Below, one piece after another: positions 1 to 54,749 of a stretch of DNA of 54,749 bases. The notes below the pieces were generated by a model. The model had not been told where the DNA came from, did no database searches, and saw only the letters and a list, made by a program, of their open reading frames with translations. Both the position numbers and the translations under genes were made by a program. This DNA comes from Candidatus Delongbacteria bacterium (GTDB lineage Bacteria > UBA4055), in NCBI GenBank assembly GCA_016937995.1, contig JAFGVM010000089.1, positions 1 through 54,749 of the forward strand. The letters are read 5' to 3'. Position 1 is the first letter of the stretch; every line of letters begins with the position of its first letter.

Positions 1-1
1 G

Positions 2-1957
2 TCAAATTTTTCTTCAGATGCAGGTAAAGATTACATATCTAAGAAATTTAATTTAAGATCAGTACCTCCAAAATTATACCGCAATATATATTCAAAAGCA
101 AAAGGTAATCCGTTCTATATGGATGAGATCATAATTTCGATCAGAGAAAAAAACGGTCTGATCAGAGAAAGTGACGGTACTTATAGTATTAAAAAGGGGT
201 TCAGGAACTTTGAAATTCCTGATAACATCAATGAGATAATACTTGCCAGGATCGATCAGATAGATGACAACAGCAAAAGGATCTTAAAGATAGCTTCTGT
301 TATAGGCAGAATATTTCAGGTGAATATTCTCAATCAGTTAAGAGAATTGCAGGAAAAGGCTACGACATTGAATTTGCAGGCACAATTATTCGATCTCGCT
401 TCGATGGATTTTACCGTGTTCGAACTTACCAATGACAACGAATATCTTTTCAAACATGCTATAACGAGAGATGTTGTTTATGAAACACTTCTTTTTTCTA
501 TCAGGAGAAAGTACCATGCTGAGATAGCTAATATTTATGAAGAAAATGCCAGTGATAATATAAAAAGTCTGTATGAATTACTGGCATTTCATTACAAACA
601 TGCAAAATTGAAGGATAAAGCAAAGCAGTATTTGCTGCTTTCATCCGACAAAGCGGAACAAAATTTTTCATATTCGCAGGCAATAAAGTATTTGAAAGAC
701 TACCGTAAGTTCAAAACCACAAATGAAGAAAAAGCTGTTTCATTACTCCGCGAAGCATCAATATTGAAGATACTGGAAAAAAGAGATCTGGCTGCAAAGA
801 TATGCGATAAGGTAAAATCAATATTCGGCAAAAAAGACTATTATTATGTGAAAGCATCAGTTCAGAAGGCCGGAATTTTAATGAAATCAAGTAAATTTGA
901 TGATACGATAGATGAGATAGAAAAATTAGGTAAAATATCCGATATCGATCTTTACTCAGAATCGCTTGCCTATCTTGGATACGGACAGTTGTTCACAGGC
1001 AGGATAAAAAAAGCTGCCAACACTGTAAAGAAAATTAAAATTCAGCTGGAAAATATAAAAGATCCGGCAGTAAAAGCTACCTCATGCAACTTCATTGGAA
1101 ATGTTAATCTGCATAAAAGAAATATTGATGAAGCACTTGTTGACTTCAGCAGGATGCACAAGATAGCGGTATCTGCTGATCTGTCCGTTCAGAAATTACA
1201 ATCACTACAGAATATAGCTGTCTGTTATGCAAACTCAGGAGAATACACTAAAGCAAGTGATTACTTTGAGAAACTATATAATGAGGCTATAAAGATACAT
1301 AACTATGACGCAATAATCGGAAGTATAAACAATATTGCTAATATCGCCTACGTTACCGGCAAGTATAAAAAAGCTGAGAAACTTGTAAACAAGGGGATAA
1401 AACTTGTAAATAGGTTAAAGAAATACAGTTACAAAGATGATCTGAAAGGATGTCTGTCCAACATTAAACTTGAGCAGGGAAAGTTTGATGAAGTATTGGC
1501 AATTTGTGATGAACGGCTTCAGGATGCAGAAATGACAGGAAATAAAAATAAAGTATCATTGATCAATGATATTCTCGGTGATACATATTTCAAAATGGAG
1601 AAAGTTAAAAAAGCACTCAGCATTTATTTGGAGAATCTAAAATTTTCTCAAAGCATCGGTGATAATGAGGGTGTGGGCCACTCATTTGGAAATATTGCAA
1701 ACTGCTATTCTGAACTCGATGAATTCGATAAAGCACTGGAATTTTATAACAAACAGCTAAAATATGCAAAGAGATTCAGTGACAGACAATCAGAGGGAAA
1801 AGCTTTACATAATCTTGCAGAAACATATTTTTATCGTATGTCTGATAAAAAGAACGGGGAAAAATTCTGCCGGAAAGCTATAGATATATACAAGGAAATT
1901 GACTTCAACTACGGTCTGGAAATAGCCAACGAGATGCTGTCTGATATTTTATCCTAA
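2..1957 (+). CDS. ATPase/TPR regulatory protein, 3' part (5' end outside window)
   Basis: The reading frame is open from base 2, so the ATG at 119 is internal and the gene begins before the window. About 651 residues are visible. The first ~60 contain a stretch ending AKGNPFYMDEII, followed by a short winged-helix-like segment (IPDNINEIILARIDQ). This is typical of the end of the AAA/STAND ATPase module in multidomain regulators of the adenylate-cyclase or serine/threonine-kinase TPR type. The rest is all-helical with TPR-like repeats, for example around NIANIAYVTGKYKKAEKL and SFGNIANCYSELDEFDKALEFY. Such proteins usually act as cytoplasmic signalling ATPases with an N-terminal kinase or cyclase domain, but that part cannot be seen. 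The 3' end overlaps the convergent selD by 9 bases. Family assignment is good; function is inferred. Confidence 0.75.
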   Translation, partial: SNFSSDAGKDYISKKFNLRSVPPKLYRNIYSKAKGNPFYMDEIIISIREKNGLIRESDGTYSIKKGFRNFEIPDNINEIILARIDQIDDNSKRILKIASVIGRIFQVNILNQLRELQEKATTLNLQAQLFDLASMDFTVFELTNDNEYLFKHAITRDVVYETLLFSIRRKYHAEIANIYEENASDNIKSLYELLAFHYKHAKLKDKAKQYLLLSSDKAEQNFSYSQAIKYLKDYRKFKTTNEEKAVSLLREASILKILEKRDLAAKICDKVKSIFGKKDYYYVKASVQKAGILMKSSKFDDTIDEIEKLGKISDIDLYSESLAYLGYGQLFTGRIKKAANTVKKIKIQLENIKDPAVKATSCNFIGNVNLHKRNIDEALVDFSRMHKIAVSADLSVQKLQSLQNIAVCYANSGEYTKASDYFEKLYNEAIKIHNYDAIIGSINNIANIAYVTGKYKKAEKLVNKGIKLVNRLKKYSYKDDLKGCLSNIKLEQGKFDEVLAICDERLQDAEMTGNKNKVSLINDILGDTYFKMEKVKKALSIYLENLKFSQSIGDNEGVGHSFGNIANCYSELDEFDKALEFYNKQLKYAKRFSDRQSEGKALHNLAETYFYRMSDKKNGEKFCRKAIDIYKEIDFNYGLEIANEMLSDILS

Positions 1958-2992
1958 AGAAATTTTTCCTTTATTATTATTAAAAGTACCGATCAATGCT
2001 GCTTCCTCGATACCTGCTGATCTGATATTGTCCAGAAGTTTTTCCGCCTTTTCTTCAGGAACACTGATTAGCAGACCTCCTGAAGTTTGTGCATCAAACA
2101 GTAGCATCAGATCGGTATATTCAAGTTTGTTTTCTTCTACTCTATCCAGAAAATACTTATAATTACGTTTCGATCCACCAGGGAAGAGAAACTGGTCGGC
2201 ATATTCTTTTGCCCCGTCCATCATCGGGATTTTTGAAATTTCGAGTTCAGCACCATGTTTATCACTGATCATTTCACTCAGGTGTCCTAACAGTCCGAAC
2301 CCGGTAACATCCGTCATTGCATTTACACCAATACTCACAGCCAATTCGGAAGCTGTTTTATTTAATGAGGACATGTACACAGCAGCTTTATCTATGTGAA
2401 TCTTTTCTGCCATATCACCCTTCCAGGCTGTTGAAATAACACCAGAACCGATGGGTTTGGTTAAAATAAGTTTATCTCCTGATCTGACAGTGTTGTTTCT
2501 TAATATTCTGTCAGGGTGAACAGTTCCGGTAACTGAAATACCGTATTTCATCTCAATATCTTCAATAGTATGACCACCAAGGATCACACCCCCGGCTTCT
2601 CTCATCTTATCAATACCACCCTGAAGTATATCAGAAAGCATGGCTTTTGTTACATGGCAGGAATCGTAAGCGACCACATTCATACCGGTAATTACTTTTG
2701 CTCCCATAGCGAATATATCGCTTAAACTGTTCGCTGCAGCGATACAACCATACGTATAAGGATCATCAACAACAGGTGTAATAAAATCAACGGTCTGAAC
2801 AATAGCCAGATCTTCAGATAATTTGTAAACTCCTGCATCATCACTTCCTTCAAATCCAACAAGAGTTCTATCATTAGTAGGAAACTTCAAGTCTCCGATT
2901 ATTATATTTAAGTCCTCCGGACTTACTTTGCCAGCTCAACCAGCCGCTTTGACAAATTGTGTAAGTCTGGGACCCTGCATTAGATCTTTCAA
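1949..2992 (-). CDS. selD: selenide, water dikinase (selenophosphate synthetase) with in-frame TGA as selenocysteine
   Basis: SelD makes selenophosphate from selenide and ATP, the selenium donor for selenocysteine tRNA. The uninterrupted part from 2890 starts inside the protein (MKFPTNDRTLVGFEG). Extending upstream in the same frame through one TGA at 2936-2938 gives TQFVKAAG-U-AGKVSPEDLN, the family's N-terminal active site. The TGA sits where other SelDs have catalytic Cys or Sec, and Lys follows three residues later, as in E. coli C17/K20. The start is probably TTG 2992, after the purine-rich SD-like AAGGAAGG about nine bases upstream; ATG 2980 is the alternative. From TTG the product is 347 residues, the normal family length. 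An in-frame stop lies just before the TTG. Later motifs are intact (DFITPVVDDPYTYG, AMTDVTGFGLLGH). A hairpin just after the TGA fits a bacterial SECIS. It lies 53 bases downstream of the phosphatase gene, probably co-transcribed. Confidence 0.9.
2909..2925 (-). promoter_or_regulatory. putative bacterial SECIS hairpin in selD
   Basis: A perfect 7-bp stem, TAAGTCC/GGACTTA, with a GGA loop begins 10 bases after the in-frame TGA of selD. Bacterial SECIS elements lie within the coding sequence directly 3' of UGA, with a small apical loop that begins with G, roughly 16-37 bases downstream. Position and loop agree. No SelB-binding data are available, so this is a structural inference. Confidence 0.65.
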
Positions 2993-3044
2993 CTTTTCTT
3001 TCCTTCCTTTTATTCACTTTTGTTCAGAAGCATATCTTGCATCT

Positions 3045-3656
3045 CTACGAAATCGTACAATAAACCTTCTTTGCTTTTATCTGTAGAAGTTTATTTTCTT
3101 CTACAACAATACCTGATAACTGCTTTCCGTATACACAACCTGTGTCCAGCCCGGTAACATTTTTACCATAGTATAGACCTAATTTACCCCAGTGTCCAAA
3201 ATATACATGCTTTTTACCTTCATACTCCTCAAACCAGGGTTTATCAATATCCTCAAGCATCCTTATAGAAACTAAAACATCCTTATCATTTTTCTCAATA
3301 GGTCTTCTCGGATCAAATCCTGCATGAACTATAATAAATTTTGGGGTCTCTATATAGTATGGAAGGTCATAGATCCAGCGGAGATGATCCTCGAGTTCAA
3401 GGCTTTTAAATATCTTGTTCTGTTGTGTTTTTTCTTTAAACGGGAAAGATCTCAGATACCAGTGTTCATGATTTCCCATCACAACTTTGGCATTCAGTTC
3501 TTTTAACAATTTTATACAGTTTATCGATTCGGGACCTCTGTTTATTACATCACCGACAGAGTAGATCTGGTCATTATCTGTTGGACCGAATTTTTCAATA
3601 AGATCACTCAGCTCCCTAAAACATCCGTGTATGTCACCAATTATCAATGTACGCAT
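3045..3656 (-). CDS. PPP-family metallophosphoesterase (serine/threonine phosphatase or Ap4A hydrolase-like)
   Basis: This 203-residue cytoplasmic enzyme carries the PPP metal-binding motifs in order: GDIHG (residues ~7-11), GDVINRG (~35-41), GNHEHW (~61-66), then HAGFDPR and the late His of YFGHWG. These coordinate the two-metal centre of calcineurin-like phosphatases. Bacterial members of this size include PrpE/ApaH-like bis(5'-nucleosyl)-tetraphosphatases and protein phosphatases PrpA/PrpB; sequence alone does not separate them. A promoter-like pair lies upstream. selD follows after 53 bases on the same strand, so the two probably form one transcript. No signal peptide is visible. Confidence 0.85.
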   Translation of the reverse strand: MRTLIIGDIHGCFRELSDLIEKFGPTDNDQIYSVGDVINRGPESINCIKLLKELNAKVVMGNHEHWYLRSFPFKEKTQQNKIFKSLELEDHLRWIYDLPYYIETPKFIIVHAGFDPRRPIEKNDKDVLVSIRMLEDIDKPWFEEYEGKKHVYFGHWGKLGLYYGKNVTGLDTGCVYGKQLSGIVVEENKLLQIKAKKVYCTIS

Positions 3657-3682
3657 TTCATACCAAAGTTATTTCAAAAACT

Positions 3683-3712
3683 AATATAATTATTAATCAG
3701 GTGTTTTCTCAA
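3683..3712 (-). promoter_or_regulatory. probable sigma-70 promoter of the phosphatase-selD unit
   Basis: Reading leftward, TTGAGA (3712-3707) and TATATT (3688-3683) are separated by 18 bases, and the ATG at 3656 lies about 20 bases beyond the expected start site. The match is good but the spacing is one base over the optimum. Confidence 0.45.
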
Positions 3713-3721
3713 GTATTAAAT

Positions 3722-3745
3722 AAAAAAAAAGCAGCCAATGGCTGC
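3722..3745 (-). terminator. Rho-independent terminator after rpsT
   Basis: GCAGCC/GGCTGC stem with a three-base loop, directly after the rpsT stop codon, followed on the minus strand by nine T residues. It also has T5 on the other strand, but no rightward gene ends here. Confidence 0.85.
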
Positions 3746-3749
3746 CTTT

Positions 3750-4022
3750 TTACAATTTAAAAATGATGATTTGCATCTTTTCAGCAAATTTCATTAACTT
3801 TGACTTCTTATTAGATGCATTATTCTTTTTCAAAATACCTTTTATGACCAATTTATCTAAAATAGATTGAGCTGCTATAACGTTAACTTTAGCATCTTCT
3901 TTATTCTCAGAATTCTTTACTTTTTTCAATGCTGTTTTCATCATTGATTTGTAGTGCTTGTTATAAGCATTTTGTTTTTTTGCTTGCTTCAGTCTCTTCT
4001 TACATGACTTATGATGAGGCAT
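3750..4022 (-). CDS. rpsT: 30S ribosomal protein S20
   Basis: A 90-residue, strongly basic protein that binds the 5' domain of 16S rRNA in the small subunit. The N-terminal MPHHKSCKKRLKQAKKQNAYNK and the central KTALKKVKN...AAQSILDKLVIKGILKKN match the S20 pattern and length. The start is supported by GGGAG seven bases upstream. It is monocistronic: a near-consensus promoter lies upstream and a terminator directly downstream. Confidence 0.93.
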   Translation of the reverse strand: MPHHKSCKKRLKQAKKQNAYNKHYKSMMKTALKKVKNSENKEDAKVNVIAAQSILDKLVIKGILKKNNASNKKSKLMKFAEKMQIIIFKL

Positions 4023-4071
4023 TTTTACTCCCTATTTTCGAAATTTTAGCTTCGCTTTCATTAAGCATCGC

Positions 4072-4100
4072 AATATAACGAAGTATGAAATTAATGTCAA
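4072..4100 (-). promoter_or_regulatory. strong sigma-70 promoter of rpsT
   Basis: Consensus TTGACA (4100-4095), exactly 17 bases, then TATATT (4077-4072), leading into rpsT about 50 bases downstream. It is close to the best possible housekeeping promoter, as expected for a ribosomal protein gene. Confidence 0.85.
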
Positions 4101-4121
4101 GCAAAAATTCAGGATAATTTA

Positions 4122-5870
4122 TTACAGTATCGATCTCTCCCCTTTTGTATAGGCCATTTTCCATGCTCTAAGAAAACTTTCCCTTCTAATGATTCCAATA
4201 AGTTTAGTATCATCTTCAATAGAAACGACCGGGATTCTTGCAATATCTGAATTTATTCCCCAGTTCATTATCTCATTCACAGTTTGATCAGGATATGCTT
4301 TCTTAAGTTTCTTTGTACAGATCTCATCAACAATGGATAAATTTTCACCTGAAGCTTTATAGCGATCATAGTCCGTATGAGTAACGATACCGACAAGTTC
4401 ATCTTTTTCATTGACAACAAGAAGGCCCATATGGTCTGTACTTTTAAATATTCCAGGCAGATCCTCGATAGGAGTTGAAGGAAGGATCGTTGACTCTATT
4501 TCCAACATAATATCCTCGACCTTTACACCAGTTGCAAGTCTGGCAGTTCCCATTCCGAGAATGTCTGTTCCTCTACGAATAAGTTTTTCTGTATAGATAG
4601 TTTCCTTGTTTATAAATCTGAACATTTCATTGGCTAATACAACTGTGATCATTACCGGAACAACAAGAGAATAATTCCTTGTCAACTCCAATATCATTAA
4701 AATACTTGTTATCGGAGCTCTTCCAACAGCAGCAAAGAAAGCTCCTCCGCCCACTATAGCATAAGTTCCGATATGTACATCCGGAAAGAAGAACTGGGCA
4801 ATATATCCGAATATTCCACCTACCATACCACCTATGAATAAACTTGGTGCAAAGACACCGCCACTACCTCCTGAACCGATAGTAGTTGCATTGGCAATGA
4901 TCTTCAAAAAAACCATGAAGAATAATATTTTTAGAGGGATAGTTCCGTCAATAGCCTGATCAAGACTGGCCATTGCTTTCCATGGAACATCACCATAACC
5001 TACACCCATGAGATCTTTCGAATAAAGGGCAAGAACTCCAACGATCAGTCCTCCGAACACAGGCATAAGCCACTCAGGTATTTTTTTTATGCTTTCAAAC
5101 AGGTCTTCTGAGAAATTTATTGCCTTTACAAAAAGAAATCCGATAAGAGCAACGGTCAATCCCAGTAAAACATATATAACAAGCTCTCTGCTGTCAGACA
5201 TAGCAGCAATGCCACTCATATTGAAGACAGAATCTCTGCCTAGAAAATGTATAGCGACAACATTTCCTATAACGGCACTGATAACGATAGACGAAAAACC
5301 AATCATTGCAAAACTCGGCATCAGGAGTTCATACGCGAATAGTGCTCCTGCTAACGGTGTATTAAAAGTAGCAGAAATACCTGCCGCAGCTCCACAGGCC
5401 ACTAATGTTCTTATCCAGGGAGTTGGCAATTTTAATATTTGACCTACAGTTGATCCGAGTGCCGACCCTATCTGCACGATCGGACCTTCACGGCCAACAC
5501 TTCCTCCGCTGCCTATACAAAGCGCAGAAGCTAAAGTTTTAACAACAACAATCTTCGGTCTTATTCTTCCACCTTTATTAGCCATTGCATCCATTACTTC
5601 AGGCACACCGTGACCTTTTGCTTCCCGAGCACCATAATAAATTACAAGTCCCACTAAAAGCCCACCTATTGCAGGAACAAAAATAAATCCCCAGCTACCG
5701 AATGTGTTTTCAAGAATTCCTCCAAGCAGATCAAATGCAAGGTATTGAACATAGAAAATAAGTTTTTTGAATAACAGAGCTCCGAATCCTGCACCTGTTC
5801 CAATCGTTACAGCAAAAACTACTGCCATCAAAAATGCATATTTACCGGCAAGTATTTTCTTCATTTTCAT
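4122..5870 (-). CDS. ClC-family chloride channel/antiporter with C-terminal CBS pair
   Basis: A 582-residue inner-membrane protein. About ten hydrophobic segments are followed from about residue 450 by two CBS domains (KVEDIMLEIESTILPS and later ELVGIVTHTDYDRY, then a second unit ending LIGIIRRESFL), which usually sense adenine nucleotides. ClC selectivity motifs are present: GHGVPEV, GSGGSVGREGP with the gating glutamate at E128, and GGSGGVFAPSLFIGG. The residue aligned with the internal proton-transfer glutamate of E. coli ClC (E203) appears to be Leu182 (AYELLMP), so proton coupling may be altered or the protein may work as a channel; this rests on hand alignment. The start ATG 5870 has only a weak SD. 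It is divergent from the tetR gene. Confidence 0.9.
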   Translation of the reverse strand: MKMKKILAGKYAFLMAVVFAVTIGTGAGFGALLFKKLIFYVQYLAFDLLGGILENTFGSWGFIFVPAIGGLLVGLVIYYGAREAKGHGVPEVMDAMANKGGRIRPKIVVVKTLASALCIGSGGSVGREGPIVQIGSALGSTVGQILKLPTPWIRTLVACGAAAGISATFNTPLAGALFAYELLMPSFAMIGFSSIVISAVIGNVVAIHFLGRDSVFNMSGIAAMSDSRELVIYVLLGLTVALIGFLFVKAINFSEDLFESIKKIPEWLMPVFGGLIVGVLALYSKDLMGVGYGDVPWKAMASLDQAIDGTIPLKILFFMVFLKIIANATTIGSGGSGGVFAPSLFIGGMVGGIFGYIAQFFFPDVHIGTYAIVGGGAFFAAVGRAPITSILMILELTRNYSLVVPVMITVVLANEMFRFINKETIYTEKLIRRGTDILGMGTARLATGVKVEDIMLEIESTILPSTPIEDLPGIFKSTDHMGLLVVNEKDELVGIVTHTDYDRYKASGENLSIVDEICTKKLKKAYPDQTVNEIMNWGINSDIARIPVVSIEDDTKLIGIIRRESFLRAWKMAYTKGERSIL

Positions 5871-5981
5871 TATGATTTCTCATTAAATAATTGTCGTTTA
5901 ACTTTCTGTCGCAATGTAATGAAAGTTCCAATTAAAATCCATTTTTAATATTAAAATTTTTTAAAACCTTAAAAATAGACC

Positions 5982-6010
5982 TTGACAATTAGTTGATGCT
6001 GACTTACATT
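5982..6010 (+). promoter_or_regulatory. sigma-70 promoter of the tetR-efflux operon
   Basis: TTGACA (5982-5987), 17-base spacer, TACATT (6005-6010). Transcription would start near 6017, immediately before a palindrome. Confidence 0.7.
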
Positions 6011-6018
6011 CGCTTTAT

Positions 6019-6031
6019 TGACCGAGGGTCA
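6019..6031 (+). promoter_or_regulatory. probable operator for the TetR regulator
   Basis: Perfect inverted repeat TGACC-GAG-GGTCA at the predicted transcription start. This is the usual place for a TetR-family autoregulatory operator, where binding blocks RNA polymerase. That the downstream TetR protein is the binder is inferred. Confidence 0.6.
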
Positions 6032-6058
6032 GTATATTAAATGAGAGTTGGAGGTATG

Positions 6059-6691
6059 ATGTTCTGCTCAAAAATGAAACTGAAAGAGATCGAGATGAAG
6101 AAAAAAGTTATTCTCGATGAAGCAAAGAAAATAATCAATAAAGTCGGTTTTAATAATGCAAAGATGATAGACATTGCAAAAAAAGTCGGTTTTTCTAAAG
6201 CGTCTCTTTATTCCTATTTCAAGGATAAAGAAGAGATCGCCATGAATCTGTTTAAAGAGCATTTGGAAAAAATGTATGAAAAGATCAAAGACCTACCTGA
6301 GCAGGAAATTACTGCTTTGGAGAAATTTGAAGAGATAAAAAAACTGCAACTTGGATTTATTAAAGACGGAAAAAATTTAATGATCATAAAACCGGATCTT
6401 AAAGAATTAACAAAAGTGCATATCGAGGTTTTTGAAGTGAGAAATAAACTTTTTAATGTAGTTAAGAAAATATTGGAGCAGGGAAAAAGAGAAAAAGTAT
6501 ATAATTCTGATCTTGATGTGGATAGATCAATGATCATCTTAGATTCTTTGATGACAGGAATTATTTTTAATGCTTCAATGCGGAAAAATGTAAAAAATGA
6601 TCTTATAGACAAATTTGAGATCGAGGATATGATAGAAAAAGCACTTGATTTTTTTGTCATGGGAATAACAAATACAAATGGAGCCAAGTAA
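6059..6691 (+). CDS. TetR/AcrR-family transcriptional regulator of the efflux operon
   Basis: A roughly 210-residue DNA-binding repressor. The N-terminal helix-turn-helix is typical (ILDEAKKIINKVGFNNAKMIDIAKKVGFSKASLYSYFKDKEEI), and the helical C-terminal part would bind an inducer. Several in-frame ATGs exist (6041, 6056, 6059, 6074, 6095). ATG 6059 is chosen because GGAGG ends four bases upstream; ATG 6041 adds six residues and also stays open. The pump gene starts directly after the TAA, so the regulator and efflux genes form one operon. The promoter and palindromic operator upstream suggest autorepression relieved by pump substrates. Confidence 0.88.
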   Translation: MFCSKMKLKEIEMKKKVILDEAKKIINKVGFNNAKMIDIAKKVGFSKASLYSYFKDKEEIAMNLFKEHLEKMYEKIKDLPEQEITALEKFEEIKKLQLGFIKDGKNLMIIKPDLKELTKVHIEVFEVRNKLFNVVKKILEQGKREKVYNSDLDVDRSMIILDSLMTGIIFNASMRKNVKNDLIDKFEIEDMIEKALDFFVMGITNTNGAK

Positions 6692-9600
6692 ATGATTTTA
6701 ACCGAAACAGCTGTTAAACGACCTATTCTAACTACAGTGATCATCCTTGCGATTGCAATGATGGGATTTTTATCCTATTTCAACTTGCCGTTGAATACAA
6801 TGCCTGAAGTGGATATTCCGATCATTTCGATACAGGTGGTTTATCCGGGAGCTTCTCCTGAGGAAATTGAAAGCAATATTACAAAGAAAATTGAGGATGA
6901 AGTTTCCACCATTAGTGGTTTGAATTACGTGGAATCTTACATGATGGAGAATGTAAACATTACTGTATGTAATTTCCATACCTATAAAAATACTGATATC
7001 GCAAATCAGGAGATCAAAGACAAGATCGATGCGATCATCAACCAGTTTCCTGATGATGCACAACAACCGATCATTATAAAGTTCGATCCGAATTCCCAGG
7101 CGGTTCTTGACCTTGCTTTCGTTACAGGATTATCTGAGAAAGAATCATTTGATTATGTTGATAATAACCTGAAAAACAAACTTGCAAGGATCAACGGAGT
7201 TTCCAAGATAGAAACTTCCGGAGGTAGAAAAAGAGAGATCCACATAGTCCTTGATAATCATAACTTATCAAAATATATGCTGTCACCTCTGCAGGTCATG
7301 GGATACCTTGCAACCAATAACTTAAACTTTCCAGGTGGAAATATCTCAAAAGACGGTTCTGAGTATTCTGTAAAGATATACGGAGAGTATTCTGACATAG
7401 ATGATATCAGAAATATAAAGATACCTACGAGTTTTGGTACAAAATATCTGAAAGATATTGCTTCCATAGAGGATACACTTGAGAAGGAGTCCTCATATGC
7501 TTCCTATTATAAATACGGGGATGATGGAGAGCAGATCAACAAAGTAATAAAGATCTCAGTATTTAAACAGTCTGATGCCAATACTGTAGATGTTTCTGAA
7601 GGTGCTCTAAAAGAGATAGATGCTCTTAGAAAAAACCTTCCAGCCAATTCTGATCTGATAGTTGTAAAAGATGACTCGATCTTTATCAAAAATTCTGTAG
7701 ACGATACCATGTCCACTATTTACCTGGGGATAATCCTGACTGCATTGGTCCTATATTTATTCCTTCATAGTTTTAAAGTCACTCTGATCATAGCTATATC
7801 TATGCCTGTAACCCTTGTTTCAACTTTTTTATTGGCAGATGCTGCAGGATTTTCACTGAATGTATTTACACTTATGGCACTTTCTGTATCCGTAGGAACT
7901 CTGGTGACGAACTCTGTTATCATAATCGAAAATATCATTCGGCATATGAGACAGGGAGAAAATTCTGCAGGTGCATCGTATAAGGGAACCATTGAGATCG
8001 CAGTTGCTGTACTTGCATCAACTCTGACTAATATAGTTGTTTTTGTTCCTATGGCATCAATGGGATCACTTGCAGGACAGATGTTCAAAGAATTCGGCTA
8101 TATGGTTGTTTTTGCGATGATATTCTCTATTCTGATCGGTTTTACTGTGACTCCTATGCTTTCTACGACACTGTTAAGAAAACATAATGCCCATGAGGAT
8201 GACAAAAAAGGATTTGGCAGGATATTTGATAAATATTTCAACAAATTAAGAGATACCTACAAGGGAATACTCAATTTGATCATAAAAAATAAAGTTCTAA
8301 GAATACTTACTATGGCATCACCTTTTATATTTCTGATATTCACTTTTTGGTATGTTGCAAAAGTAAGTCCACTTGGAAATGAATTCTTTCCTCAGATGGA
8401 TGACAGACAAATATCGATATCAATTGAAATGCCTTCATATTACACTATAGATCGTAGTAAAGAAATTTTTGAAGATATAAGAAAGAGAGCTTTAGAATTC
8501 GAAGAAGTTCAAGATGCTTTACTTGAAATAGGTAAACTGGGTAACAGACAGGGGGGGTATCTTGGTACTATTTCTCTTAAATTACATAAAGATAAATATC
8601 TTGACCGCTCCACAAAAGATGTAATGGCATCAATAAGTAAGACTTTGCTTGATATTCCGGATGCAAATATTAAAGTAAAAGCTAAAGATGCTTTCAGAGG
8701 TCCGGGTGGTGATGCTCCAATAACTATTGAAGTATATGGTGATGATCAGGATAAACTAAGTGAACTGACTTATTCAATCCTTGACATTGTAAAAAATACA
8801 CCCGGAACAACCAATGTTGATTCTGATATCAGACCGGGTAAACCTGAGATAAAGATAATCCCGAACAAAAGAAAACTGAATGAATATGGAACAAATGTGG
8901 CAACTATTGCACAGGTCGTAAGGACATCAGTAGAGGGAATTACAGCTTCTAAACTTAAAGAAAAAGGTGTTGAATACGATATTTTGCTTACAATGGAAGA
9001 TACCAAGATCGATGATATTGATAAAATAGGAAATATTACAATTCTTACTCCAAGGGGTAATATTAAAATTTCTGAACTCGCTGAACTTGAATTCTCAAGA
9101 TCTCCTTCAATGATAACAAGAAAGAACAAAGCAAGGCAGTATAAGGTAACAGCCGATCTTACAGGGGAGAAGACAACCGGTGAAATAAATGATCATGTTC
9201 TTGCGGAAATTGATAAAAATCTTGTATTGCCTCCGGGATTCAGTGTAGGCACCGGTTTCATGGCTCAGATCCAAAGTGATATGGGTAAAGAATTCGGTAA
9301 AGCCGCCGGAATTGCTATACTTTTAACGTTCCTTTTGATAGCCGGGATCCTTGAATCATGGAGACAGTCTTTTCTCATAATGATTTCATTACCTTTATCT
9401 CTGATCGGTGTGATCTGGTCGTTGAAGTTATCAGGTATCGCAATGAATCTTTTTGCAATGATGGCGGGAGTTATGCTTATTGGAATCGTAGTTAATAATG
9501 CGATTCTGATACTGGATTATGCAAATCTGCTCAAGCGGCAGGGACAGACCGTGATAGAGGCTATAATTCATGCATGTCCAGAAAAATTAAAAGCTGTCAC

Positions 9601-9835
9601 TATGGCAACTTTGGCATCTGTTTTCGGAATGCTTCCGCTTGCACTGGGACTTGGAGAGGGAGGTGCTATGAGACAGGGTATGGGTGTTGTTACAATGTTC
9701 GGACTCATAGTTTCAGCGGTGTTGACAATGTTCGTGATCCCGGCTTTCTACGCAACCTTTGTAAATGATAAACACTTTGATAAGAAAAATGGTTTTGATA
9801 TAATTGAAAAAAATAAGAAAGAGGAAAATATATAA
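6692..9835 (+). CDS. RND-family (AcrB/HAE1-like) efflux pump subunit
   Basis: A 1047-residue inner-membrane transporter of the tripartite efflux type. It begins ILTETAVKRPILTTVIIL and has the family duplicated layout: TM1, a periplasmic porter region (PGASPEEIES near residue 50), TM2-6, TM7, a second porter region (GPGGDAPITIEVYGDD near 670) and TM8-12. Length is normal. In TM4, where AcrB has D407-D408, the sequence is LV-T406-N407-S; in TM10, at AcrB K940, it is VV-N935-N. All three classical proton-relay residues are therefore replaced. The gene follows the tetR stop with no gap and its own stop overlaps the tolC start by one base. Confidence 0.93.
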   Translation: MILTETAVKRPILTTVIILAIAMMGFLSYFNLPLNTMPEVDIPIISIQVVYPGASPEEIESNITKKIEDEVSTISGLNYVESYMMENVNITVCNFHTYKNTDIANQEIKDKIDAIINQFPDDAQQPIIIKFDPNSQAVLDLAFVTGLSEKESFDYVDNNLKNKLARINGVSKIETSGGRKREIHIVLDNHNLSKYMLSPLQVMGYLATNNLNFPGGNISKDGSEYSVKIYGEYSDIDDIRNIKIPTSFGTKYLKDIASIEDTLEKESSYASYYKYGDDGEQINKVIKISVFKQSDANTVDVSEGALKEIDALRKNLPANSDLIVVKDDSIFIKNSVDDTMSTIYLGIILTALVLYLFLHSFKVTLIIAISMPVTLVSTFLLADAAGFSLNVFTLMALSVSVGTLVTNSVIIIENIIRHMRQGENSAGASYKGTIEIAVAVLASTLTNIVVFVPMASMGSLAGQMFKEFGYMVVFAMIFSILIGFTVTPMLSTTLLRKHNAHEDDKKGFGRIFDKYFNKLRDTYKGILNLIIKNKVLRILTMASPFIFLIFTFWYVAKVSPLGNEFFPQMDDRQISISIEMPSYYTIDRSKEIFEDIRKRALEFEEVQDALLEIGKLGNRQGGYLGTISLKLHKDKYLDRSTKDVMASISKTLLDIPDANIKVKAKDAFRGPGGDAPITIEVYGDDQDKLSELTYSILDIVKNTPGTTNVDSDIRPGKPEIKIIPNKRKLNEYGTNVATIAQVVRTSVEGITASKLKEKGVEYDILLTMEDTKIDDIDKIGNITILTPRGNIKISELAELEFSRSPSMITRKNKARQYKVTADLTGEKTTGEINDHVLAEIDKNLVLPPGFSVGTGFMAQIQSDMGKEFGKAAGIAILLTFLLIAGILESWRQSFLIMISLPLSLIGVIWSLKLSGIAMNLFAMMAGVMLIGIVVNNAILILDYANLLKRQGQTVIEAIIHACPEKLKAVTMATLASVFGMLPLALGLGEGGAMRQGMGVVTMFGLIVSAVLTMFVIPAFYATFVNDKHFDKKNGFDIIEKNKKEENI

Positions 9836-11253
9836 TGAACAAGTTAAAGATCACTTCATTCTTAATATTGATGCTATCCATTTCTGTGTTTGCGGAAGTT
9901 TATACTTTAGAAAAAGCTATAGAAGTTGCATTGAAAAATAATGAATCTGTAGAAACTGCTGAAAAAGAGCTTGAAAAATCAAATTACGTTTACAATGAGG
10001 CTTTTAGTGGAGCACTGCCTAAGATCGATGCTAATATTACTTACCTCAGGAACATTTATTCTTCCAAGATCACAAATATGGAAAGTTATTTTGCAAATTT
10101 TGCAAATGGAATTGCATTAGTGAACAATACTGTTATGAATGAACATCCCTCAGCTGGTTTAACAGAAATGCCGTTCATGGAAATGCCCGACTCTGAAATA
10201 GAAGCAATGAAAGATAACACAATTAAGTTCGAACTTAACCTTATTCAGCCTATCTGGATCGGTGGTAAAGTTGGAACTGCCCTTGATATTGCTAAAATAT
10301 ATAAAGAAATGAGCCAGTCGGCTTTTAAACTTGAAATAGACAAGGTAACTCTGGAAATTAAAAAGAATTTCTATCAGATATTATTGTTGGATGAATCGAG
10401 AAAAGTAATGGCTCTTGTAAAAAAGGATGCTTATAGCAATCTTGATAAGATCGAGAAACTTTATAAAGAAGGTCTGGTCTCTGAGTATGATATAATCCAG
10501 GCAAGAGTAAGAGTTAGATCTATAGAACCAAAGATAATATCACTTGATAATTACTATGATCTTGCTAAAGAATATCTGAAGATCAATATGGGTTTAGACC
10601 CTAAAGAAAATATTGAGATCGAAGGAAGTATTTCAGCAACTTTCACTCCTGATACAGTGGATTTTTACAATACTGCTCTAACAAATAGAGTTGAATTGAA
10701 ACTTTTGGAGAATAAGCGGGATCTACTGAAAGAAAATGCCAAGATCGAATTTTCAAATCACCTTCCTTCGATAGTTGGACTTGCAAATTATTCTTTTCAG
10801 TCTCAGACAGATGACTTTGGTGATACTTTTGAAACAAACTATGGAGTAGGTGCATTCAATGTAGGAGTTACTGCAAATATTCCGATCTTTAACGGAATGG
10901 GCACAAAGGCAAAAGTGGATCAGGCTCAAATAGAAGTAAAAAAATCTGATCTAGAGATAGTTAAGACCAAAAAATTAATAAATTTGCAGATAAAAGATGT
11001 TGTAAGTAAGATGAATTTAGCAAAAGAAGAGATCATTCTCAGAGATCAGGAGATCGCAGAATATGAAAAAGCTTTGGAGATCACTCAAGTACGCTATGAT
11101 AACGGTCTTTGTACTCAGCTTGAAGTCACATCTGCTCAGACAGCATTGGAAAGCTCAAGACTTGATAAGATAAATACTGTACATCAGTATGTAACTGCCC
11201 TTATAGATCTTGAAGCTGCAACAGGTCTCGTAACGAACATGGAATATAAATAA
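9835..11253 (+). CDS. TolC-like outer-membrane efflux channel
   Basis: A 472-residue outer-membrane factor. The cleavable signal peptide (MNKLKITSFLILMLSISVFA) is followed by the paired OEP repeats of TolC proteins: YTLEKAIEVALKNNESVETAEKEL near the mature N-terminus and the second half from about residue 255. Long coiled-coil helices form the periplasmic tunnel. The late segment YEKALEITQVRYDNGLCTQLEVTSAQTAL is the typical final helix pair. The ATG shares its A with the pump's stop codon, which implies translational coupling. Confidence 0.93.
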   Translation: MNKLKITSFLILMLSISVFAEVYTLEKAIEVALKNNESVETAEKELEKSNYVYNEAFSGALPKIDANITYLRNIYSSKITNMESYFANFANGIALVNNTVMNEHPSAGLTEMPFMEMPDSEIEAMKDNTIKFELNLIQPIWIGGKVGTALDIAKIYKEMSQSAFKLEIDKVTLEIKKNFYQILLLDESRKVMALVKKDAYSNLDKIEKLYKEGLVSEYDIIQARVRVRSIEPKIISLDNYYDLAKEYLKINMGLDPKENIEIEGSISATFTPDTVDFYNTALTNRVELKLLENKRDLLKENAKIEFSNHLPSIVGLANYSFQSQTDDFGDTFETNYGVGAFNVGVTANIPIFNGMGTKAKVDQAQIEVKKSDLEIVKTKKLINLQIKDVVSKMNLAKEEIILRDQEIAEYEKALEITQVRYDNGLCTQLEVTSAQTALESSRLDKINTVHQYVTALIDLEAATGLVTNMEYK

Positions 11254-11259
11254 TTGTAA

Positions 11260-11279
11260 AGACGCAACATTTTGCGTCT
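11260..11279. repeat. intergenic hairpin repeat (GTAAAGACGC type)
   Basis: Perfect 8-bp inverted repeat AGACGCAA/TTGCGTCT with loop CATT, in the 43-base gap between tolC and the adaptor gene. No T-run follows, so it is not a classic terminator. The form resembles short dispersed GTAGAGACGC... palindromes known from many genomes. As RNA it could stabilise the upstream message or lower adaptor expression. Confidence 0.6.
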
Positions 11280-11296
11280 CACAAAAGGAGCGAAAA

Positions 11297-12340
11297 ATGA
11301 AAAAATATCTAACAATAATTCTTAGTCTACTACTAGTATTATTAACCAGCTGTGCAAAAGAAGAAGCCGTCGCAAAAGAAGATACTTCTGTTGAAGCTCT
11401 TCAAAAAGTACAGGGAATACCTGTTAAGATAACAAAAATAGCAAAACAGAGTATTACTCAATGGGATGAATACTCGGGTACTTTATCAGGATTTGAAGAA
11501 GTTACAGCTTTCGGTATGCTGGGAGACAACTATTCAAAAGTTAACATTGAAGTTGGCGATCTTGTAAAAAAAGGTGATATCCTTGCAGAATTTTCAACTG
11601 ATTTCCCGGGTGCTAATTATAATCAGGCAAAGATCGGTTATGAAACTGCAGAAAAAACTTATAACAGAATGAAAAAGGTCTTTGAATCGGGTGGAATTTC
11701 TCAGCAGCAGCTTGATGAAGTTGAAGCTCAATATAAAATATCAAAAGAGAACTTTAATTCAACTAAACAGCTTGTTAAGGTCATATCTCCTACTTCAGGA
11801 GTAGTAGTAAATGTAAACTTTGACAAAGGAAGCAAGAATGATCCTAAACTTCCATTATGTACAATAATCAAGACCGGCAAACTGAAGACTGATATATTCA
11901 TTGAGGAAGAGAAGATCGCAGCTTATAAGAAAGGACAGGAAGTTAAGTTAAAGTGGGAAGGACTCAAAGATCAGGAATTCATTGGCATTATTAATAAAAT
12001 CTCAATGTCGTCTAATCCGCAAATGAGAGGCTTTTCTATAGAAATTCTGGTTGATAATAAAGATGAAAAATTGATGCCTGGGATCTTTGTGTATGTTTTT
12101 ACACCACATTTCACAAAAGAAGATATTATCGTTATACCTAGAGAATCCGTATTTCAGGAAAATGGGCAGTATTATGTTTATGTTGCTGATAGTGAGACCG
12201 CAAAGAAAAAAGAGATCACTCTTGGAAAAAATATCGGGAATCAAATTGAGATCGTGGAAGGACTTGCTGCGGGGGATAGACTCATATCTGAGGGAAGGGC
12301 ATTATTGAAAGAAGGAAGCAAGATTAAAGTTGTGGGGTAA
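11297..12340 (+). CDS. RND periplasmic adaptor (membrane fusion) lipoprotein
   Basis: A 347-residue HlyD/AcrA-like adaptor linking pump and TolC. The signal peptide ends in a lipobox (LLTSC, Cys about residue 19), so it is probably lipid-anchored. Next come a barrel-sandwich half (ITQWDEYSGTLSGFEEVTAFG), a short coiled coil (QAKIGYETAEKTYNRMKKVFESGGISQQQLDEVEAQY), the second lipoyl half (VISPTSGVVVNVNFDKGS), a beta-barrel, and a membrane-proximal domain ending EGLAAGDRLISEGRALLKEG. AAAGGAG lies six bases before the ATG. It is unusual for the adaptor to be the last gene of the operon. A strong terminator follows. Confidence 0.92.
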   Translation: MKKYLTIILSLLLVLLTSCAKEEAVAKEDTSVEALQKVQGIPVKITKIAKQSITQWDEYSGTLSGFEEVTAFGMLGDNYSKVNIEVGDLVKKGDILAEFSTDFPGANYNQAKIGYETAEKTYNRMKKVFESGGISQQQLDEVEAQYKISKENFNSTKQLVKVISPTSGVVVNVNFDKGSKNDPKLPLCTIIKTGKLKTDIFIEEEKIAAYKKGQEVKLKWEGLKDQEFIGIINKISMSSNPQMRGFSIEILVDNKDEKLMPGIFVYVFTPHFTKEDIIVIPRESVFQENGQYYVYVADSETAKKKEITLGKNIGNQIEIVEGLAAGDRLISEGRALLKEGSKIKVVG

Positions 12341-12366
12341 AAAAAGGGGCTGAGCCCCTTTTTTTT
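12341..12366 (+). terminator. terminator of the efflux operon
   Basis: GGGGC-TGA-GCCCC stem flanked by A and T runs, starting directly after the adaptor stop codon and followed by eight T residues. Confidence 0.9.
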
Positions 12367-12663
12367 AGTGATAAGTTATGAGTGGAAAGTGATAAGTTCG
12401 CTCGTTGTCATTGCGAGCACAAAGTGCGTGGCAATCTAAAAACACCTCTAATTTCTGAATAGTACCTGTCATTCTTGTGCTCTGCACCAGAATCCAGGCG
12501 TAGTTTTTTACTTCTCCAACACCATCTTCTTCGCTTCTAATATTCCATCAACTTTCCAAATCAAATAATAATTCTTTTACGAATTTCGGACAATGGACTT
12601 CAGTCCTTTGGAAAAGCGCATTAATTTTCCAACTCATCACATATCACTTATAACTTATCACTA
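12366..12663. repeat. 298-bp intergenic element bounded by 19-bp inverted repeats
   Basis: TAGTGATAAGTTATGAGTG (12366-12384) recurs inverted at 12645-12663 with one mismatch. Both ends are degenerate heptanucleotide tandem repeats (TGATAAG, TTATGAG, TGGAAAG, TGATAAG at 12369-12396). Inside are two members of the TGTCAT family (12406-12437, with the GCGAGC...GGCAATCT pattern, and 12467-12498). No gene is recognisable. It could be a non-autonomous mobile element or just two repeat tracts that converged. The remaining 12664-12790 is AT-rich leader for the next gene, with nothing else recognised. Confidence 0.5.
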
Positions 12664-12800
12664 TATTTCCTCTTGATTAAACAAGAATTATTCCATATTT
12701 TTAGCACTCTTTTATAGTAGTAACTTGTAATATTTTTATTATATTACTTTGTTGAAAGAAAATTAGGCAGGTATCTAAATTATAAAATTGGAGGTATAGA

Positions 12801-14126
12801 TTGGAAAATTATATTATTTACAACGCGAACATCCTGACATTTGGAGATAAGCTTCAGAATATCAGAAAAGGTGCATTATACATCGGTAGAGGCACGATAC
12901 TTGACTTTGGTGAAGAGAAGGAAATAATGTCAAAACATTCTTCTGTTGAGGAAAAAATAGATGCAAAAGGTAAACTTGTTATGCCGGGATATATTGACAT
13001 GCACAACCATCTTTACAGCAGTTTTTTCCAGAATGTACCTTTAAAAACAAAAGGAATAAACAAACATTCTGACTTTATGAATAAATTCTGGTGGGAGCTT
13101 ACTGGGAAGTTGTCTTCTGACGGTATATACTATTCAGCAGTGAAAGGTATCATAAATTCCATCAAAGCCGGCGTAACTACAATTTTCAACCTTCACTCAA
13201 GTCCAAACTGCATCGAAGATTCTCTTTATGATCTTTCTGAAGCTTTTGAGGAGCTGGCAATGAGAGGTGTTCTTGCTTATGAAATAAGTAACAGAACCAG
13301 TGATGCTGATGCAAAAAAAATGCTAAAAGCAAATGCTGAATTCGCACAACAGAACAAAGACAATCCCCTTATCTCAGGAATGATCGGTATCTATAACGCA
13401 AATGAAGTTTCTGATGATGTTCTTAGAACAATAAGTAAATTCACTGCAAAAACAGATATTGGACTTATGATCCACCTTTCAGAATCAGAAGAAGAAGAAG
13501 AGGAATCAGTAGCAAAATATAAAAAATATTGTATAGACAGATTATTCGATATCGGTCTTTTGAATGATAAAACTTTGCTCGTTACAGCCAATTACGTTGA
13601 TGAAACTGACATTGATATCATTAAAGAATCCGGTGCTGGAGTAGTACTGACCCCATCATCAACTGCTTATAAAGGTTTTGATATGGCTCCGCTTGCAACC
13701 TTGTTTGAAAACAAGATACATATCGGATTCGGTTCTGACGGTATATATCCATCAATCGCCGGCGAAGCAGCTTTTGCATATAAGATGATAAGAAAGGATA
13801 GACAGGAATATAATTTTGAGAACAATGAGATAAGTAAGATCATTACATCCTCAAACTATAAACTGGCAAACAAATTCGTATCTAAATCCATCGGTGAGAT
13901 AAAGCTTGGTGCAGCAGCAGATATAATCATGGTGGATTACTTGCCAGAACATGAGATCACTTCTGAGAATCTTAACACTCAGCTATTATTTGGAATTATT
14001 CCTTCAAGAGTTTCAACTACCATAATCAATGGAAATATTGTCATGAATAACTATGAGATGGTCGGTATTGACGAACATGAACTGAATGCTAAATATTTAG
14101 AATTTGCCTCAGAACTCAAAGGTTAG
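12801..14126 (+). CDS. ssnA: SsnA-like amidohydrolase (putative selenium-metabolism aminohydrolase)
   Basis: A 441-residue cytoplasmic metal-dependent hydrolase of the chlorohydrolase/TRZ-ATZ class. The metal motif MPGYIDMHNHLYSS (near residue 62), LMIHLSESEEE (near 223) and GFGSDGIYPS (near 310) are in the expected order. The segments HNHLYSSFFQNV, WWELTGKLS and YYSAVKGIINSIKAG are closest in pattern to SsnA. SsnA homologues are reported mainly in genomes with selenium-dependent molybdenum hydroxylases, where the exact reaction is unproven. The start is TTG 12801, set by GGAGG six bases upstream. It stands alone between the efflux operon and prfA. A general deaminase such as a guanine or cytosine deaminase relative remains possible. 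Confidence 0.75.
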   Translation: MENYIIYNANILTFGDKLQNIRKGALYIGRGTILDFGEEKEIMSKHSSVEEKIDAKGKLVMPGYIDMHNHLYSSFFQNVPLKTKGINKHSDFMNKFWWELTGKLSSDGIYYSAVKGIINSIKAGVTTIFNLHSSPNCIEDSLYDLSEAFEELAMRGVLAYEISNRTSDADAKKMLKANAEFAQQNKDNPLISGMIGIYNANEVSDDVLRTISKFTAKTDIGLMIHLSESEEEEEESVAKYKKYCIDRLFDIGLLNDKTLLVTANYVDETDIDIIKESGAGVVLTPSSTAYKGFDMAPLATLFENKIHIGFGSDGIYPSIAGEAAFAYKMIRKDRQEYNFENNEISKIITSSNYKLANKFVSKSIGEIKLGAAADIIMVDYLPEHEITSENLNTQLLFGIIPSRVSTTIINGNIVMNNYEMVGIDEHELNAKYLEFASELKG

Positions 14127-14131
14127 CTTTC

Positions 14132-14160
14132 TTGACAGAAGTGAAAACGAATACTGTTAA
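14132..14160 (+). promoter_or_regulatory. possible sigma-70 promoter of prfA
   Basis: TTGACA (14132-14137), 17 bases, TGTTAA (14155-14160); the -10 is a weak match. It lies between the ssnA stop and the prfA ATG. Confidence 0.45.
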
Positions 14161-14192
14161 AAAGAAACCTAAATTAAACAATTGGCAAAATT

Positions 14193-15260
14193 ATGTATGA
14201 CAAATTAGAAAAAATTGAAGAGAGATTTAATTATCTTACTGAATCTCTCGGAGATCCTGATATAATCAGCGACAATAACAGGCTCAGAGATATAAGCAGG
14301 GAAAGATCCAAGCTTGAACCTATTATTGAAAAATTCAACGAACTCAGAAGGATCGATAATAATCTGAGTGAAGCTCAGGAATTCGTAAGTTCGGATGACG
14401 ATGAAATGAGAGAAATGGCAAAAGCAGAGATAGAAGAACTTACACCTTTAAAAGAAAAGATCATTGATGAACTGAAAGTATTGATGATACCAAAAGATCC
14501 TAACGATGATAAGGATATTTACCTTGAAATAAGAGCAGGAACTGGTGGGGATGAGGCGGGTCTTTTTGCCAATGATCTATACAAAATGTATCAGAGATAC
14601 TGTGAGAGCCAGAAATGGAAATTCACGACAATAAGCTATAACGAAACATCACCTGGTGTGACAAAAGAAGTTGTTGTGGAAGTGTCAGGAGAAGGAGTCT
14701 ATGGTAAAATGAAGTATGAATCAGGTGTACACCGTGTACAGCGAGTACCTACTACAGAGACACAGGGTAGAGTTCATACATCAGCAGCTTCGGTGGCAGT
14801 ACTTTATCAGATAGAAGTGGAAGATGTAAATATAGATCCAAAAGATCTGAAAATTGATACATACAGGTCTCAGGGTGCAGGTGGTCAGCATGTTAACACA
14901 TCTGACTCTGCGGTAAGGATAACTCACTTACCGACGAACACTGTTGTTACATGTCAGGACGAAAGATCGCAGTTAAAGAACAGAGTTTCCGCAATGAAGA
15001 TCCTTGTTGCCAGACTTCAGGAAAAAGCTGAGAGTGAAGCAGCGGCAACAGAGGCAAATTCAAGAAAACTACAGGTTGGAAGTGGAGATAGAAGTGCAAA
15101 GATAAGAACATATAATTTTCCACAGGGAAGGATGACCGATCACAGAATAGGGCTGACGCTCTATAAACTTGATTCAATAATGAATGGAAATATCGGTGAG
15201 ATCATTGAAGCATTGATTATGGAAGATCAGGCTGAAAAACTCAAAGGCGAAAACGCCTGA
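14193..15260 (+). CDS. prfA: peptide chain release factor 1
   Basis: A 355-residue RF1 that ends translation at UAA and UAG. The GGQ catalytic motif is at residues 230-232 ([18 protein letters not shown]), and the stop-codon recognition motif reads P186-T-T188 (RVPTTET), matching the PxT of RF1 and not the SPF of RF2. Length and the C-terminal [10 protein letters not shown]...[10 protein letters not shown] are normal. The SD before ATG 14193 is weak. RF1 does not read UGA, which is consistent with the recoded TGA in selD. The TamB-like gene follows after 38 bases, probably in the same transcript; no prmC neighbour is present. Confidence 0.97.
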
Positions 15261-15298
15261 CAGATTAACAACGAGTTGCGAAGTTTTTCGGAGACAAT

Positions 15299-18200
15299 TT
15301 GAAGATCTGGCATAGAATATTGTACTATCTTACGGTAACAGTTATCGTAGTTATTGCCGGATATGGGTTTTTTAAGAAAGTAATAATATCTCAGAAGATC
15401 AGATCAGTAATAATCGAAAGATTAAAACCCCAATTGAAAGCTGATGATTTTGATATCAGTTCCCTGGATATGCAGACTGATAAGATACATGTCAGAAATA
15501 TTAAATATGTAAAAGATAATTTAAGTGTCAAAATAGCTGATATCGAAATAGATTATTCTTTGATGAAACTGCTTACCAAGGGTATCAATTTTAAAGAATG
15601 GGTTGAAAATATAAGAATAAATTCTGTCAGGTTTGAGATCGACAGAAGTTTTGAAACATCTTCCAAACTAAATTGGGATTTTGATATAGATCAGTACAGT
15701 TCTATTCTGAGCCCGTTAAAAAATTATTCATACCTTGATACTATAGAAGTAAATGACCTGAATTTCAGTTTAAGATCTCAAAACAGTAACATTATCAATG
15801 TTTTTGAAAACCTTTCAGGCGGATTGATATTTGATAAAAAGGGGGGATTGGATGTTATTTTTGACGGAAAGTTACTAAGGTCTGAAAAAGAAAATATCTT
15901 CCTCAATGGAAAGCTGAATTACACATCCTTAAATTCCGAGTTTAACCTGAGTGTTGAAAAAAGTAGAATTCCGGAATTATCCAGCTTATTCGGGCAGTTT
16001 AAATCCGATTTTGGATTTTATGAAGGAAAACTTAATCTCGAAATTAACAAATACGGAAATAATCAAATATTTTTATTCGGTGATTTTAGACTGAATGATT
16101 TTGCAGGGGACATTTTTGACAAAGTTCGGCTAAGTAACGTAAATCTGCTGCTTTCTTATTACAACGGATCACTATTTTTTAATGAGTTCAACGGTTATGC
16201 TGATAAAATACCGTTTGAAGTTGAGGGTATGCTGTATAATGTGTTGAATCCACAGGGTGATATATATTTATCATTCAATTCTCTAAGCGACAAAGATATC
16301 AAAAAAACTGTTTCCAAGTTCGTTGAAGATACCGGTATGTTATATAAATTAGATTTTTATGATCAAAATACACTAATGCTTCATGCAAATTTTCAGGATT
16401 CAAAGATCTTTACTTATGTGGATATTATTTCACCCCGATTATCTATCAGAGATAAATTATTAGAGAACATAAAGCTGAGTGCTGTCTATAAAAAAGACAA
16501 GATATCGATCTCAAAATGCAGTTTTCTAACCAACAGTAATGCAGTAAATTTTTCAGGAAATTATTATATCACAGGGAACAAAAATGAATATTATGATCTT
16601 TCATTCAGCTTTACAGGATCAGTTTTTACCGAAATTCCTTTCCTGAAAACAACAAAAATAAGAAACGTGCCTACGATCCTGAAGGGAAAGATAAAAGGAC
16701 GTTCTTTTGATGATTATACAATGTCTGCAAGACTTGAGGCATTCGATTTTGAAAAAGATGAAAATGATCTGCTGTTTTACTCAAGTTTCGATATTGATGA
16801 TCAGATACTTATGTTCGAGATACACAGTAGTGAAGATATAACTATTGGTGACGGGTTTTACAATTTGAATACAAAGCAATACCGTTTTGATGGGAAAGAT
16901 CTGCTTAAACCGGTTAAATTACTTTATGGTAAAACTTTTATTGATAAGAATGAGATCATTAAGTTCGATTTAAGCGGTGATGATAAAGTTGTAAATGTTC
17001 ATACAAGTTCAGTCGAGAAAGGATCTTTGTTTTTTGGAGAGCTTAATGCAAAATTCAATATCGGTAAAGATTATGCTGAATCATTTGTGAATTGGGAGCC
17101 TGATCAGAAAAATATATACAGTAGGCCGGCTAATTTTAGATTGAATTTTTCAAGTGACAAGATCAATGTTTCAGATATTTACCTGGATTACAAACCTGTT
17201 TCTGGTGAAGCTTGGTTTGAATACAAATCTGAAAAAATAGGAGGTAAATTAAACGCCAAAGAACTTGAACTTGGAAGCATTTTAGGTTTTAGAGAATTTT
17301 CTTCAAATACTGATATTGATATAGCAATTTCAGGATACTCGCATTCTCCATACATAGATGTTAACATTAAAGAGAACGAGCTTATGTATTTTCCTGGAGA
17401 CAGTTTTGAAAGTATAAATTTAAAAGGTGAAGCTGAGATACATCTTGAAGGAAAGAAGATCAGGGTTGAAAAAATATTTCTGTATGACAAAAAAGATAAT
17501 AAAATTTGTACATTGTCAGGGAATATAAAAAATTTTAATGAGTACTCAGTTAATACCTATGGTGAATTGGATCTGGATATCCTATCAGCAATAACAGGCA
17601 GTAAAACCATAAGAGGTAAACTAAAGTACAAGATTGATAGTGAGGGAACAAAGGATCTGCCAAAGCTGAACAAATGCATAATAGACATCAAAGATACAGA
17701 TTTTTACGGTGATAAGATCGACAGAATGAAAATGGTCCTTACAGGAGCTGAGGACAAGGGTTTTTATCTTGAATTATTTCAACTTGATCTAAATAAATAT
17801 CTCAATTTAACAGCTGCGGGATTTATTCCTTACGATCAGGAGAAGGATATGCAGTTGACAGGTTATTTTCATGGAAACATTTTAGGATATTTAGATAATA
17901 AATTTGAACTTGTAGAGAACGGATACAGTGAAAATGAAGGCAGTTTTATAATCGGGGGAAGCATATTTAAACCCAAGATCGATGATCTGGAGTTATATTT
18001 CCTGGATGGCACTATGAACTTTAAGGATATAACCGGTAAACTGGAAGAAATTAGATCTAAGTTCGTAGTAAAAAATGGAAAAGATTTCGATATAGTACAA
18101 CTGTCATTAAATTGCAGTGAAACAGGGAACCGGGTACTGGTGGAAAATGTGCATAGAGATCAGACCTATAATGATATTATTGTTCCGGGTGGGTTTAATA

Positions 18201-19471
18201 TTGGGCATTTTCTTTTAGAATTTCCCGATGGCGGTATTTCCGGCCGGGTACCGGGTATAATGATGAATGACTCATACGGTAATATTTTACTGTCCGGAAT
18301 GGGATCAAATAAATTCAGAGTTGTAAAAAGCAGAAGTGGTATCGAGTTGATCGGAAGGGTGGAATTGAGAAATTCCAATATCGCTTTTCCTAACAATGAC
18401 ATAACACCATCGGAAAAAAAGTCACAACCCAATATATTTATGTCAACAGTATCATTGGACATTGATATAATACCATCTGCAGGAAATACTTACTACTATA
18501 ACAATTCAACTACTCAAGCATCCTTCTGGGAGCAGATAAAAAGTTCTTTCACAAAATTTGACAATGAACTTAGTAATGTAAAACTTCCTGTTGTAGGTTC
18601 GAAAAAAGGTTTACGTTTAAAAGGCCCATTAAGTGATCCGAGAAAACTCGAACTTTCAGGTGAAGTTAACGGAAGGAACGGTACATGTAATTATTCCGCT
18701 TTTTCATTTAAGATAGATGATACTTCTGTGACATTTAGTGAAGCTAAAGATAAAAATGGTATAATGGACCCGTATATTAAAGCTATTGGAAAAACAGTTG
18801 TAAAGACCAGACTGGATTCTACAGGTTATTCAGGTTTTGAAAATATTTATATTAAGGTGGTAACAAAAGAGGATAACGAGATCATCGACAATGAAGGTGG
18901 TCGTGTAAGTAATTTTTCAATAATTCTTTTGGATGAGGCAGGTAATCCATGGCTTAAGGATGATGAGAAGATCACTGGGATCGACACTCAGGGAACGGCA
19001 CGTGAGATGTTTAATGAAGCTCTTGACTCAAGGATATTAAGTCCATTCATAAATCCGATCGAAAACGCTATCGGTAAATTACTTGGTGCACAGGTATCTA
19101 TCAGACCTAATATTACATCAAATATCACACAGGAAAGACCGGGAGGTTCTTTTATTCCGGAATCCTATGGAGGGTATTTTGTCGGAAGTGAATTTTATAT
19201 TTCGAAATTTTTAACTGATGATCTGGCATTGACCTGGCATTCAAAGTATATTGGTTCTGAGGAGTATACTGAAGTTATTGAGCAGACTTACGGGTATAAA
19301 AACAATCTTGGTTTTGATTACAGACTGACGAATTATATGCTTACATCAGCTGGTTATCAATTTGACACCCTTAATGAAACATCAGGATATAATGTAGCTC
19401 TGTCTTTCAGATATAGATTCAAGAATATCTCCCAACCAGTGAATTATCTAAAAAGGTTATTTCAAAAGTAA
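15299..19471 (+). CDS. TamB-like (AsmA/DUF490 superfamily) envelope protein
   Basis: A 1390-residue protein anchored by one N-terminal membrane segment (about residues 8-26) with a large beta-rich periplasmic part. The start is TTG 15299, supported by GGAG five bases upstream. The N-terminal region resembles AsmA (VIIERLKPQLKADDFDISSLDM...IHVRNIKYV). The middle consists of repeated beta strands, as in the bridge-like lipid-transfer grooves of TamB. The C-terminal region (KGLRLKGPLSDPRKLELSGEVN and the final SGYNVALSFRYRFK) resembles the TamB/DUF490 module. TamB homologues act in phospholipid transport to, or protein assembly in, the outer membrane. No TamA/BamA gene is adjacent. The last base overlaps the mntP start codon. 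Confidence 0.75.
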   Translation: MKIWHRILYYLTVTVIVVIAGYGFFKKVIISQKIRSVIIERLKPQLKADDFDISSLDMQTDKIHVRNIKYVKDNLSVKIADIEIDYSLMKLLTKGINFKEWVENIRINSVRFEIDRSFETSSKLNWDFDIDQYSSILSPLKNYSYLDTIEVNDLNFSLRSQNSNIINVFENLSGGLIFDKKGGLDVIFDGKLLRSEKENIFLNGKLNYTSLNSEFNLSVEKSRIPELSSLFGQFKSDFGFYEGKLNLEINKYGNNQIFLFGDFRLNDFAGDIFDKVRLSNVNLLLSYYNGSLFFNEFNGYADKIPFEVEGMLYNVLNPQGDIYLSFNSLSDKDIKKTVSKFVEDTGMLYKLDFYDQNTLMLHANFQDSKIFTYVDIISPRLSIRDKLLENIKLSAVYKKDKISISKCSFLTNSNAVNFSGNYYITGNKNEYYDLSFSFTGSVFTEIPFLKTTKIRNVPTILKGKIKGRSFDDYTMSARLEAFDFEKDENDLLFYSSFDIDDQILMFEIHSSEDITIGDGFYNLNTKQYRFDGKDLLKPVKLLYGKTFIDKNEIIKFDLSGDDKVVNVHTSSVEKGSLFFGELNAKFNIGKDYAESFVNWEPDQKNIYSRPANFRLNFSSDKINVSDIYLDYKPVSGEAWFEYKSEKIGGKLNAKELELGSILGFREFSSNTDIDIAISGYSHSPYIDVNIKENELMYFPGDSFESINLKGEAEIHLEGKKIRVEKIFLYDKKDNKICTLSGNIKNFNEYSVNTYGELDLDILSAITGSKTIRGKLKYKIDSEGTKDLPKLNKCIIDIKDTDFYGDKIDRMKMVLTGAEDKGFYLELFQLDLNKYLNLTAAGFIPYDQEKDMQLTGYFHGNILGYLDNKFELVENGYSENEGSFIIGGSIFKPKIDDLELYFLDGTMNFKDITGKLEEIRSKFVVKNGKDFDIVQLSLNCSETGNRVLVENVHRDQTYNDIIVPGGFNIGHFLLEFPDGGISGRVPGIMMNDSYGNILLSGMGSNKFRVVKSRSGIELIGRVELRNSNIAFPNNDITPSEKKSQPNIFMSTVSLDIDIIPSAGNTYYYNNSTTQASFWEQIKSSFTKFDNELSNVKLPVVGSKKGLRLKGPLSDPRKLELSGEVNGRNGTCNYSAFSFKIDDTSVTFSEAKDKNGIMDPYIKAIGKTVVKTRLDSTGYSGFENIYIKVVTKEDNEIIDNEGGRVSNFSIILLDEAGNPWLKDDEKITGIDTQGTAREMFNEALDSRILSPFINPIENAIGKLLGAQVSIRPNITSNITQERPGGSFIPESYGGYFVGSEFYISKFLTDDLALTWHSKYIGSEEYTEVIEQTYGYKNNLGFDYRLTNYMLTSAGYQFDTLNETSGYNVALSFRYRFKNISQPVNYLKRLFQK

Positions 19472-20013
19472 TGAATTATTTGGAGATCATAATATTGGCA
19501 TTAGCACTGTCTGGTGATGCATTCGCAGTATCTGTGTCTGCAGGTGTCTGTTCAAGAACAGTTAAAATAACCCAGTCATTGAAAATGGCATTGTTATTTG
19601 GATTCTTTCAGGGTATTATGCCTGTTGCCGGCTGGATCACAGGTGCTCTTTTTTACGAATATATTAAAGACTACGGTAGCTGGATAGCATTGATTTTGTT
19701 GTTTGCTATAGGTTTAAAAATGATATTTGAAAGTTTTAAGCATGAAGACGATAAATGCTTAAACTATTTTAATACACACGTACTGTTTGTTCTGGCGTTA
19801 GCTACAAGTATAGATGCATTGGCTGCAGGATTAAGCTTAAAATTGCTTAATGTAAATATTATCATACCTGCTTTAATGATCACTGCAATAACATTTTTTA
19901 TCTCATTCCTGGGAATATTCATAGGGAAAAAAGCAGGAAATGCTCTTGGCCGAAAAGCGGAATTTGCAGGAGGGCTGATATTGATCGGTATAGGAATTAA
20001 ATTGGTAATATAA
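19471..20013 (+). CDS. mntP: MntP-family manganese efflux pump
   Basis: A 180-residue inner-membrane protein with six predicted segments in two similar halves. Both halves carry the family Asp motif: ALALSGDAFAVSVSAG (about residue 17) and ALATSIDALAAGLSL (about residue 110), plus GFFQGIMPVAGW. MntP exports Mn2+. The ATG overlaps the TamB-like stop (TAATG), so it is translationally coupled; it has no leader of its own and hence no room for a manganese riboswitch. The functional link to the TamB-like gene is unclear. Confidence 0.92.
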   Translation: MNYLEIIILALALSGDAFAVSVSAGVCSRTVKITQSLKMALLFGFFQGIMPVAGWITGALFYEYIKDYGSWIALILLFAIGLKMIFESFKHEDDKCLNYFNTHVLFVLALATSIDALAAGLSLKLLNVNIIIPALMITAITFFISFLGIFIGKKAGNALGRKAEFAGGLILIGIGIKLVI

Positions 20014-20043
20014 AAAAAAGGGGTATTATAAATAACACCCCTA
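20012..20043 (-). terminator. terminator / GTAGGGG-family hairpin after the DUF3857 pair
   Basis: GTAGGGGTGTTAT/ATAATACCCC hairpin on the minus strand with one A-C mismatch, ended by eight T residues on that strand. It therefore terminates the leftward gene ending at 20067, and lies back-to-back with the mntP stop. The GTAGGGG end places it in a repeat family found at several other places here. Confidence 0.75.
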
Positions 20044-20066
20044 CAACTTGTAACTTTCTGTTTCTA

Positions 20067-21920
20067 TTACTTTTCCAGAAAGATCATAGAGTATATCGGT
20101 TTTTTAAATTCAAGTATAAAATTTCTGAATTCGTTGTATTTTTCAGGTTTAACTGTCATTTCAGGAATGTAAATAGTTCTAACCAAATTTATATTATTAC
20201 TACCATAAATAATTTCAAGTTGAACAAATGCTTTTGATCCTCCGCATTCGAACTCTTTCCTGAAATTATCCATATTTATGATCCTTGATTCAGTATCCGT
20301 TCTGATGCTGATCGTATCTTTATAATAGATTTTACTTTTTACAATATAATCATTTACCCTGTCTTTCAGAGAGACGTCAATACCAAGACCCGGATCCATA
20401 ATCTTAAAATAAGTATAATCTCCCTGGTCAACTATTCTATCTCGGTAAAGAATATTGAACGATATTTCCATCGGTTTATCCAGATCGTCAATATTCTTAA
20501 AGTCAGGTCCGGAAGTTATCTCAGCAGCTTTATCATTTAGTGAATACTGGGCGAAGTACATTTTTCTCTGTTCTTCAGGAAATCTTTTATACCAGCGGTT
20601 ATTCTGATCATCCGCTGCTTTTAATGACCATAATGTTTCCAGTTCGATATTCTGATCGATTAATTTATAATTGAAAACACGTGATCTTGTTATAGTCTCA
20701 GGATAATTATAATCTATTATTAGTTCTTTTTTATCAGGGGAGATCAAAGTATTTTCATAGTTTCCTGTAAATCCGTATACTCCATCAGAATTCCCGGGTG
20801 AAACAAGTGTGCCTTCATGATAGGCCTCAAGCTCATCAATGAACCAGTCCAGTGCCATTTTTTTTAATTCAGGGAACTCTTTATATGATCTGTTAAGCTT
20901 TAAAACCGGATAAACATTCTCTATCCCCTGTGATCTTAACAGAGCAATAAATAAAGCTGTGATATCTCTTACAGAACCATACTTTTGCTGGATTATCTTA
21001 TCCATCGGGTCTGGAGTAAAATCCATTTGAGTTATGAACGAGTTCTTTTTTTCATAATTACCTGCAAGGTATTTGTAAACAGCAGTGATCTTTTCATCCT
21101 CTTCTTTAATATCACCAATTATGTCTGCAGACAATTCTTTAACCTTGTCTGTGATCACAACCTCATTTATTTTCTTCAGGTTCATCAGGGAATATTCATT
21201 CCAGTCCTTGTAAAATGAAAAGACTAAAGGTTTGCCGCTTATCAGATAATCAGGTGAAGAAGGTTCTTCTTTGATCAGTGGAGAATTATTGATCGACCAG
21301 GATAATATGTTCTTACCGTTCTCAATTATCTTATCTAAGGAAATATCTTCATGATTCCAAATGTTGAGATCTAATTTTTCAGGATAGATAAGAGTTAGTT
21401 TTTTTATGATGTATGGGTTGCTTTCCTGAAAGTGAACGATCTGATTAACCGGCATTTTTCTTGTGTTAGTGATCTTATATTCAAGAGCAAGGTAATATCC
21501 GGGTTCTATTGCTGGAAAATTTATTACTTTCTTTCTGTCATTGATATATTCCGGTGATGAAACCGCATCACGTGTGTTCAGATCGTATATCTGATTTTCA
21601 GGAACTTCATGCTTTATTCCTTCGGGATCGATCGTCACTTTTGTTAATAATTCAACACTTTCATAGTCAGGATCGTATTCAACTGTTACATCGGAATAGC
21701 GCTTTTTGCCGGAGTAGTTCACTATCTTCTTTAAAAAGAATACATGCTTGGTAAAAGAATAATCTTCTTCCACATCAAAATTTACATCTGTAAAAATATT
21801 TACTGTTGTAGCATCTTCATAAACTTTATCATTGTCATACTGAGAAATCAGTTTATCAATATCGTAAGAGGCAAAAGTTATACCTGTGATTACCAATATG
21901 GTTAAAATTAACTTTTTCAT
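20067..21920 (-). CDS. exported DUF3857/transglutaminase-like protein without catalytic Cys
   Basis: A 617-residue protein with a signal peptide (MKKLILTILVITGITFA), a DUF3857-like beta domain (about residues 30-235) and a transglutaminase-like helical domain (about 255-345). It is a paralogue of its upstream neighbour: both have an xRDxxAL...LRxxGI helix. Here the segment reads YGSVRDITALFIALLRSQGI, with Val317 where the neighbour has the catalytic Cys of GGVCRDKAALLTAML, and no matching His-Asp pattern follows. It is therefore probably enzymatically dead, perhaps a binding or scaffold partner. ATG 21920 overlaps the upstream stop (ATGA) and has GGAGGTG just upstream, implying tight coupling. 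Confidence 0.8.
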   Translation of the reverse strand: MKKLILTILVITGITFASYDIDKLISQYDNDKVYEDATTVNIFTDVNFDVEEDYSFTKHVFFLKKIVNYSGKKRYSDVTVEYDPDYESVELLTKVTIDPEGIKHEVPENQIYDLNTRDAVSSPEYINDRKKVINFPAIEPGYYLALEYKITNTRKMPVNQIVHFQESNPYIIKKLTLIYPEKLDLNIWNHEDISLDKIIENGKNILSWSINNSPLIKEEPSSPDYLISGKPLVFSFYKDWNEYSLMNLKKINEVVITDKVKELSADIIGDIKEEDEKITAVYKYLAGNYEKKNSFITQMDFTPDPMDKIIQQKYGSVRDITALFIALLRSQGIENVYPVLKLNRSYKEFPELKKMALDWFIDELEAYHEGTLVSPGNSDGVYGFTGNYENTLISPDKKELIIDYNYPETITRSRVFNYKLIDQNIELETLWSLKAADDQNNRWYKRFPEEQRKMYFAQYSLNDKAAEITSGPDFKNIDDLDKPMEISFNILYRDRIVDQGDYTYFKIMDPGLGIDVSLKDRVNDYIVKSKIYYKDTISIRTDTESRIINMDNFRKEFECGGSKAFVQLEIIYGSNNINLVRTIYIPEMTVKPEKYNEFRNFILEFKKPIYSMIFLEK

Positions 21921-23857
21921 TTTACACCTCCTATTTTTCCGATCATATACAGATTACCGTATTTATCCAGTGAGGATAATTTGTTCTTAACAGCTAGATA
22001 ATCTTCTTTTTTAAAATGTATTTTGCTAGATTCAAAGTGATAATGTGCAGTTAAAACATTGTTCTCAAATTTATTTTCTATTTTTGTTTTAAACCCATGA
22101 AAATCAAGTTCATCAACCTTCGGGAATGAAATATTCTCGATCTCCTTATCCAGCTTGAGTGAGATGTAAGTATCTAAACTGTATGTCCCTCCCATTTTGA
22201 AGTCAAAATTCCTGGACTGTAACGAAAATGGACCCATGATACTTCTAAATAGAAAATGAATGTTCAATTTTGATACATCAAATGGTATAAATATGTGTTC
22301 CCTGGACATGTCAATAAAGTTGTTGATCTTCACCTTAAGTTCAACTTTCATATTCTTTTCTTTATTCTTCGGGTCAGTATAAGTCAATTCCAGTAGTTCA
22401 ATGCTCGGATTGATCTTTCCGAGCAATTTAGAAAAATAATTTTCAAGTTCATGGCCGGTATAATGGTCAAGAATTGATCTGAAGATCGTATCGCCCAGTC
22501 CTGTCATATCGTATTTGATATTTCCTTCAGCGATGTCGCCTTTTACAACAAGATCGATATTTGCGGTTGAATTATTATTCTCTGGAAGTGATACAGGTGT
22601 TGTTCTCAAAGTTTCACCTTTTTCACTTGCAATAAGATAGCTGTTATCCTCTTCGTACTTAGGCAGAAAATCCTTTGTGTTTTCATCTGTAGGATCAAAA
22701 ATAAATTCAGGTTCTCCCTTATCATCATAAGAAACTGTTATTGCATGATTGAACCAGACTATAGGAAATTCATGATTAAGTCTGCTTCCAGATGAAATAA
22801 GGATAACATCAGAACCAATACCGGCCAACCTCAACATTGCTGTTAAAAGAGCTGCTTTATCTCTGCAAACTCCACCTTTAGTCTCAAATGTATATGCTAC
22901 ATCATGCGGCTCAAATCCGGGACGGTTGGTTTCTTTATCTACTCCGAGATAACGGATCTTTCTTGCGACCCAGTAGAATAATTTTGCCGCTTTTTCCTTT
23001 CGTCCTTCAACTCCTTTTATTATTTCATCAACCTTTTTCTGCATTGCTTCGGTTGTATTCATATGAGGTTTAACAATATTGAAATACCATTTTGATATCT
23101 CTTCCCAGTTTTTAGCCGTTGTTATGCCATATTGATGAAGTATGAAATTTGTGTCCTCCATATATGGCTCATAAATAAGCTGCGTTGAGTTCTTATTGTT
23201 CCAAGTGTGTTTAGTCCTTCCGTCCCTTTCTTCTTTCTTGTATTCAAAATCATACTCTTTTTCGTTCTTATTTAATTCATAAATATACAATTGCTTCTCA
23301 GATGGTATGCTGATCTCCAAATAATCGTTTAAGTAGGACGAGAAGGTTTCTAAAGAATATGTTGTAAAAAAATTGTTCTCCATTACTCTTTTCTTGGCTA
23401 TATTCTTTGTTTTCTCGTAAAGGATATCTCCTATCTCAAGATCAGGAATATTACCGGTAAGATATTTACTTTGGTTTGAATAGATATTGCTCCATCCTGG
23501 AGGATCAGTTACTGTCAAGAATTTATCAGGATCAAATGTCACTACTTTCCCATCGGATTTTATAAGCTTGATCTCTTCGACTATCAGAGAATCATATATA
23601 AGATCTTTATAAAAAAACACTTCATTATTCCTTTTTCCTTCTTCGGTCAATATTTTTTTGTATGTTTCATCGATACTGTATCCCAGGCAGTCATTATTTA
23701 GATACTCGATCTTATTTACCAAATAAACTTCATGACTGTTCGGATAGTCTTGGGATTGAGCCTTTTGTAGCAGATCGATCGCCTGATCGAAAGGGATGTA
23801 ATCCGCATGGATTGTGGTCATCAAGACCCAAAGTAAGAATATCAGCAATTTTTTCAT
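21917..23857 (-). CDS. exported DUF3857/transglutaminase-like protein with intact catalytic residues
   Basis: A 646-residue protein with a signal peptide (MKKLLIFLLWVLMTTIHA), a DUF3857-type N-terminal domain (YKDLIYDSLIVEEIKLIKSDGKVV near residue 85) and a transglutaminase-like core. The papain-like triad is visible: Cys331 in GGVCRDKAALLTAML, His371 in WFNHAITVS and Asp388 in FIFDPTDE. It would act in the periplasm or at the surface. Substrates for this family are not established; cross-linking, amide hydrolysis and peptide cleavage are all known for the fold. The SD (AAAGGGG) is close to ATG 23857. It is the first gene of a coupled pair with its degenerate paralogue. Confidence 0.82.
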   Translation of the reverse strand: MKKLLIFLLWVLMTTIHADYIPFDQAIDLLQKAQSQDYPNSHEVYLVNKIEYLNNDCLGYSIDETYKKILTEEGKRNNEVFFYKDLIYDSLIVEEIKLIKSDGKVVTFDPDKFLTVTDPPGWSNIYSNQSKYLTGNIPDLEIGDILYEKTKNIAKKRVMENNFFTTYSLETFSSYLNDYLEISIPSEKQLYIYELNKNEKEYDFEYKKEERDGRTKHTWNNKNSTQLIYEPYMEDTNFILHQYGITTAKNWEEISKWYFNIVKPHMNTTEAMQKKVDEIIKGVEGRKEKAAKLFYWVARKIRYLGVDKETNRPGFEPHDVAYTFETKGGVCRDKAALLTAMLRLAGIGSDVILISSGSRLNHEFPIVWFNHAITVSYDDKGEPEFIFDPTDENTKDFLPKYEEDNSYLIASEKGETLRTTPVSLPENNNSTANIDLVVKGDIAEGNIKYDMTGLGDTIFRSILDHYTGHELENYFSKLLGKINPSIELLELTYTDPKNKEKNMKVELKVKINNFIDMSREHIFIPFDVSKLNIHFLFRSIMGPFSLQSRNFDFKMGGTYSLDTYISLKLDKEIENISFPKVDELDFHGFKTKIENKFENNVLTAHYHFESSKIHFKKEDYLAVKNKLSSLDKYGNLYMIGKIGGVK

Positions 23858-23876
23858 TTAGACCCCTTTTTACATA

Positions 23877-24305
23877 TTAATTTTCATCTACTTCTGAATT
23901 TCCGTTCATAATAACCAGTATTGATGCCGGTAGTATGTGGGCAAAATAAATCAGTGCAACGGTAAAAACAATATTTATTCTCATGTCTGTAATAGACAAT
24001 AGAAGCATGATCAATAATGCTATTATCGTAAAAATTGCATAGGACAATCTTAGTATTTTTCTAACTAAAATTAATTCTCTTTCGTCAAGATCTTTCACTG
24101 ATAAATGAACAAATCCCCACGCTTTAGTTTTGATGTATGCGAAATAAAAACTTATCGCAAATAATGTAATAAAGAAAACTTCTGAAGCAACGAACATCCA
24201 TGACCATTCAATATCCCTAAGATACTGGAAAGTAAATACTATGAATATCAGACCTAAGTAATTCATCAGCACAAAATGAATACTGTTCAGTTTTAAATTC
24301 TTCAC
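23877..24305 (-). CDS. four-helix membrane protein of unknown function
   Basis: 142 residues with about four transmembrane segments (near 12-27, 36-56, 87-108 and 112-132) and a charged central loop (SVKDLDERELILVRKILRL). The start is GTG 24305 with GGAG seven bases upstream. It lies downstream of a small XRE regulator on the same strand. Such regulator plus small membrane protein pairs are common, and the regulator often controls its partner. I do not recognise a specific family. Two hairpins separate it from the regulator gene. Confidence 0.7.
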   Translation of the reverse strand: MKNLKLNSIHFVLMNYLGLIFIVFTFQYLRDIEWSWMFVASEVFFITLFAISFYFAYIKTKAWGFVHLSVKDLDERELILVRKILRLSYAIFTIIALLIMLLLSITDMRINIVFTVALIYFAHILPASILVIMNGNSEVDEN

Positions 24306-24349
24306 TTTTTATCTCCTGTGTTTATATTAAGAATGGATTTTATTGTTCT

Positions 24350-24407
24350 CGTATGAAGGAAGGATGGAGGATCCTTCCCATACGATATGTCAGATCCAAT
24401 ATCTGAC
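24350..24407. repeat. two adjacent hairpins between the XRE and membrane-protein genes
   Basis: First hairpin: CGTATG...CATACG outer arms with GGAAGGAT/ATCCTTCC inside (24350-24384). Second: GTCAGAT/ATCTGAC with a five-base loop (24389-24407). Neither is followed by a T-run. They may attenuate or process the message so the two genes are expressed at different levels. Confidence 0.5.
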
Positions 24408-24423
24408 TGCTTTGCGTGAACGA

Positions 24424-24684
24424 TCAACTAATATCCTTGCGCATTCTCTCAAATACGATCTCACTTAACGGCTTCATTGGTTTAGGAGAAAATATGAACT
24501 CAATAGGTTTATTCAATACATCTGAGATACGGAAAGCTAGATCCAGGCTTGGATTATATTCTTCCCTCTCAAGATATCCGACAGTTTGAAAGTTAACTCC
24601 TATCTTATCTGCAAGCTCTCTTCTTGTCATACCAATTTCCTGCCGGAGAAATGATACTCTATTGTATAATTTTCTTGATATCAT
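24424..24684 (-). CDS. XRE-family HTH regulator (Cro/CI type)
   Basis: An 86-residue regulator. The helix-turn-helix FLRQEIGMTRRELADKIGVNFQTVGYLEREEYNPSLDLAFRI is the classic XRE pattern shared with small YozG-like regulators. ATG 24684 is preferred over the upstream TTG 24699, because TTG lies inside the predicted -10/operator region. The predicted transcription start falls on the A of this ATG, so the message may be leaderless; no SD is present. A palindrome over the -10 suggests autorepression. The membrane protein gene follows on the same strand. Confidence 0.82.
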   Translation of the reverse strand: MISRKLYNRVSFLRQEIGMTRRELADKIGVNFQTVGYLEREEYNPSLDLAFRISDVLNKPIEFIFSPKPMKPLSEIVFERMRKDIS

Positions 24685-24685
24685 G

Positions 24686-24699
24686 TTGTAAATATACAA
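24686..24699. promoter_or_regulatory. operator-like palindrome over the XRE promoter
   Basis: Perfect palindrome TTGTAAATATACAA spanning the -10. A related word TTGCATATT occurs at the -35 of the same promoter and again at 24769-24776 over the -10 of the divergent promoter. The shared word suggests one regulator binds all three, most simply the XRE protein encoded here. Confidence 0.55.
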
Positions 24700-24719
24700 T
24701 AAAAATAATAAATATGCAA
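24691..24719 (-). promoter_or_regulatory. promoter of the XRE gene
   Basis: Reading leftward, TTGCAT (24719-24714), 17 bases, TATATT (24696-24691). The seventh base after the -10 is the A of ATG 24684, predicting a leaderless transcript. Confidence 0.6.
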
Positions 24720-24749
24720 TATGATTCGCATTGTTATAGTATTATGAGC

Positions 24750-24778
24750 TTGACAAATAATTTATTTTTGCATATTCT
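24750..24778 (+). promoter_or_regulatory. promoter of the DUF5684-like gene
   Basis: Consensus TTGACA (24750-24755), 17 bases, TATTCT (24773-24778). The last spacer bases and the -10 form TTGCATATTC, which resembles the XRE operator word. Confidence 0.7.
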
Positions 24779-24818
24779 TTTGTAGTCATTTGTTAGAAAT
24801 AAAATATTGGAGGAGAAA

Positions 24819-25184
24819 ATGGGTAACGTGATATACGTTCTTGTAATTGTAGCTTTCGTTCTTTATGAATTGATAGCAATGTGGAAAGTTTTTGAGAAAG
24901 CAGGACAACCGGGGTGGGGCATATTTATACCTATCTATAACACTTACATAATGTTGAAAATTGCTGGAAGACCTGGTTGGTGGTTATTATTGTTCTTTGT
25001 GCCAATCGTTAACTTTGTGATAGCAATAATAATGATGGTTGATATTGCTAAGAATTTTGGTAAAAGCGGAATGTTCGCTCTTGGACTGATCTTACTTGGA
25101 TTCATTTTTTATCCGATCCTGGGATACGGAGATGCACAGTGGAATCCCGGTGGTGCACCTGAACCTACAGCTCCAATCGAGTAA
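24819..25184 (+). CDS. small membrane protein, DUF5684-like
   Basis: 121 residues with three to four transmembrane segments. The recurring loop pattern WKVFEKAGQPGWGIFIPIYNTYIMLKIAGRPGWWLLLFF is typical of DUF5684 proteins, whose function is unknown. The start is ATG 24819: GGAGGAG lies five bases upstream. The TTG at 24807 overlaps that SD and is rejected. It is monocistronic, with a clear promoter and terminator, and may be controlled by the divergent XRE protein. Confidence 0.8.
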   Translation: MGNVIYVLVIVAFVLYELIAMWKVFEKAGQPGWGIFIPIYNTYIMLKIAGRPGWWLLLFFVPIVNFVIAIIMMVDIAKNFGKSGMFALGLILLGFIFYPILGYGDAQWNPGGAPEPTAPIE

Positions 25185-25190
25185 ACTTTT

Positions 25191-25217
25191 AAAGGCGAGA
25201 ATTATCTCGCCTTTTTT
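25191..25217 (+). terminator. terminator after the DUF5684-like gene
   Basis: GGCGAGA/TCTCGCC stem with an ATTA loop, flanked by AAA and TTTTTT. Confidence 0.9.
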
Positions 25218-25219
25218 GT

Positions 25220-25248
25220 TTGACAAATCCTCTATTATTCTCTAATTT
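25220..25248 (+). promoter_or_regulatory. promoter of the secreted helical protein gene
   Basis: TTGACA (25220-25225), 17 bases, TAATTT (25243-25248), directly after the preceding terminator and about 50 bases before the ATG. Confidence 0.65.
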
Positions 25249-25301
25249 GTTTTAACTGGTATTTTTCAAGATATGAAATATTTAGATAATAGGAAGAGAA
25301 A

Positions 25302-25952
25302 ATGTTTATCCAAAAAAGAATTGCATTTATCGCAATAATACTTGTTGCATTATGCGTGGGTCTTTTCGCTGGAGATGGTAAAGCACTGGAAAAACAATCT
25401 GCAAAGATAGTAAAGAAAGTGGAAAGAGCTGCAACAGGAACAGCTGAAGCTTATTCTTACATTTATGATGCGATCGGCAAAGAAAAAGAAACAAAAGAAC
25501 TGCAGAAACTAACTCAGGATCTAAAAATTAAAGATAAAGTCGATCTTGATAAACTTGAAAAATCCATGGAAACCATCGTTAAATATGGAACACTGCTTGA
25601 GACTATAGATCTTGCAAAAGAAGTGATCAGTGAGGAAGGAAAAGGAAAGCTAGGAATGTCTATTGTAAGTATGACCGTTGCAACGAATCTGTATAATGAA
25701 GCTACTGATGAATCAAAGGAACTTCTTCCAAAAGCTGAAAAAGCTCTGAAAGGATTATCTGGATTTTCTGCTATGAAAGAAGCTGGACCGATAAAAGAAG
25801 CCATCGGTAACTGTAAATGGGTCGGAGAAAAATCTCCTGCTCAAATGAAACAACTTGCAACAGCAATGACAAAAGTCACTGACTATTCAAAAGCTAACGG
25901 GATTCCACTTCCAACAAAAGATGAGATAGAAAAAAAAGCAGCAGAATTATAA
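25302..25952 (+). CDS. secreted helical protein of unknown function
   Basis: 216 residues with a signal peptide (IAFIAIILVALCVGLFA, cleavage near GDGKALE) and an otherwise soluble, Lys/Glu/Ala-rich all-alpha body. A single Cys is found late in the protein (IGNCKWVGEKSP). AGGAAGAG lies just upstream of the ATG. It has its own promoter and a terminator-like hairpin downstream. I recognise no family; a periplasmic or surface helical-bundle protein is all the sequence supports. Confidence 0.7.
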   Translation: MFIQKRIAFIAIILVALCVGLFAGDGKALEKQSAKIVKKVERAATGTAEAYSYIYDAIGKEKETKELQKLTQDLKIKDKVDLDKLEKSMETIVKYGTLLETIDLAKEVISEEGKGKLGMSIVSMTVATNLYNEATDESKELLPKAEKALKGLSGFSAMKEAGPIKEAIGNCKWVGEKSPAQMKQLATAMTKVTDYSKANGIPLPTKDEIEKKAAEL

Positions 25953-25960
25953 ACTTATGT

Positions 25961-25994
25961 TGTCATACTCGGGCTTGACCCGTGCATCCAGGGG
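25961..25994. repeat. TGTCAT-family intergenic repeat
   Basis: Begins TGTCATACTCGGGCTTGACC and ends with ATCCAGGGG, with a small CGGG/CCCG hairpin inside. Relatives of the same layout lie at 12406, 12467, 46503, 46556, 46600, 48920, 53932 and 53991. Confidence 0.6.
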
Positions 25995-26008
25995 AATTAA
26001 ATTATTTT

Positions 26009-26033
26009 AGGGCGTTTTATACGTCCTTTTTTT
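26009..26033 (+). terminator. terminator after the secreted helical protein
   Basis: AGGGCGT/ACGTCCT stem with one G-T pair, loop TTTAT, then seven T residues. Confidence 0.75.
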
Positions 26034-26120
26034 ATAAGAATTATATCATTGCAAATCATGACCGTTTAGATTTATTTATATCATCATGGTAATAATATAA
26101 TGAATATATCCGGAGATAAT

Positions 26121-27197
26121 ATGAACATATCAGCAAACCTTTTAAAATTCCGTAACGGAAAAATAATGAAGAACAGATTCATGCTGGCACCGATGACCAA
26201 TACTATGAGCTTTGAGAACGGACATCTGTCCGATGATGAATATAAATGGCTGACTATGAGGGCTGCAGGTCAGTTCGGTATGGTTATGACCTGTGCTTCA
26301 CATGTTAATGAGTTCGGAAAAGGCTTTCCGGGTCAGCTGGCAATTTATTCTGATGAATTCATTGAAGACCATAAAAGACTTGCTGCAGGAATAAAAGAAC
26401 ACGGCAGCCTAGCTGTAGTCCAGCTTCATCATGCAGGAATGAGATCTCCTAAGAAACTGATAGGAAGAGACCCTGTCGCTCCTTACGACAATGAAGAATA
26501 CGGGGCAGTTGCATTGACTTTAGAGGAGATCGCAGAGCTTAAAAATGATTTCATCGAAGCAGCTGTAAGGGCAGAAAAGTGTGGTTATGATGGTATTCAG
26601 GTCCATGGAGCTCATGGATATATTCTTACCCAGTTCCTTAACATTGATGAAAATAGAAGATCTGATGAATATGGTGGATCTATTGATAACAGAGGAAGGA
26701 TAATCTTTGAAATTCTGGAAGGTATCAGAGAAAAATGCAGTAAAGAATTCCTTGTCGGTATCAGAATTTCACCTGAAAGGTCGGGTATGGAGCTTTGTGA
26801 AGCTAAATATATCTGTCAAAAGATAATCGATCAGGGTTTTACAGACACACTCGATATTTCTCTCTGGGATTCTTTCAAATATCCTTATGATGAAAAATAT
26901 AGCGAGAAAACTCTTCTTGAGCACTTTCAGGAAATCGATTTCAAAGATGTTAAGTATTCTGTTGCAGGTAATGTACATACCGGTGAAGATGTAATTAAAG
27001 TTCTGGATACCGGTGTTGACTTTGTTGCAATTGGTCATTCCGGTATTCTTCATCATGATTTTCCGGCAAAAGTAATGGAAGATACTGAATTTAAACCTAT
27101 AGAACCTCCGGTAACACTTGATCATCTTAGAAACGAAGGTCTAGGACAGAAGTTTCTGGATTATATCTCCAGATGGCCGGATTTTATCAAAAAATAA
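26121..27197 (+). CDS. NADH:flavin oxidoreductase, old yellow enzyme family
   Basis: A 358-residue single-domain FMN enzyme with a TIM barrel. Diagnostic segments are FMLAPMTNTMS (residues ~23-33), VVQLHHAG (near 101-108), QVHGAHGYILTQFLNI followed by RRSDEYGGSIDNRGR (near 155-195), and a C-terminal phosphate-binding region VDFVAIGHSGILHH. Enzymes of this type reduce activated double bonds with NAD(P)H; the substrate cannot be told. No Fe-S or second flavin domain is fused, unlike 2,4-dienoyl-CoA reductase. ATG 26121 is preferred, with GGAG five bases upstream; ATG 26100 would add seven residues. The next gene starts 17 bases after the stop. Confidence 0.9.
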   Translation: MNISANLLKFRNGKIMKNRFMLAPMTNTMSFENGHLSDDEYKWLTMRAAGQFGMVMTCASHVNEFGKGFPGQLAIYSDEFIEDHKRLAAGIKEHGSLAVVQLHHAGMRSPKKLIGRDPVAPYDNEEYGAVALTLEEIAELKNDFIEAAVRAEKCGYDGIQVHGAHGYILTQFLNIDENRRSDEYGGSIDNRGRIIFEILEGIREKCSKEFLVGIRISPERSGMELCEAKYICQKIIDQGFTDTLDISLWDSFKYPYDEKYSEKTLLEHFQEIDFKDVKYSVAGNVHTGEDVIKVLDTGVDFVAIGHSGILHHDFPAKVMEDTEFKPIEPPVTLDHLRNEGLGQKFLDYISRWPDFIKK

Positions 27198-27214
27198 ATT
27201 TCTCAGGAGTTGTA

Positions 27215-28903
27215 ATGAAACTTTTCATCAATATTTTCCTAACTTTGACCTTAACTTTAAGCGCATCTGCATACAAGGTAACCTACGAGCAGTACAGTAA
27301 AGATAAAAAACAGGGAGATGATTTCAGTTTTACCTACAGTAGCGGGATAGCTTACCTGTCGGGAACTGAAGATAAGATCAGGTACTATACTGATTTTAAG
27401 GCAGAAGAAAATGTCAGTACGATAAAGTATGAAGAAATATTGTATAAAGATGTAACTCCTTTTGATTCTCTTCCGAAACCTGAATTCAGTGATAAATCCG
27501 AGACTATACTGGATTATGAATGTCAGTACGCATCATATATTTACTTTTCAAATAAGATAGAGGTTTGGTTCACTGAAAAAACAGAAGCTAAAGGTTCTCC
27601 ATACAGCAGATTTTTACCTAAACATGATGCCCTGGCTTTGAAGATAGTGATAAATGGAGACAGGAAGATCATCGCAAAATCTATAGAGAAACTTGATGAA
27701 TATACAGAGCAGAAATACAATGCAAAGGAAGCAAAACTGGTTACAAAGCCTGAATTCGATGAACTCAAGATCAACTCCAGATTTATAAAGGTAAAAGTTT
27801 TTGAAGAAGAAACTGTAAATTTTGACCCGGAGATAAAACCTGCACAGGATGAAGTTTTAAAAAATGATACGACTTATCATTTCTCTAAAGGATCTGTCGT
27901 TATGAAAAAGATCAAACTGACCGATGAGATGAAGAAAAATACAATGGTCTTTGCAAAACTGAGATGCAGATCAAATGGTGATGCCTATGACAGAACAGGA
28001 TCTGCATTTATTATACCTGTAAATGATAAAATTTCTGTTCTTGATGCTTACAAATTCGGTCTTGATACTTTACCGGTGAGTGAGGATAATAAAGACAGAA
28101 AATATCAGGGGATCGCAAGAACAGACAACTATGATCCTGTGATCGAGATAATACGTTTCATCACTTCTTTCGGTGCTGATCATTTTAATGAGAAAAATGA
28201 GATAAACAACTATGACTGGGAAGATGATGTGATCTACAAGCAGGAAATTTCTTCTCTTATACCGAATGATAAAGATGAGATGTGGGTCGGTGTCTTTGTA
28301 GGTAACTATGACAAAGGCGGTCACAAAGTAAGTCTAGATCTTGACTTTCATCCCGGCTACAGTGAAAATGACAGTATCAAGGTTAAAAAGTACATCCAAC
28401 CACTTTTTTCTACAGTGAATACTCTGGAAATGTCAGGTCAGAACTATGGAAAACTTTTTGATAACGATACTCTTAGAGTCGAATTTGAAATCTCAGAGAA
28501 AATTGAGGATATTAAACTATTATATACTACTACCGGTCATGGCGGCTGGGGTGGAGGAGATGAATTCAATCCAAAGCAGAATCAGGTTTTCATTGACGGT
28601 GTTAAAGTTTTCAAGATCTTTCCATGGAGAACTGACTGTGGTACATACAGGATGTATAATCCTGCATCGGGTAATTTCGGGAACGGGGTTTCTTCAAGCG
28701 ATCTGAGCAGATCTAACTGGTGCCCGGCTATGCTTACTCCACCTTATATTATCCCTCTTGATACTTTGAAACAGGGAAAACATACAATGGAGATCGTTAT
28801 TGATCAGGGAAAAGAGGATGGTAATGCATGGAACGTAACAGGTGTCCTTACCGGTCAAATTGAAACTAAGATAGATCCTGACAAGAAAGAACCAGCGAAG
28901 TAA
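27215..28903 (+). CDS. secreted PNGase F-like protein with N-terminal beta domain
   Basis: A 562-residue exported protein (signal peptide MKLFINIFLTLTLTLSASA). ATG 27215 has AGGAG five bases upstream; an upstream in-frame start would fall inside the previous gene. Residues ~20-200 form a beta-rich domain resembling GLPGLI-type proteins. From ~215 the two jelly-roll halves of PNGase F are recognisable: AYDRTGSAFII with Asp259, and GHGGWGGGDEF with Glu450 followed by WRTDCGTYRMYNPASG and SDLSRSNWCPAMLTPPY. In PNGase F, an Asp and a Glu at these places (D60, E206) support cleavage of N-glycans from Asn. Activity is plausible but the residue alignment is by eye. Confidence 0.78.
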   Translation: MKLFINIFLTLTLTLSASAYKVTYEQYSKDKKQGDDFSFTYSSGIAYLSGTEDKIRYYTDFKAEENVSTIKYEEILYKDVTPFDSLPKPEFSDKSETILDYECQYASYIYFSNKIEVWFTEKTEAKGSPYSRFLPKHDALALKIVINGDRKIIAKSIEKLDEYTEQKYNAKEAKLVTKPEFDELKINSRFIKVKVFEEETVNFDPEIKPAQDEVLKNDTTYHFSKGSVVMKKIKLTDEMKKNTMVFAKLRCRSNGDAYDRTGSAFIIPVNDKISVLDAYKFGLDTLPVSEDNKDRKYQGIARTDNYDPVIEIIRFITSFGADHFNEKNEINNYDWEDDVIYKQEISSLIPNDKDEMWVGVFVGNYDKGGHKVSLDLDFHPGYSENDSIKVKKYIQPLFSTVNTLEMSGQNYGKLFDNDTLRVEFEISEKIEDIKLLYTTTGHGGWGGGDEFNPKQNQVFIDGVKVFKIFPWRTDCGTYRMYNPASGNFGNGVSSSDLSRSNWCPAMLTPPYIIPLDTLKQGKHTMEIVIDQGKEDGNAWNVTGVLTGQIETKIDPDKKEPAK

Positions 28904-28906
28904 AAT

Positions 28907-29359
28907 TTGAGTTATATTAAAGATATATTTGAGAATTTGGAAGGCAGTTGGACTCTAAACAGAGAGTTCGTTGACCTGGATACAGGTGTTAAACATTCTG
29001 CATCAGGTAATGCTGTATTCAAAAAGAATAAAGCTAATATTTTAGCCTACGAAGAGACCGGAGTTTTATCCCTTCCTGAAAATTCTGCTAATCTGAATTT
29101 TACTAGAAAATATCTTTACGAATTGAAAGATAATGCAATTCATATCATTCTGGATGACGGGATAAACAGAGGAGATCTGTTTCAGAAGCTTATTCCAACA
29201 GAGGATGAGAGAGTCTTTAAAGGTACAGAGCATCTATGTGTAAATGATACTTATAATGGGACATATCATTTTATCAATGAAAACGAATTCAGTATTGAAA
29301 TTATTAAGAAAGGTCCTAGGATGAATGTGGAGATAAAGACTTCATATAGGAAAAAGTAA
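28907..29359 (+). CDS. DUF6314-like small beta-barrel protein
   Basis: 150 residues, probably cytoplasmic. The layout LEGSWTLNREFVD...ASGNAVFKK...YEETGVLSL, then GTEHLCVNDTYNGTYHF and KKGPRMNVEIKTSYRK, matches the lipocalin-like DUF6314 pattern (GSW near the start, H-C-x-D-x-Y-x-G, GP-x-K). Function is unknown. The start is TTG 28907, three bases after the previous stop, with only a weak GAAG as SD; no other start fits. Probably the third gene of the OYE/PNGase transcript. Confidence 0.75.
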   Translation: MSYIKDIFENLEGSWTLNREFVDLDTGVKHSASGNAVFKKNKANILAYEETGVLSLPENSANLNFTRKYLYELKDNAIHIILDDGINRGDLFQKLIPTEDERVFKGTEHLCVNDTYNGTYHFINENEFSIEIIKKGPRMNVEIKTSYRKK

Positions 29360-29377
29360 CCATTTTGAAGGATAATT

Positions 29378-29538
29378 ATGGCAAATCGTTGGGGAATACC
29401 TAAACATGTTGAAAATTTCGAAAAAGAAAGAGATTAAAATGTGATTATTGTAAAAGAAAAGGAATTACTGTAGAAACTGTTGCTGAAATTGTAAATGAAG
29501 CTGTTAAAAAACCACCAAAATTATCTGGTGTAAGCTAA
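29378..29538 (+). pseudogene. broken HNH endonuclease gene fragment
   Basis: ATG 29378, with GAAGGA upstream, encodes MANRWGIPKHVE...KERD and then meets TAA at 29435. The next frame, from 29437 to the TAA at 29536, continues KCDYCKRKGITVETVAEIVNEAV. Together they resemble the start of small HNH nucleases of the form MANxWGIPxxVExxVxxRDxxCVYC. A frameshift splits the two pieces and the HNH catalytic half is missing, so this is a decayed remnant. Confidence 0.6.
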
Positions 29539-29568
29539 CCACTAACTACTGATCACTTACCACTGACT
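29539..29568. repeat. degenerate heptanucleotide tandem repeat
   Basis: About four 7-base units (CTAACCA, CTAACTA, CTGATCA, CTTACCA) in the gap before, and running into, the 3' end of the leftward ABC gene. Confidence 0.55.
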
Positions 29569-31313
29569 TCGTCTTTTATATCATGATCCAGATCCCCTTT
29601 CATGATCTTCATGAATAGCGTCCCGTCCTTGGACAAATTTTCCACAGTATCATACTCGACCATCTTATTATCACTTAAAACAATAACTTTATCAGCATGA
29701 AGAGCAGTTGCAAGTCGGTGAGTTACGATAATGCAGCTTGTATCAGGAAGATTATCCCTGAAACTGCTCCAGAATATCTTCTCAGTATGAGCATCCATAG
29801 CAGCGGTACAATCATCCATCAAAAGAAGTTTCGGCTTACGTATAATAGTCCTTGCAATAGAAAGTCTCTGCTTCTGCCCACCTGAGAGGCTGAGACCTCT
29901 TTTACCCAGGACAGTCTCCATTTTCTTAGGGAACTTATCGATCTCATCAGTCATTATAGCAGTCTTTAGATTCTGCTGGATCTCTTCTTCTGAGAACTCA
30001 TCTCCAAGTTCGAGATTCTTTCTAATAGTCTCTGAGAAAAGAACATTTTCCTGCTTAATATAACCTATAATATTACCAAGGGAATCATTTTCAATTTCAT
30101 CAATAGGGATTCCATTTATAGTAACATTCCCCGATAAAGGTCTCAGATTTCCTGCAATGATCTCAAGCAGAGTTGATTTACCGCTCCCTAAAGCTCCCAC
30201 AACTGCAAGACTCTCACCTCTTAAAAGATTAAATGAAATGTTATTCAAAACATTATTTTCGCTGTCATCGAACTTAAAATCAACATTAACCACTGATATA
30301 CCATTGAATTCATCTACTCTCTTAGTTCGGTTTTTTGACATATCATGATCATCTCCCGTCTCTGTCTCGATCAATCTGTCAACGTAACGGAATACCTGCT
30401 TTGAAGAGGCGTAGAACCAGCTTATCGTCCAGATAGGATTTACAAGCTGCTGAAGATAAATTATAAATAATAAAAGAGTTCCCAGAGTGATCCCTTCCCT
30501 CACCACATAAACACTACCAATGAACATCACTATGATAATACCGGCATTATTCACCAGCATTGAAAAAAATTGTATTACCTGGTTGATCTTTAAAAATTCT
30601 TTCTCTCTTTTGACCCTTTCTTCAAGAACTTCATTGTATTTTCTTATCTGATCATCTTCACTTTGAGTGGTCTTTATTACCCTTATCCCTGAAAAACATG
30701 CTTCAAGTACGTTATTACAGTCTGAAATTGATTTCTGCTTGGCTATTGTATATCTGACCATTTTATCTTCGGTCTTTGAGAGTATTATAACAAGGAATGG
30801 CAGAGGAATAAATGTATATAGAGTAAGTGGAACTGAATAATAGAACATTACTCCCAGAGTAAAACCCAGAACAAGAACAGCTTCAACAGGCCTTAGCACA
30901 CCTGAGCAGGAATACCAGGAGATCCTGTCCCAGGCACCATCAATATCATCTGTAAGTCTTGTAAGCAGATCTCCGGTCCTGAATTTTTTAAAAAAGTGCT
31001 CGTTCTTTTTAGTAAAAGAATTGTAATATTTATTCCTTATCATCACAGTATACAGAATATTTAAATAGGCTCTAAAATTCGGTAGTGAAACCGCCAGTAA
31101 CTCATGCAATACTGCCGCTCCAAGATAGATCAGAATAACTTCATGCATTTGATCCACTATATAGTCACCACCGAGCCTGTCGACAATATATTTAAGAAAA
31201 ACAGGAAAAGCAGTTTTGGCGACTATAGTTAACATCGTCACAAAAAGAACGAGGATCATTTTCTTCTTAGCCTGTTTCCAGAACTGCCAGAACCATTTAA
31301 AATATAATAACAT
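29553..31313 (-). CDS. ABC exporter half-transporter, MdlA/YheI-like
   Basis: 586 residues: six membrane segments in the first ~310, with the coupling region LTRLTDDIDGAWDRISWY, then an ATPase domain. Walker A is VGALGSGKST, the Q-loop IGYIKQENVLF, the signature LSGGQKQR, Walker B plus D-loop LLLMDDCTAAMDA, and the switch VTHRLAT. The residue after the Walker B Asp is Asp where most exporters have catalytic Glu. That, and the -DD- pattern, are usual for the MdlA/YheI partner of heterodimeric exporters. No MdlB/YheH partner gene is adjacent, so it either pairs with a protein encoded elsewhere or works alone. Substrate unknown. Confidence 0.9.
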   Translation of the reverse strand: MLLYFKWFWQFWKQAKKKMILVLFVTMLTIVAKTAFPVFLKYIVDRLGGDYIVDQMHEVILIYLGAAVLHELLAVSLPNFRAYLNILYTVMIRNKYYNSFTKKNEHFFKKFRTGDLLTRLTDDIDGAWDRISWYSCSGVLRPVEAVLVLGFTLGVMFYYSVPLTLYTFIPLPFLVIILSKTEDKMVRYTIAKQKSISDCNNVLEACFSGIRVIKTTQSEDDQIRKYNEVLEERVKREKEFLKINQVIQFFSMLVNNAGIIIVMFIGSVYVVREGITLGTLLLFIIYLQQLVNPIWTISWFYASSKQVFRYVDRLIETETGDDHDMSKNRTKRVDEFNGISVVNVDFKFDDSENNVLNNISFNLLRGESLAVVGALGSGKSTLLEIIAGNLRPLSGNVTINGIPIDEIENDSLGNIIGYIKQENVLFSETIRKNLELGDEFSEEEIQQNLKTAIMTDEIDKFPKKMETVLGKRGLSLSGGQKQRLSIARTIIRKPKLLLMDDCTAAMDAHTEKIFWSSFRDNLPDTSCIIVTHRLATALHADKVIVLSDNKMVEYDTVENLSKDGTLFMKIMKGDLDHDIKDEVSGK

Positions 31314-31344
31314 TGTTCACCTTATTTTTACCAGTATGCTAATA

Positions 31345-31372
31345 TATAAAAAAAGGCCGAAATATTCGACCT
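31345..31372 (-). terminator. terminator after the Asp-rich protein gene
   Basis: On the minus strand AGGTCGAA/TTCGGCCT (one G-T pair) with a three-base loop, followed by seven T residues. It separates the leftward Asp-rich gene from the ABC transporter gene. Confidence 0.75.
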
Positions 31373-31409
31373 TTTTTCAATGTTCATTTTTAAAGTTCAA
31401 CAGAAAAGA

Positions 31410-31748
31410 TTATTCACCATCTTCGTCGTCTGCATCATCATCACCTTCGTCATCACCATCGTCACCTTCATCATCACCATCGTCACCTTCGTCATCACCA
31501 TCGTCTTCAGGTGTCATACCCTCATCGTCTGTTGCGGTATCATCATCTTCAACAGTACCTTCATCATCAGGTGTTTCACCATCATCAGGAAGTGCAACAT
31601 CATCATCTCCGGCATCATCACCTTCACCAACTTCCTGACATCCTTTTCCGCTTAACACTACAGTTTGATCCTGCCCAGCCTTTAAACCCATTGCAGATAA
31701 AAGTAATATCATCATCATCAGGTTTATCAATTTTGTAGCTGTCTTCAT
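31410..31748 (-). CDS. secreted Asp/Glu/Gly-repeat protein
   Basis: 112 residues: a signal peptide (MKTATKLINLMMMILLLSAMGLKA), a short linker with one Cys (SGKGCQEVGEG), then a tail that is almost only Asp, Glu and Gly. Near the C-terminus a 7-residue unit DDEGDDG is repeated about three times, matched by a 21-base tandem repeat in DNA, so copy number may vary by slippage. The start is ATG 31748 because AAAGGAG is correctly spaced; the ATG at 31781 lacks this. The extreme negative charge suggests calcium or other cation binding at the surface, but this is inference. The gene has its own terminator. Confidence 0.72.
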   Translation of the reverse strand: MKTATKLINLMMMILLLSAMGLKAGQDQTVVLSGKGCQEVGEGDDAGDDDVALPDDGETPDDEGTVEDDDTATDDEGMTPEDDGDDEGDDGDDEGDDGDDEGDDDADDEDGE

Positions 31749-32046
31749 TCTTTCTCCTTTGTAAGAACTGTATCTTACCAATTATTAATTTAAGCTGATC
31801 CTTTCTTCTACATTTTATTTATTTTTGTCACAGCATATATATTACTTTGCTCTTACGTGATATTTAATTCATTTTTGGTAAAATGCAATAGTAAATTATT
31901 AATTTATTTTCTTTCTTATTTTTGTGAAACAAATATGCTGAATTTTAAGAAGAAATCTTAACTCTGATATGTCAAGATTCGTGACAAAGTATGACAAGTA
32001 TAAAGCTTTTTAATGAATTATAAAGAAAATCTCAGCACGAATGCGA
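31749..32046. other. groES upstream region before the core promoter
   Basis: AT-rich spacer between the leftward Asp-rich gene and groES. Apart from the inverted repeat at 31970-31986 and a third TGACA half-site at 31992-31996, I see no gene, tRNA or riboswitch. No CIRCE element (TTAGCACTC-N9-GAGTGCTAA) is present. Confidence 0.6.
31970..31996. promoter_or_regulatory. possible enhancer-binding-protein site upstream of groES
   Basis: Inverted repeat TGTCA-N7-TGACA (31970-31986) followed by another TGACA at 31992. Its centre lies about 95 bases upstream of the predicted start site of the -24/-12 promoter, a typical distance for sigma-54 activator sites. The binder is unknown. Confidence 0.45.
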
Positions 32047-32063
32047 TTGGCATGTTAATTGCA
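32047..32063 (+). promoter_or_regulatory. sigma-54 (-24/-12) promoter of groES-groEL
   Basis: TTGGCATGTTAATTGCA has GG (32049-32050) and GC (32061-32062) exactly ten bases apart and matches the YTGGCACG-N4-TTGC consensus at all but one core position. Transcription would begin near 32074, 45 bases before groES. Confidence 0.75.
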
Positions 32064-32118
32064 TTGATAAAACATCTGTAAATAAAAAGTATAAATTATA
32101 AAAAATACGGAGGGATCC

Positions 32119-34183
<2,065 letters not shown>

Positions 34184-34205
34184 TATCCATAAAATTTGAT
34201 TAATT

Positions 34206-34242
34206 GAAAAAAAAGAGAGATGAAATATCTCTCTTTTTTTTT
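34206..34242 (+). terminator. terminator of groES-groEL
   Basis: AGAGAGAT/ATCTCTCT stem with a GAAAT loop, preceded by A8 and followed by nine T residues. Confidence 0.9.
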
Positions 34243-34384
34243 GCTTAAACTCCGAATTATTCAAATATTTAGATAATTGCATATATTGTCAACATTTCGT
34301 AATTTACTCTAATGAAAATGTTAATGTTTTATATGAAATAATTTATTAAAATAGTTCTTGATATTGATATAGACCATAGATATA

Positions 34385-34414
34385 TTGACAACCCTTACTG
34401 CGTGACAGCAGATA
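34385..34414 (+). promoter_or_regulatory. possible promoter of the decarboxylase operon
   Basis: TTGACA (34385-34390), 18 bases, CAGATA (34409-34414), a weak -10. If used, transcription starts near 34421, favouring ATG 34446 over 34428. The rest of the 34243-34384 gap is AT-rich with nothing else recognised. Confidence 0.35.
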
Positions 34415-34445
34415 AGGAAAAAATAAGATGGTGGGAGACCAACTG

Positions 34446-35996
34446 ATGAGTAATGAAAGAAAGCTTTTAGAATTAAAGGCCAAGATAGAAAAGGCAGAAC
34501 TCGGTGGCGGGATCGAAGCAATTGAAAAACAGCATGCCAAAGGTAAATTTACCGCAAGAGAGAGAATAAATATTCTTCTTGATCCGGGTAGTTTTGAAGA
34601 AATTGACAAATTGAGAACACATTCATGTACAGACTTTGGAATGGAAAAAAAGAAATTCTATGGTGACGGAATGATCACTGGTTATGGTTCTATACATGGA
34701 AGACTGGTTTTTGTTTATGCATTTGACTTCACTGTGATCGGTGGAACTCTATCTAAAACTGTAGGAGAGAAAGTCGGTAAAATTATGGATATGGCTGCAA
34801 AAGTAGGTGCTCCTGTTATCGGAATAAATGATTCCGGTGGGGCAAGGATACAGGAAGGTGTTGATGCGCTAGCAGGCTATACAAATATATTTATAAAGAA
34901 CATTTTATATTCAGGTGTTATACCACAGATAAGTGCAGTCGTAGGACCTTGTGCAGGAGGAGCGGTATATTCTCCGGCCTTAACAGACTTTATTTTCATG
35001 GAGAGAAAAACTTCATATATGTTCTTAACAGGACCTAAAGTTGTAGAGGAAGTTACACATGAAAAGGTTAGTGCTGAGCAATTAGGTGGTGCTGATGTTC
35101 ACGGAAAAAAGAGTGGAGTTACCCATTTTACATGTGATGACGAAACCTCCCTGTTTGAAGGTATCAGGGAATTGATCACATATTTACCTCAAAATAATAA
35201 CGAGGAGTCGCCAATTATCGAATGTGGTGATGAGCCTACAAGAATTAGTGCTCAATTGAATACGATCATTCCGGACAATCCTAATAAACCTTATGATATG
35301 AAGGATATTATCACAAAAGTAGTTGATTGTGGTAAATTTTTTGAAGTGCAGAAAGATTACGCAAAAAATCTCATCATAGGCTTTGGAAGATTGAATGGTA
35401 AATCTGTTGGTATAGTGGCAAATCAACCAAAAGTAATGGCAGGTGTTCTTGATTCTAATGCTTCAGTAAAAGGAGCAAGATTTATAAGATTTTGTGACTG
35501 TTTTAATATACCTGTAATAACCTTTGAAGATGTTCCCGGATTTTTACCTGGAACAGCTCAGGAGTTCAACGGGATCATAAATCACGGGGCGAAAATGATG
35601 TTCGCTTATGGAGAAGCTACAGTTCCGAAGATCACTGTTATTACCAGAAAAGCATACGGTGGAGCATATTGTGTTATGAATTCAAAGCAGTTACGTGGTG
35701 ATATGATATTTGCATGGCCTTCTGCCGAGATCGCTGTTATGGGTGCTGAAGGAGCAAGTAAGATCGTTTTTGCGAAAGAGATCAAAGAAGCTGCTGATCC
35801 AGAATCAATGTTAAAAGAAAAAATTGAAGAGTATAAAGATAGATTTGCAAATCCTTATGTTGCTCTTGAAAAAGGTTTTATTGATGGAATTATTGAACCT
35901 GAACTTACGAGATTCAAACTGATCAAATCTTTAGAAATGCTTAAAAACAAGAGAGATACTAATCCTCCTAAAAAGCATGGAAATATGCCGTTATAA
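34446..35996 (+). CDS. mmdA: acyl-CoA carboxyltransferase, methylmalonyl-CoA decarboxylase alpha subunit
   Basis: 516 residues from ATG 34446 (GGGAG eight bases upstream, MSNERK start as in the family); ATG 34428 would add six. It has the crotonase-like double domain of PCCB/MmdA proteins: KQHAKGKFTARERINILLD, NDSGGARIQEGVDALAGY, VGPCAGGAVYSPALTDF, LTGPKVVEEVTHE, and in the second half DVPGFLPGTAQE and KAYGGAYCVMNSK. It transfers the carboxyl group of an acyl-CoA to biotin. The neighbours are the other subunits of a sodium pump, so the complex is a decarboxylase and not a carboxylase. Methylmalonyl-CoA is the likeliest substrate; glutaconyl-CoA cannot be excluded. Confidence 0.92.
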   Translation: MSNERKLLELKAKIEKAELGGGIEAIEKQHAKGKFTARERINILLDPGSFEEIDKLRTHSCTDFGMEKKKFYGDGMITGYGSIHGRLVFVYAFDFTVIGGTLSKTVGEKVGKIMDMAAKVGAPVIGINDSGGARIQEGVDALAGYTNIFIKNILYSGVIPQISAVVGPCAGGAVYSPALTDFIFMERKTSYMFLTGPKVVEEVTHEKVSAEQLGGADVHGKKSGVTHFTCDDETSLFEGIRELITYLPQNNNEESPIIECGDEPTRISAQLNTIIPDNPNKPYDMKDIITKVVDCGKFFEVQKDYAKNLIIGFGRLNGKSVGIVANQPKVMAGVLDSNASVKGARFIRFCDCFNIPVITFEDVPGFLPGTAQEFNGIINHGAKMMFAYGEATVPKITVITRKAYGGAYCVMNSKQLRGDMIFAWPSAEIAVMGAEGASKIVFAKEIKEAADPESMLKEKIEEYKDRFANPYVALEKGFIDGIIEPELTRFKLIKSLEMLKNKRDTNPPKKHGNMPL

Positions 35997-36016
35997 AACA
36001 CATTCAGGATATAAAA

Positions 36017-36607
36017 TTGAAAAAGAGTATTACAATACTGATATTCATTATTCTACTTACAGGAATATACGCAACTGAAAAACCTGTGGAAGATAAAAAT
36101 GACCCAAGTATAGACAAAGATACTAAGGTCCTTGACAGTTATACTGATGAGGAGTTTAAAAAAGCTGTAATGCAGGTCTTACAGAAAGGTAACCTTACAA
36201 ATAAAGAACTTTTCTTCAAGGAATTGGAAGCAGCTCGCAAGGGTAAGGTTGAAGAAGAAAAGCAATTATACGGTTTAGAAAATATTAACAAAGAAAATGC
36301 TAAAGGGATGAATGGTTGGGATGTTGCGATGAGTGGTATTATCGTGGTTTTCTCAGGATTGATCCTGATAATGCTGGTGTTGTATGTATTCAACTTTATG
36401 TTTAAACCCAAAACAGCAGAAAAAGCAAAACCGGAGAATGCGAGAAAGATAGTTGAAGATACTCCTGAAGATATACTTATTGCAATAGCTACAGTTGTGG
36501 AACTTTATACAAGGTTATACTCCTCAGATAAACTGACGGATCTTTCATTTAAAACTACCGAAAGTGAATCGTGGAAGATCAAAAATAAATTTGTTCAGGG
36601 ATCATAA
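36017..36607 (+). CDS. mmdD: sodium pump decarboxylase gamma/delta subunit (OadG/MmdD-like)
   Basis: 196 residues starting at TTG 36017, 20 bases after mmdA, with AGGA upstream. A signal-peptide-like N-terminus is followed by ~75 polar residues, then the OadG-type membrane anchor MSGIIVVFSGLILIMLVLYVFNFMF and a C-terminal cytoplasmic tail. The periplasmic N-terminal extension (residues ~20-100) is longer than in classical OadG (~80-90 residues). The subunit normally holds the complex together at the membrane. Identification depends partly on its place between mmdA and the biotin carrier. Confidence 0.8.
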   Translation: MKKSITILIFIILLTGIYATEKPVEDKNDPSIDKDTKVLDSYTDEEFKKAVMQVLQKGNLTNKELFFKELEAARKGKVEEEKQLYGLENINKENAKGMNGWDVAMSGIIVVFSGLILIMLVLYVFNFMFKPKTAEKAKPENARKIVEDTPEDILIAIATVVELYTRLYSSDKLTDLSFKTTESESWKIKNKFVQGS

Positions 36608-36614
36608 AAAATAA

Positions 36615-36645
36615 TTGACAATGGACAATTGACAACGGACAATTA
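36615..36645. repeat. degenerate heptanucleotide tandem repeat within the decarboxylase operon
   Basis: Four 7-base units: GACAATG, GACAATT, GACAACG, GACAATT, in the 51-base gap between mmdD and mmdC. Confidence 0.7.
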
Positions 36646-36658
36646 AAGGATATAGATC

Positions 36659-37120
36659 ATGAAAGAAATTAAGCTGGAAATAAAAGGAAAAGAATATACT
36701 GTTAAGATCAAGGAATTCGGCTCAAAAGAAGCGATCCTAGAAGTAAACGGCAATAAGTATACTGTGGGTTTAAAAGATCTGGGTAAAGAATTGAACATAG
36801 GTTCTGTTAGAGAAGTTGTAACACCATTGACGACTTCTCAACCTGCTGCTCCAACATCTGCTCCAGTCAAGACAAGTGCCTCACCAACAGGAGGATCAAC
36901 GGGTGGATCAGCAGAAGTACTTTCACCTTTACCGGGATTGATCTTGAATGTAATGGTCAAAGTTGGTGATACTGTTAAAAATGGTCAGAATATTATCATT
37001 ATGGAAGCAATGAAAATGGAAAATGATATTCAAGCTACAAAAAATGGTGTGATCAAGACAATAAATGTAAAGAACGGTGATAATGTCTCTGAAGGAGATG
37101 TTCTTGCAACAATAGAATAA
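36659..37120 (+). CDS. mmdC: biotin carboxyl carrier subunit
   Basis: 153 residues. The C-terminal biotinyl domain (about 80-153) carries EAMKMEN with the biotin-accepting Lys119. It is joined by a Pro/Ala/Ser/Thr/Gly-rich flexible linker (residues ~60-82) to an N-terminal beta domain (MKEIKLEIKGKEYTVKIKEFG). Carboxybiotin moves between the carboxyltransferase MmdA and the membrane subunit MmdB. It lies between mmdD and mmdB with 15 bases to mmdB. Same role as the MmdC/GcdC subunits of known sodium pumps. Confidence 0.93.
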   Translation: MKEIKLEIKGKEYTVKIKEFGSKEAILEVNGNKYTVGLKDLGKELNIGSVREVVTPLTTSQPAAPTSAPVKTSASPTGGSTGGSAEVLSPLPGLILNVMVKVGDTVKNGQNIIIMEAMKMENDIQATKNGVIKTINVKNGDNVSEGDVLATIE

Positions 37121-37135
37121 TCAGGAAAAAACATA

Positions 37136-38281
37136 ATGGATACAATATCTCTTTTATTTTCAAATACAGGTTTTGCAAATTTACACTTTGATAATGTAAT
37201 AATGATCGTTCTTGGTGCAGTTGCTATATGGCTGGCAATTGTAAAAAAGTACGAACCGCTTTTATTACTTCCTATCGGATTCGGAGTGATAATGGGCAAT
37301 ATCCCTTACATGGCGGGACTTCCTATAGGAGTTTACGACACTATCGCGAACGGTAATTCACAAAACAGTGTTTTCAGTTTATTATACTGGGGTGTGAGAG
37401 TTGGTATTTTTCCGCCTTTGATTTTTCTTGGTATTGGAACACTAACGGATTTCTCAGCTTTGATATCAAGTCCAAAGTCATTACTGCTAGGTGCTGCTGC
37501 TCAGATAGGTATATTTGCTACTTTCTTAGGAGCTTTAGCACTGGGATTTGATCAATATTCAGCTGCTTCAATAGGTATTATCGGTGGTGCAGATGGTCCA
37601 ACTTCGATATTCATTGCATCAATTTTATCTCCTAAACTTCTGGGACCTATTGCAATTGCAGCTTATTCATATATGGCATTAGTTCCAGTGATACAACCTC
37701 CATTTATGAAGATATTGACCACTAAGAAAGAAAAAGTTATCAAGATGAAACCTTCAAGAAGAGTTTCAAAAAGAGAAAAGATTTTATTTCCAATCATGGT
37801 GTTTATTGTAGCAGCTTTGATCGCTCCAGGTTCTATAACTCTTGTTGGTATGTTGATGCTTGGTAACTTGATCAAAGAAAGTGGAGTTACTGATAGGTTG
37901 GCTAAAACAGCCGGTAATGCTATCCTTGATTCAGCAACTATAGTTCTGTCTTTTTCAGTCGGAGCAAGTACACAAGCTTCAACATTTGTAACGAAAGAAT
38001 CATTGCTGATCTTCGGTTTAGGTCTTGCATCTTTCTGTGTTGCTACTGCTTCTGGATTGATATTTGCCAAATTCATGAATTTATTTTTAAAAGAGAAGAT
38101 AAATCCTTTAATAGGAGCGGCCGGTGTTTCTGCTGTTCCAGACTCTGCAAGAGTAGTTCATCATTTTGGATTGGAACATGATAAATCGAATTATTTGCTG
38201 GCTCATGCAATGGGACCCAATGTAGCCGGAGTCATCGGTTCGGCAATTGCAGCCGGTGTCTTTATCGCGATATATTCTTAG
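37136..38281 (+). CDS. mmdB: sodium-translocating decarboxylase beta subunit
   Basis: A 381-residue, very hydrophobic inner-membrane protein with about ten segments. OadB/MmdB landmarks: LLLLPIGFGVIMGNIP (residues ~43-58), LIFLGIGTLTDFSALI, GIIGGADGPTSIFIAS with the conserved Asp of the sodium channel, and late SAVPDSARVVHHFG plus HAMGPNVAGVIGSAIAAG. It decarboxylates carboxybiotin and exports sodium ions. AGGA precedes the ATG. It is the last gene of the operon; a palindromic element begins at its stop codon. Confidence 0.95.
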   Translation: MDTISLLFSNTGFANLHFDNVIMIVLGAVAIWLAIVKKYEPLLLLPIGFGVIMGNIPYMAGLPIGVYDTIANGNSQNSVFSLLYWGVRVGIFPPLIFLGIGTLTDFSALISSPKSLLLGAAAQIGIFATFLGALALGFDQYSAASIGIIGGADGPTSIFIASILSPKLLGPIAIAAYSYMALVPVIQPPFMKILTTKKEKVIKMKPSRRVSKREKILFPIMVFIVAALIAPGSITLVGMLMLGNLIKESGVTDRLAKTAGNAILDSATIVLSFSVGASTQASTFVTKESLLIFGLGLASFCVATASGLIFAKFMNLFLKEKINPLIGAAGVSAVPDSARVVHHFGLEHDKSNYLLAHAMGPNVAGVIGSAIAAGVFIAIYS

Positions 38282-38403
38282 ACCGTTTGTAAACTTCGTA
38301 TTTCTTCGTCGAAACCAATTTTTTATTCAAGTCACTTGCCTTTAAGCAAGCTCTTTTCTAAAAAACAAATTTCTCCTTGAACTAATCGTTTATAACCAGT
38401 CTT
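38281..38403. repeat. palindromic element, copy 2 (after mmdB)
   Basis: Outer arms GACCGTTTGTAAAC and GTTTATAACCAGTC pair imperfectly, inner arms are AATTTTTTA/TAAAAAACAAATTT, and the core is CTTGC-CTTTAA-GCAAG. It shares arm and core words with copy 1 after groEL but has the core in the opposite direction (TCAAGTCACTTGC here, GCAAGTGACTTGA there). It could also act as an inefficient terminator. Confidence 0.6.
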
Positions 38404-38444
38404 GTATTTGTACCCCATCAATTTTTTAAATATTTTTATTTAAA

Positions 38445-38473
38445 TTGTGATACAATTTAAAATCACATATATT
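38445..38473 (+). promoter_or_regulatory. promoter of the giant CHAT protein with overlapping inverted repeat
   Basis: TTGTGA (38445-38450), 17 bases, TATATT (38468-38473). An inverted repeat TGTGAT-N10-ATCACA (38446-38467) spans from -35 to the -10 edge and could be an operator. Spacing differs from the CRP consensus. Confidence 0.6.
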
Positions 38474-38493
38474 ATTAGCTTATAAATTGTTAT

Positions 38494-41400
38494 ATGTGGT
38501 ACCGAATGTCATTGAAAAGAATTTTCATATTATTTTTAATATTTGTCATTGTTTTGAATGCAGAAGATCTGGCTGATCGTATTAAGCAGTATAATGCAAA
38601 GCAGATCACTATGACAACAGCCCAGGAAATGAATATTGTGATCTCTGAGGATGGTCAGTCAATTTTATTTTCGTCTAACATGAACGGGAATTATGATATT
38701 TTCCGTAAAGATCTTATTTCAGAAGAGACAACTCAGATCACAGAAGCTCCGGGTAATGAATATCCACAATTTATTTATGATGATGATCTTTATTTTATAT
38801 CTGATGCTACAGACATCTACGGTAATATCTATCTTAGAGATCTGAAAGGTAAAAATGAGGAGATCATATATCTCAATAAAGGTGAAGAAAAGAATCCGGT
38901 CATCAATGAAAAAGCTATCATTTTTTCAAAAAAGACGGACAAGTATAGATTTTACAGCTTTGATATAAAAAAGAAGAAAGTTCAACTGATAAAAGGTGCT
39001 GAAGGTCGCAGGATCGTTTTCTCTTCAGACGGAAAACAAGCTGTGTTTGTTTCAAATAAAGATGAGAGCGGATACAATATTTTATATAAATGCAGTTATG
39101 AGAAAGGTTTATTCAAAGATGTCGAGCAGATTTCATTCGGGGCAATGATAATCAACGGAGTGGATATTTCGACTGATGGAAGTACAGTAGTATACTCAGC
39201 TATCAAGTCCGATACGGATAATAACGGCGTTATGAATATTAACGATAATTCAGTTCTCTATAAGATATCGTTTAACGGGAATGGAACAGTTCAATTCCAA
39301 TTAACACCTGAAAATTATTCATCTAAAGCACCGAAAATATCTTCTTCAGATAATATTTATTTCATTTCGGACAGGAGTGGTAATGATGATGTATGGATGT
39401 GCAATATTGATGGAGTTATCCCGAAAGAAGAAAATTATATGTCTCAAAGGTCTGTAGCAGATTTTTTATTTCAAGAGTTCAATGCTAAAAAAGTTTTGAA
39501 CGAGGGTTCAAGTATAAACTTAAAAGAAGAGAATGAGCTTCTGGATAAATCTTTACTGAGTTATAACAGGATACTATCACTTTTTTCAGCAGATAAAGAT
39601 AAACTGCTGGAAGTTTATTACAAAATGGCAGAGATCTATGAGATCCAGAAACAATTTGAAAAAGCAGAGTCGATCTACAGATTGATCCAGTCAAGATATA
39701 TTGATGATAAAAAAGTATCTGAAAAAGCCAATTTTTTTAAAAAGTTAACCGAGTTAAAAAGGAAAGGGATCAGAACTGACAGTTACGGATTCGAGCTGGA
39801 AGAACATATAAACAACCTGAAAGAGATGACCGTAAATTGTGAAGATGAAATTTTAGTTCAGAGTATTTATATCAGTATTGGAAAAATCTATTTCGACCTA
39901 GGTCAGTATTCAACGGCAAATAATTATTTTATCTCTGCAAGAGGAAAAGGGAATTCAGAATCTTACTACTGGCAGGCAAAAACAGCATTAGTATCAGGTA
40001 ATTCAAAATCAGCCGGATCCTTTCTTGAAAAAGCAATTGAAAGTACAAGTTCAAATGATCTGAAAGAAAAATACATTAGGGAATATTTTACATCGGGAGA
40101 GGATCTAGAGGGCAGAACTAAAAAGATCCGGAGTGTTCTATCAAACAAAGATCTTCCAAGTGAGATCAGATCTTACGGGAATTTGATCCTGGGTGATATG
40201 CTTGATAATATTGAGTTGAAACTTGAATACTATAATGTTGTAAAACAGTTTTATGTTGATGATCCTGAAAATATTTTAAAGAAAAAATTCTCTGCTGCTG
40301 CTGATCTTAAACTTGCCCGGCTATATACAGATAATCGTATGAACACAGAAGCAGAAGGTGTTTACAAATATTCAATAGACAATTATTCTGGAATAGATTA
40401 CGATTTTTATACGATCAATGCAGTAAAAGACCTGTCAAACCTATACCTGAATCAGGCTGATGAATATCTTAAAGCAGGAAAAAATGAAAATGCATTACTT
40501 ATTTACTATAAGGCTTTCGATCTGGATAGGGAGAATATTGTAACACTTCGGGGTATGGCAGATTCTTATAATTCTCTTGGAAAGATCGATGAGATAATAC
40601 GGTTCTTTACAGTTGAATATGAGAAGGATGTCAACAGCAGCTTTATGAACTATGCACTTGGATATGCCTATTCACTTAAAGCTATTAGCTCAAAAGAATA
40701 TCTCAGTCCACTGATAAATCTTTCAATAAATCTTATAGAGAGATCACTTGAACTGGAATCAAATAATAAATATGCATATCTGACATTAAGCTATGATTAT
40801 GAGGCATTATTCCATCTTAGGAATATTCAGGAAGATGAGATAAAGAAACAGAATATCTTGCTAAAGGGAGTTAATTACATTGTCGGTCCAGTGAAATTTT
40901 TACTTTCTACTATCAATCTGCTTGAAGATGATAATGTGGATTATCTTGATAAGACTATAAACACTTTGAACAAAGGTCTGGCAATAAGTAATATTATATC
41001 GGACAGGGATCTTTATCTCAAAATGACATTGAACCTTGCGAACAACTATTATAACCTCGGTGAATTCGGAAGGAAGAACGCTCTTGAAAAATATCAGGTC
41101 ATACTTGATAATGATTTCAAGTTCACTTCATTACAACAGAAAGCGATCATCTATGAAAAAATTGGGCACTGTCATTTCACACTTGGTAATGATGAGGCTG
41201 AGGAATACTATGAAAAAGCGATCGGGCTCTACAGATCATTGAACGATAGAGAGAGTGAGATCAGAGTATCAATGAGGAACGCATTATATTATTTGTCCAT
41301 GAAAGACAAAGAGGGAGACTTCATAGGAGGGTCAGATGCTTCTGAAAAGTATAATGATATTGTAGTGAAATTGAAAAGTGAAGGAAAGGATGATATTGTC

Positions 41401-44400
41401 AGGCTTCTTCAAAGGAACAGTGCATTTGCCCAGTTCATTGATGATGAATATGGAAAGAGTGCTGATATACTTCACGATCTACTGGCTGAATACAACAAAG
41501 ATGATCTAAGTTCAGAGAGCGAGGGTAATTACATAATTCTGACTTTACTTGGATTAGATATACCTGTATGGCAGCTGAACATAAGTCTGGGTTCAATGTA
41601 TCCTGAAGGGTTCAACAGTGACTCAGAGATCGCATTTCTATACTCACTTCAAGCTTCAAATTATTTCAAACTAAAAGATTTTTTCACTGTGGAAGAATTT
41701 TTGAATAAAAAGCTGGCATACTTCGAAGGTAAGAATAACAGACTTGCAGTCAGTCTTGTTCAAAACAGACTTGGAATGCTTTATTACTACAAAGGTGATT
41801 ACAGCAAAAGTATTTCACACTTTAAAAATTCCAATGAGATCTGTATTGATCTAGAACTTTACAATGTGATCATAACAAACAAGAACAATATTTTAAAAGC
41901 ATTAGCCAGGATCAAAAAAATTGATAGCAGGCTGATAGAAAAGTATAATATAGCGATATCAGATACTTCAACAAACTCCTTTCCTAAAGGAATTATTGAG
42001 AAATATCCCAAAGCTGTTAATCAAAACATCAAAGGTGTGCTAAAATACCGTATATCCAGATACTTAAGTAATTCTATTTCTCCTGCAGATCAGTATAAAA
42101 GCCTGACGTACCTTTTAAGCAGTGAAGAATATTTCTCGAGCGGGATAGCCATGCTCAAAGAGAAAAAGAAATTAAATAAGGATGAAAAAGTCTTACTATC
42201 CTCAATGCTATATAACAGAGCTGTGATAAATATTGAAACGGATGATAGAGTTTCGGCTAAACAATATATGGATGAAGGTATTAAACTTGCGGAAGAATCA
42301 GGAGACAGGCTTATTCTTTGGAGATTTTACATGAAATCCGGGGATCTCTCTGATAATGATCCGATAGAATTTTATTTGAAAGCTGAAAGAACATTGTCAG
42401 AATATCTTCCATCTACAGATGACTATGAGATGATCACAAGCTGGCAGGATGATATAAGACCGCTATATGACAGAATAATAAAGTATTATATATCGAAGAA
42501 ACAAATATCCCAGGCATTGAACTACTCTGAAAGATATAAGAAAAAAATGATGCTTGATTACTACTCAAGCAGATATCTCAGTTATAAAGAACAATTGCAT
42601 AAGATCCACATAACAAAGATCCGGTATAACACTACCGAGATCATAAGATATAATTCAGAAATTGACAGGCTGAAAAATAAAGATTCAGAGAAATATGCTG
42701 AAAAGATAAGTGATTATGAAGGGAAAGCAGACAGATATACCAAAGAATTAAAAGACATCTATAGCCAAATAAAGAACGATAATGATAACAGATTACTTCA
42801 ATTTGTTTCGATAGATGATATCGCTTTTGATGATATTGATGAAATACTGGATGAGGATAATGTTATAATATCTTTCTATTCCTTTGAAGATCAAACCTGT
42901 ATTTTCCTCAGAAATGATCTGTCAACAAGTTGTAAAATAGTAAAAAAGGATAATGAACTTTTAAATTCACTCAAGGATTATTTTAACGGGAATCCTGATA
43001 AGGATATCTATCTAAAAATATATGATCATTACATCAGACCTTTCGAGAAAGAGATAAGCGGGAAAGATCATGTGTATATCGTTCCCGATTTTGATGAAAC
43101 TGTAATGTTGCCTTTTGTTACTTCTGTGAACATGACCAATAAAGAAATTGAACCATCTTTCTCAAAATTACCTACAATTTCGTCACTTGGAATGATAGAT
43201 GAAAATAAAAATATCAACTACTCTGAGTTAAAGAATATATCAGAGATAAAAGAAATTTCCGAGGTTAAGAATTTATTTGAGAACGGTGGATTTATATATT
43301 TGGACAAATATTTAAACATAGGAAGCAAGAATTCTCTGGAAAATTATTTTAATGTCGGGAAAGATAATTTAAAGGTCAGTGAATTTCTAAAATATAAGAT
43401 CCCTGCATACGGGGTTTTGTTAAAAGGATTCGATAAATTTCCGGAACCAAGTGATTATTTCATGCTTGTGAACTCACTGATCTATTCTGGTGCTCAATCA
43501 ATAATACTGCCAATGGCAAAAACTTCAGGTAATGGAATAGACAGTCTGGTTATTAATTCTTTTAAAAAATTAGACGAGTATGATCTTGATGAAGTATTGG
43601 CTTCATGTAAAAGTGCAGGTTCCTGCGGAGATCTTGAAATATTCGGTTCAATTGGAATGAATGCAAGAGAGCAGACGAATTTTGCAAGTGATAATCTTCA
43701 AAATTTAGTGGTAAACGGGATCAGGAATTACAAAAGTACTGTCTATGAAAAAGCATCATCCTACTTTGCACAAGCTTTGTTGATGGCAAGAAAGATCAAA
43801 GACAAGAAGCAGGAATTAAATATTTTGGGCACTATAATTTCATCCTACTCAAACTTTAATGATTTTAAGAACGCAATAAAGTACGGAAAAGAACTTTTAG
43901 TTTTTGCGGAGCAAAATAATTTGGAAGAACAGATCATTAAAGCTTATGACAGTATTTCAAAGGATTATTTCAGGTCAGCAGATTATGACAGCAGTGCATC
44001 TTATCAGAATAAAATCCTTGATTACATTTCAGAGAATGATATTAAGCAGAAACTGAAAAGTTATAATATGCTTTCTTCAATATATGCAAGGAAAGGACAT
44101 TTTGAAAAAAGTATAAGCTATCAAAAAAAGTATCTTGAGACAGGTAGACTTATATCATCGGGTGAATTGGATTCATTAAGCAGTTCTCTCAACGTAAGAA
44201 GTTCTGAAGTTCTTTTCAATTCACTAAAATCGATATTGGTAAATTATTATAAGGCTGAAAAAATAGACTCAGCTTTAAGTGTCTACAATATTGTTAAGTC
44301 CAATTCAGAAATATTCAAGAGTATCCCTGGATCTTCTATGGCAGACCTGTTTGAATCGGTAGGGTTGTGTTATTTTAAGAAATCGTTCTATGGAAATGCT

Positions 44401-46500
44401 GAAGAATTCTATAAAAAATCACTTTCAATGGTCGAAAGTAACTCAGAAAAAGCTTCACTTTATCAAAATCTGGCTGACCTTTATTATAAATCAGATAAAC
44501 TTTCTCTCTCATTGAAAATGCTGTCAAATGCTGACATGCTTTTAAGTGACAGTGACAATGCGGGAAAGATGAAAATAAACAATACAAGAAGTCTAATTGA
44601 AGTAAAACTGGGCAATATACCATCAGCTTTAACATATTCTTATAATTCTCTTGAAAGGTCTATTGAGTCCAAGAATAAATTCGAGGAAAGTATTGCAAGG
44701 GTTAATCTTGCTAAGATACTTATTATGGCGAATGAGATCGATAAAGCCGAGATCAATCTGAAATTAAGTTCTCAGCTTGCAACTGAGACCAATAACAAGA
44801 GTGCGTTAATATCTTCTGAATTTTACAAGGGGATGATTCTTTCAGAGCATAAATTGAAATTTGATGAAGCATTAAATAAATTTGAGAATTCTTTGAAATT
44901 GTCTCAGGAGGGTTCTGATAAGTTCTTTGAAGCAAGATCCTTGTATCAGATCGGAATGATATACTATGATAAACAAAACACTGAAAACAGCTACTATTAT
45001 CTGGATCAATGTTCTCAATTAGCAGAGAAGTACGATATTAATGATATCTATTACATGTCTGAACGTAATATTGCTGAATTAAAATTCAAGAACGGTTCAC
45101 TGGACTTACAAAGATTGAATAAGGTTATTTCAAAGATCGAAGATGATATTTTATTCAGGTCGGAAAGTCCTCTTAATGTTTCTTTAATGATGATCGTGGA
45201 AAGGATCTATGATATTGCTGTTGCGGAGCTTTTTAAAAGAGGAGATATAAGTTCAGCTTTAACTATGATCCAAGAGAAAGATCATATAAGTGCACAAAAT
45301 GACATTAATTATTTCAGCTATGAAAGACATAATACTGTATTTAAGATCAAAGACAATATCAGAAAGCTTTACTCAGAAAAAATATCACTTAGATTGCAGG
45401 ATAAACCATATTCTCAAGTTGAAGGTCTGATATCAGCTGAGAAGCAAAAATATGAGAGTAGTGTAAAAAATACGGTCTACGATTATAAGAATAATATTTA
45501 TATGCTCAGTCAGTTGCAGAAAGGGTTGGGCAACGAAGATGTTATTCTCGTTTTTGCACCTTTCGATGAAGATTTAAATATCATTGTCATTTCAAACAAA
45601 ATCTCTACGGTTCAAAAAGGGAAATTAAAAGATACTTATACGGAGAATATTTTAGACCGGATCGAGAACAGATCTGATCTAAAGGAACAGGCAAAGTTGG
45701 CTTATAATGATATTTTTTCAGCACCGGTATTAAATATGATACAGGATAAAAAGGATTTATTTATTTACTCATCAGGCTCGTTAAAGAATTTCCCGTTCGA
45801 TCTGTTGTTCGACGGGCAAAAGCATCTCATAGAAAAATATAATATTTCAGAGATAAATACGATTTCGCCGGTCAAAGTCGAAGATTTCCAGTTTGCCAAA
45901 AGCATATCATTCGTGAATCCTTTCTCATCTGCTAGTGAACTGGTTTATGCAGATAGAGAGTACGAATCATTACAATGGGAAAATAAGAGTTCAAATTCAC
46001 TTATACAGAAAAATGCCACAGAGATCAATCTATACAACACTTTTAAAGATGATTATTCTTTGTACCACTTTCCAAATCATACCTATTCTCTGAGCAAAGA
46101 CTCAATGAACGTTTCAGGTATGACAAGTTATATCCAGCTTTCCGCCGACAGTAAAAATGACGGTAAATATTCATGGAACGAAATATTGAATAAATCTTAT
46201 ACTGATAAAGATATTATTCTGTCAGGATGTGACAGTGGTGGTAAAATGGGATTTGACCATTCTGCTTATTTTGATATTGCAGGAGCTTTTGAGATCTCTG
46301 GAGCAAAGAGTGTCGTTTCTAGCAGATGGAAGACAGATGATCTTGGTGCTGCTGTTCTGATGAAAAGGTATTTCAGGTATCTCGGTAATGGTTCCAGCAG
46401 GATCGAGGCTTTGAGTAACGCTAAGAGAGATGTGATCAAGTATTTTAATGATTATCCGTACTACTGGGCAGGTTTTAAACTGTCGGGACGTGTGTTTTAA
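38494..46500 (+). CDS. giant exported beta-propeller/TPR/CHAT-protease protein
   Basis: 2668 residues; ATG 38506 (four residues shorter) is an equally good start, and neither has a clear SD. A signal peptide (SLKRIFILFLIFVIVLNA) is followed by a TolB/PD40-like propeller (about 45-310; repeats such as ILFSSNMNGNYDIFRKD and NIYFISDRSGNDDVWMCN) and a long TPR array (~350-1340). A coiled coil leads to a CHAT-like domain lacking its dyad (~1440-1730), then a second TPR array (~1745-2290) and a C-terminal CHAT domain (~2345-2668). The last has the caspase-like dyad: His2529 in YHFPNHT and Cys2579 in ILSGCDSGG, plus SGAKSVVSSRW. CHAT domains are clan CD cysteine proteases regulated through repeat domains. 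Export means it would act in the periplasm or on the surface. No substrate gene is evident nearby. Confidence 0.85.
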   Translation: MWYRMSLKRIFILFLIFVIVLNAEDLADRIKQYNAKQITMTTAQEMNIVISEDGQSILFSSNMNGNYDIFRKDLISEETTQITEAPGNEYPQFIYDDDLYFISDATDIYGNIYLRDLKGKNEEIIYLNKGEEKNPVINEKAIIFSKKTDKYRFYSFDIKKKKVQLIKGAEGRRIVFSSDGKQAVFVSNKDESGYNILYKCSYEKGLFKDVEQISFGAMIINGVDISTDGSTVVYSAIKSDTDNNGVMNINDNSVLYKISFNGNGTVQFQLTPENYSSKAPKISSSDNIYFISDRSGNDDVWMCNIDGVIPKEENYMSQRSVADFLFQEFNAKKVLNEGSSINLKEENELLDKSLLSYNRILSLFSADKDKLLEVYYKMAEIYEIQKQFEKAESIYRLIQSRYIDDKKVSEKANFFKKLTELKRKGIRTDSYGFELEEHINNLKEMTVNCEDEILVQSIYISIGKIYFDLGQYSTANNYFISARGKGNSESYYWQAKTALVSGNSKSAGSFLEKAIESTSSNDLKEKYIREYFTSGEDLEGRTKKIRSVLSNKDLPSEIRSYGNLILGDMLDNIELKLEYYNVVKQFYVDDPENILKKKFSAAADLKLARLYTDNRMNTEAEGVYKYSIDNYSGIDYDFYTINAVKDLSNLYLNQADEYLKAGKNENALLIYYKAFDLDRENIVTLRGMADSYNSLGKIDEIIRFFTVEYEKDVNSSFMNYALGYAYSLKAISSKEYLSPLINLSINLIERSLELESNNKYAYLTLSYDYEALFHLRNIQEDEIKKQNILLKGVNYIVGPVKFLLSTINLLEDDNVDYLDKTINTLNKGLAISNIISDRDLYLKMTLNLANNYYNLGEFGRKNALEKYQVILDNDFKFTSLQQKAIIYEKIGHCHFTLGNDEAEEYYEKAIGLYRSLNDRESEIRVSMRNALYYLSMKDKEGDFIGGSDASEKYNDIVVKLKSEGKDDIVRLLQRNSAFAQFIDDEYGKSADILHDLLAEYNKDDLSSESEGNYIILTLLGLDIPVWQLNISLGSMYPEGFNSDSEIAFLYSLQASNYFKLKDFFTVEEFLNKKLAYFEGKNNRLAVSLVQNRLGMLYYYKGDYSKSISHFKNSNEICIDLELYNVIITNKNNILKALARIKKIDSRLIEKYNIAISDTSTNSFPKGIIEKYPKAVNQNIKGVLKYRISRYLSNSISPADQYKSLTYLLSSEEYFSSGIAMLKEKKKLNKDEKVLLSSMLYNRAVINIETDDRVSAKQYMDEGIKLAEESGDRLILWRFYMKSGDLSDNDPIEFYLKAERTLSEYLPSTDDYEMITSWQDDIRPLYDRIIKYYISKKQISQALNYSERYKKKMMLDYYSSRYLSYKEQLHKIHITKIRYNTTEIIRYNSEIDRLKNKDSEKYAEKISDYEGKADRYTKELKDIYSQIKNDNDNRLLQFVSIDDIAFDDIDEILDEDNVIISFYSFEDQTCIFLRNDLSTSCKIVKKDNELLNSLKDYFNGNPDKDIYLKIYDHYIRPFEKEISGKDHVYIVPDFDETVMLPFVTSVNMTNKEIEPSFSKLPTISSLGMIDENKNINYSELKNISEIKEISEVKNLFENGGFIYLDKYLNIGSKNSLENYFNVGKDNLKVSEFLKYKIPAYGVLLKGFDKFPEPSDYFMLVNSLIYSGAQSIILPMAKTSGNGIDSLVINSFKKLDEYDLDEVLASCKSAGSCGDLEIFGSIGMNAREQTNFASDNLQNLVVNGIRNYKSTVYEKASSYFAQALLMARKIKDKKQELNILGTIISSYSNFNDFKNAIKYGKELLVFAEQNNLEEQIIKAYDSISKDYFRSADYDSSASYQNKILDYISENDIKQKLKSYNMLSSIYARKGHFEKSISYQKKYLETGRLISSGELDSLSSSLNVRSSEVLFNSLKSILVNYYKAEKIDSALSVYNIVKSNSEIFKSIPGSSMADLFESVGLCYFKKSFYGNAEEFYKKSLSMVESNSEKASLYQNLADLYYKSDKLSLSLKMLSNADMLLSDSDNAGKMKINNTRSLIEVKLGNIPSALTYSYNSLERSIESKNKFEESIARVNLAKILIMANEIDKAEINLKLSSQLATETNNKSALISSEFYKGMILSEHKLKFDEALNKFENSLKLSQEGSDKFFEARSLYQIGMIYYDKQNTENSYYYLDQCSQLAEKYDINDIYYMSERNIAELKFKNGSLDLQRLNKVISKIEDDILFRSESPLNVSLMMIVERIYDIAVAELFKRGDISSALTMIQEKDHISAQNDINYFSYERHNTVFKIKDNIRKLYSEKISLRLQDKPYSQVEGLISAEKQKYESSVKNTVYDYKNNIYMLSQLQKGLGNEDVILVFAPFDEDLNIIVISNKISTVQKGKLKDTYTENILDRIENRSDLKEQAKLAYNDIFSAPVLNMIQDKKDLFIYSSGSLKNFPFDLLFDGQKHLIEKYNISEINTISPVKVEDFQFAKSISFVNPFSSASELVYADREYESLQWENKSSNSLIQKNATEINLYNTFKDDYSLYHFPNHTYSLSKDSMNVSGMTSYIQLSADSKNDGKYSWNEILNKSYTDKDIILSGCDSGGKMGFDHSAYFDIAGAFEISGAKSVVSSRWKTDDLGAAVLMKRYFRYLGNGSSRIEALSNAKRDVIKYFNDYPYYWAGFKLSGRVF

Positions 46501-46502
46501 TA

Positions 46503-46626
46503 TGTCATTGCGAACATCTAAGGTGTGTGGTAATCTGAAACGCATTACATAATTCGTCATTCTCGGACTTCTTCCGGGAATACAGGTGTATTATAAAACC
46601 GTCATCCTGAATTTATTTTAGGATCT
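46503..46626. repeat. cluster of three TGTCAT-family repeats
   Basis: Units at 46503-46536 (TGTCATTGCGAAC...GGTAATCT), 46556-46586 (CGTCATTCTCGG...AATACAGG) and 46600-46626 (CCGTCATCCTGAA...AGGATC, followed by T8). No gene is recognised in 46501-46799. Confidence 0.6.
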
Positions 46627-46643
46627 TTTTTTTTGTATTTTCT

Positions 46644-46667
46644 GTTACTTTCCTTGATGAAAGTAAC
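46644..46667. repeat. TTACTTTC-type hairpin repeat
   Basis: GTTACTTTC/GAAAGTAAC, 9-bp perfect arms with a six-base loop, followed by CAAAATCAAAAG. The same design occurs at 50055-50087. Confidence 0.65.
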
Positions 46668-46799
46668 CAAAATCAAAAGATATAAAAGACAAAAATCAAG
46701 ATATATGACCGATATATTTGGAAAACATATTTTTATAACTTATATTATTTTCTTAAATCTGACGGGTTAGTCAGTTACTTTCGGGGGAGAGTAAGTTTA

Positions 46800-48791
46800 A
46801 TGAAGATAAGTCAAAAATTATCACTTGGTTTTTTTATAGCTGTTCTTTCAATATGGATCGCAATATATATTTCATTTGGATCACTAAGGAATGTTCATAA
46901 CGAGTATTTGAATATTCATAATGATATAATTCCGGGTACTTTAGCAATGTCAGAGATGGATGTTTCAACTCATGAAGCAGCCCACATGCTCACAGACTAT
47001 ATTAACTCCCGGGATAAAAATTATTTGGAACAGGTAAAAGCTACAGTTGAGTATATAAAAAAACAAGGCTATGAACATCAACAACATGAAATGCATTTGG
47101 GAGCTAAAGAAGAACTGGCTGCTAAGAAGCTTATCCTGAATATCAATAGATTTACAGAAGCAATAGAAAATGTTCTTGAATTGGTAGAAAGTAAAAAAGC
47201 AACTGATCAGATATTAAAACACGAGGTAGAGTTGATCCATCCCGTTTTGGATGAACTGAGTAAACAGCTTAAACATCATAAATCTATTCATTTAGCGGAA
47301 TTAAATGCAGCTCAGAAAATTCTTCATGAAGTTCATTCATCTGGAGAGAAATTTCTTATCTATGCAGGTATTATTATTTCTTTATTGTCGATCATAATTT
47401 CATATCTGATATCCAGATCTATTGTGAAACCTATCTCAAAGCTAAGATATGGAGTCGAAAGGATCGGAAACGGAGATCTCGACTTTCAAGTAGGAACAAA
47501 TTCAAAAGACGAAATAGGTGAACTTTCTAGAGCATTTGATGACATGACAATAGAGCTAAAGGCTTCAACAACTTCCATAGATAAACTTAATAAGGAAATA
47601 ATAGAAAGAGAACATGCGGAAAAAGCTCTCAGGGAAAATGAGGAAAAGCTTGCCCGTGCAAGGAAGATGGAATCCCTGGGTTTACTTGCAGGAGGAGTTG
47701 CACATGATCTTAACAATGTTCTCTCCGGTGTGGTCAGTTATCCTGAGTTATTGTTAATGAAACTTCCAAAAGACCATGAAATGAGAAAGCATTTGGAACT
47801 TATTCATAAAAGTGGCCTTAACGCAAGTGCAATAGTAAATGATCTTATAACGATTGGACGGGGTATTGCGATCGCAAAAGTTCCTTTAAATCTGAATAAT
47901 GTTATTGAAAATTATTTAGATTCTTCTGAGTTTAAAAGGATAAAACAACTTCATTCGATGGTTTCAGTGAATACAAGTTTGAACGAGGACCTGATGAATA
48001 TAAATGGTTCCGAAATTCACTTGAGAAAAGTCGTTATGAATTTACTGCTTAATGCTATTGAATCCATTGAAGGAGACGGAAAAGTATTTATCAGCACTAT
48101 GAACTGTTATCTGGATAAACCATTAAGAGCATATGATAATATAAACATCGGAGAATATGTTATACTTACAGTTGCTGACAACGGACCGGGAATACCAGCT
48201 GTTGACCTTGACAGGATTTTCGAACCGTTCTATACCAAGAAGTTAATGGGAAGAAGCGGTACCGGACTTGGTCTTTCAATTGTCTGGAATGTTGTTCAGG
48301 ACCTGAAAGGTTATATTGATATTCAAAGTACTTCAGGTGGTACTTCTTTCGACTTATATTTCCCTGTTTGCAGGAAAGATATAATTGAAGGTGATAAGAT
48401 TTTTAATATTGATGATTACAAGGGTAATGGGGAGTCAATTCTGATTATCGATGATATGGAAAATCAGAGAGAAATCACATCACATATTTTAGAAGCTTTT
48501 GATTATAAAGTGCATTCAGTACCAAGTGGTGAAGATGCTATTGAATATTTAAAAGAGAATTCGGTCGATCTGTTGATACTTGATATGATCATGGAGAAGG
48601 GCATGAACGGTAGAGAGACTTACGAGGAGATAATTAAGATCCATCCTGTGCAGAAAGCTGTTATCGTTAGCGGATATGCCGAGACCGAAGAGGTTAAGAA
48701 AGCACAGGATCTGGGTGCTGGTCGATTTGTTAAGAAGCCGTTGTCGTTGGAGAATATCGGGCAGGCGGTAAAAGAAGAACTTGCGAAGTAA
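46800..48791 (+). CDS. hybrid sensor histidine kinase with C-terminal receiver
   Basis: 663 residues. TM1 (about 10-28), a helical four-helix-bundle-like periplasmic sensor (about 30-180, His/Glu-rich), TM2 (about 183-205), HAMP (SIVKPISKLRYGVERIGNGDLD), a coiled coil, a HisKA region with phospho-acceptor His302 (GGVAHDLNNVLSG), and an HATPase domain (VADNGPGIP, FEPFYTKK, GTGLGLSIVW). The C-terminal REC domain has IIDDMENQ and phospho-acceptor Asp595 (LLILDMIM), with Lys in RFVKKPLS. The His box (AHDLNN) belongs to the PAS-less NtrB-like class whose partners are often sigma-54 activators; a separate output regulator must lie elsewhere. GGGGAGAG precedes the ATG at an acceptable distance. Confidence 0.93.
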   Translation: MKISQKLSLGFFIAVLSIWIAIYISFGSLRNVHNEYLNIHNDIIPGTLAMSEMDVSTHEAAHMLTDYINSRDKNYLEQVKATVEYIKKQGYEHQQHEMHLGAKEELAAKKLILNINRFTEAIENVLELVESKKATDQILKHEVELIHPVLDELSKQLKHHKSIHLAELNAAQKILHEVHSSGEKFLIYAGIIISLLSIIISYLISRSIVKPISKLRYGVERIGNGDLDFQVGTNSKDEIGELSRAFDDMTIELKASTTSIDKLNKEIIEREHAEKALRENEEKLARARKMESLGLLAGGVAHDLNNVLSGVVSYPELLLMKLPKDHEMRKHLELIHKSGLNASAIVNDLITIGRGIAIAKVPLNLNNVIENYLDSSEFKRIKQLHSMVSVNTSLNEDLMNINGSEIHLRKVVMNLLLNAIESIEGDGKVFISTMNCYLDKPLRAYDNINIGEYVILTVADNGPGIPAVDLDRIFEPFYTKKLMGRSGTGLGLSIVWNVVQDLKGYIDIQSTSGGTSFDLYFPVCRKDIIEGDKIFNIDDYKGNGESILIIDDMENQREITSHILEAFDYKVHSVPSGEDAIEYLKENSVDLLILDMIMEKGMNGRETYEEIIKIHPVQKAVIVSGYAETEEVKKAQDLGAGRFVKKPLSLENIGQAVKEELAK

Positions 48792-48814
48792 TTTATGATG
48801 TAATGATACTGTAG

Positions 48815-48843
48815 GGGACGATTTCTTATCGTCCCTTTTTTTT
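48815..48843 (+). terminator. terminator after the hybrid kinase (GTAGGGG family)
   Basis: GGGACGAT/ATCGTCCC with a TTCTT loop, followed by eight T residues. It starts with GTAGGGG, as do other members of this hairpin family. Confidence 0.85.
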
Positions 48844-48872
48844 ATGTTGTTTATAGCATTATCGCAGTAACC

Positions 48873-48912
48873 TTTTTTAGATCTTGCATTAGAAATGCAA
48901 GAATCTAAAAAA
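48873..48912. repeat. long hairpin with CTTGCAT core
   Basis: TTTTTTAGAT/ATCTAAAAAA outer arms (10 bp) and CTTGCATT/AATGCAAG inner arms (8 bp) with an AGA loop and a single bulge. The core resembles that of the palindromic elements after groEL and mmdB. Confidence 0.6.
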
Positions 48913-48919
48913 TTTGGAT

Positions 48920-49035
48920 CGTCATTTTGACGGGGAGAATAAATTGGAATGATCCTTGGCAGTCTGGGAAGGAAAGTCGAAAGATTCGAACTAATCACTT
49001 CCCACTCATCAATAATCACTAATCACTTATCACTT
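48920..49035. repeat. TGTCAT-type unit plus heptanucleotide tandem repeat
   Basis: A CGTCATTTTGACGGGG...GATCCTTGG unit at 48920-48959, then about six 7-base units at 48990-49035 (CTAATCA, CTTCCCA, CTCATCA, ATAATCA, CTAATCA, CTTATCA). The tract ends at the stop codon of the AEC transporter. Confidence 0.55.
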
Positions 49036-49037
49036 TT

Positions 49038-49991
49038 TTATACCCATCCGATGAACCAGTAAACAACCGGCAAGGTCACAGCGCTTAATAGCGTTGTTAA
49101 GAAAACATTTTTCGCTGCGAGTTCTGGATCTGATTTGAACTCAGTCGCAATAATAACGATCATAGCCATACACGGCATAGCTGATTGGAGTACGACAACA
49201 GATTTTGCAGTAATATCCATCTCAAACCCAAATAAATATTCAGCGAATTTTATTACATATAGCAAAATAAAAGGTGCTATTATCATTTTGTTGATACTTA
49301 GAACATAGATCTGTAATTCTTTGATCGTTCCTTTGATACTTATCCTGCTCAGCATCATTCCGATATATATCATTGAAAGGTAAAGAGTTGTTCCACCGAG
49401 ACCACTTAAGGTTTTATCCAGTATATAAGGTAGTTTAAATTTTACTAGAAAAGCGAGAATTCCCAGAGAAAAAGCAATAGTATTAGGATTGATAAGATGC
49501 TTTAGACTTTCGGTCAATTTGATCTTTTTATTCTTGTTAAATAACATTACACCAACCGTCCAAAGCATTGAGCTTAACACAATATGATATACAACTGCAA
49601 ATAAAAGACCTTTTCCTCCAGGGAAGAGAGAATCTAATAGTGGATATCCGAGAAAAGCAATATTGCCGAAAGTTGTATGTATCCTGTGAATAGTATAAGC
49701 ATGCGATTCCAGTTTCATGATCTTTGCAGAGATCGTTGCCACAAAGAGTAAAAGGAACATAGAGACATATGCGAATATCAAAACGAACAATGAACTTTCA
49801 AGTACTTCCATCGAAAAATCGAATTTTGATAATGAAGTAAATATCATCAAAGGGAGGGTGATCTTAATCACGAGCTTATTCAACCCCAGAGAAAAACCTT
49901 CAGGGAAGAATTTGAATTTCGCTGTGATGTATCCGATAAGGGCAAGAAGACCTAATATTGTAATTTGATTTATAATGATCTGGTTTTGCAT
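49038..49991 (-). CDS. AEC-family (auxin efflux carrier-like) transporter
   Basis: A 317-residue inner-membrane protein with ten predicted segments in two five-helix halves, as in the bile-acid/AEC fold. Typical features: LIGYITAKFKFFPEGFSLGLNKLVIKITLPLMIFTSL (residues ~18-54), GNIAFLGYPLLDSLFPGGKG (~109-128), and the late SAMPCMAMIVIIATEFKSDPELAAKNVFLTTLLSAVTLP (~268-306). Bacterial AEC proteins export or exchange organic acids such as malate or malonate; the substrate cannot be told here. SD is weak (AGAGAATACA). It stands alone, convergent with the kinase. Confidence 0.92.
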   Translation of the reverse strand: MQNQIIINQITILGLLALIGYITAKFKFFPEGFSLGLNKLVIKITLPLMIFTSLSKFDFSMEVLESSLFVLIFAYVSMFLLLFVATISAKIMKLESHAYTIHRIHTTFGNIAFLGYPLLDSLFPGGKGLLFAVVYHIVLSSMLWTVGVMLFNKNKKIKLTESLKHLINPNTIAFSLGILAFLVKFKLPYILDKTLSGLGGTTLYLSMIYIGMMLSRISIKGTIKELQIYVLSINKMIIAPFILLYVIKFAEYLFGFEMDITAKSVVVLQSAMPCMAMIVIIATEFKSDPELAAKNVFLTTLLSAVTLPVVYWFIGWV

Positions 49992-50296
49992 TGTATTCTC
50001 TAAGTTATTTTGAAATAATATAAGTAATAAAACCTTAAAAGATTAATTATTTTTATACTTTCTTTTGCTTGTACGAAAAGAAAGTATCAAAGAAAATACA
50101 GCCGAATGTAAATTTTGGGACTTACGGTATTTTTCACTTTAAAATCTAATTCCCACAATACTAGAAGTAGTTTTTACACAACAGTAAATAAGCACTTTCG
50201 TCGGGTAACCAAAATTTCATTATGGCAAGGTAAGTCAAAAGATAGAACATGATTTTTCATCTTGGAATTACAGTATGAAATTCATAATTTTACAAT
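49992..50296. other. intergenic region between the divergent AEC and DA1-like genes
   Basis: 305 AT-rich bases. It contains one clear hairpin (50055-50087) and a degenerate relative of the same family near 50190-50240 (CTTTCGTCGGGTAACCAAAA). No coding sequence, tRNA or riboswitch is recognised. Confidence 0.5.
50055..50087. repeat. TTACTTTC-type hairpin repeat
   Basis: ATACTTTCTTTT/AAAAGAAAGTAT, 12-bp perfect arms with a nine-base loop, followed by CAAAGAAAAT. Same family as 46644-46667. Confidence 0.7.
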
Positions 50297-51325
50297 ATGA
50301 ATATTAAAAAATCCCAATATTTGTTATTATTTATTTTCATTACTGGTATTTTATTTTCTGTATTTTCAGCAGAAAAAATATTTTGTGATCAATGTGAAAA
50401 TCTGATAAAACCCGGAACAAGTTATTTAACATCTAACGGAAAGATCTACTGCAGTGAAGAATGTTTTGAAAAAACTTTGCCACAGTGTGCAGTCTGTGGT
50501 GAACCTGTGAAAAATGGTTATACTCAGAACGGATCGAGTTATTGTAGTAAAGAATGTTTAATGACAACCTGGGATAGATGTGAGTTCTGTGGCAAAAGGG
50601 TTCAAAATGGTTATTATATCGGTAATAAACATGGTGCTTTCTTCTGCAGTGATTGTATGAAAAAGCCAAAATGTTATCTCTGTGGACATCCTGATGACTG
50701 CACAACTCTCTCTGACGGTAGACTTATTTGTCATAAATGCGAGAAAACTGCGATAATCAGTCCATCTGATGCAAGAGATATCTTTGATGAGGTCAGAATT
50801 AAGATGAAAGAAAAAATGGATCTGTCCACGGATCATATAATTGAGTTCAAACTGGTGAACATTCATGAATTGAGTGAAGAGTCTGAACTACAGTATACAA
50901 ATGAATTCATGGAACAGGGATTATTCGTTCATGAGGAAAGAACCAGAACATATACTAAAACTAAAACTTTATTTGGATTCGAATTTGGTAAAGAAATAAA
51001 AACAGAAATTATTAACAATTTCTCTATTTTAATGTTGTTTTCTTTAACTAAAGATAAATTTATCGAAGTTGCAGCTCATGAGCTCGCACATGACTGGATG
51101 CAGGAAAATTATCCCAATATCACTGATCTGAAAATATCAGAGGGATGGGCAGAATTTGTAGCATCTCAGGTCAATAATCATTATGGTAACTCACATATGA
51201 ACACACGTATGAAAGAGAATCCGGATCCTTTTTATGGAGAAGGATACAGGTATGTGGCAGGTTATGCAAAACTGCATGGTGTTTCTGGACTGTATAAAAT
51301 GTTTGCAGAGATGAATAAAAAATAA
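50297..51325 (+). CDS. exported LIM-like zinc-finger/DA1-like metallopeptidase
   Basis: 342 residues. A signal peptide (residues ~8-24, ending FSVFSA) is followed by about four tandem Cys-rich modules (residues ~29-150) with LIM-like CxxC...CxxxC spacing: CDQCENLI...CSEEC, CAVCGEPV...CSKEC, CEFCGKRV...CSDC and CYLCG...CHKC. The C-terminal half resembles the DA1 peptidase of plants: SILMLFSLTKDKFIEVAAHELAHDWMQ with HExxH at 261-265, and EGWAEFVASQVNNHYG with Glu282 and Glu286, then GYRYVAGYAKLHGVSGLY. DA1 is a ubiquitin-activated zinc peptidase; here the substrate must be extracytoplasmic. No SD is visible before the ATG. It stands alone. Confidence 0.8.
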   Translation: MNIKKSQYLLLFIFITGILFSVFSAEKIFCDQCENLIKPGTSYLTSNGKIYCSEECFEKTLPQCAVCGEPVKNGYTQNGSSYCSKECLMTTWDRCEFCGKRVQNGYYIGNKHGAFFCSDCMKKPKCYLCGHPDDCTTLSDGRLICHKCEKTAIISPSDARDIFDEVRIKMKEKMDLSTDHIIEFKLVNIHELSEESELQYTNEFMEQGLFVHEERTRTYTKTKTLFGFEFGKEIKTEIINNFSILMLFSLTKDKFIEVAAHELAHDWMQENYPNITDLKISEGWAEFVASQVNNHYGNSHMNTRMKENPDPFYGEGYRYVAGYAKLHGVSGLYKMFAEMNKK

Positions 51326-51329
51326 ACTG

Positions 51330-51352
51330 TAGGGGCGTTATTCATAACGCCC
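51330..51352 (+). repeat. GTAGGGG-family hairpin after the DA1-like gene
   Basis: GTAGGGGCGTTAT/ATAACGCCC with a TC loop, no T-run. CTGTAGGGGCGT here also pairs with ACGCCCATACAG at 51408-51419, so the two hairpins form one nested composite. Confidence 0.7.
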
Positions 51353-51386
51353 TGAAAATCAAATAATACATCAATATTTATTTTGG

Positions 51387-51413
51387 AAAAAAAGGGCGTA
51401 ATAAATTACGCCC
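51387..51413 (-). terminator. terminator after the isoaspartyl peptidase gene
   Basis: GGGCGTAAT/ATTACGCCC with a two-base loop, followed on the minus strand by seven T residues. Confidence 0.8.
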
Positions 51414-51447
51414 ATACAGTTCGTTCATTCAACATTATATATTTTCT

Positions 51448-52371
51448 TTATTCCCATATCTTGACTTCAAAGATCCCTTTTGAAGTCGCTACCCCGCGGT
51501 ACATACCGAGTGTATTATACGGTAAAGAAAAATTCCCTTCCTTATCAACAGCGATAAGTCCACCGATTCCTTTTTTCAACACTTTATGTGTAACATATTC
51601 TGAAGCATCTTTTAAAGAAAGTCCTTTATACATCATTAAAGCATGAATATCAAAAGCGATCACATTTTTGATAAATTCTTCTCCTTCCCCTGTACATGAA
51701 ACAGCGCAGGTAGAATTATCAGCAAAAGTTCCGGCACCTATGACAGGAGAATCTCCGATACGGTCCCATTTTTTATTCGTCATACCTCCGGTAGATGTAG
51801 CAGCTGCAAGATCACCATAAATATCCAAAGCTACAGCTCCAACAGTTCCTTTAGGAGCAGCAGCGAATTCAGCATTATGGTCCAGAGATGTTTTATCTGA
51901 ACCTTGTACCAGTCTCCACTGCTCATATCTTTTCACAGTATCAAAATACTTTTTATTCTTGAATTTATATCCAAGTTCTTTCGCAAATTCTTCAGCTCCT
52001 TTTCCATTAAGAAAAACATATTTACTGTTGGACATCACATCTTTAGCGAGAGATACAGGATGTTGAATTCTTGTGATACCCGTGACAGCTCCGCATTGCC
52101 TGTTCTTACCGTCCATGATTGAAGCATCCATACTGTGACCACCGTCAAAAGTAAATACAGAACCTTTACCACAATTGAATAACGGACAGTCCTCGAACTT
52201 ATTAACTACAAGTTCCACAGTATTTAATGCAGTTTCCCCTTTTTTTAGGAGTTTGTTACCATATTTTAATATTTTTTCTAAAGCTTCAAAGTATAGTATT
52301 TTCTGATCTTCAGGTACAGTTGGAGGAATCGCTCCTGCACCACCATGTATTGCTAATGTATATTTTTTCAT
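51448..52371 (-). CDS. isoaspartyl peptidase / plant-type L-asparaginase
   Basis: A 307-residue N-terminal nucleophile hydrolase. The precursor starts YTLAIHGGAGAIPP and has NCGKGSVFTFDGGHSMDASIMDG in the alpha part. It is expected to cleave itself before Thr176 (KGTVGAVALD), which becomes the catalytic nucleophile; GGMTNKKWDRIGDSPVIGAGTFAD and CTGEGE line the substrate pocket. The family hydrolyses isoaspartyl dipeptides and asparagine, mainly for turnover of damaged peptides. No signal peptide, so cytoplasmic. AAGGATAG precedes the ATG. It is divergent from rarA. Confidence 0.94.
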   Translation of the reverse strand: MKKYTLAIHGGAGAIPPTVPEDQKILYFEALEKILKYGNKLLKKGETALNTVELVVNKFEDCPLFNCGKGSVFTFDGGHSMDASIMDGKNRQCGAVTGITRIQHPVSLAKDVMSNSKYVFLNGKGAEEFAKELGYKFKNKKYFDTVKRYEQWRLVQGSDKTSLDHNAEFAAAPKGTVGAVALDIYGDLAAATSTGGMTNKKWDRIGDSPVIGAGTFADNSTCAVSCTGEGEEFIKNVIAFDIHALMMYKGLSLKDASEYVTHKVLKKGIGGLIAVDKEGNFSLPYNTLGMYRGVATSKGIFEVKIWE

Positions 52372-52495
52372 AGGCTATCCTTCATTTATTTAGATGTAAT
52401 ATATTGAATTCAGTAGAGATATAAAAACATATTTCTTTATTTCTAAACCGAAGGAATTATCTTACCTTAATATTTCAACGAACTCAGAGAAAACT

Positions 52496-53830
52496 ATGCA
52501 ATTATTTGAATACGGTGAAGATAATATTGAGGATGTAGCACCTGAAATGATACCTCTTGCCGAGAGGATCAGAGCTGACAAGCTTTCAGATTATGTAGGT
52601 CAGGAGCATTTGACAGGCAAGGACGGCATTATAAGCAAAATGCTCAAAGGAAACACTGTTTTCTCAATGATGTTCTGGGGTCCTCCCGGGACAGGGAAGA
52701 CAACACTTGCTAGATTAATAGCAAGTGTATCAAATTCAAAATTTATCAAGATAAGTGCAGTCAGTTCAGGTGTGAAAGAGCTCAGAGAGATCATTTTTAA
52801 TGCATCTGTTTCTGTCAGGAACGGTCAGAGTGTAATTCTTTTCATAGATGAGATCCACAGGTATAATAAAGGTCAGCAGGATGCTCTTTTAAATTCGGTG
52901 GAAAAAGGTATTATCCGTCTTATCGGAGCAACTACAGAGAATCCATCATTCGAGGTCAATTCTGCACTTCTGTCCAGGTCAATGGTACTGAAGCTGAAAT
53001 CACTTGACGATGAAGCTTTGCAGAATATTCTTGAAAGAGCGATCAAGGATGATGTTGTTATTAAGGAGATGAAAGTTTCACTGGATGATGAATCCAAACA
53101 GATACTTATTGAGTCATCAGGTGGTGATGCCAGAAAAATGCTCAATACTCTTGAGCTGGCTATTCATATCATAGGTAAAAAGAAGAATATTAAGATCACT
53201 GCAAAAGAAGTGAAAAATGCTCTTACAGACGGTAGAAAAAGATATGACAAGACAGGTGATTATCATTATGATATTATCAGTGCATTTATAAAAAGTGTTA
53301 GAGGATCAGATCCTGATGCAGCTTTGTATTATCTTGCCAGAATGCTCGATGCCGGTGAAAAACCCGAGTTCATAGCAAGAAGACTTCTTATTTTAGCTTC
53401 TGAGGACATCGGGAATGCATCACCGAACGGATTGGTCATAGCTCAAGCTTGTTTCGATGCTGTCAGAGTTCTCGGAATGCCTGAAGGAAGGATCACACTG
53501 GCTCAGACAACGACATATCTTGCGTCTCAACCTAAATCGAATGCATCTTATGTTGCACTGGCGAAAGCTGAACAGGCAGTTCAGGAAGCAGGTGATCTTG
53601 CTGAAGTTCCTCTTCATTTGCGTAATGCTCCTACAAAGTTGATGAAAAAGCTCGATTATGGTAAAGGATACATTTATCCTCATGACGAGGAAGGGAATTT
53701 TGTGGATCAGGATTACATGCCTGAGAGACTGAAAGGTGAGCAGTTCTATTTTCCTACTGAGAATGGGTTGGAGAAGCAGATCAAGGAGAGATTGAAAGGG
53801 TATTGGAAAGGAAAGAAGAAATACAAATAA
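52496..53830 (+). CDS. rarA: replication-associated recombination protein A (MgsA/RarA AAA+ ATPase)
   Basis: 444 residues. The AAA+ core begins PLAERIRADKLSDYVGQEHL, with Walker A GPPGTGKTT (residues ~62-70), Walker B LFIDEIHR (~115-122), sensor 1 GATTENPSFEVNSALLSR and sensor 2 GGDARKMLN. The C-terminal tetramerisation region is characteristic (YHYDIISAFIKSVRGSDPDAALYYLARMLDAGE, LASEDIGNASP, later PLHLRNAPTKLMK). RarA acts at stalled replication forks and is related to clamp-loader subunits. A GAGAAAA sequence is a weak SD. Length is typical. Confidence 0.96.
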   Translation: MQLFEYGEDNIEDVAPEMIPLAERIRADKLSDYVGQEHLTGKDGIISKMLKGNTVFSMMFWGPPGTGKTTLARLIASVSNSKFIKISAVSSGVKELREIIFNASVSVRNGQSVILFIDEIHRYNKGQQDALLNSVEKGIIRLIGATTENPSFEVNSALLSRSMVLKLKSLDDEALQNILERAIKDDVVIKEMKVSLDDESKQILIESSGGDARKMLNTLELAIHIIGKKKNIKITAKEVKNALTDGRKRYDKTGDYHYDIISAFIKSVRGSDPDAALYYLARMLDAGEKPEFIARRLLILASEDIGNASPNGLVIAQACFDAVRVLGMPEGRITLAQTTTYLASQPKSNASYVALAKAEQAVQEAGDLAEVPLHLRNAPTKLMKKLDYGKGYIYPHDEEGNFVDQDYMPERLKGEQFYFPTENGLEKQIKERLKGYWKGKKKYK

Positions 53831-53831
53831 C

Positions 53832-53872
53832 CATACCGTAGGGGAGGGTTTCTTACCCTCCCCTACGGTATG
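53832..53872. repeat. 18-bp perfect palindrome, GTAGGGG family
   Basis: CATACCGTAGGGGAGGGT and its exact inverted copy, separated by TTCTT, just after rarA. The longest and cleanest member of this family in the window; the loop TTCTT is the same as in the hairpin at 48815. No T-run follows. Confidence 0.85.
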
Positions 53873-53897
53873 AGTTATGAGGTATAAGGTATGAGTT
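53868..53897. repeat. degenerate heptanucleotide tandem repeat
   Basis: Four units GGTATGA, GTTATGA, GGTATAA, GGTATGA, starting inside the right arm of the preceding palindrome. Confidence 0.7.
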
Positions 53898-53904
53898 ACT
53901 TCGT

Positions 53905-53927
53905 GGGTGTTTTTGCACCCTTTTTTT
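53905..53927 (+). terminator. terminator after rarA
   Basis: GGGTG/CACCC stem with a six-base loop, followed by seven T residues. Confidence 0.7.
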
Positions 53928-53931
53928 ATGT

Positions 53932-54020
53932 TGTCATTCTTCCCGATAATCGGGAGGAATCCAGGGGTAGCGGTTGAACCCTTACGAATCCGACATTCTG
54001 GACTCGATTCAGGATCTTTT
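53932..54020. repeat. two TGTCAT-family repeats
   Basis: Unit 53932-53966 contains the palindrome TCCCGAT-A-ATCGGGA and ends GAATCCAGGGG; unit 53991-54020 reads GACATTCTGGACTCGATTCAGGATC. No gene is recognised between rarA and miaA. Confidence 0.6.
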
Positions 54021-54065
54021 ATACCGGTCAGAAAATTAATGTAAGGGGATGCTGTGCTGGGAAGG

Positions 54066-54749
54066 CTAAATAGGTTGATTATTTACATACTCAAGTATCT
54101 CATCCATCTGCTCCGGCTCGAACCAGTTCATCTCAGGGATTCTTTTAAACCATGTAACCTGCCGCTTGGAAAAGTGACGTGTATTTTTCTGTATCTCTTC
54201 AATCATAGTATCTTTAGAGATAGACCCGTTTAGAAATTGGACTACTTCTTTATACCCGATCGTCTTTTGCAATCTTTTAAGTTCAGGGTTATATTTATTT
54301 ACAAGATATTCCACTTCTCCGATCAAGCCTTCATCTATCATTGTAAGAACTCTGGAATTTATTCTTTCATAGAGTTTTTCTCTATCAAGATTCAACCCAA
54401 TGTAGATCGGATCAAAGAATCTTTTCTCCTGATGCTCTTCATGCAATTCACTGAGTTTCTTACCTGTAAAATGAAAAACTTCGAGAGATCTGTGAATTCT
54501 CTGTCTCTGTCCCGGAGGAGTTTTCTCAGCATATTCAGGATCAGCTTTCTGAAGCATTATATAACATTCTTCTATCGGTAGCTGCTCAAGTTCCTTACGA
54601 TACTCAAGCTTCTCAACATCATCTATTCCGAGATCATCAAAGAATCCATGAACTGCTGACTGAATGTATAGTCCGCTGCCTCCGCAGATGATAGCATTTT
54701 TCCCTGCAGAATAAAGATCAGTCAATTTATCTCTGACCTCATTACCATA
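54066..54749 (-). CDS. miaA: tRNA dimethylallyltransferase, C-terminal part (5' end outside window)
   Basis: About 227 residues; the frame stays open to the window edge (YGNEVRDKLTDLY...), so the TTG at 54725 is not the start. MiaA adds a dimethylallyl group to A37 of tRNAs that read UNN codons. Visible landmarks are AIICGGSGLYIQSAVHG, PPGQRQRIHRSLEVFHFTGKKLSE, IGLNLDREKLYERINSRVLTMIDEGLIGEVEYL, KTIGYKEVVQFL and the terminal NTRHFSKRQVTWFKR. The missing N-terminal ~80 residues would hold the P-loop. Confidence 0.94.
   Translation of the reverse strand, partial: YGNEVRDKLTDLYSAGKNAIICGGSGLYIQSAVHGFFDDLGIDDVEKLEYRKELEQLPIEECYIMLQKADPEYAEKTPPGQRQRIHRSLEVFHFTGKKLSELHEEHQEKRFFDPIYIGLNLDREKLYERINSRVLTMIDEGLIGEVEYLVNKYNPELKRLQKTIGYKEVVQFLNGSISKDTMIEEIQKNTRHFSKRQVTWFKRIPEMNWFEPEQMDEILEYVNNQPI

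Follow-up and report, generated by a model that had tools for sequence, protein, structure and literature searches.

What is known of gated caspase-like proteases comes mainly from intracellular immunity and from mitosis. The locus described here raises the question of what a protein of this kind might do when it is exported, and why it would carry two CHAT modules of which one is dead. The gene lies in a 54,749-nucleotide stretch from a Candidatus Delongbacteria bacterium, which we refer to as the window.

Architecture and spread of the giant protein

The giant ORF, whose product is denoted P0001, is a single unbroken ATG frame, and its features are the following.

38494..46500, + strand: giant propeller-TPR-pseudoCHAT-TPR-CHAT gene, 2668 aa; homologues in 13/13 genomes examined of the window's phylum
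38494..38562, + strand: N-terminal signal-peptide-like segment, residues 1-23 (hydropathy rule; conserved in relatives, lipobox in some)
38599..39423, + strand: TolB-like (PD40) beta-propeller, residues about 36-310 (PD40 matches, partial TolB profile)
39511..42453, + strand: first TPR array, residues about 340-1320 (TPR_12/TPR_8/TPR_19 matches)
40456..42063, + strand: TPR1 core, residues 655-1190 (strong cross-phylum conservation; served as search profile)
42466..42813, + strand: long helical hairpin ahead of the middle module, residues 1325-1440 (AlphaFold secondary structure; strongly conserved)
42811..43683, + strand: dead CHAT (pseudo-CHAT) module, residues 1440-1730 (model, Foldseek, profile comparison, residue counts)
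43711..45273, + strand: second TPR array, residues about 1740-2260 (TPR_12, best stretch 1949-2010)
45487..46497, + strand: C-terminal CHAT domain, residues 2332-2668 (PF12770, Foldseek)
46078..46080, + strand: codon of His2529, predicted catalytic
46228..46230, + strand: codon of Cys2579, predicted catalytic nucleophile

Pfam analysis of P0001 identified one CHAT domain (PF12770, residues 2405-2665, 109.6 bits against a curated cut-off of 24), together with PD40 and many TPR families. The PD40 match has an E value of 4.9e-12 with the whole protein and 2.6e-14 with the N-terminal 450 aa, and the NCBIfam TolB profile matches partially, over the propeller only, with 40 bits against a cut-off of 343, which falls short of a full TolB assignment. 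By hydropathy, the signal-like segment, for which Met5 is a possible alternative start, is the sole transmembrane-like stretch of the protein. The exported architecture of a propeller, two TPR arrays and two CHAT-like modules that the original prediction had read from the sequence is thus borne out by Pfam, AlphaFold/Foldseek, profile comparisons and the hydropathy rule, and when checked on the translation, His2529, Cys2579 and the three middle-module segments (YLDKYLNI at 1602, GVLLKGFDKF at 1640 and YSGAQSIILPMA at 1664) lie where it had placed them. The cross-phylum family, the DUF1318/AsmA gene context and the Csx29 pair of pseudo-CHAT and active CHAT, all described below, were not part of that prediction.

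Distant homologues, sought with a profile of the TPR1 core, are mostly encoded by frames of roughly 2300-2960 aa. The phylum of genome G332 has matches in 64 of 82 genomes, some 50 of which are strong and in long frames, and in the phylum of G304 matches occur in 44/77 genomes, about 37 strongly, both strong counts having been read from the match lists. The phylum of G132 adds matches in 7 of 14 genomes. The giant is also present in families f115, f52, f244, f24, f105 and f91, which fall outside the phyla of the window, G332, G304 and G132; thus, at least five phyla carry it. PD40 was detected in 22/24 family N termini, and a signal-like N terminus, assigned by a simple hydropathy rule rather than SignalP, in 49 of 57 members, some of which have a lipobox.

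The window's genome contains a second CHAT match (G000:C28, about 21815-25057; L031:4816-8058), which belongs to a different gene. This gene encodes an exported protein of 1080 aa combining a WD40 propeller with a caspase-type protease, and lpxC/fabZ-like and lpxA-like envelope genes are located within a few kb of it.

The middle module is a CHAT fold that has lost the catalytic dyad

Comparisons confined to P0001 or to its phylum give weak signals for the middle module. BLASTP of the two modules of P0001 yields an E value of 0.012 over 49 residues, phylum-only profiles of the two modules (13 and 11 sequences) match with E 0.059, and Pfam and PDB sequence searches with such phylum-only profiles returned no useful match. 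A PF12770 search, the route that the original prediction had suggested, finds the C-terminal domain as the sole CHAT of P0001 and misses its middle module, though it matches the middle module of 5 of 20 relatives (best 8e-33). Structure and cross-phylum profiles are far more informative. The AlphaFold model of the middle module, built with 13 aligned homologues, has a pLDDT of 84.9 and a pTM of 0.84, and its best PDB matches in Foldseek are Craspase TPR-CHAT (E 1e-10), followed by axonemal central-pair proteins and separase (E 7e-5). The model of the C-terminal domain (pLDDT 73.3) matches Craspase (E 2e-13) and separase (E 2e-9), and also DdvA, SAVED-CHAT and gingipain. When 20-sequence cross-phylum profiles of the two modules were aligned with hhalign, they matched over ~275 columns with probabilities of 99.6-99.7 and E values of 4e-24 to 2e-25; the score of 182 compares with a top score of 19.6 among 60 column-shuffled profiles. 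Outside Delongbacteria, an HMM of the C-terminal domain recognizes the middle module of most members directly, with up to 157 bits. Thus, while single-sequence and phylum-only comparisons are too weak to establish homology, structure and cross-phylum profiles together make the case solid: the middle module has a caspase/CHAT fold, as had been predicted. By sequence, the C-terminal profile matches Craspase and DdvA with E about 1e-9, and separase weakly, with E about 0.03. The axonemal central-pair matches to the dead CHAT fold (7n6g_1N and 9ijj) suggest, as a separate observation, that pseudo-CHAT scaffolds occur in eukaryotic cilia.

Residues were compared in 58 family members, of which 56 C-terminal domains and 57 middle modules could be scored. 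The C-terminal His-Cys dyad is invariant in the 11 phylum sequences and complete in 53/56 family-wide, and near-invariant residues besides the dyad are S2577, E2489, W2612, D2616, P2655 and W2658. With the CHAT fold of the middle module established and the C-terminal dyad conserved, the original prediction withstood both of the checks that could have refuted it. By contrast, the dyad Cys is present in none of the 57 middle modules and the His in two. Tyr1606 sits at the catalytic-His position of the middle module and nothing aligned to Cys2579 is a cysteine, consistent with the original claim that both residues are missing. In what it conserves best, the middle module is mainly structural: glycines, prolines and leucines predominate, e.g., G1666 and G1718, and there is no alternative catalytic set.

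The live site has also been lost in a few members. In G116, G428 and G430 (L116, L175 and L176) the dyad is gone from the C-terminal CHAT, which leaves these proteins with no predicted catalytic site, and a short natural form in G057 (L080:2861-8308, 1815 aa) stops after the dead CHAT and lacks the second TPR-CHAT half. These four members, in which no CHAT module has an intact dyad, are nonetheless long open genes, indicating that proteolysis is not always required.

Between the window's genome (G000) and G002, pN is 0.124 for the middle module, 0.094 for the C-terminal domain and 0.185 for the propeller, and dN/dS is about 0.05 in both CHATs, a rough value because dS is near saturation. The middle module is thus close to the live domain by both measures, which indicates that it is retained under constraint. 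The original prediction had proposed that the dead domain became a regulator or substrate-docking site; its retention as a constrained part is what these data bear out, and a regulatory or docking role would fit with it. In the tree, which contains long branches, all middle modules group with the short G057 form as a single clan (98%), apart from every C-terminal CHAT and from the outside CHATs. Together with the constraint on the module, this clan indicates that the dead state is ancestral and argues for a single ancient origin of that state.

How the module arose is less clear-cut. The original prediction invoked internal duplication of a TPR+CHAT unit, which the tree falls short of proving: it does not join the two halves as sister groups, and some of its branches are long. 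The same tree, with its middle clan set apart from all live CHATs, could reflect separate acquisition of a CHAT-fold domain that was perhaps never catalytic in this lineage and so is not a decayed tandem copy. We consider this origin possible and somewhat doubtful, since the middle module is still recognized as Pfam CHAT in five relatives and keeps the His in two, as if an active ancestral domain had decayed, and a TPR array precedes both modules. Separate acquisition would be compatible with the functional reading that we favor below, as it concerns origin only.

Gene neighborhood and the DUF1318/AsmA link

In the window, sodium-pumping decarboxylase subunit genes lie upstream of the giant, with a histidine kinase gene and metabolic genes also nearby. 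Among its neighbors in the window and in Delongbacteria relatives we found no obvious partner gene; valS, the apparent operon partner upstream in several of these relatives, was rejected as a functional partner. Elsewhere in the window, the gene at 27173-28903 encodes both PNGase F domains (N-glycanase_N and N-glycanase_C), a deglycosylase unexpected in Delongbacteria, a 1390-aa ORF with zero Pfam matches lies downstream of an RND efflux system (15299-19471), and 20067-23857 (- strand) holds a tandem pair of DUF3857-transglutaminase genes. In G002, which is of the same genus, a gene for a CAP12/Pycsar-type TIR protein (L029:7858-8625) is located just downstream of the giant.

The survey of conserved neighbors that had been proposed is more rewarding in other phyla, where a DUF1318 gene (YdbL family, PF07027) is found upstream of the giant on the same strand, preceded in many cases by an AsmA-like gene (PF05170). 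In the phylum of G332, DUF1318 occupies this position in 20 of the 22 loci examined, 17 of them within about 510 bp, and the AsmA-like gene precedes it in 14/22; of the two exceptions, the G422 locus runs off its contig and the DUF1318 gene of G460 is elsewhere. Five further loci with DUF1318 upstream come from outside this phylum (G346, G263, G126, G035 and G205). Neither DUF1318 nor AsmA adjoins the giant in Delongbacteria, including the window, or in the phylum of G304. In the non-adjacent cases, one DUF1318 gene is still present in nearly every giant-bearing genome. The window's genome has its single DUF1318 gene at G000:C67 (L214:8162-9446), directly after dapB and overlapping its end, and its one AsmA match is located away from the giant locus. 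The large gene beside DUF1318 in Delongbacteria was considered as an AsmA candidate and rejected, as it encodes a kinase with an NTPase-like part.

DUF1318 and the giant also co-occur across genomes. Of 35 genomes with the giant, 33 have DUF1318, against 3 of 48 without it (Fisher p 3e-17, not corrected for phylogeny). The 48 giant-less genomes, whose status was set by profile thresholds, include members of the same phyla, and giant-less members of giant-bearing phyla mostly lack DUF1318 too. Since DUF1318 also turns up where the giant is absent (E. coli, Caulobacter; 3 of 48 tested), the partnership is not an obligate one. The ydbH-ynbE-ydbL locus of E. coli serves outer-membrane lipid homeostasis through its AsmA-like member YdbH (PMC8593681). 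In many bacteria the giant thus adjoins relatives of an outer-membrane lipid-transport operon, and it may contribute to envelope maintenance in a way that has been overlooked.

Proposed function and relation to known systems

The examples of Csx29, LbcA-CtpA and PG1058, which are compared below, lead us to propose a gated envelope endopeptidase with a structural or docking pseudo-CHAT in an AsmA-YdbL setting. Our preferred reading, which we put forward tentatively, is that the giant is a self-contained protease of the separase/Craspase type, gated and exported to the envelope, with the pseudo-CHAT as a fixed part, and that it probably acts in outer-membrane maintenance. The propeller and first TPR array would form a binding scaffold. 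The middle CHAT, whose catalytic site was already dead when the gene was acquired or inherited by these phyla, would be a fixed element with a structural or regulatory role, either docking partners or holding the second TPR array. The C-terminal CHAT would be a His-Cys endopeptidase, probably latent in the periplasm until the scaffold senses a signal, and once activated may cut one or a few envelope proteins. The setting would probably be outer-membrane maintenance alongside the YdbL-family protein and the AsmA-like lipid-transport bridge. In a bolder version, several phyla would share a widespread and hitherto undescribed envelope proteolysis system: a separase-like giant of the periplasm, carrying the ancestral pseudo-CHAT, would work with a YdbL-family lipoprotein and the AsmA-like bridge and thereby control how phospholipids reach the outer membrane. 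This version strikes us as doubtful.

The chief rival holds that the giant is a pure scaffold or assembly factor that organizes an envelope complex, e.g., the AsmA-YdbL bridge or another outer-membrane machine, with a C-terminal CHAT that mainly binds and proteolysis that is minor or self-directed. It would account well for the four members with no intact dyad and for the first TPR array being among the best conserved parts of the protein, and TPR and propeller scaffolds are known in envelope machines such as PG1058 of the type IX system (PMC5053529). It explains less readily why the dyad and its surroundings are kept in 53/56 members over several phyla when the other module has lost the same residues, and we regard it as unlikely, if still the rival to be taken most seriously. 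We give a much lower probability to envelope-to-transcription signaling, in which cleavage or a conformational change would free a sigma/anti-sigma pair as in DdvA or Csx29-Csx30-sigma. By both fold and sequence, DdvA (8rot) ranks with the nearest relatives of solved structure, and Csx30, which is cut by Craspase, binds a sigma factor (PMC10028731); however, P0001 has no transmembrane stretch beyond its signal segment, no anti-sigma domain was found in it, and there is no sigma factor gene among the scanned window neighbors. Least probable of all, and very much so, is a role in defense or programmed death, with a gasdermin-like or other death substrate as the target. Bacterial TPR-CHAT proteases do include conflict effectors, with cleavage of gasdermin cited in PMC9729208, whereas the giant is present in 13/13 genomes of its phylum, carries an export signal, sits among housekeeping neighbors and yields only a generic TPR match in PADLOC. 

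CHAT proteases, pairs of pseudo and active CHATs and a membrane-associated CHAT protein (DdvA) are already known. For an exported protein built with two TPR arrays and two CHATs, for its occurrence across phyla and for the link to DUF1318/AsmA, we found no description in the open-access literature, to which the search was limited, subscription papers not being covered. Conserved in several phyla and linked to AsmA/YdbL genes, this exported protein with one live and one ancestrally dead CHAT is a concrete candidate for joining the regulation of AsmA-bridge lipid traffic with gated caspase-like proteases. Because the dead state is universal and the live site, too, is missing from a few members, the family also provides a natural test of why pseudoproteases are kept.

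Each known system shares part of this arrangement. The AsmA-like and DUF1318 genes that adjoin the giant in most loci of the G332 phylum and several others recall E. coli YdbH-YnbE-YdbL, although no CHAT protein belongs to that locus in the form named in PMC8593681. The window, for its part, lacks an AsmA/DUF1318 neighborhood. In Pseudomonas aeruginosa, the TPR lipoprotein LbcA realigns the catalytic residues of the envelope protease CtpA and thereby activates it (PMC11021448), but there two proteins are involved and the protease family is unrelated. PG1058 is a periplasmic protein with an outer-membrane anchor that has both TPR and a TolB-like PD40 propeller (PMC5053529) and, unlike the giant, carries CRD and OmpA_C domains and no CHAT. 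DdvA (PDB 8rot/8rw5) is a membrane-associated CHAT protein that matches the C-terminal domain of the giant with E 1.5e-9; it is titled a transmembrane anti-sigma factor, is 991 aa long and has one CHAT match, and hydropathy shows no internal transmembrane segment of the DdvA type in P0001. Its presence among both the Foldseek and the sequence matches shows that envelope CHAT proteins have precedent, and the original statement that CHAT proteases are mostly cytoplasmic needs this caveat.

Eukaryotic separase, in which a non-catalytic caspase-like lobe lies beside the active one, resembles the giant in joining a helical-repeat N terminus to such a protease (fold E 7e-5 to 2e-9), but it is an intracellular cohesin protease, and its similarity by sequence is weak. 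The best structural match for both modules is Craspase TPR-CHAT/Csx29 of type III-E CRISPR, where a TPR array is likewise followed by a pseudo and an active His-Cys CHAT. Csx29 is a single-site endopeptidase that resembles separase and consists of a pseudo-caspase CHAT1 and an active CHAT2 with TPR-borne allosteric gating (PMC10028731). Among the window ORFs scanned with Pfam, there are no genes for Cas7-11/gRAMP, Csx30 or other CRISPR effectors. Unlike the giant, Csx29 is about 700 aa long, is bound to Cas7-11 and has its dead and live parts as adjacent lobes, whereas the giant places a second TPR array of ~500 residues between two full CHAT modules and adds an N-terminal export signal and a propeller.

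Follow-up and report, generated by a model that had tools for sequence, protein, structure and literature searches.

The plant growth regulator DA1 and the DAR proteins (PF12315), with the order UIM-LIM-LIM-like-peptidase, are the closest described systems to the bacterial protein analyzed here, with which they share LIM-like fingers directly before a gluzincin domain, the spacing between HExxH and the following glutamate, and kinship at the profile level. In plant DA1, whose motif is published as HEMMH-x15-EE, the LIM-like finger is required for activity, and the C274Y substitution in the third CxxC/H pair abolishes peptidase activity (PMC5322733). As reported by Dong et al. 2017 (PMC5322733), Roseiflexus proteins that contain four CxxC/H pairs are highly similar to DA1-family sequence; the paper cites Burroughs, Iyer and Aravind 2011 for the binuclear treble clefs of prokaryotes. 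Because Dong et al. already mention bacterial relatives of plant DA1, the combination of fingers and peptidase is not new in bacteria; it is known and widespread, and the present protein adds a member. Unlike the plant proteins, this member is predicted to be exported, has no Pfam UIM and no canonical LIM domain, and comes from a genome without a ubiquitin-family match. The Roseiflexus proteins, with prokaryotic fingers and a peptidase, belong to the same family; the Chloroflexota forms (the group of Roseiflexus) in the set collected here differ from the protein studied here in having no signal peptide and in lying elsewhere in the tree.

The gene is located in a 54,749-nucleotide stretch of DNA from a Candidatus Delongbacteria bacterium, the whole of which is referred to as the window. 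Its open reading frame starts with ATG, encodes 342 aa and occupies positions 50297-51325 of the forward strand, exactly as in a sequence-only reading made earlier, whose observation of an exported finger-bearing zinc peptidase at this place is confirmed. The signal peptide, MNIKKSQYLLLFIFITGILFSVFSA, can be read directly in this frame. The features are listed below.

50297..51325, forward strand: predicted exported LIM-like-finger / DA1-type metallopeptidase, 342 aa
50297..50371, forward strand: predicted Sec-type signal peptide, residues 1-25, without lipobox (sequence; hydrophobic N-terminus kept in homologues)
50384..50464, forward strand: Cys4 module 1 (C30, C33, C52, C56; invariant cysteines; hairpin then helix in the model)
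50486..50557, forward strand: Cys4 module 2 (C64, C67, C83, C87; invariant cysteines; model)
50579..50656, forward strand: Cys4 module 3 (C95, C98, C117, C120), first half of a LIM-like unit (invariant cysteines; model; profile-profile alignment)
50672..50740, forward strand: Cys4 module 4 (C126, C129, C145, C148) with DGRxIC, second half of the LIM-like unit (invariant cysteines; model; profile-profile alignment)
50852..51319, forward strand: DA1-like gluzincin domain, predicted, about residues 186-341 (Pfam, structure match, profile-profile alignment)
51077..51091, forward strand: HELAH, putative zinc/catalytic motif, residues 261-265 (sequence; alignment)
51140..51157, forward strand: EGWAEF, residues 282-287, with the putative third zinc ligand E282 at H265+17 (sequence; alignment)
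51233..51250, forward strand: YGEGYR C-terminal motif (alignment; YGxG(Y/F/L) in 81/89 of the relatives' set)

Conservation was assessed in an alignment of seven full-length proteins from the lineage (Delongbacteria and kin), comprising the window protein and six homologues with 45-73% identity to it. All 16 finger cysteines as well as H261, E262, H265 and E282 are invariant across this lineage, and the modules and motifs are therefore not a product of chance. Conservation within the finger array is highest in the final pair, which precedes the peptidase: C95, C98, C126, C129, C145 and C148 are also invariant in 12 diverse members. The wider relatives' set (n = 89) consists of the best 80 of 126 relatives found by scanning 84,980 genomes with one pattern, plus nine others; it was collected through the HExxH motif, so that the frequency of HExxH itself in it is no evidence.

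The window protein matches the DA1-like profile PF12315 with an E-value of 7e-4 and 19.5 bits, under the curated Pfam cut-off of 25 bits, and this match alone is insufficient because Peptidase_M1 scores nearly as well (18.0 bits); an NCBIfam search of the protein gave no meaningful match. A same-genus homologue reaches 32.1 bits, PF12315 matches occur at E <1 in 7/7 lineage members (best 9.5e-8) and at E <0.1 in 12/12 proteins of a broader selection (best 2.3e-21), and the cut-off is passed in four lineage genomes once frame pieces are combined. When the window's clade was aligned with LIM-bearing bacterial DA1 proteins by hhalign, several of the latter exceeding the DA1-like cut-off, the peptidase gave an E-value of 3e-39 over 181 columns, a kind of score that cysteine-rich profiles inflate, and the similarity spans the DGRxIC finger to YGEGYR near the C-terminus. 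The protein carries HExxH with a third-ligand glutamate 16-17 residues past the second histidine, HELAH-x16-E282 having the same spacing as HEMMH-x15-EE of plant DA1 when the second glutamate is counted (PMC5322733), and in 89/89 of the relatives' set a glutamate followed by G or A occurs some 14-20 residues C-terminal to that histidine. Since the similarity runs the whole length from finger to YGEGYR, the DA1-like assignment is settled: the window protein is, as judged from its sequence, a DA1-type peptidase and distantly related to plant DA1, as the sequence-only reading had proposed from its motifs.

In VIA-align, the best matches of the structural model are M1 aminopeptidases (E. coli PepN, Z 11.2, rmsd 3.0 over 146 residues), thermolysin gives Z 8.6, and the gluzincin match covers residues ~150-342, so that the peptidase domain is predicted to have the gluzincin fold of clan MA. 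The lead of M1 enzymes here and the near-equal Peptidase_M1 score would fit a generic exported gluzincin of M1 or thermolysin type with unrelated zinc ribbons, which resembles DA1 only in the HExxH...E motif. However, it is DA1-like and not M1 that passes the cut-off in the relatives, and similarity across the whole peptidase from the DGRxIC finger to YGEGYR is not expected from a motif coincidence. Moreover, M1 may lead VIA-align by default, because no solved plant DA1 was found when the PDB was searched by sequence, with either a LIM-bearing relative or the lineage profile as query. A generic gluzincin is thus considered improbable, and a DA1-type peptidase is the preferred assignment.

The AF2 model of the window protein (pLDDT 86.9) contains a hairpin-helix unit in each of the four modules, and its best Foldseek matches in the PDB are tandem LIM proteins, PINCH1 LIM4-5 followed by LMO2 (E 1.8e-4, probability 1.00), with low TM-scores that reflect agreement in local fold and not in overall arrangement. 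A structure prediction, which had been put forward as a check, thus returned LIM matches for the fingers by Foldseek and gluzincin matches by VIA-align. The finger profile aligns end-to-end with the LIM fingers of relatives in hhalign (E 2e-19, a value of the kind inflated by cysteine-rich profiles), and canonical LIM domains are present in these relatives (PF00412 at 1.5e-19 in L065/L011 and 1e-19 in L050). The LIM profile PF00412 itself has no match in the window protein and none anywhere in its genome; module 1 reads CxxC...CxxxC and not the LIM-type CxxC-HxxC first site, and C56 and C64 are separated by seven residues, the two-residue LIM spacer being absent. The profile comparison proposed in the sequence-only reading gave a PF12315 match under the cut-off in the window protein (19.5 bits) and over it in the same-genus homologue (32.1), and no PF00412 match in the window protein; its LIM-like fingers stand by structure and profile-profile alignment but fail the Pfam LIM profile. 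From sequence and model, the fingers of the window protein appear to be LIM-derived and not canonical LIM, and those of its clade are an unusual variant within the DA1-type family.

At the N-terminus, a short lysine-bearing n-region is followed by a single hydrophobic stretch that ends in small residues (VFSA), without a lipobox, and a like hydrophobic N-terminus is kept in 7/7 lineage members, in agreement with the signal peptide and export claimed earlier. An uncleaved membrane anchor that tethers the enzyme, or a misread start and a cytoplasmic enzyme, would also be compatible with a signal call that comes from a hydrophobicity heuristic, but the lysines in the short n-region, the one hydrophobic stretch and the VFSA end favour a cleaved Sec signal, and the same kind of N-terminus recurs in all seven lineage members, making either variant very unlikely. 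Beyond the lineage, a signal-like N-terminus was counted in 65/89 of the relatives' set by the same heuristic, not SignalP, with individual calls blurred by start-codon choice; the 12 Chloroflexota and two Nitrospirota proteins are all without it, as is the single cyanobacterial one. Export therefore seems usual in the DA1-type bacterial family and not peculiar to the window protein, and the exported design predominates in the bacterial sequences gathered. The plant-type hallmarks, UIM motifs and a ubiquitin system, are found in neither the window protein, which has no Pfam UIM match, nor its genome, in which a ubiquitin-family search was without match; the earlier reading had placed the protein outside the cytoplasm, where ubiquitin is absent. 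Because of the latter result, ubiquitin activation of the window protein is unlikely.

Given the kinship, motifs, conservation, signal-like N-terminus and predicted fold established above, the window protein is likely a Sec-exported DA1-like zinc endopeptidase that is gated by its fingers and acts on an envelope or secreted protein. Two histidines and a glutamate as zinc ligands, with a glutamate as base, are the standard catalytic reading of a gluzincin; here, zinc would be held by H261, H265 and E282, with E262 as the general base. Directly before the catalytic domain, four treble-clef-like, putatively zinc-binding modules of LIM/LIM-like derivation would present the protein substrate to it and keep the peptidase latent, a gating role suggested by analogy with plant DA1, which depends on ubiquitylation for its activation. 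The target would probably be an envelope or secreted protein because the enzyme is exported, a substrate class that follows from export only. The number of CxxC/H motifs varies widely among full-length relatives, from ~4 to 14, as for a tolerant scaffold, and the fingers might instead be structural, or a zinc or redox sensor, in an exported housekeeping peptidase. That role is unlikely, however, in view of the 16/16 cysteines invariant in the lineage, the last finger pair being the most conserved of the array in the 12 diverse members, and the loss of activity upon finger mutation in plant DA1 (PMC5322733). Among the relatives, the Omnitrophota proteins L046-L049 carry expanded finger arrays of 12 to 14 CxxC/H motifs before the same peptidase.

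One copy is present in the window's own genome, and the protein was found in 9/13 genomes of its family (a total that includes its own genome, a C-terminal portion and a split fragment) and in 0/48 other genomes at the sensitivity used, the nearest named relatives being Candidatus Delongbacteria bins. The 89-sequence relatives' set (best 80 of 126 plus nine) spans ~19 named phyla, which answers the earlier call for a taxonomic distribution; no relative was found on viral contigs. Prokaryotic LIM domains, as treated by Burroughs, Iyer and Aravind in 2011, are reportedly partners of membrane-associated peptidases. In a quick, unrooted tree with many weak branches and no plant sequence, the window protein groups with Lentisphaerota and Verrucomicrobiota (SH-aLRT 96); other groups are formed by LIM-bearing Zixibacteria/Ignavibacteria/Latescibacteria proteins and by Chloroflexota/Omnitrophota/Planctomycetota proteins. 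The Lentisphaerota/Verrucomicrobiota homologues L035-L038 share its clade and finger type at 38-46% identity and differ from it in lineage and gene neighbourhood. Zixibacteria, Latescibacteria, Ignavibacteria and Eisenbacteria proteins (L050, L065 and others) have a signal peptide, fingers, a DA1-like domain and YGxGxR as in the window protein, but several of them, unlike it, also contain canonical LIM domains (PF00412 matches reaching ~1e-19). An ancestral use of the LIM-peptidase design, as suggested in the sequence-only reading, is possible. More specifically, and as a tentative proposal that we would not yet lean on, finger-gated exported DA1-type proteolysis might be the older bacterial state, with ubiquitin activation added later in plants to a finger latency switch and the Delongbacteria/Lentisphaerae clade representing a rebuilt four-module version. 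With these proteins as small single-gene bacterial systems, one can ask whether control of a DA1-type peptidase may come from the fingers alone, in the absence of ubiquitin, a question that bears on how plant DA1 is switched on.

Upstream of the peptidase gene and divergent to it lies a Mem_trans (AEC-type) transporter gene (49038-49991, reverse strand), a homologue of which adjoins the peptidase gene in six genomes of the lineage; downstream and convergent lies an Asparaginase_2 (isoaspartyl-peptidase-like) gene (51448-52371, reverse strand), with a terminator-like hairpin by it at 51394-51413. Near the peptidase gene, promoter-like sites are no more frequent than expected by chance, and terminator-like sites exceed that expectation only slightly. 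A functional link to the neighbour genes was rejected, since the Mem_trans and asparaginase-family neighbours recur only within the window's own lineage and a different gene recurs beside the peptidase gene in Lentisphaerota; no conserved neighbour pointing to a substrate was found. Elsewhere in the window, a 2668-aa protein (38494-46500, forward strand) combines a PD40 beta-propeller at its N-terminus with many TPRs and, at its C-terminus, a caspase-like CHAT domain (2.6e-31), and is possibly a signal-transducing giant protease. The gene at 46800-48791 (forward strand) encodes a hybrid histidine kinase with a 4HB sensor, HAMP, HisKA, HATPase and a receiver domain.
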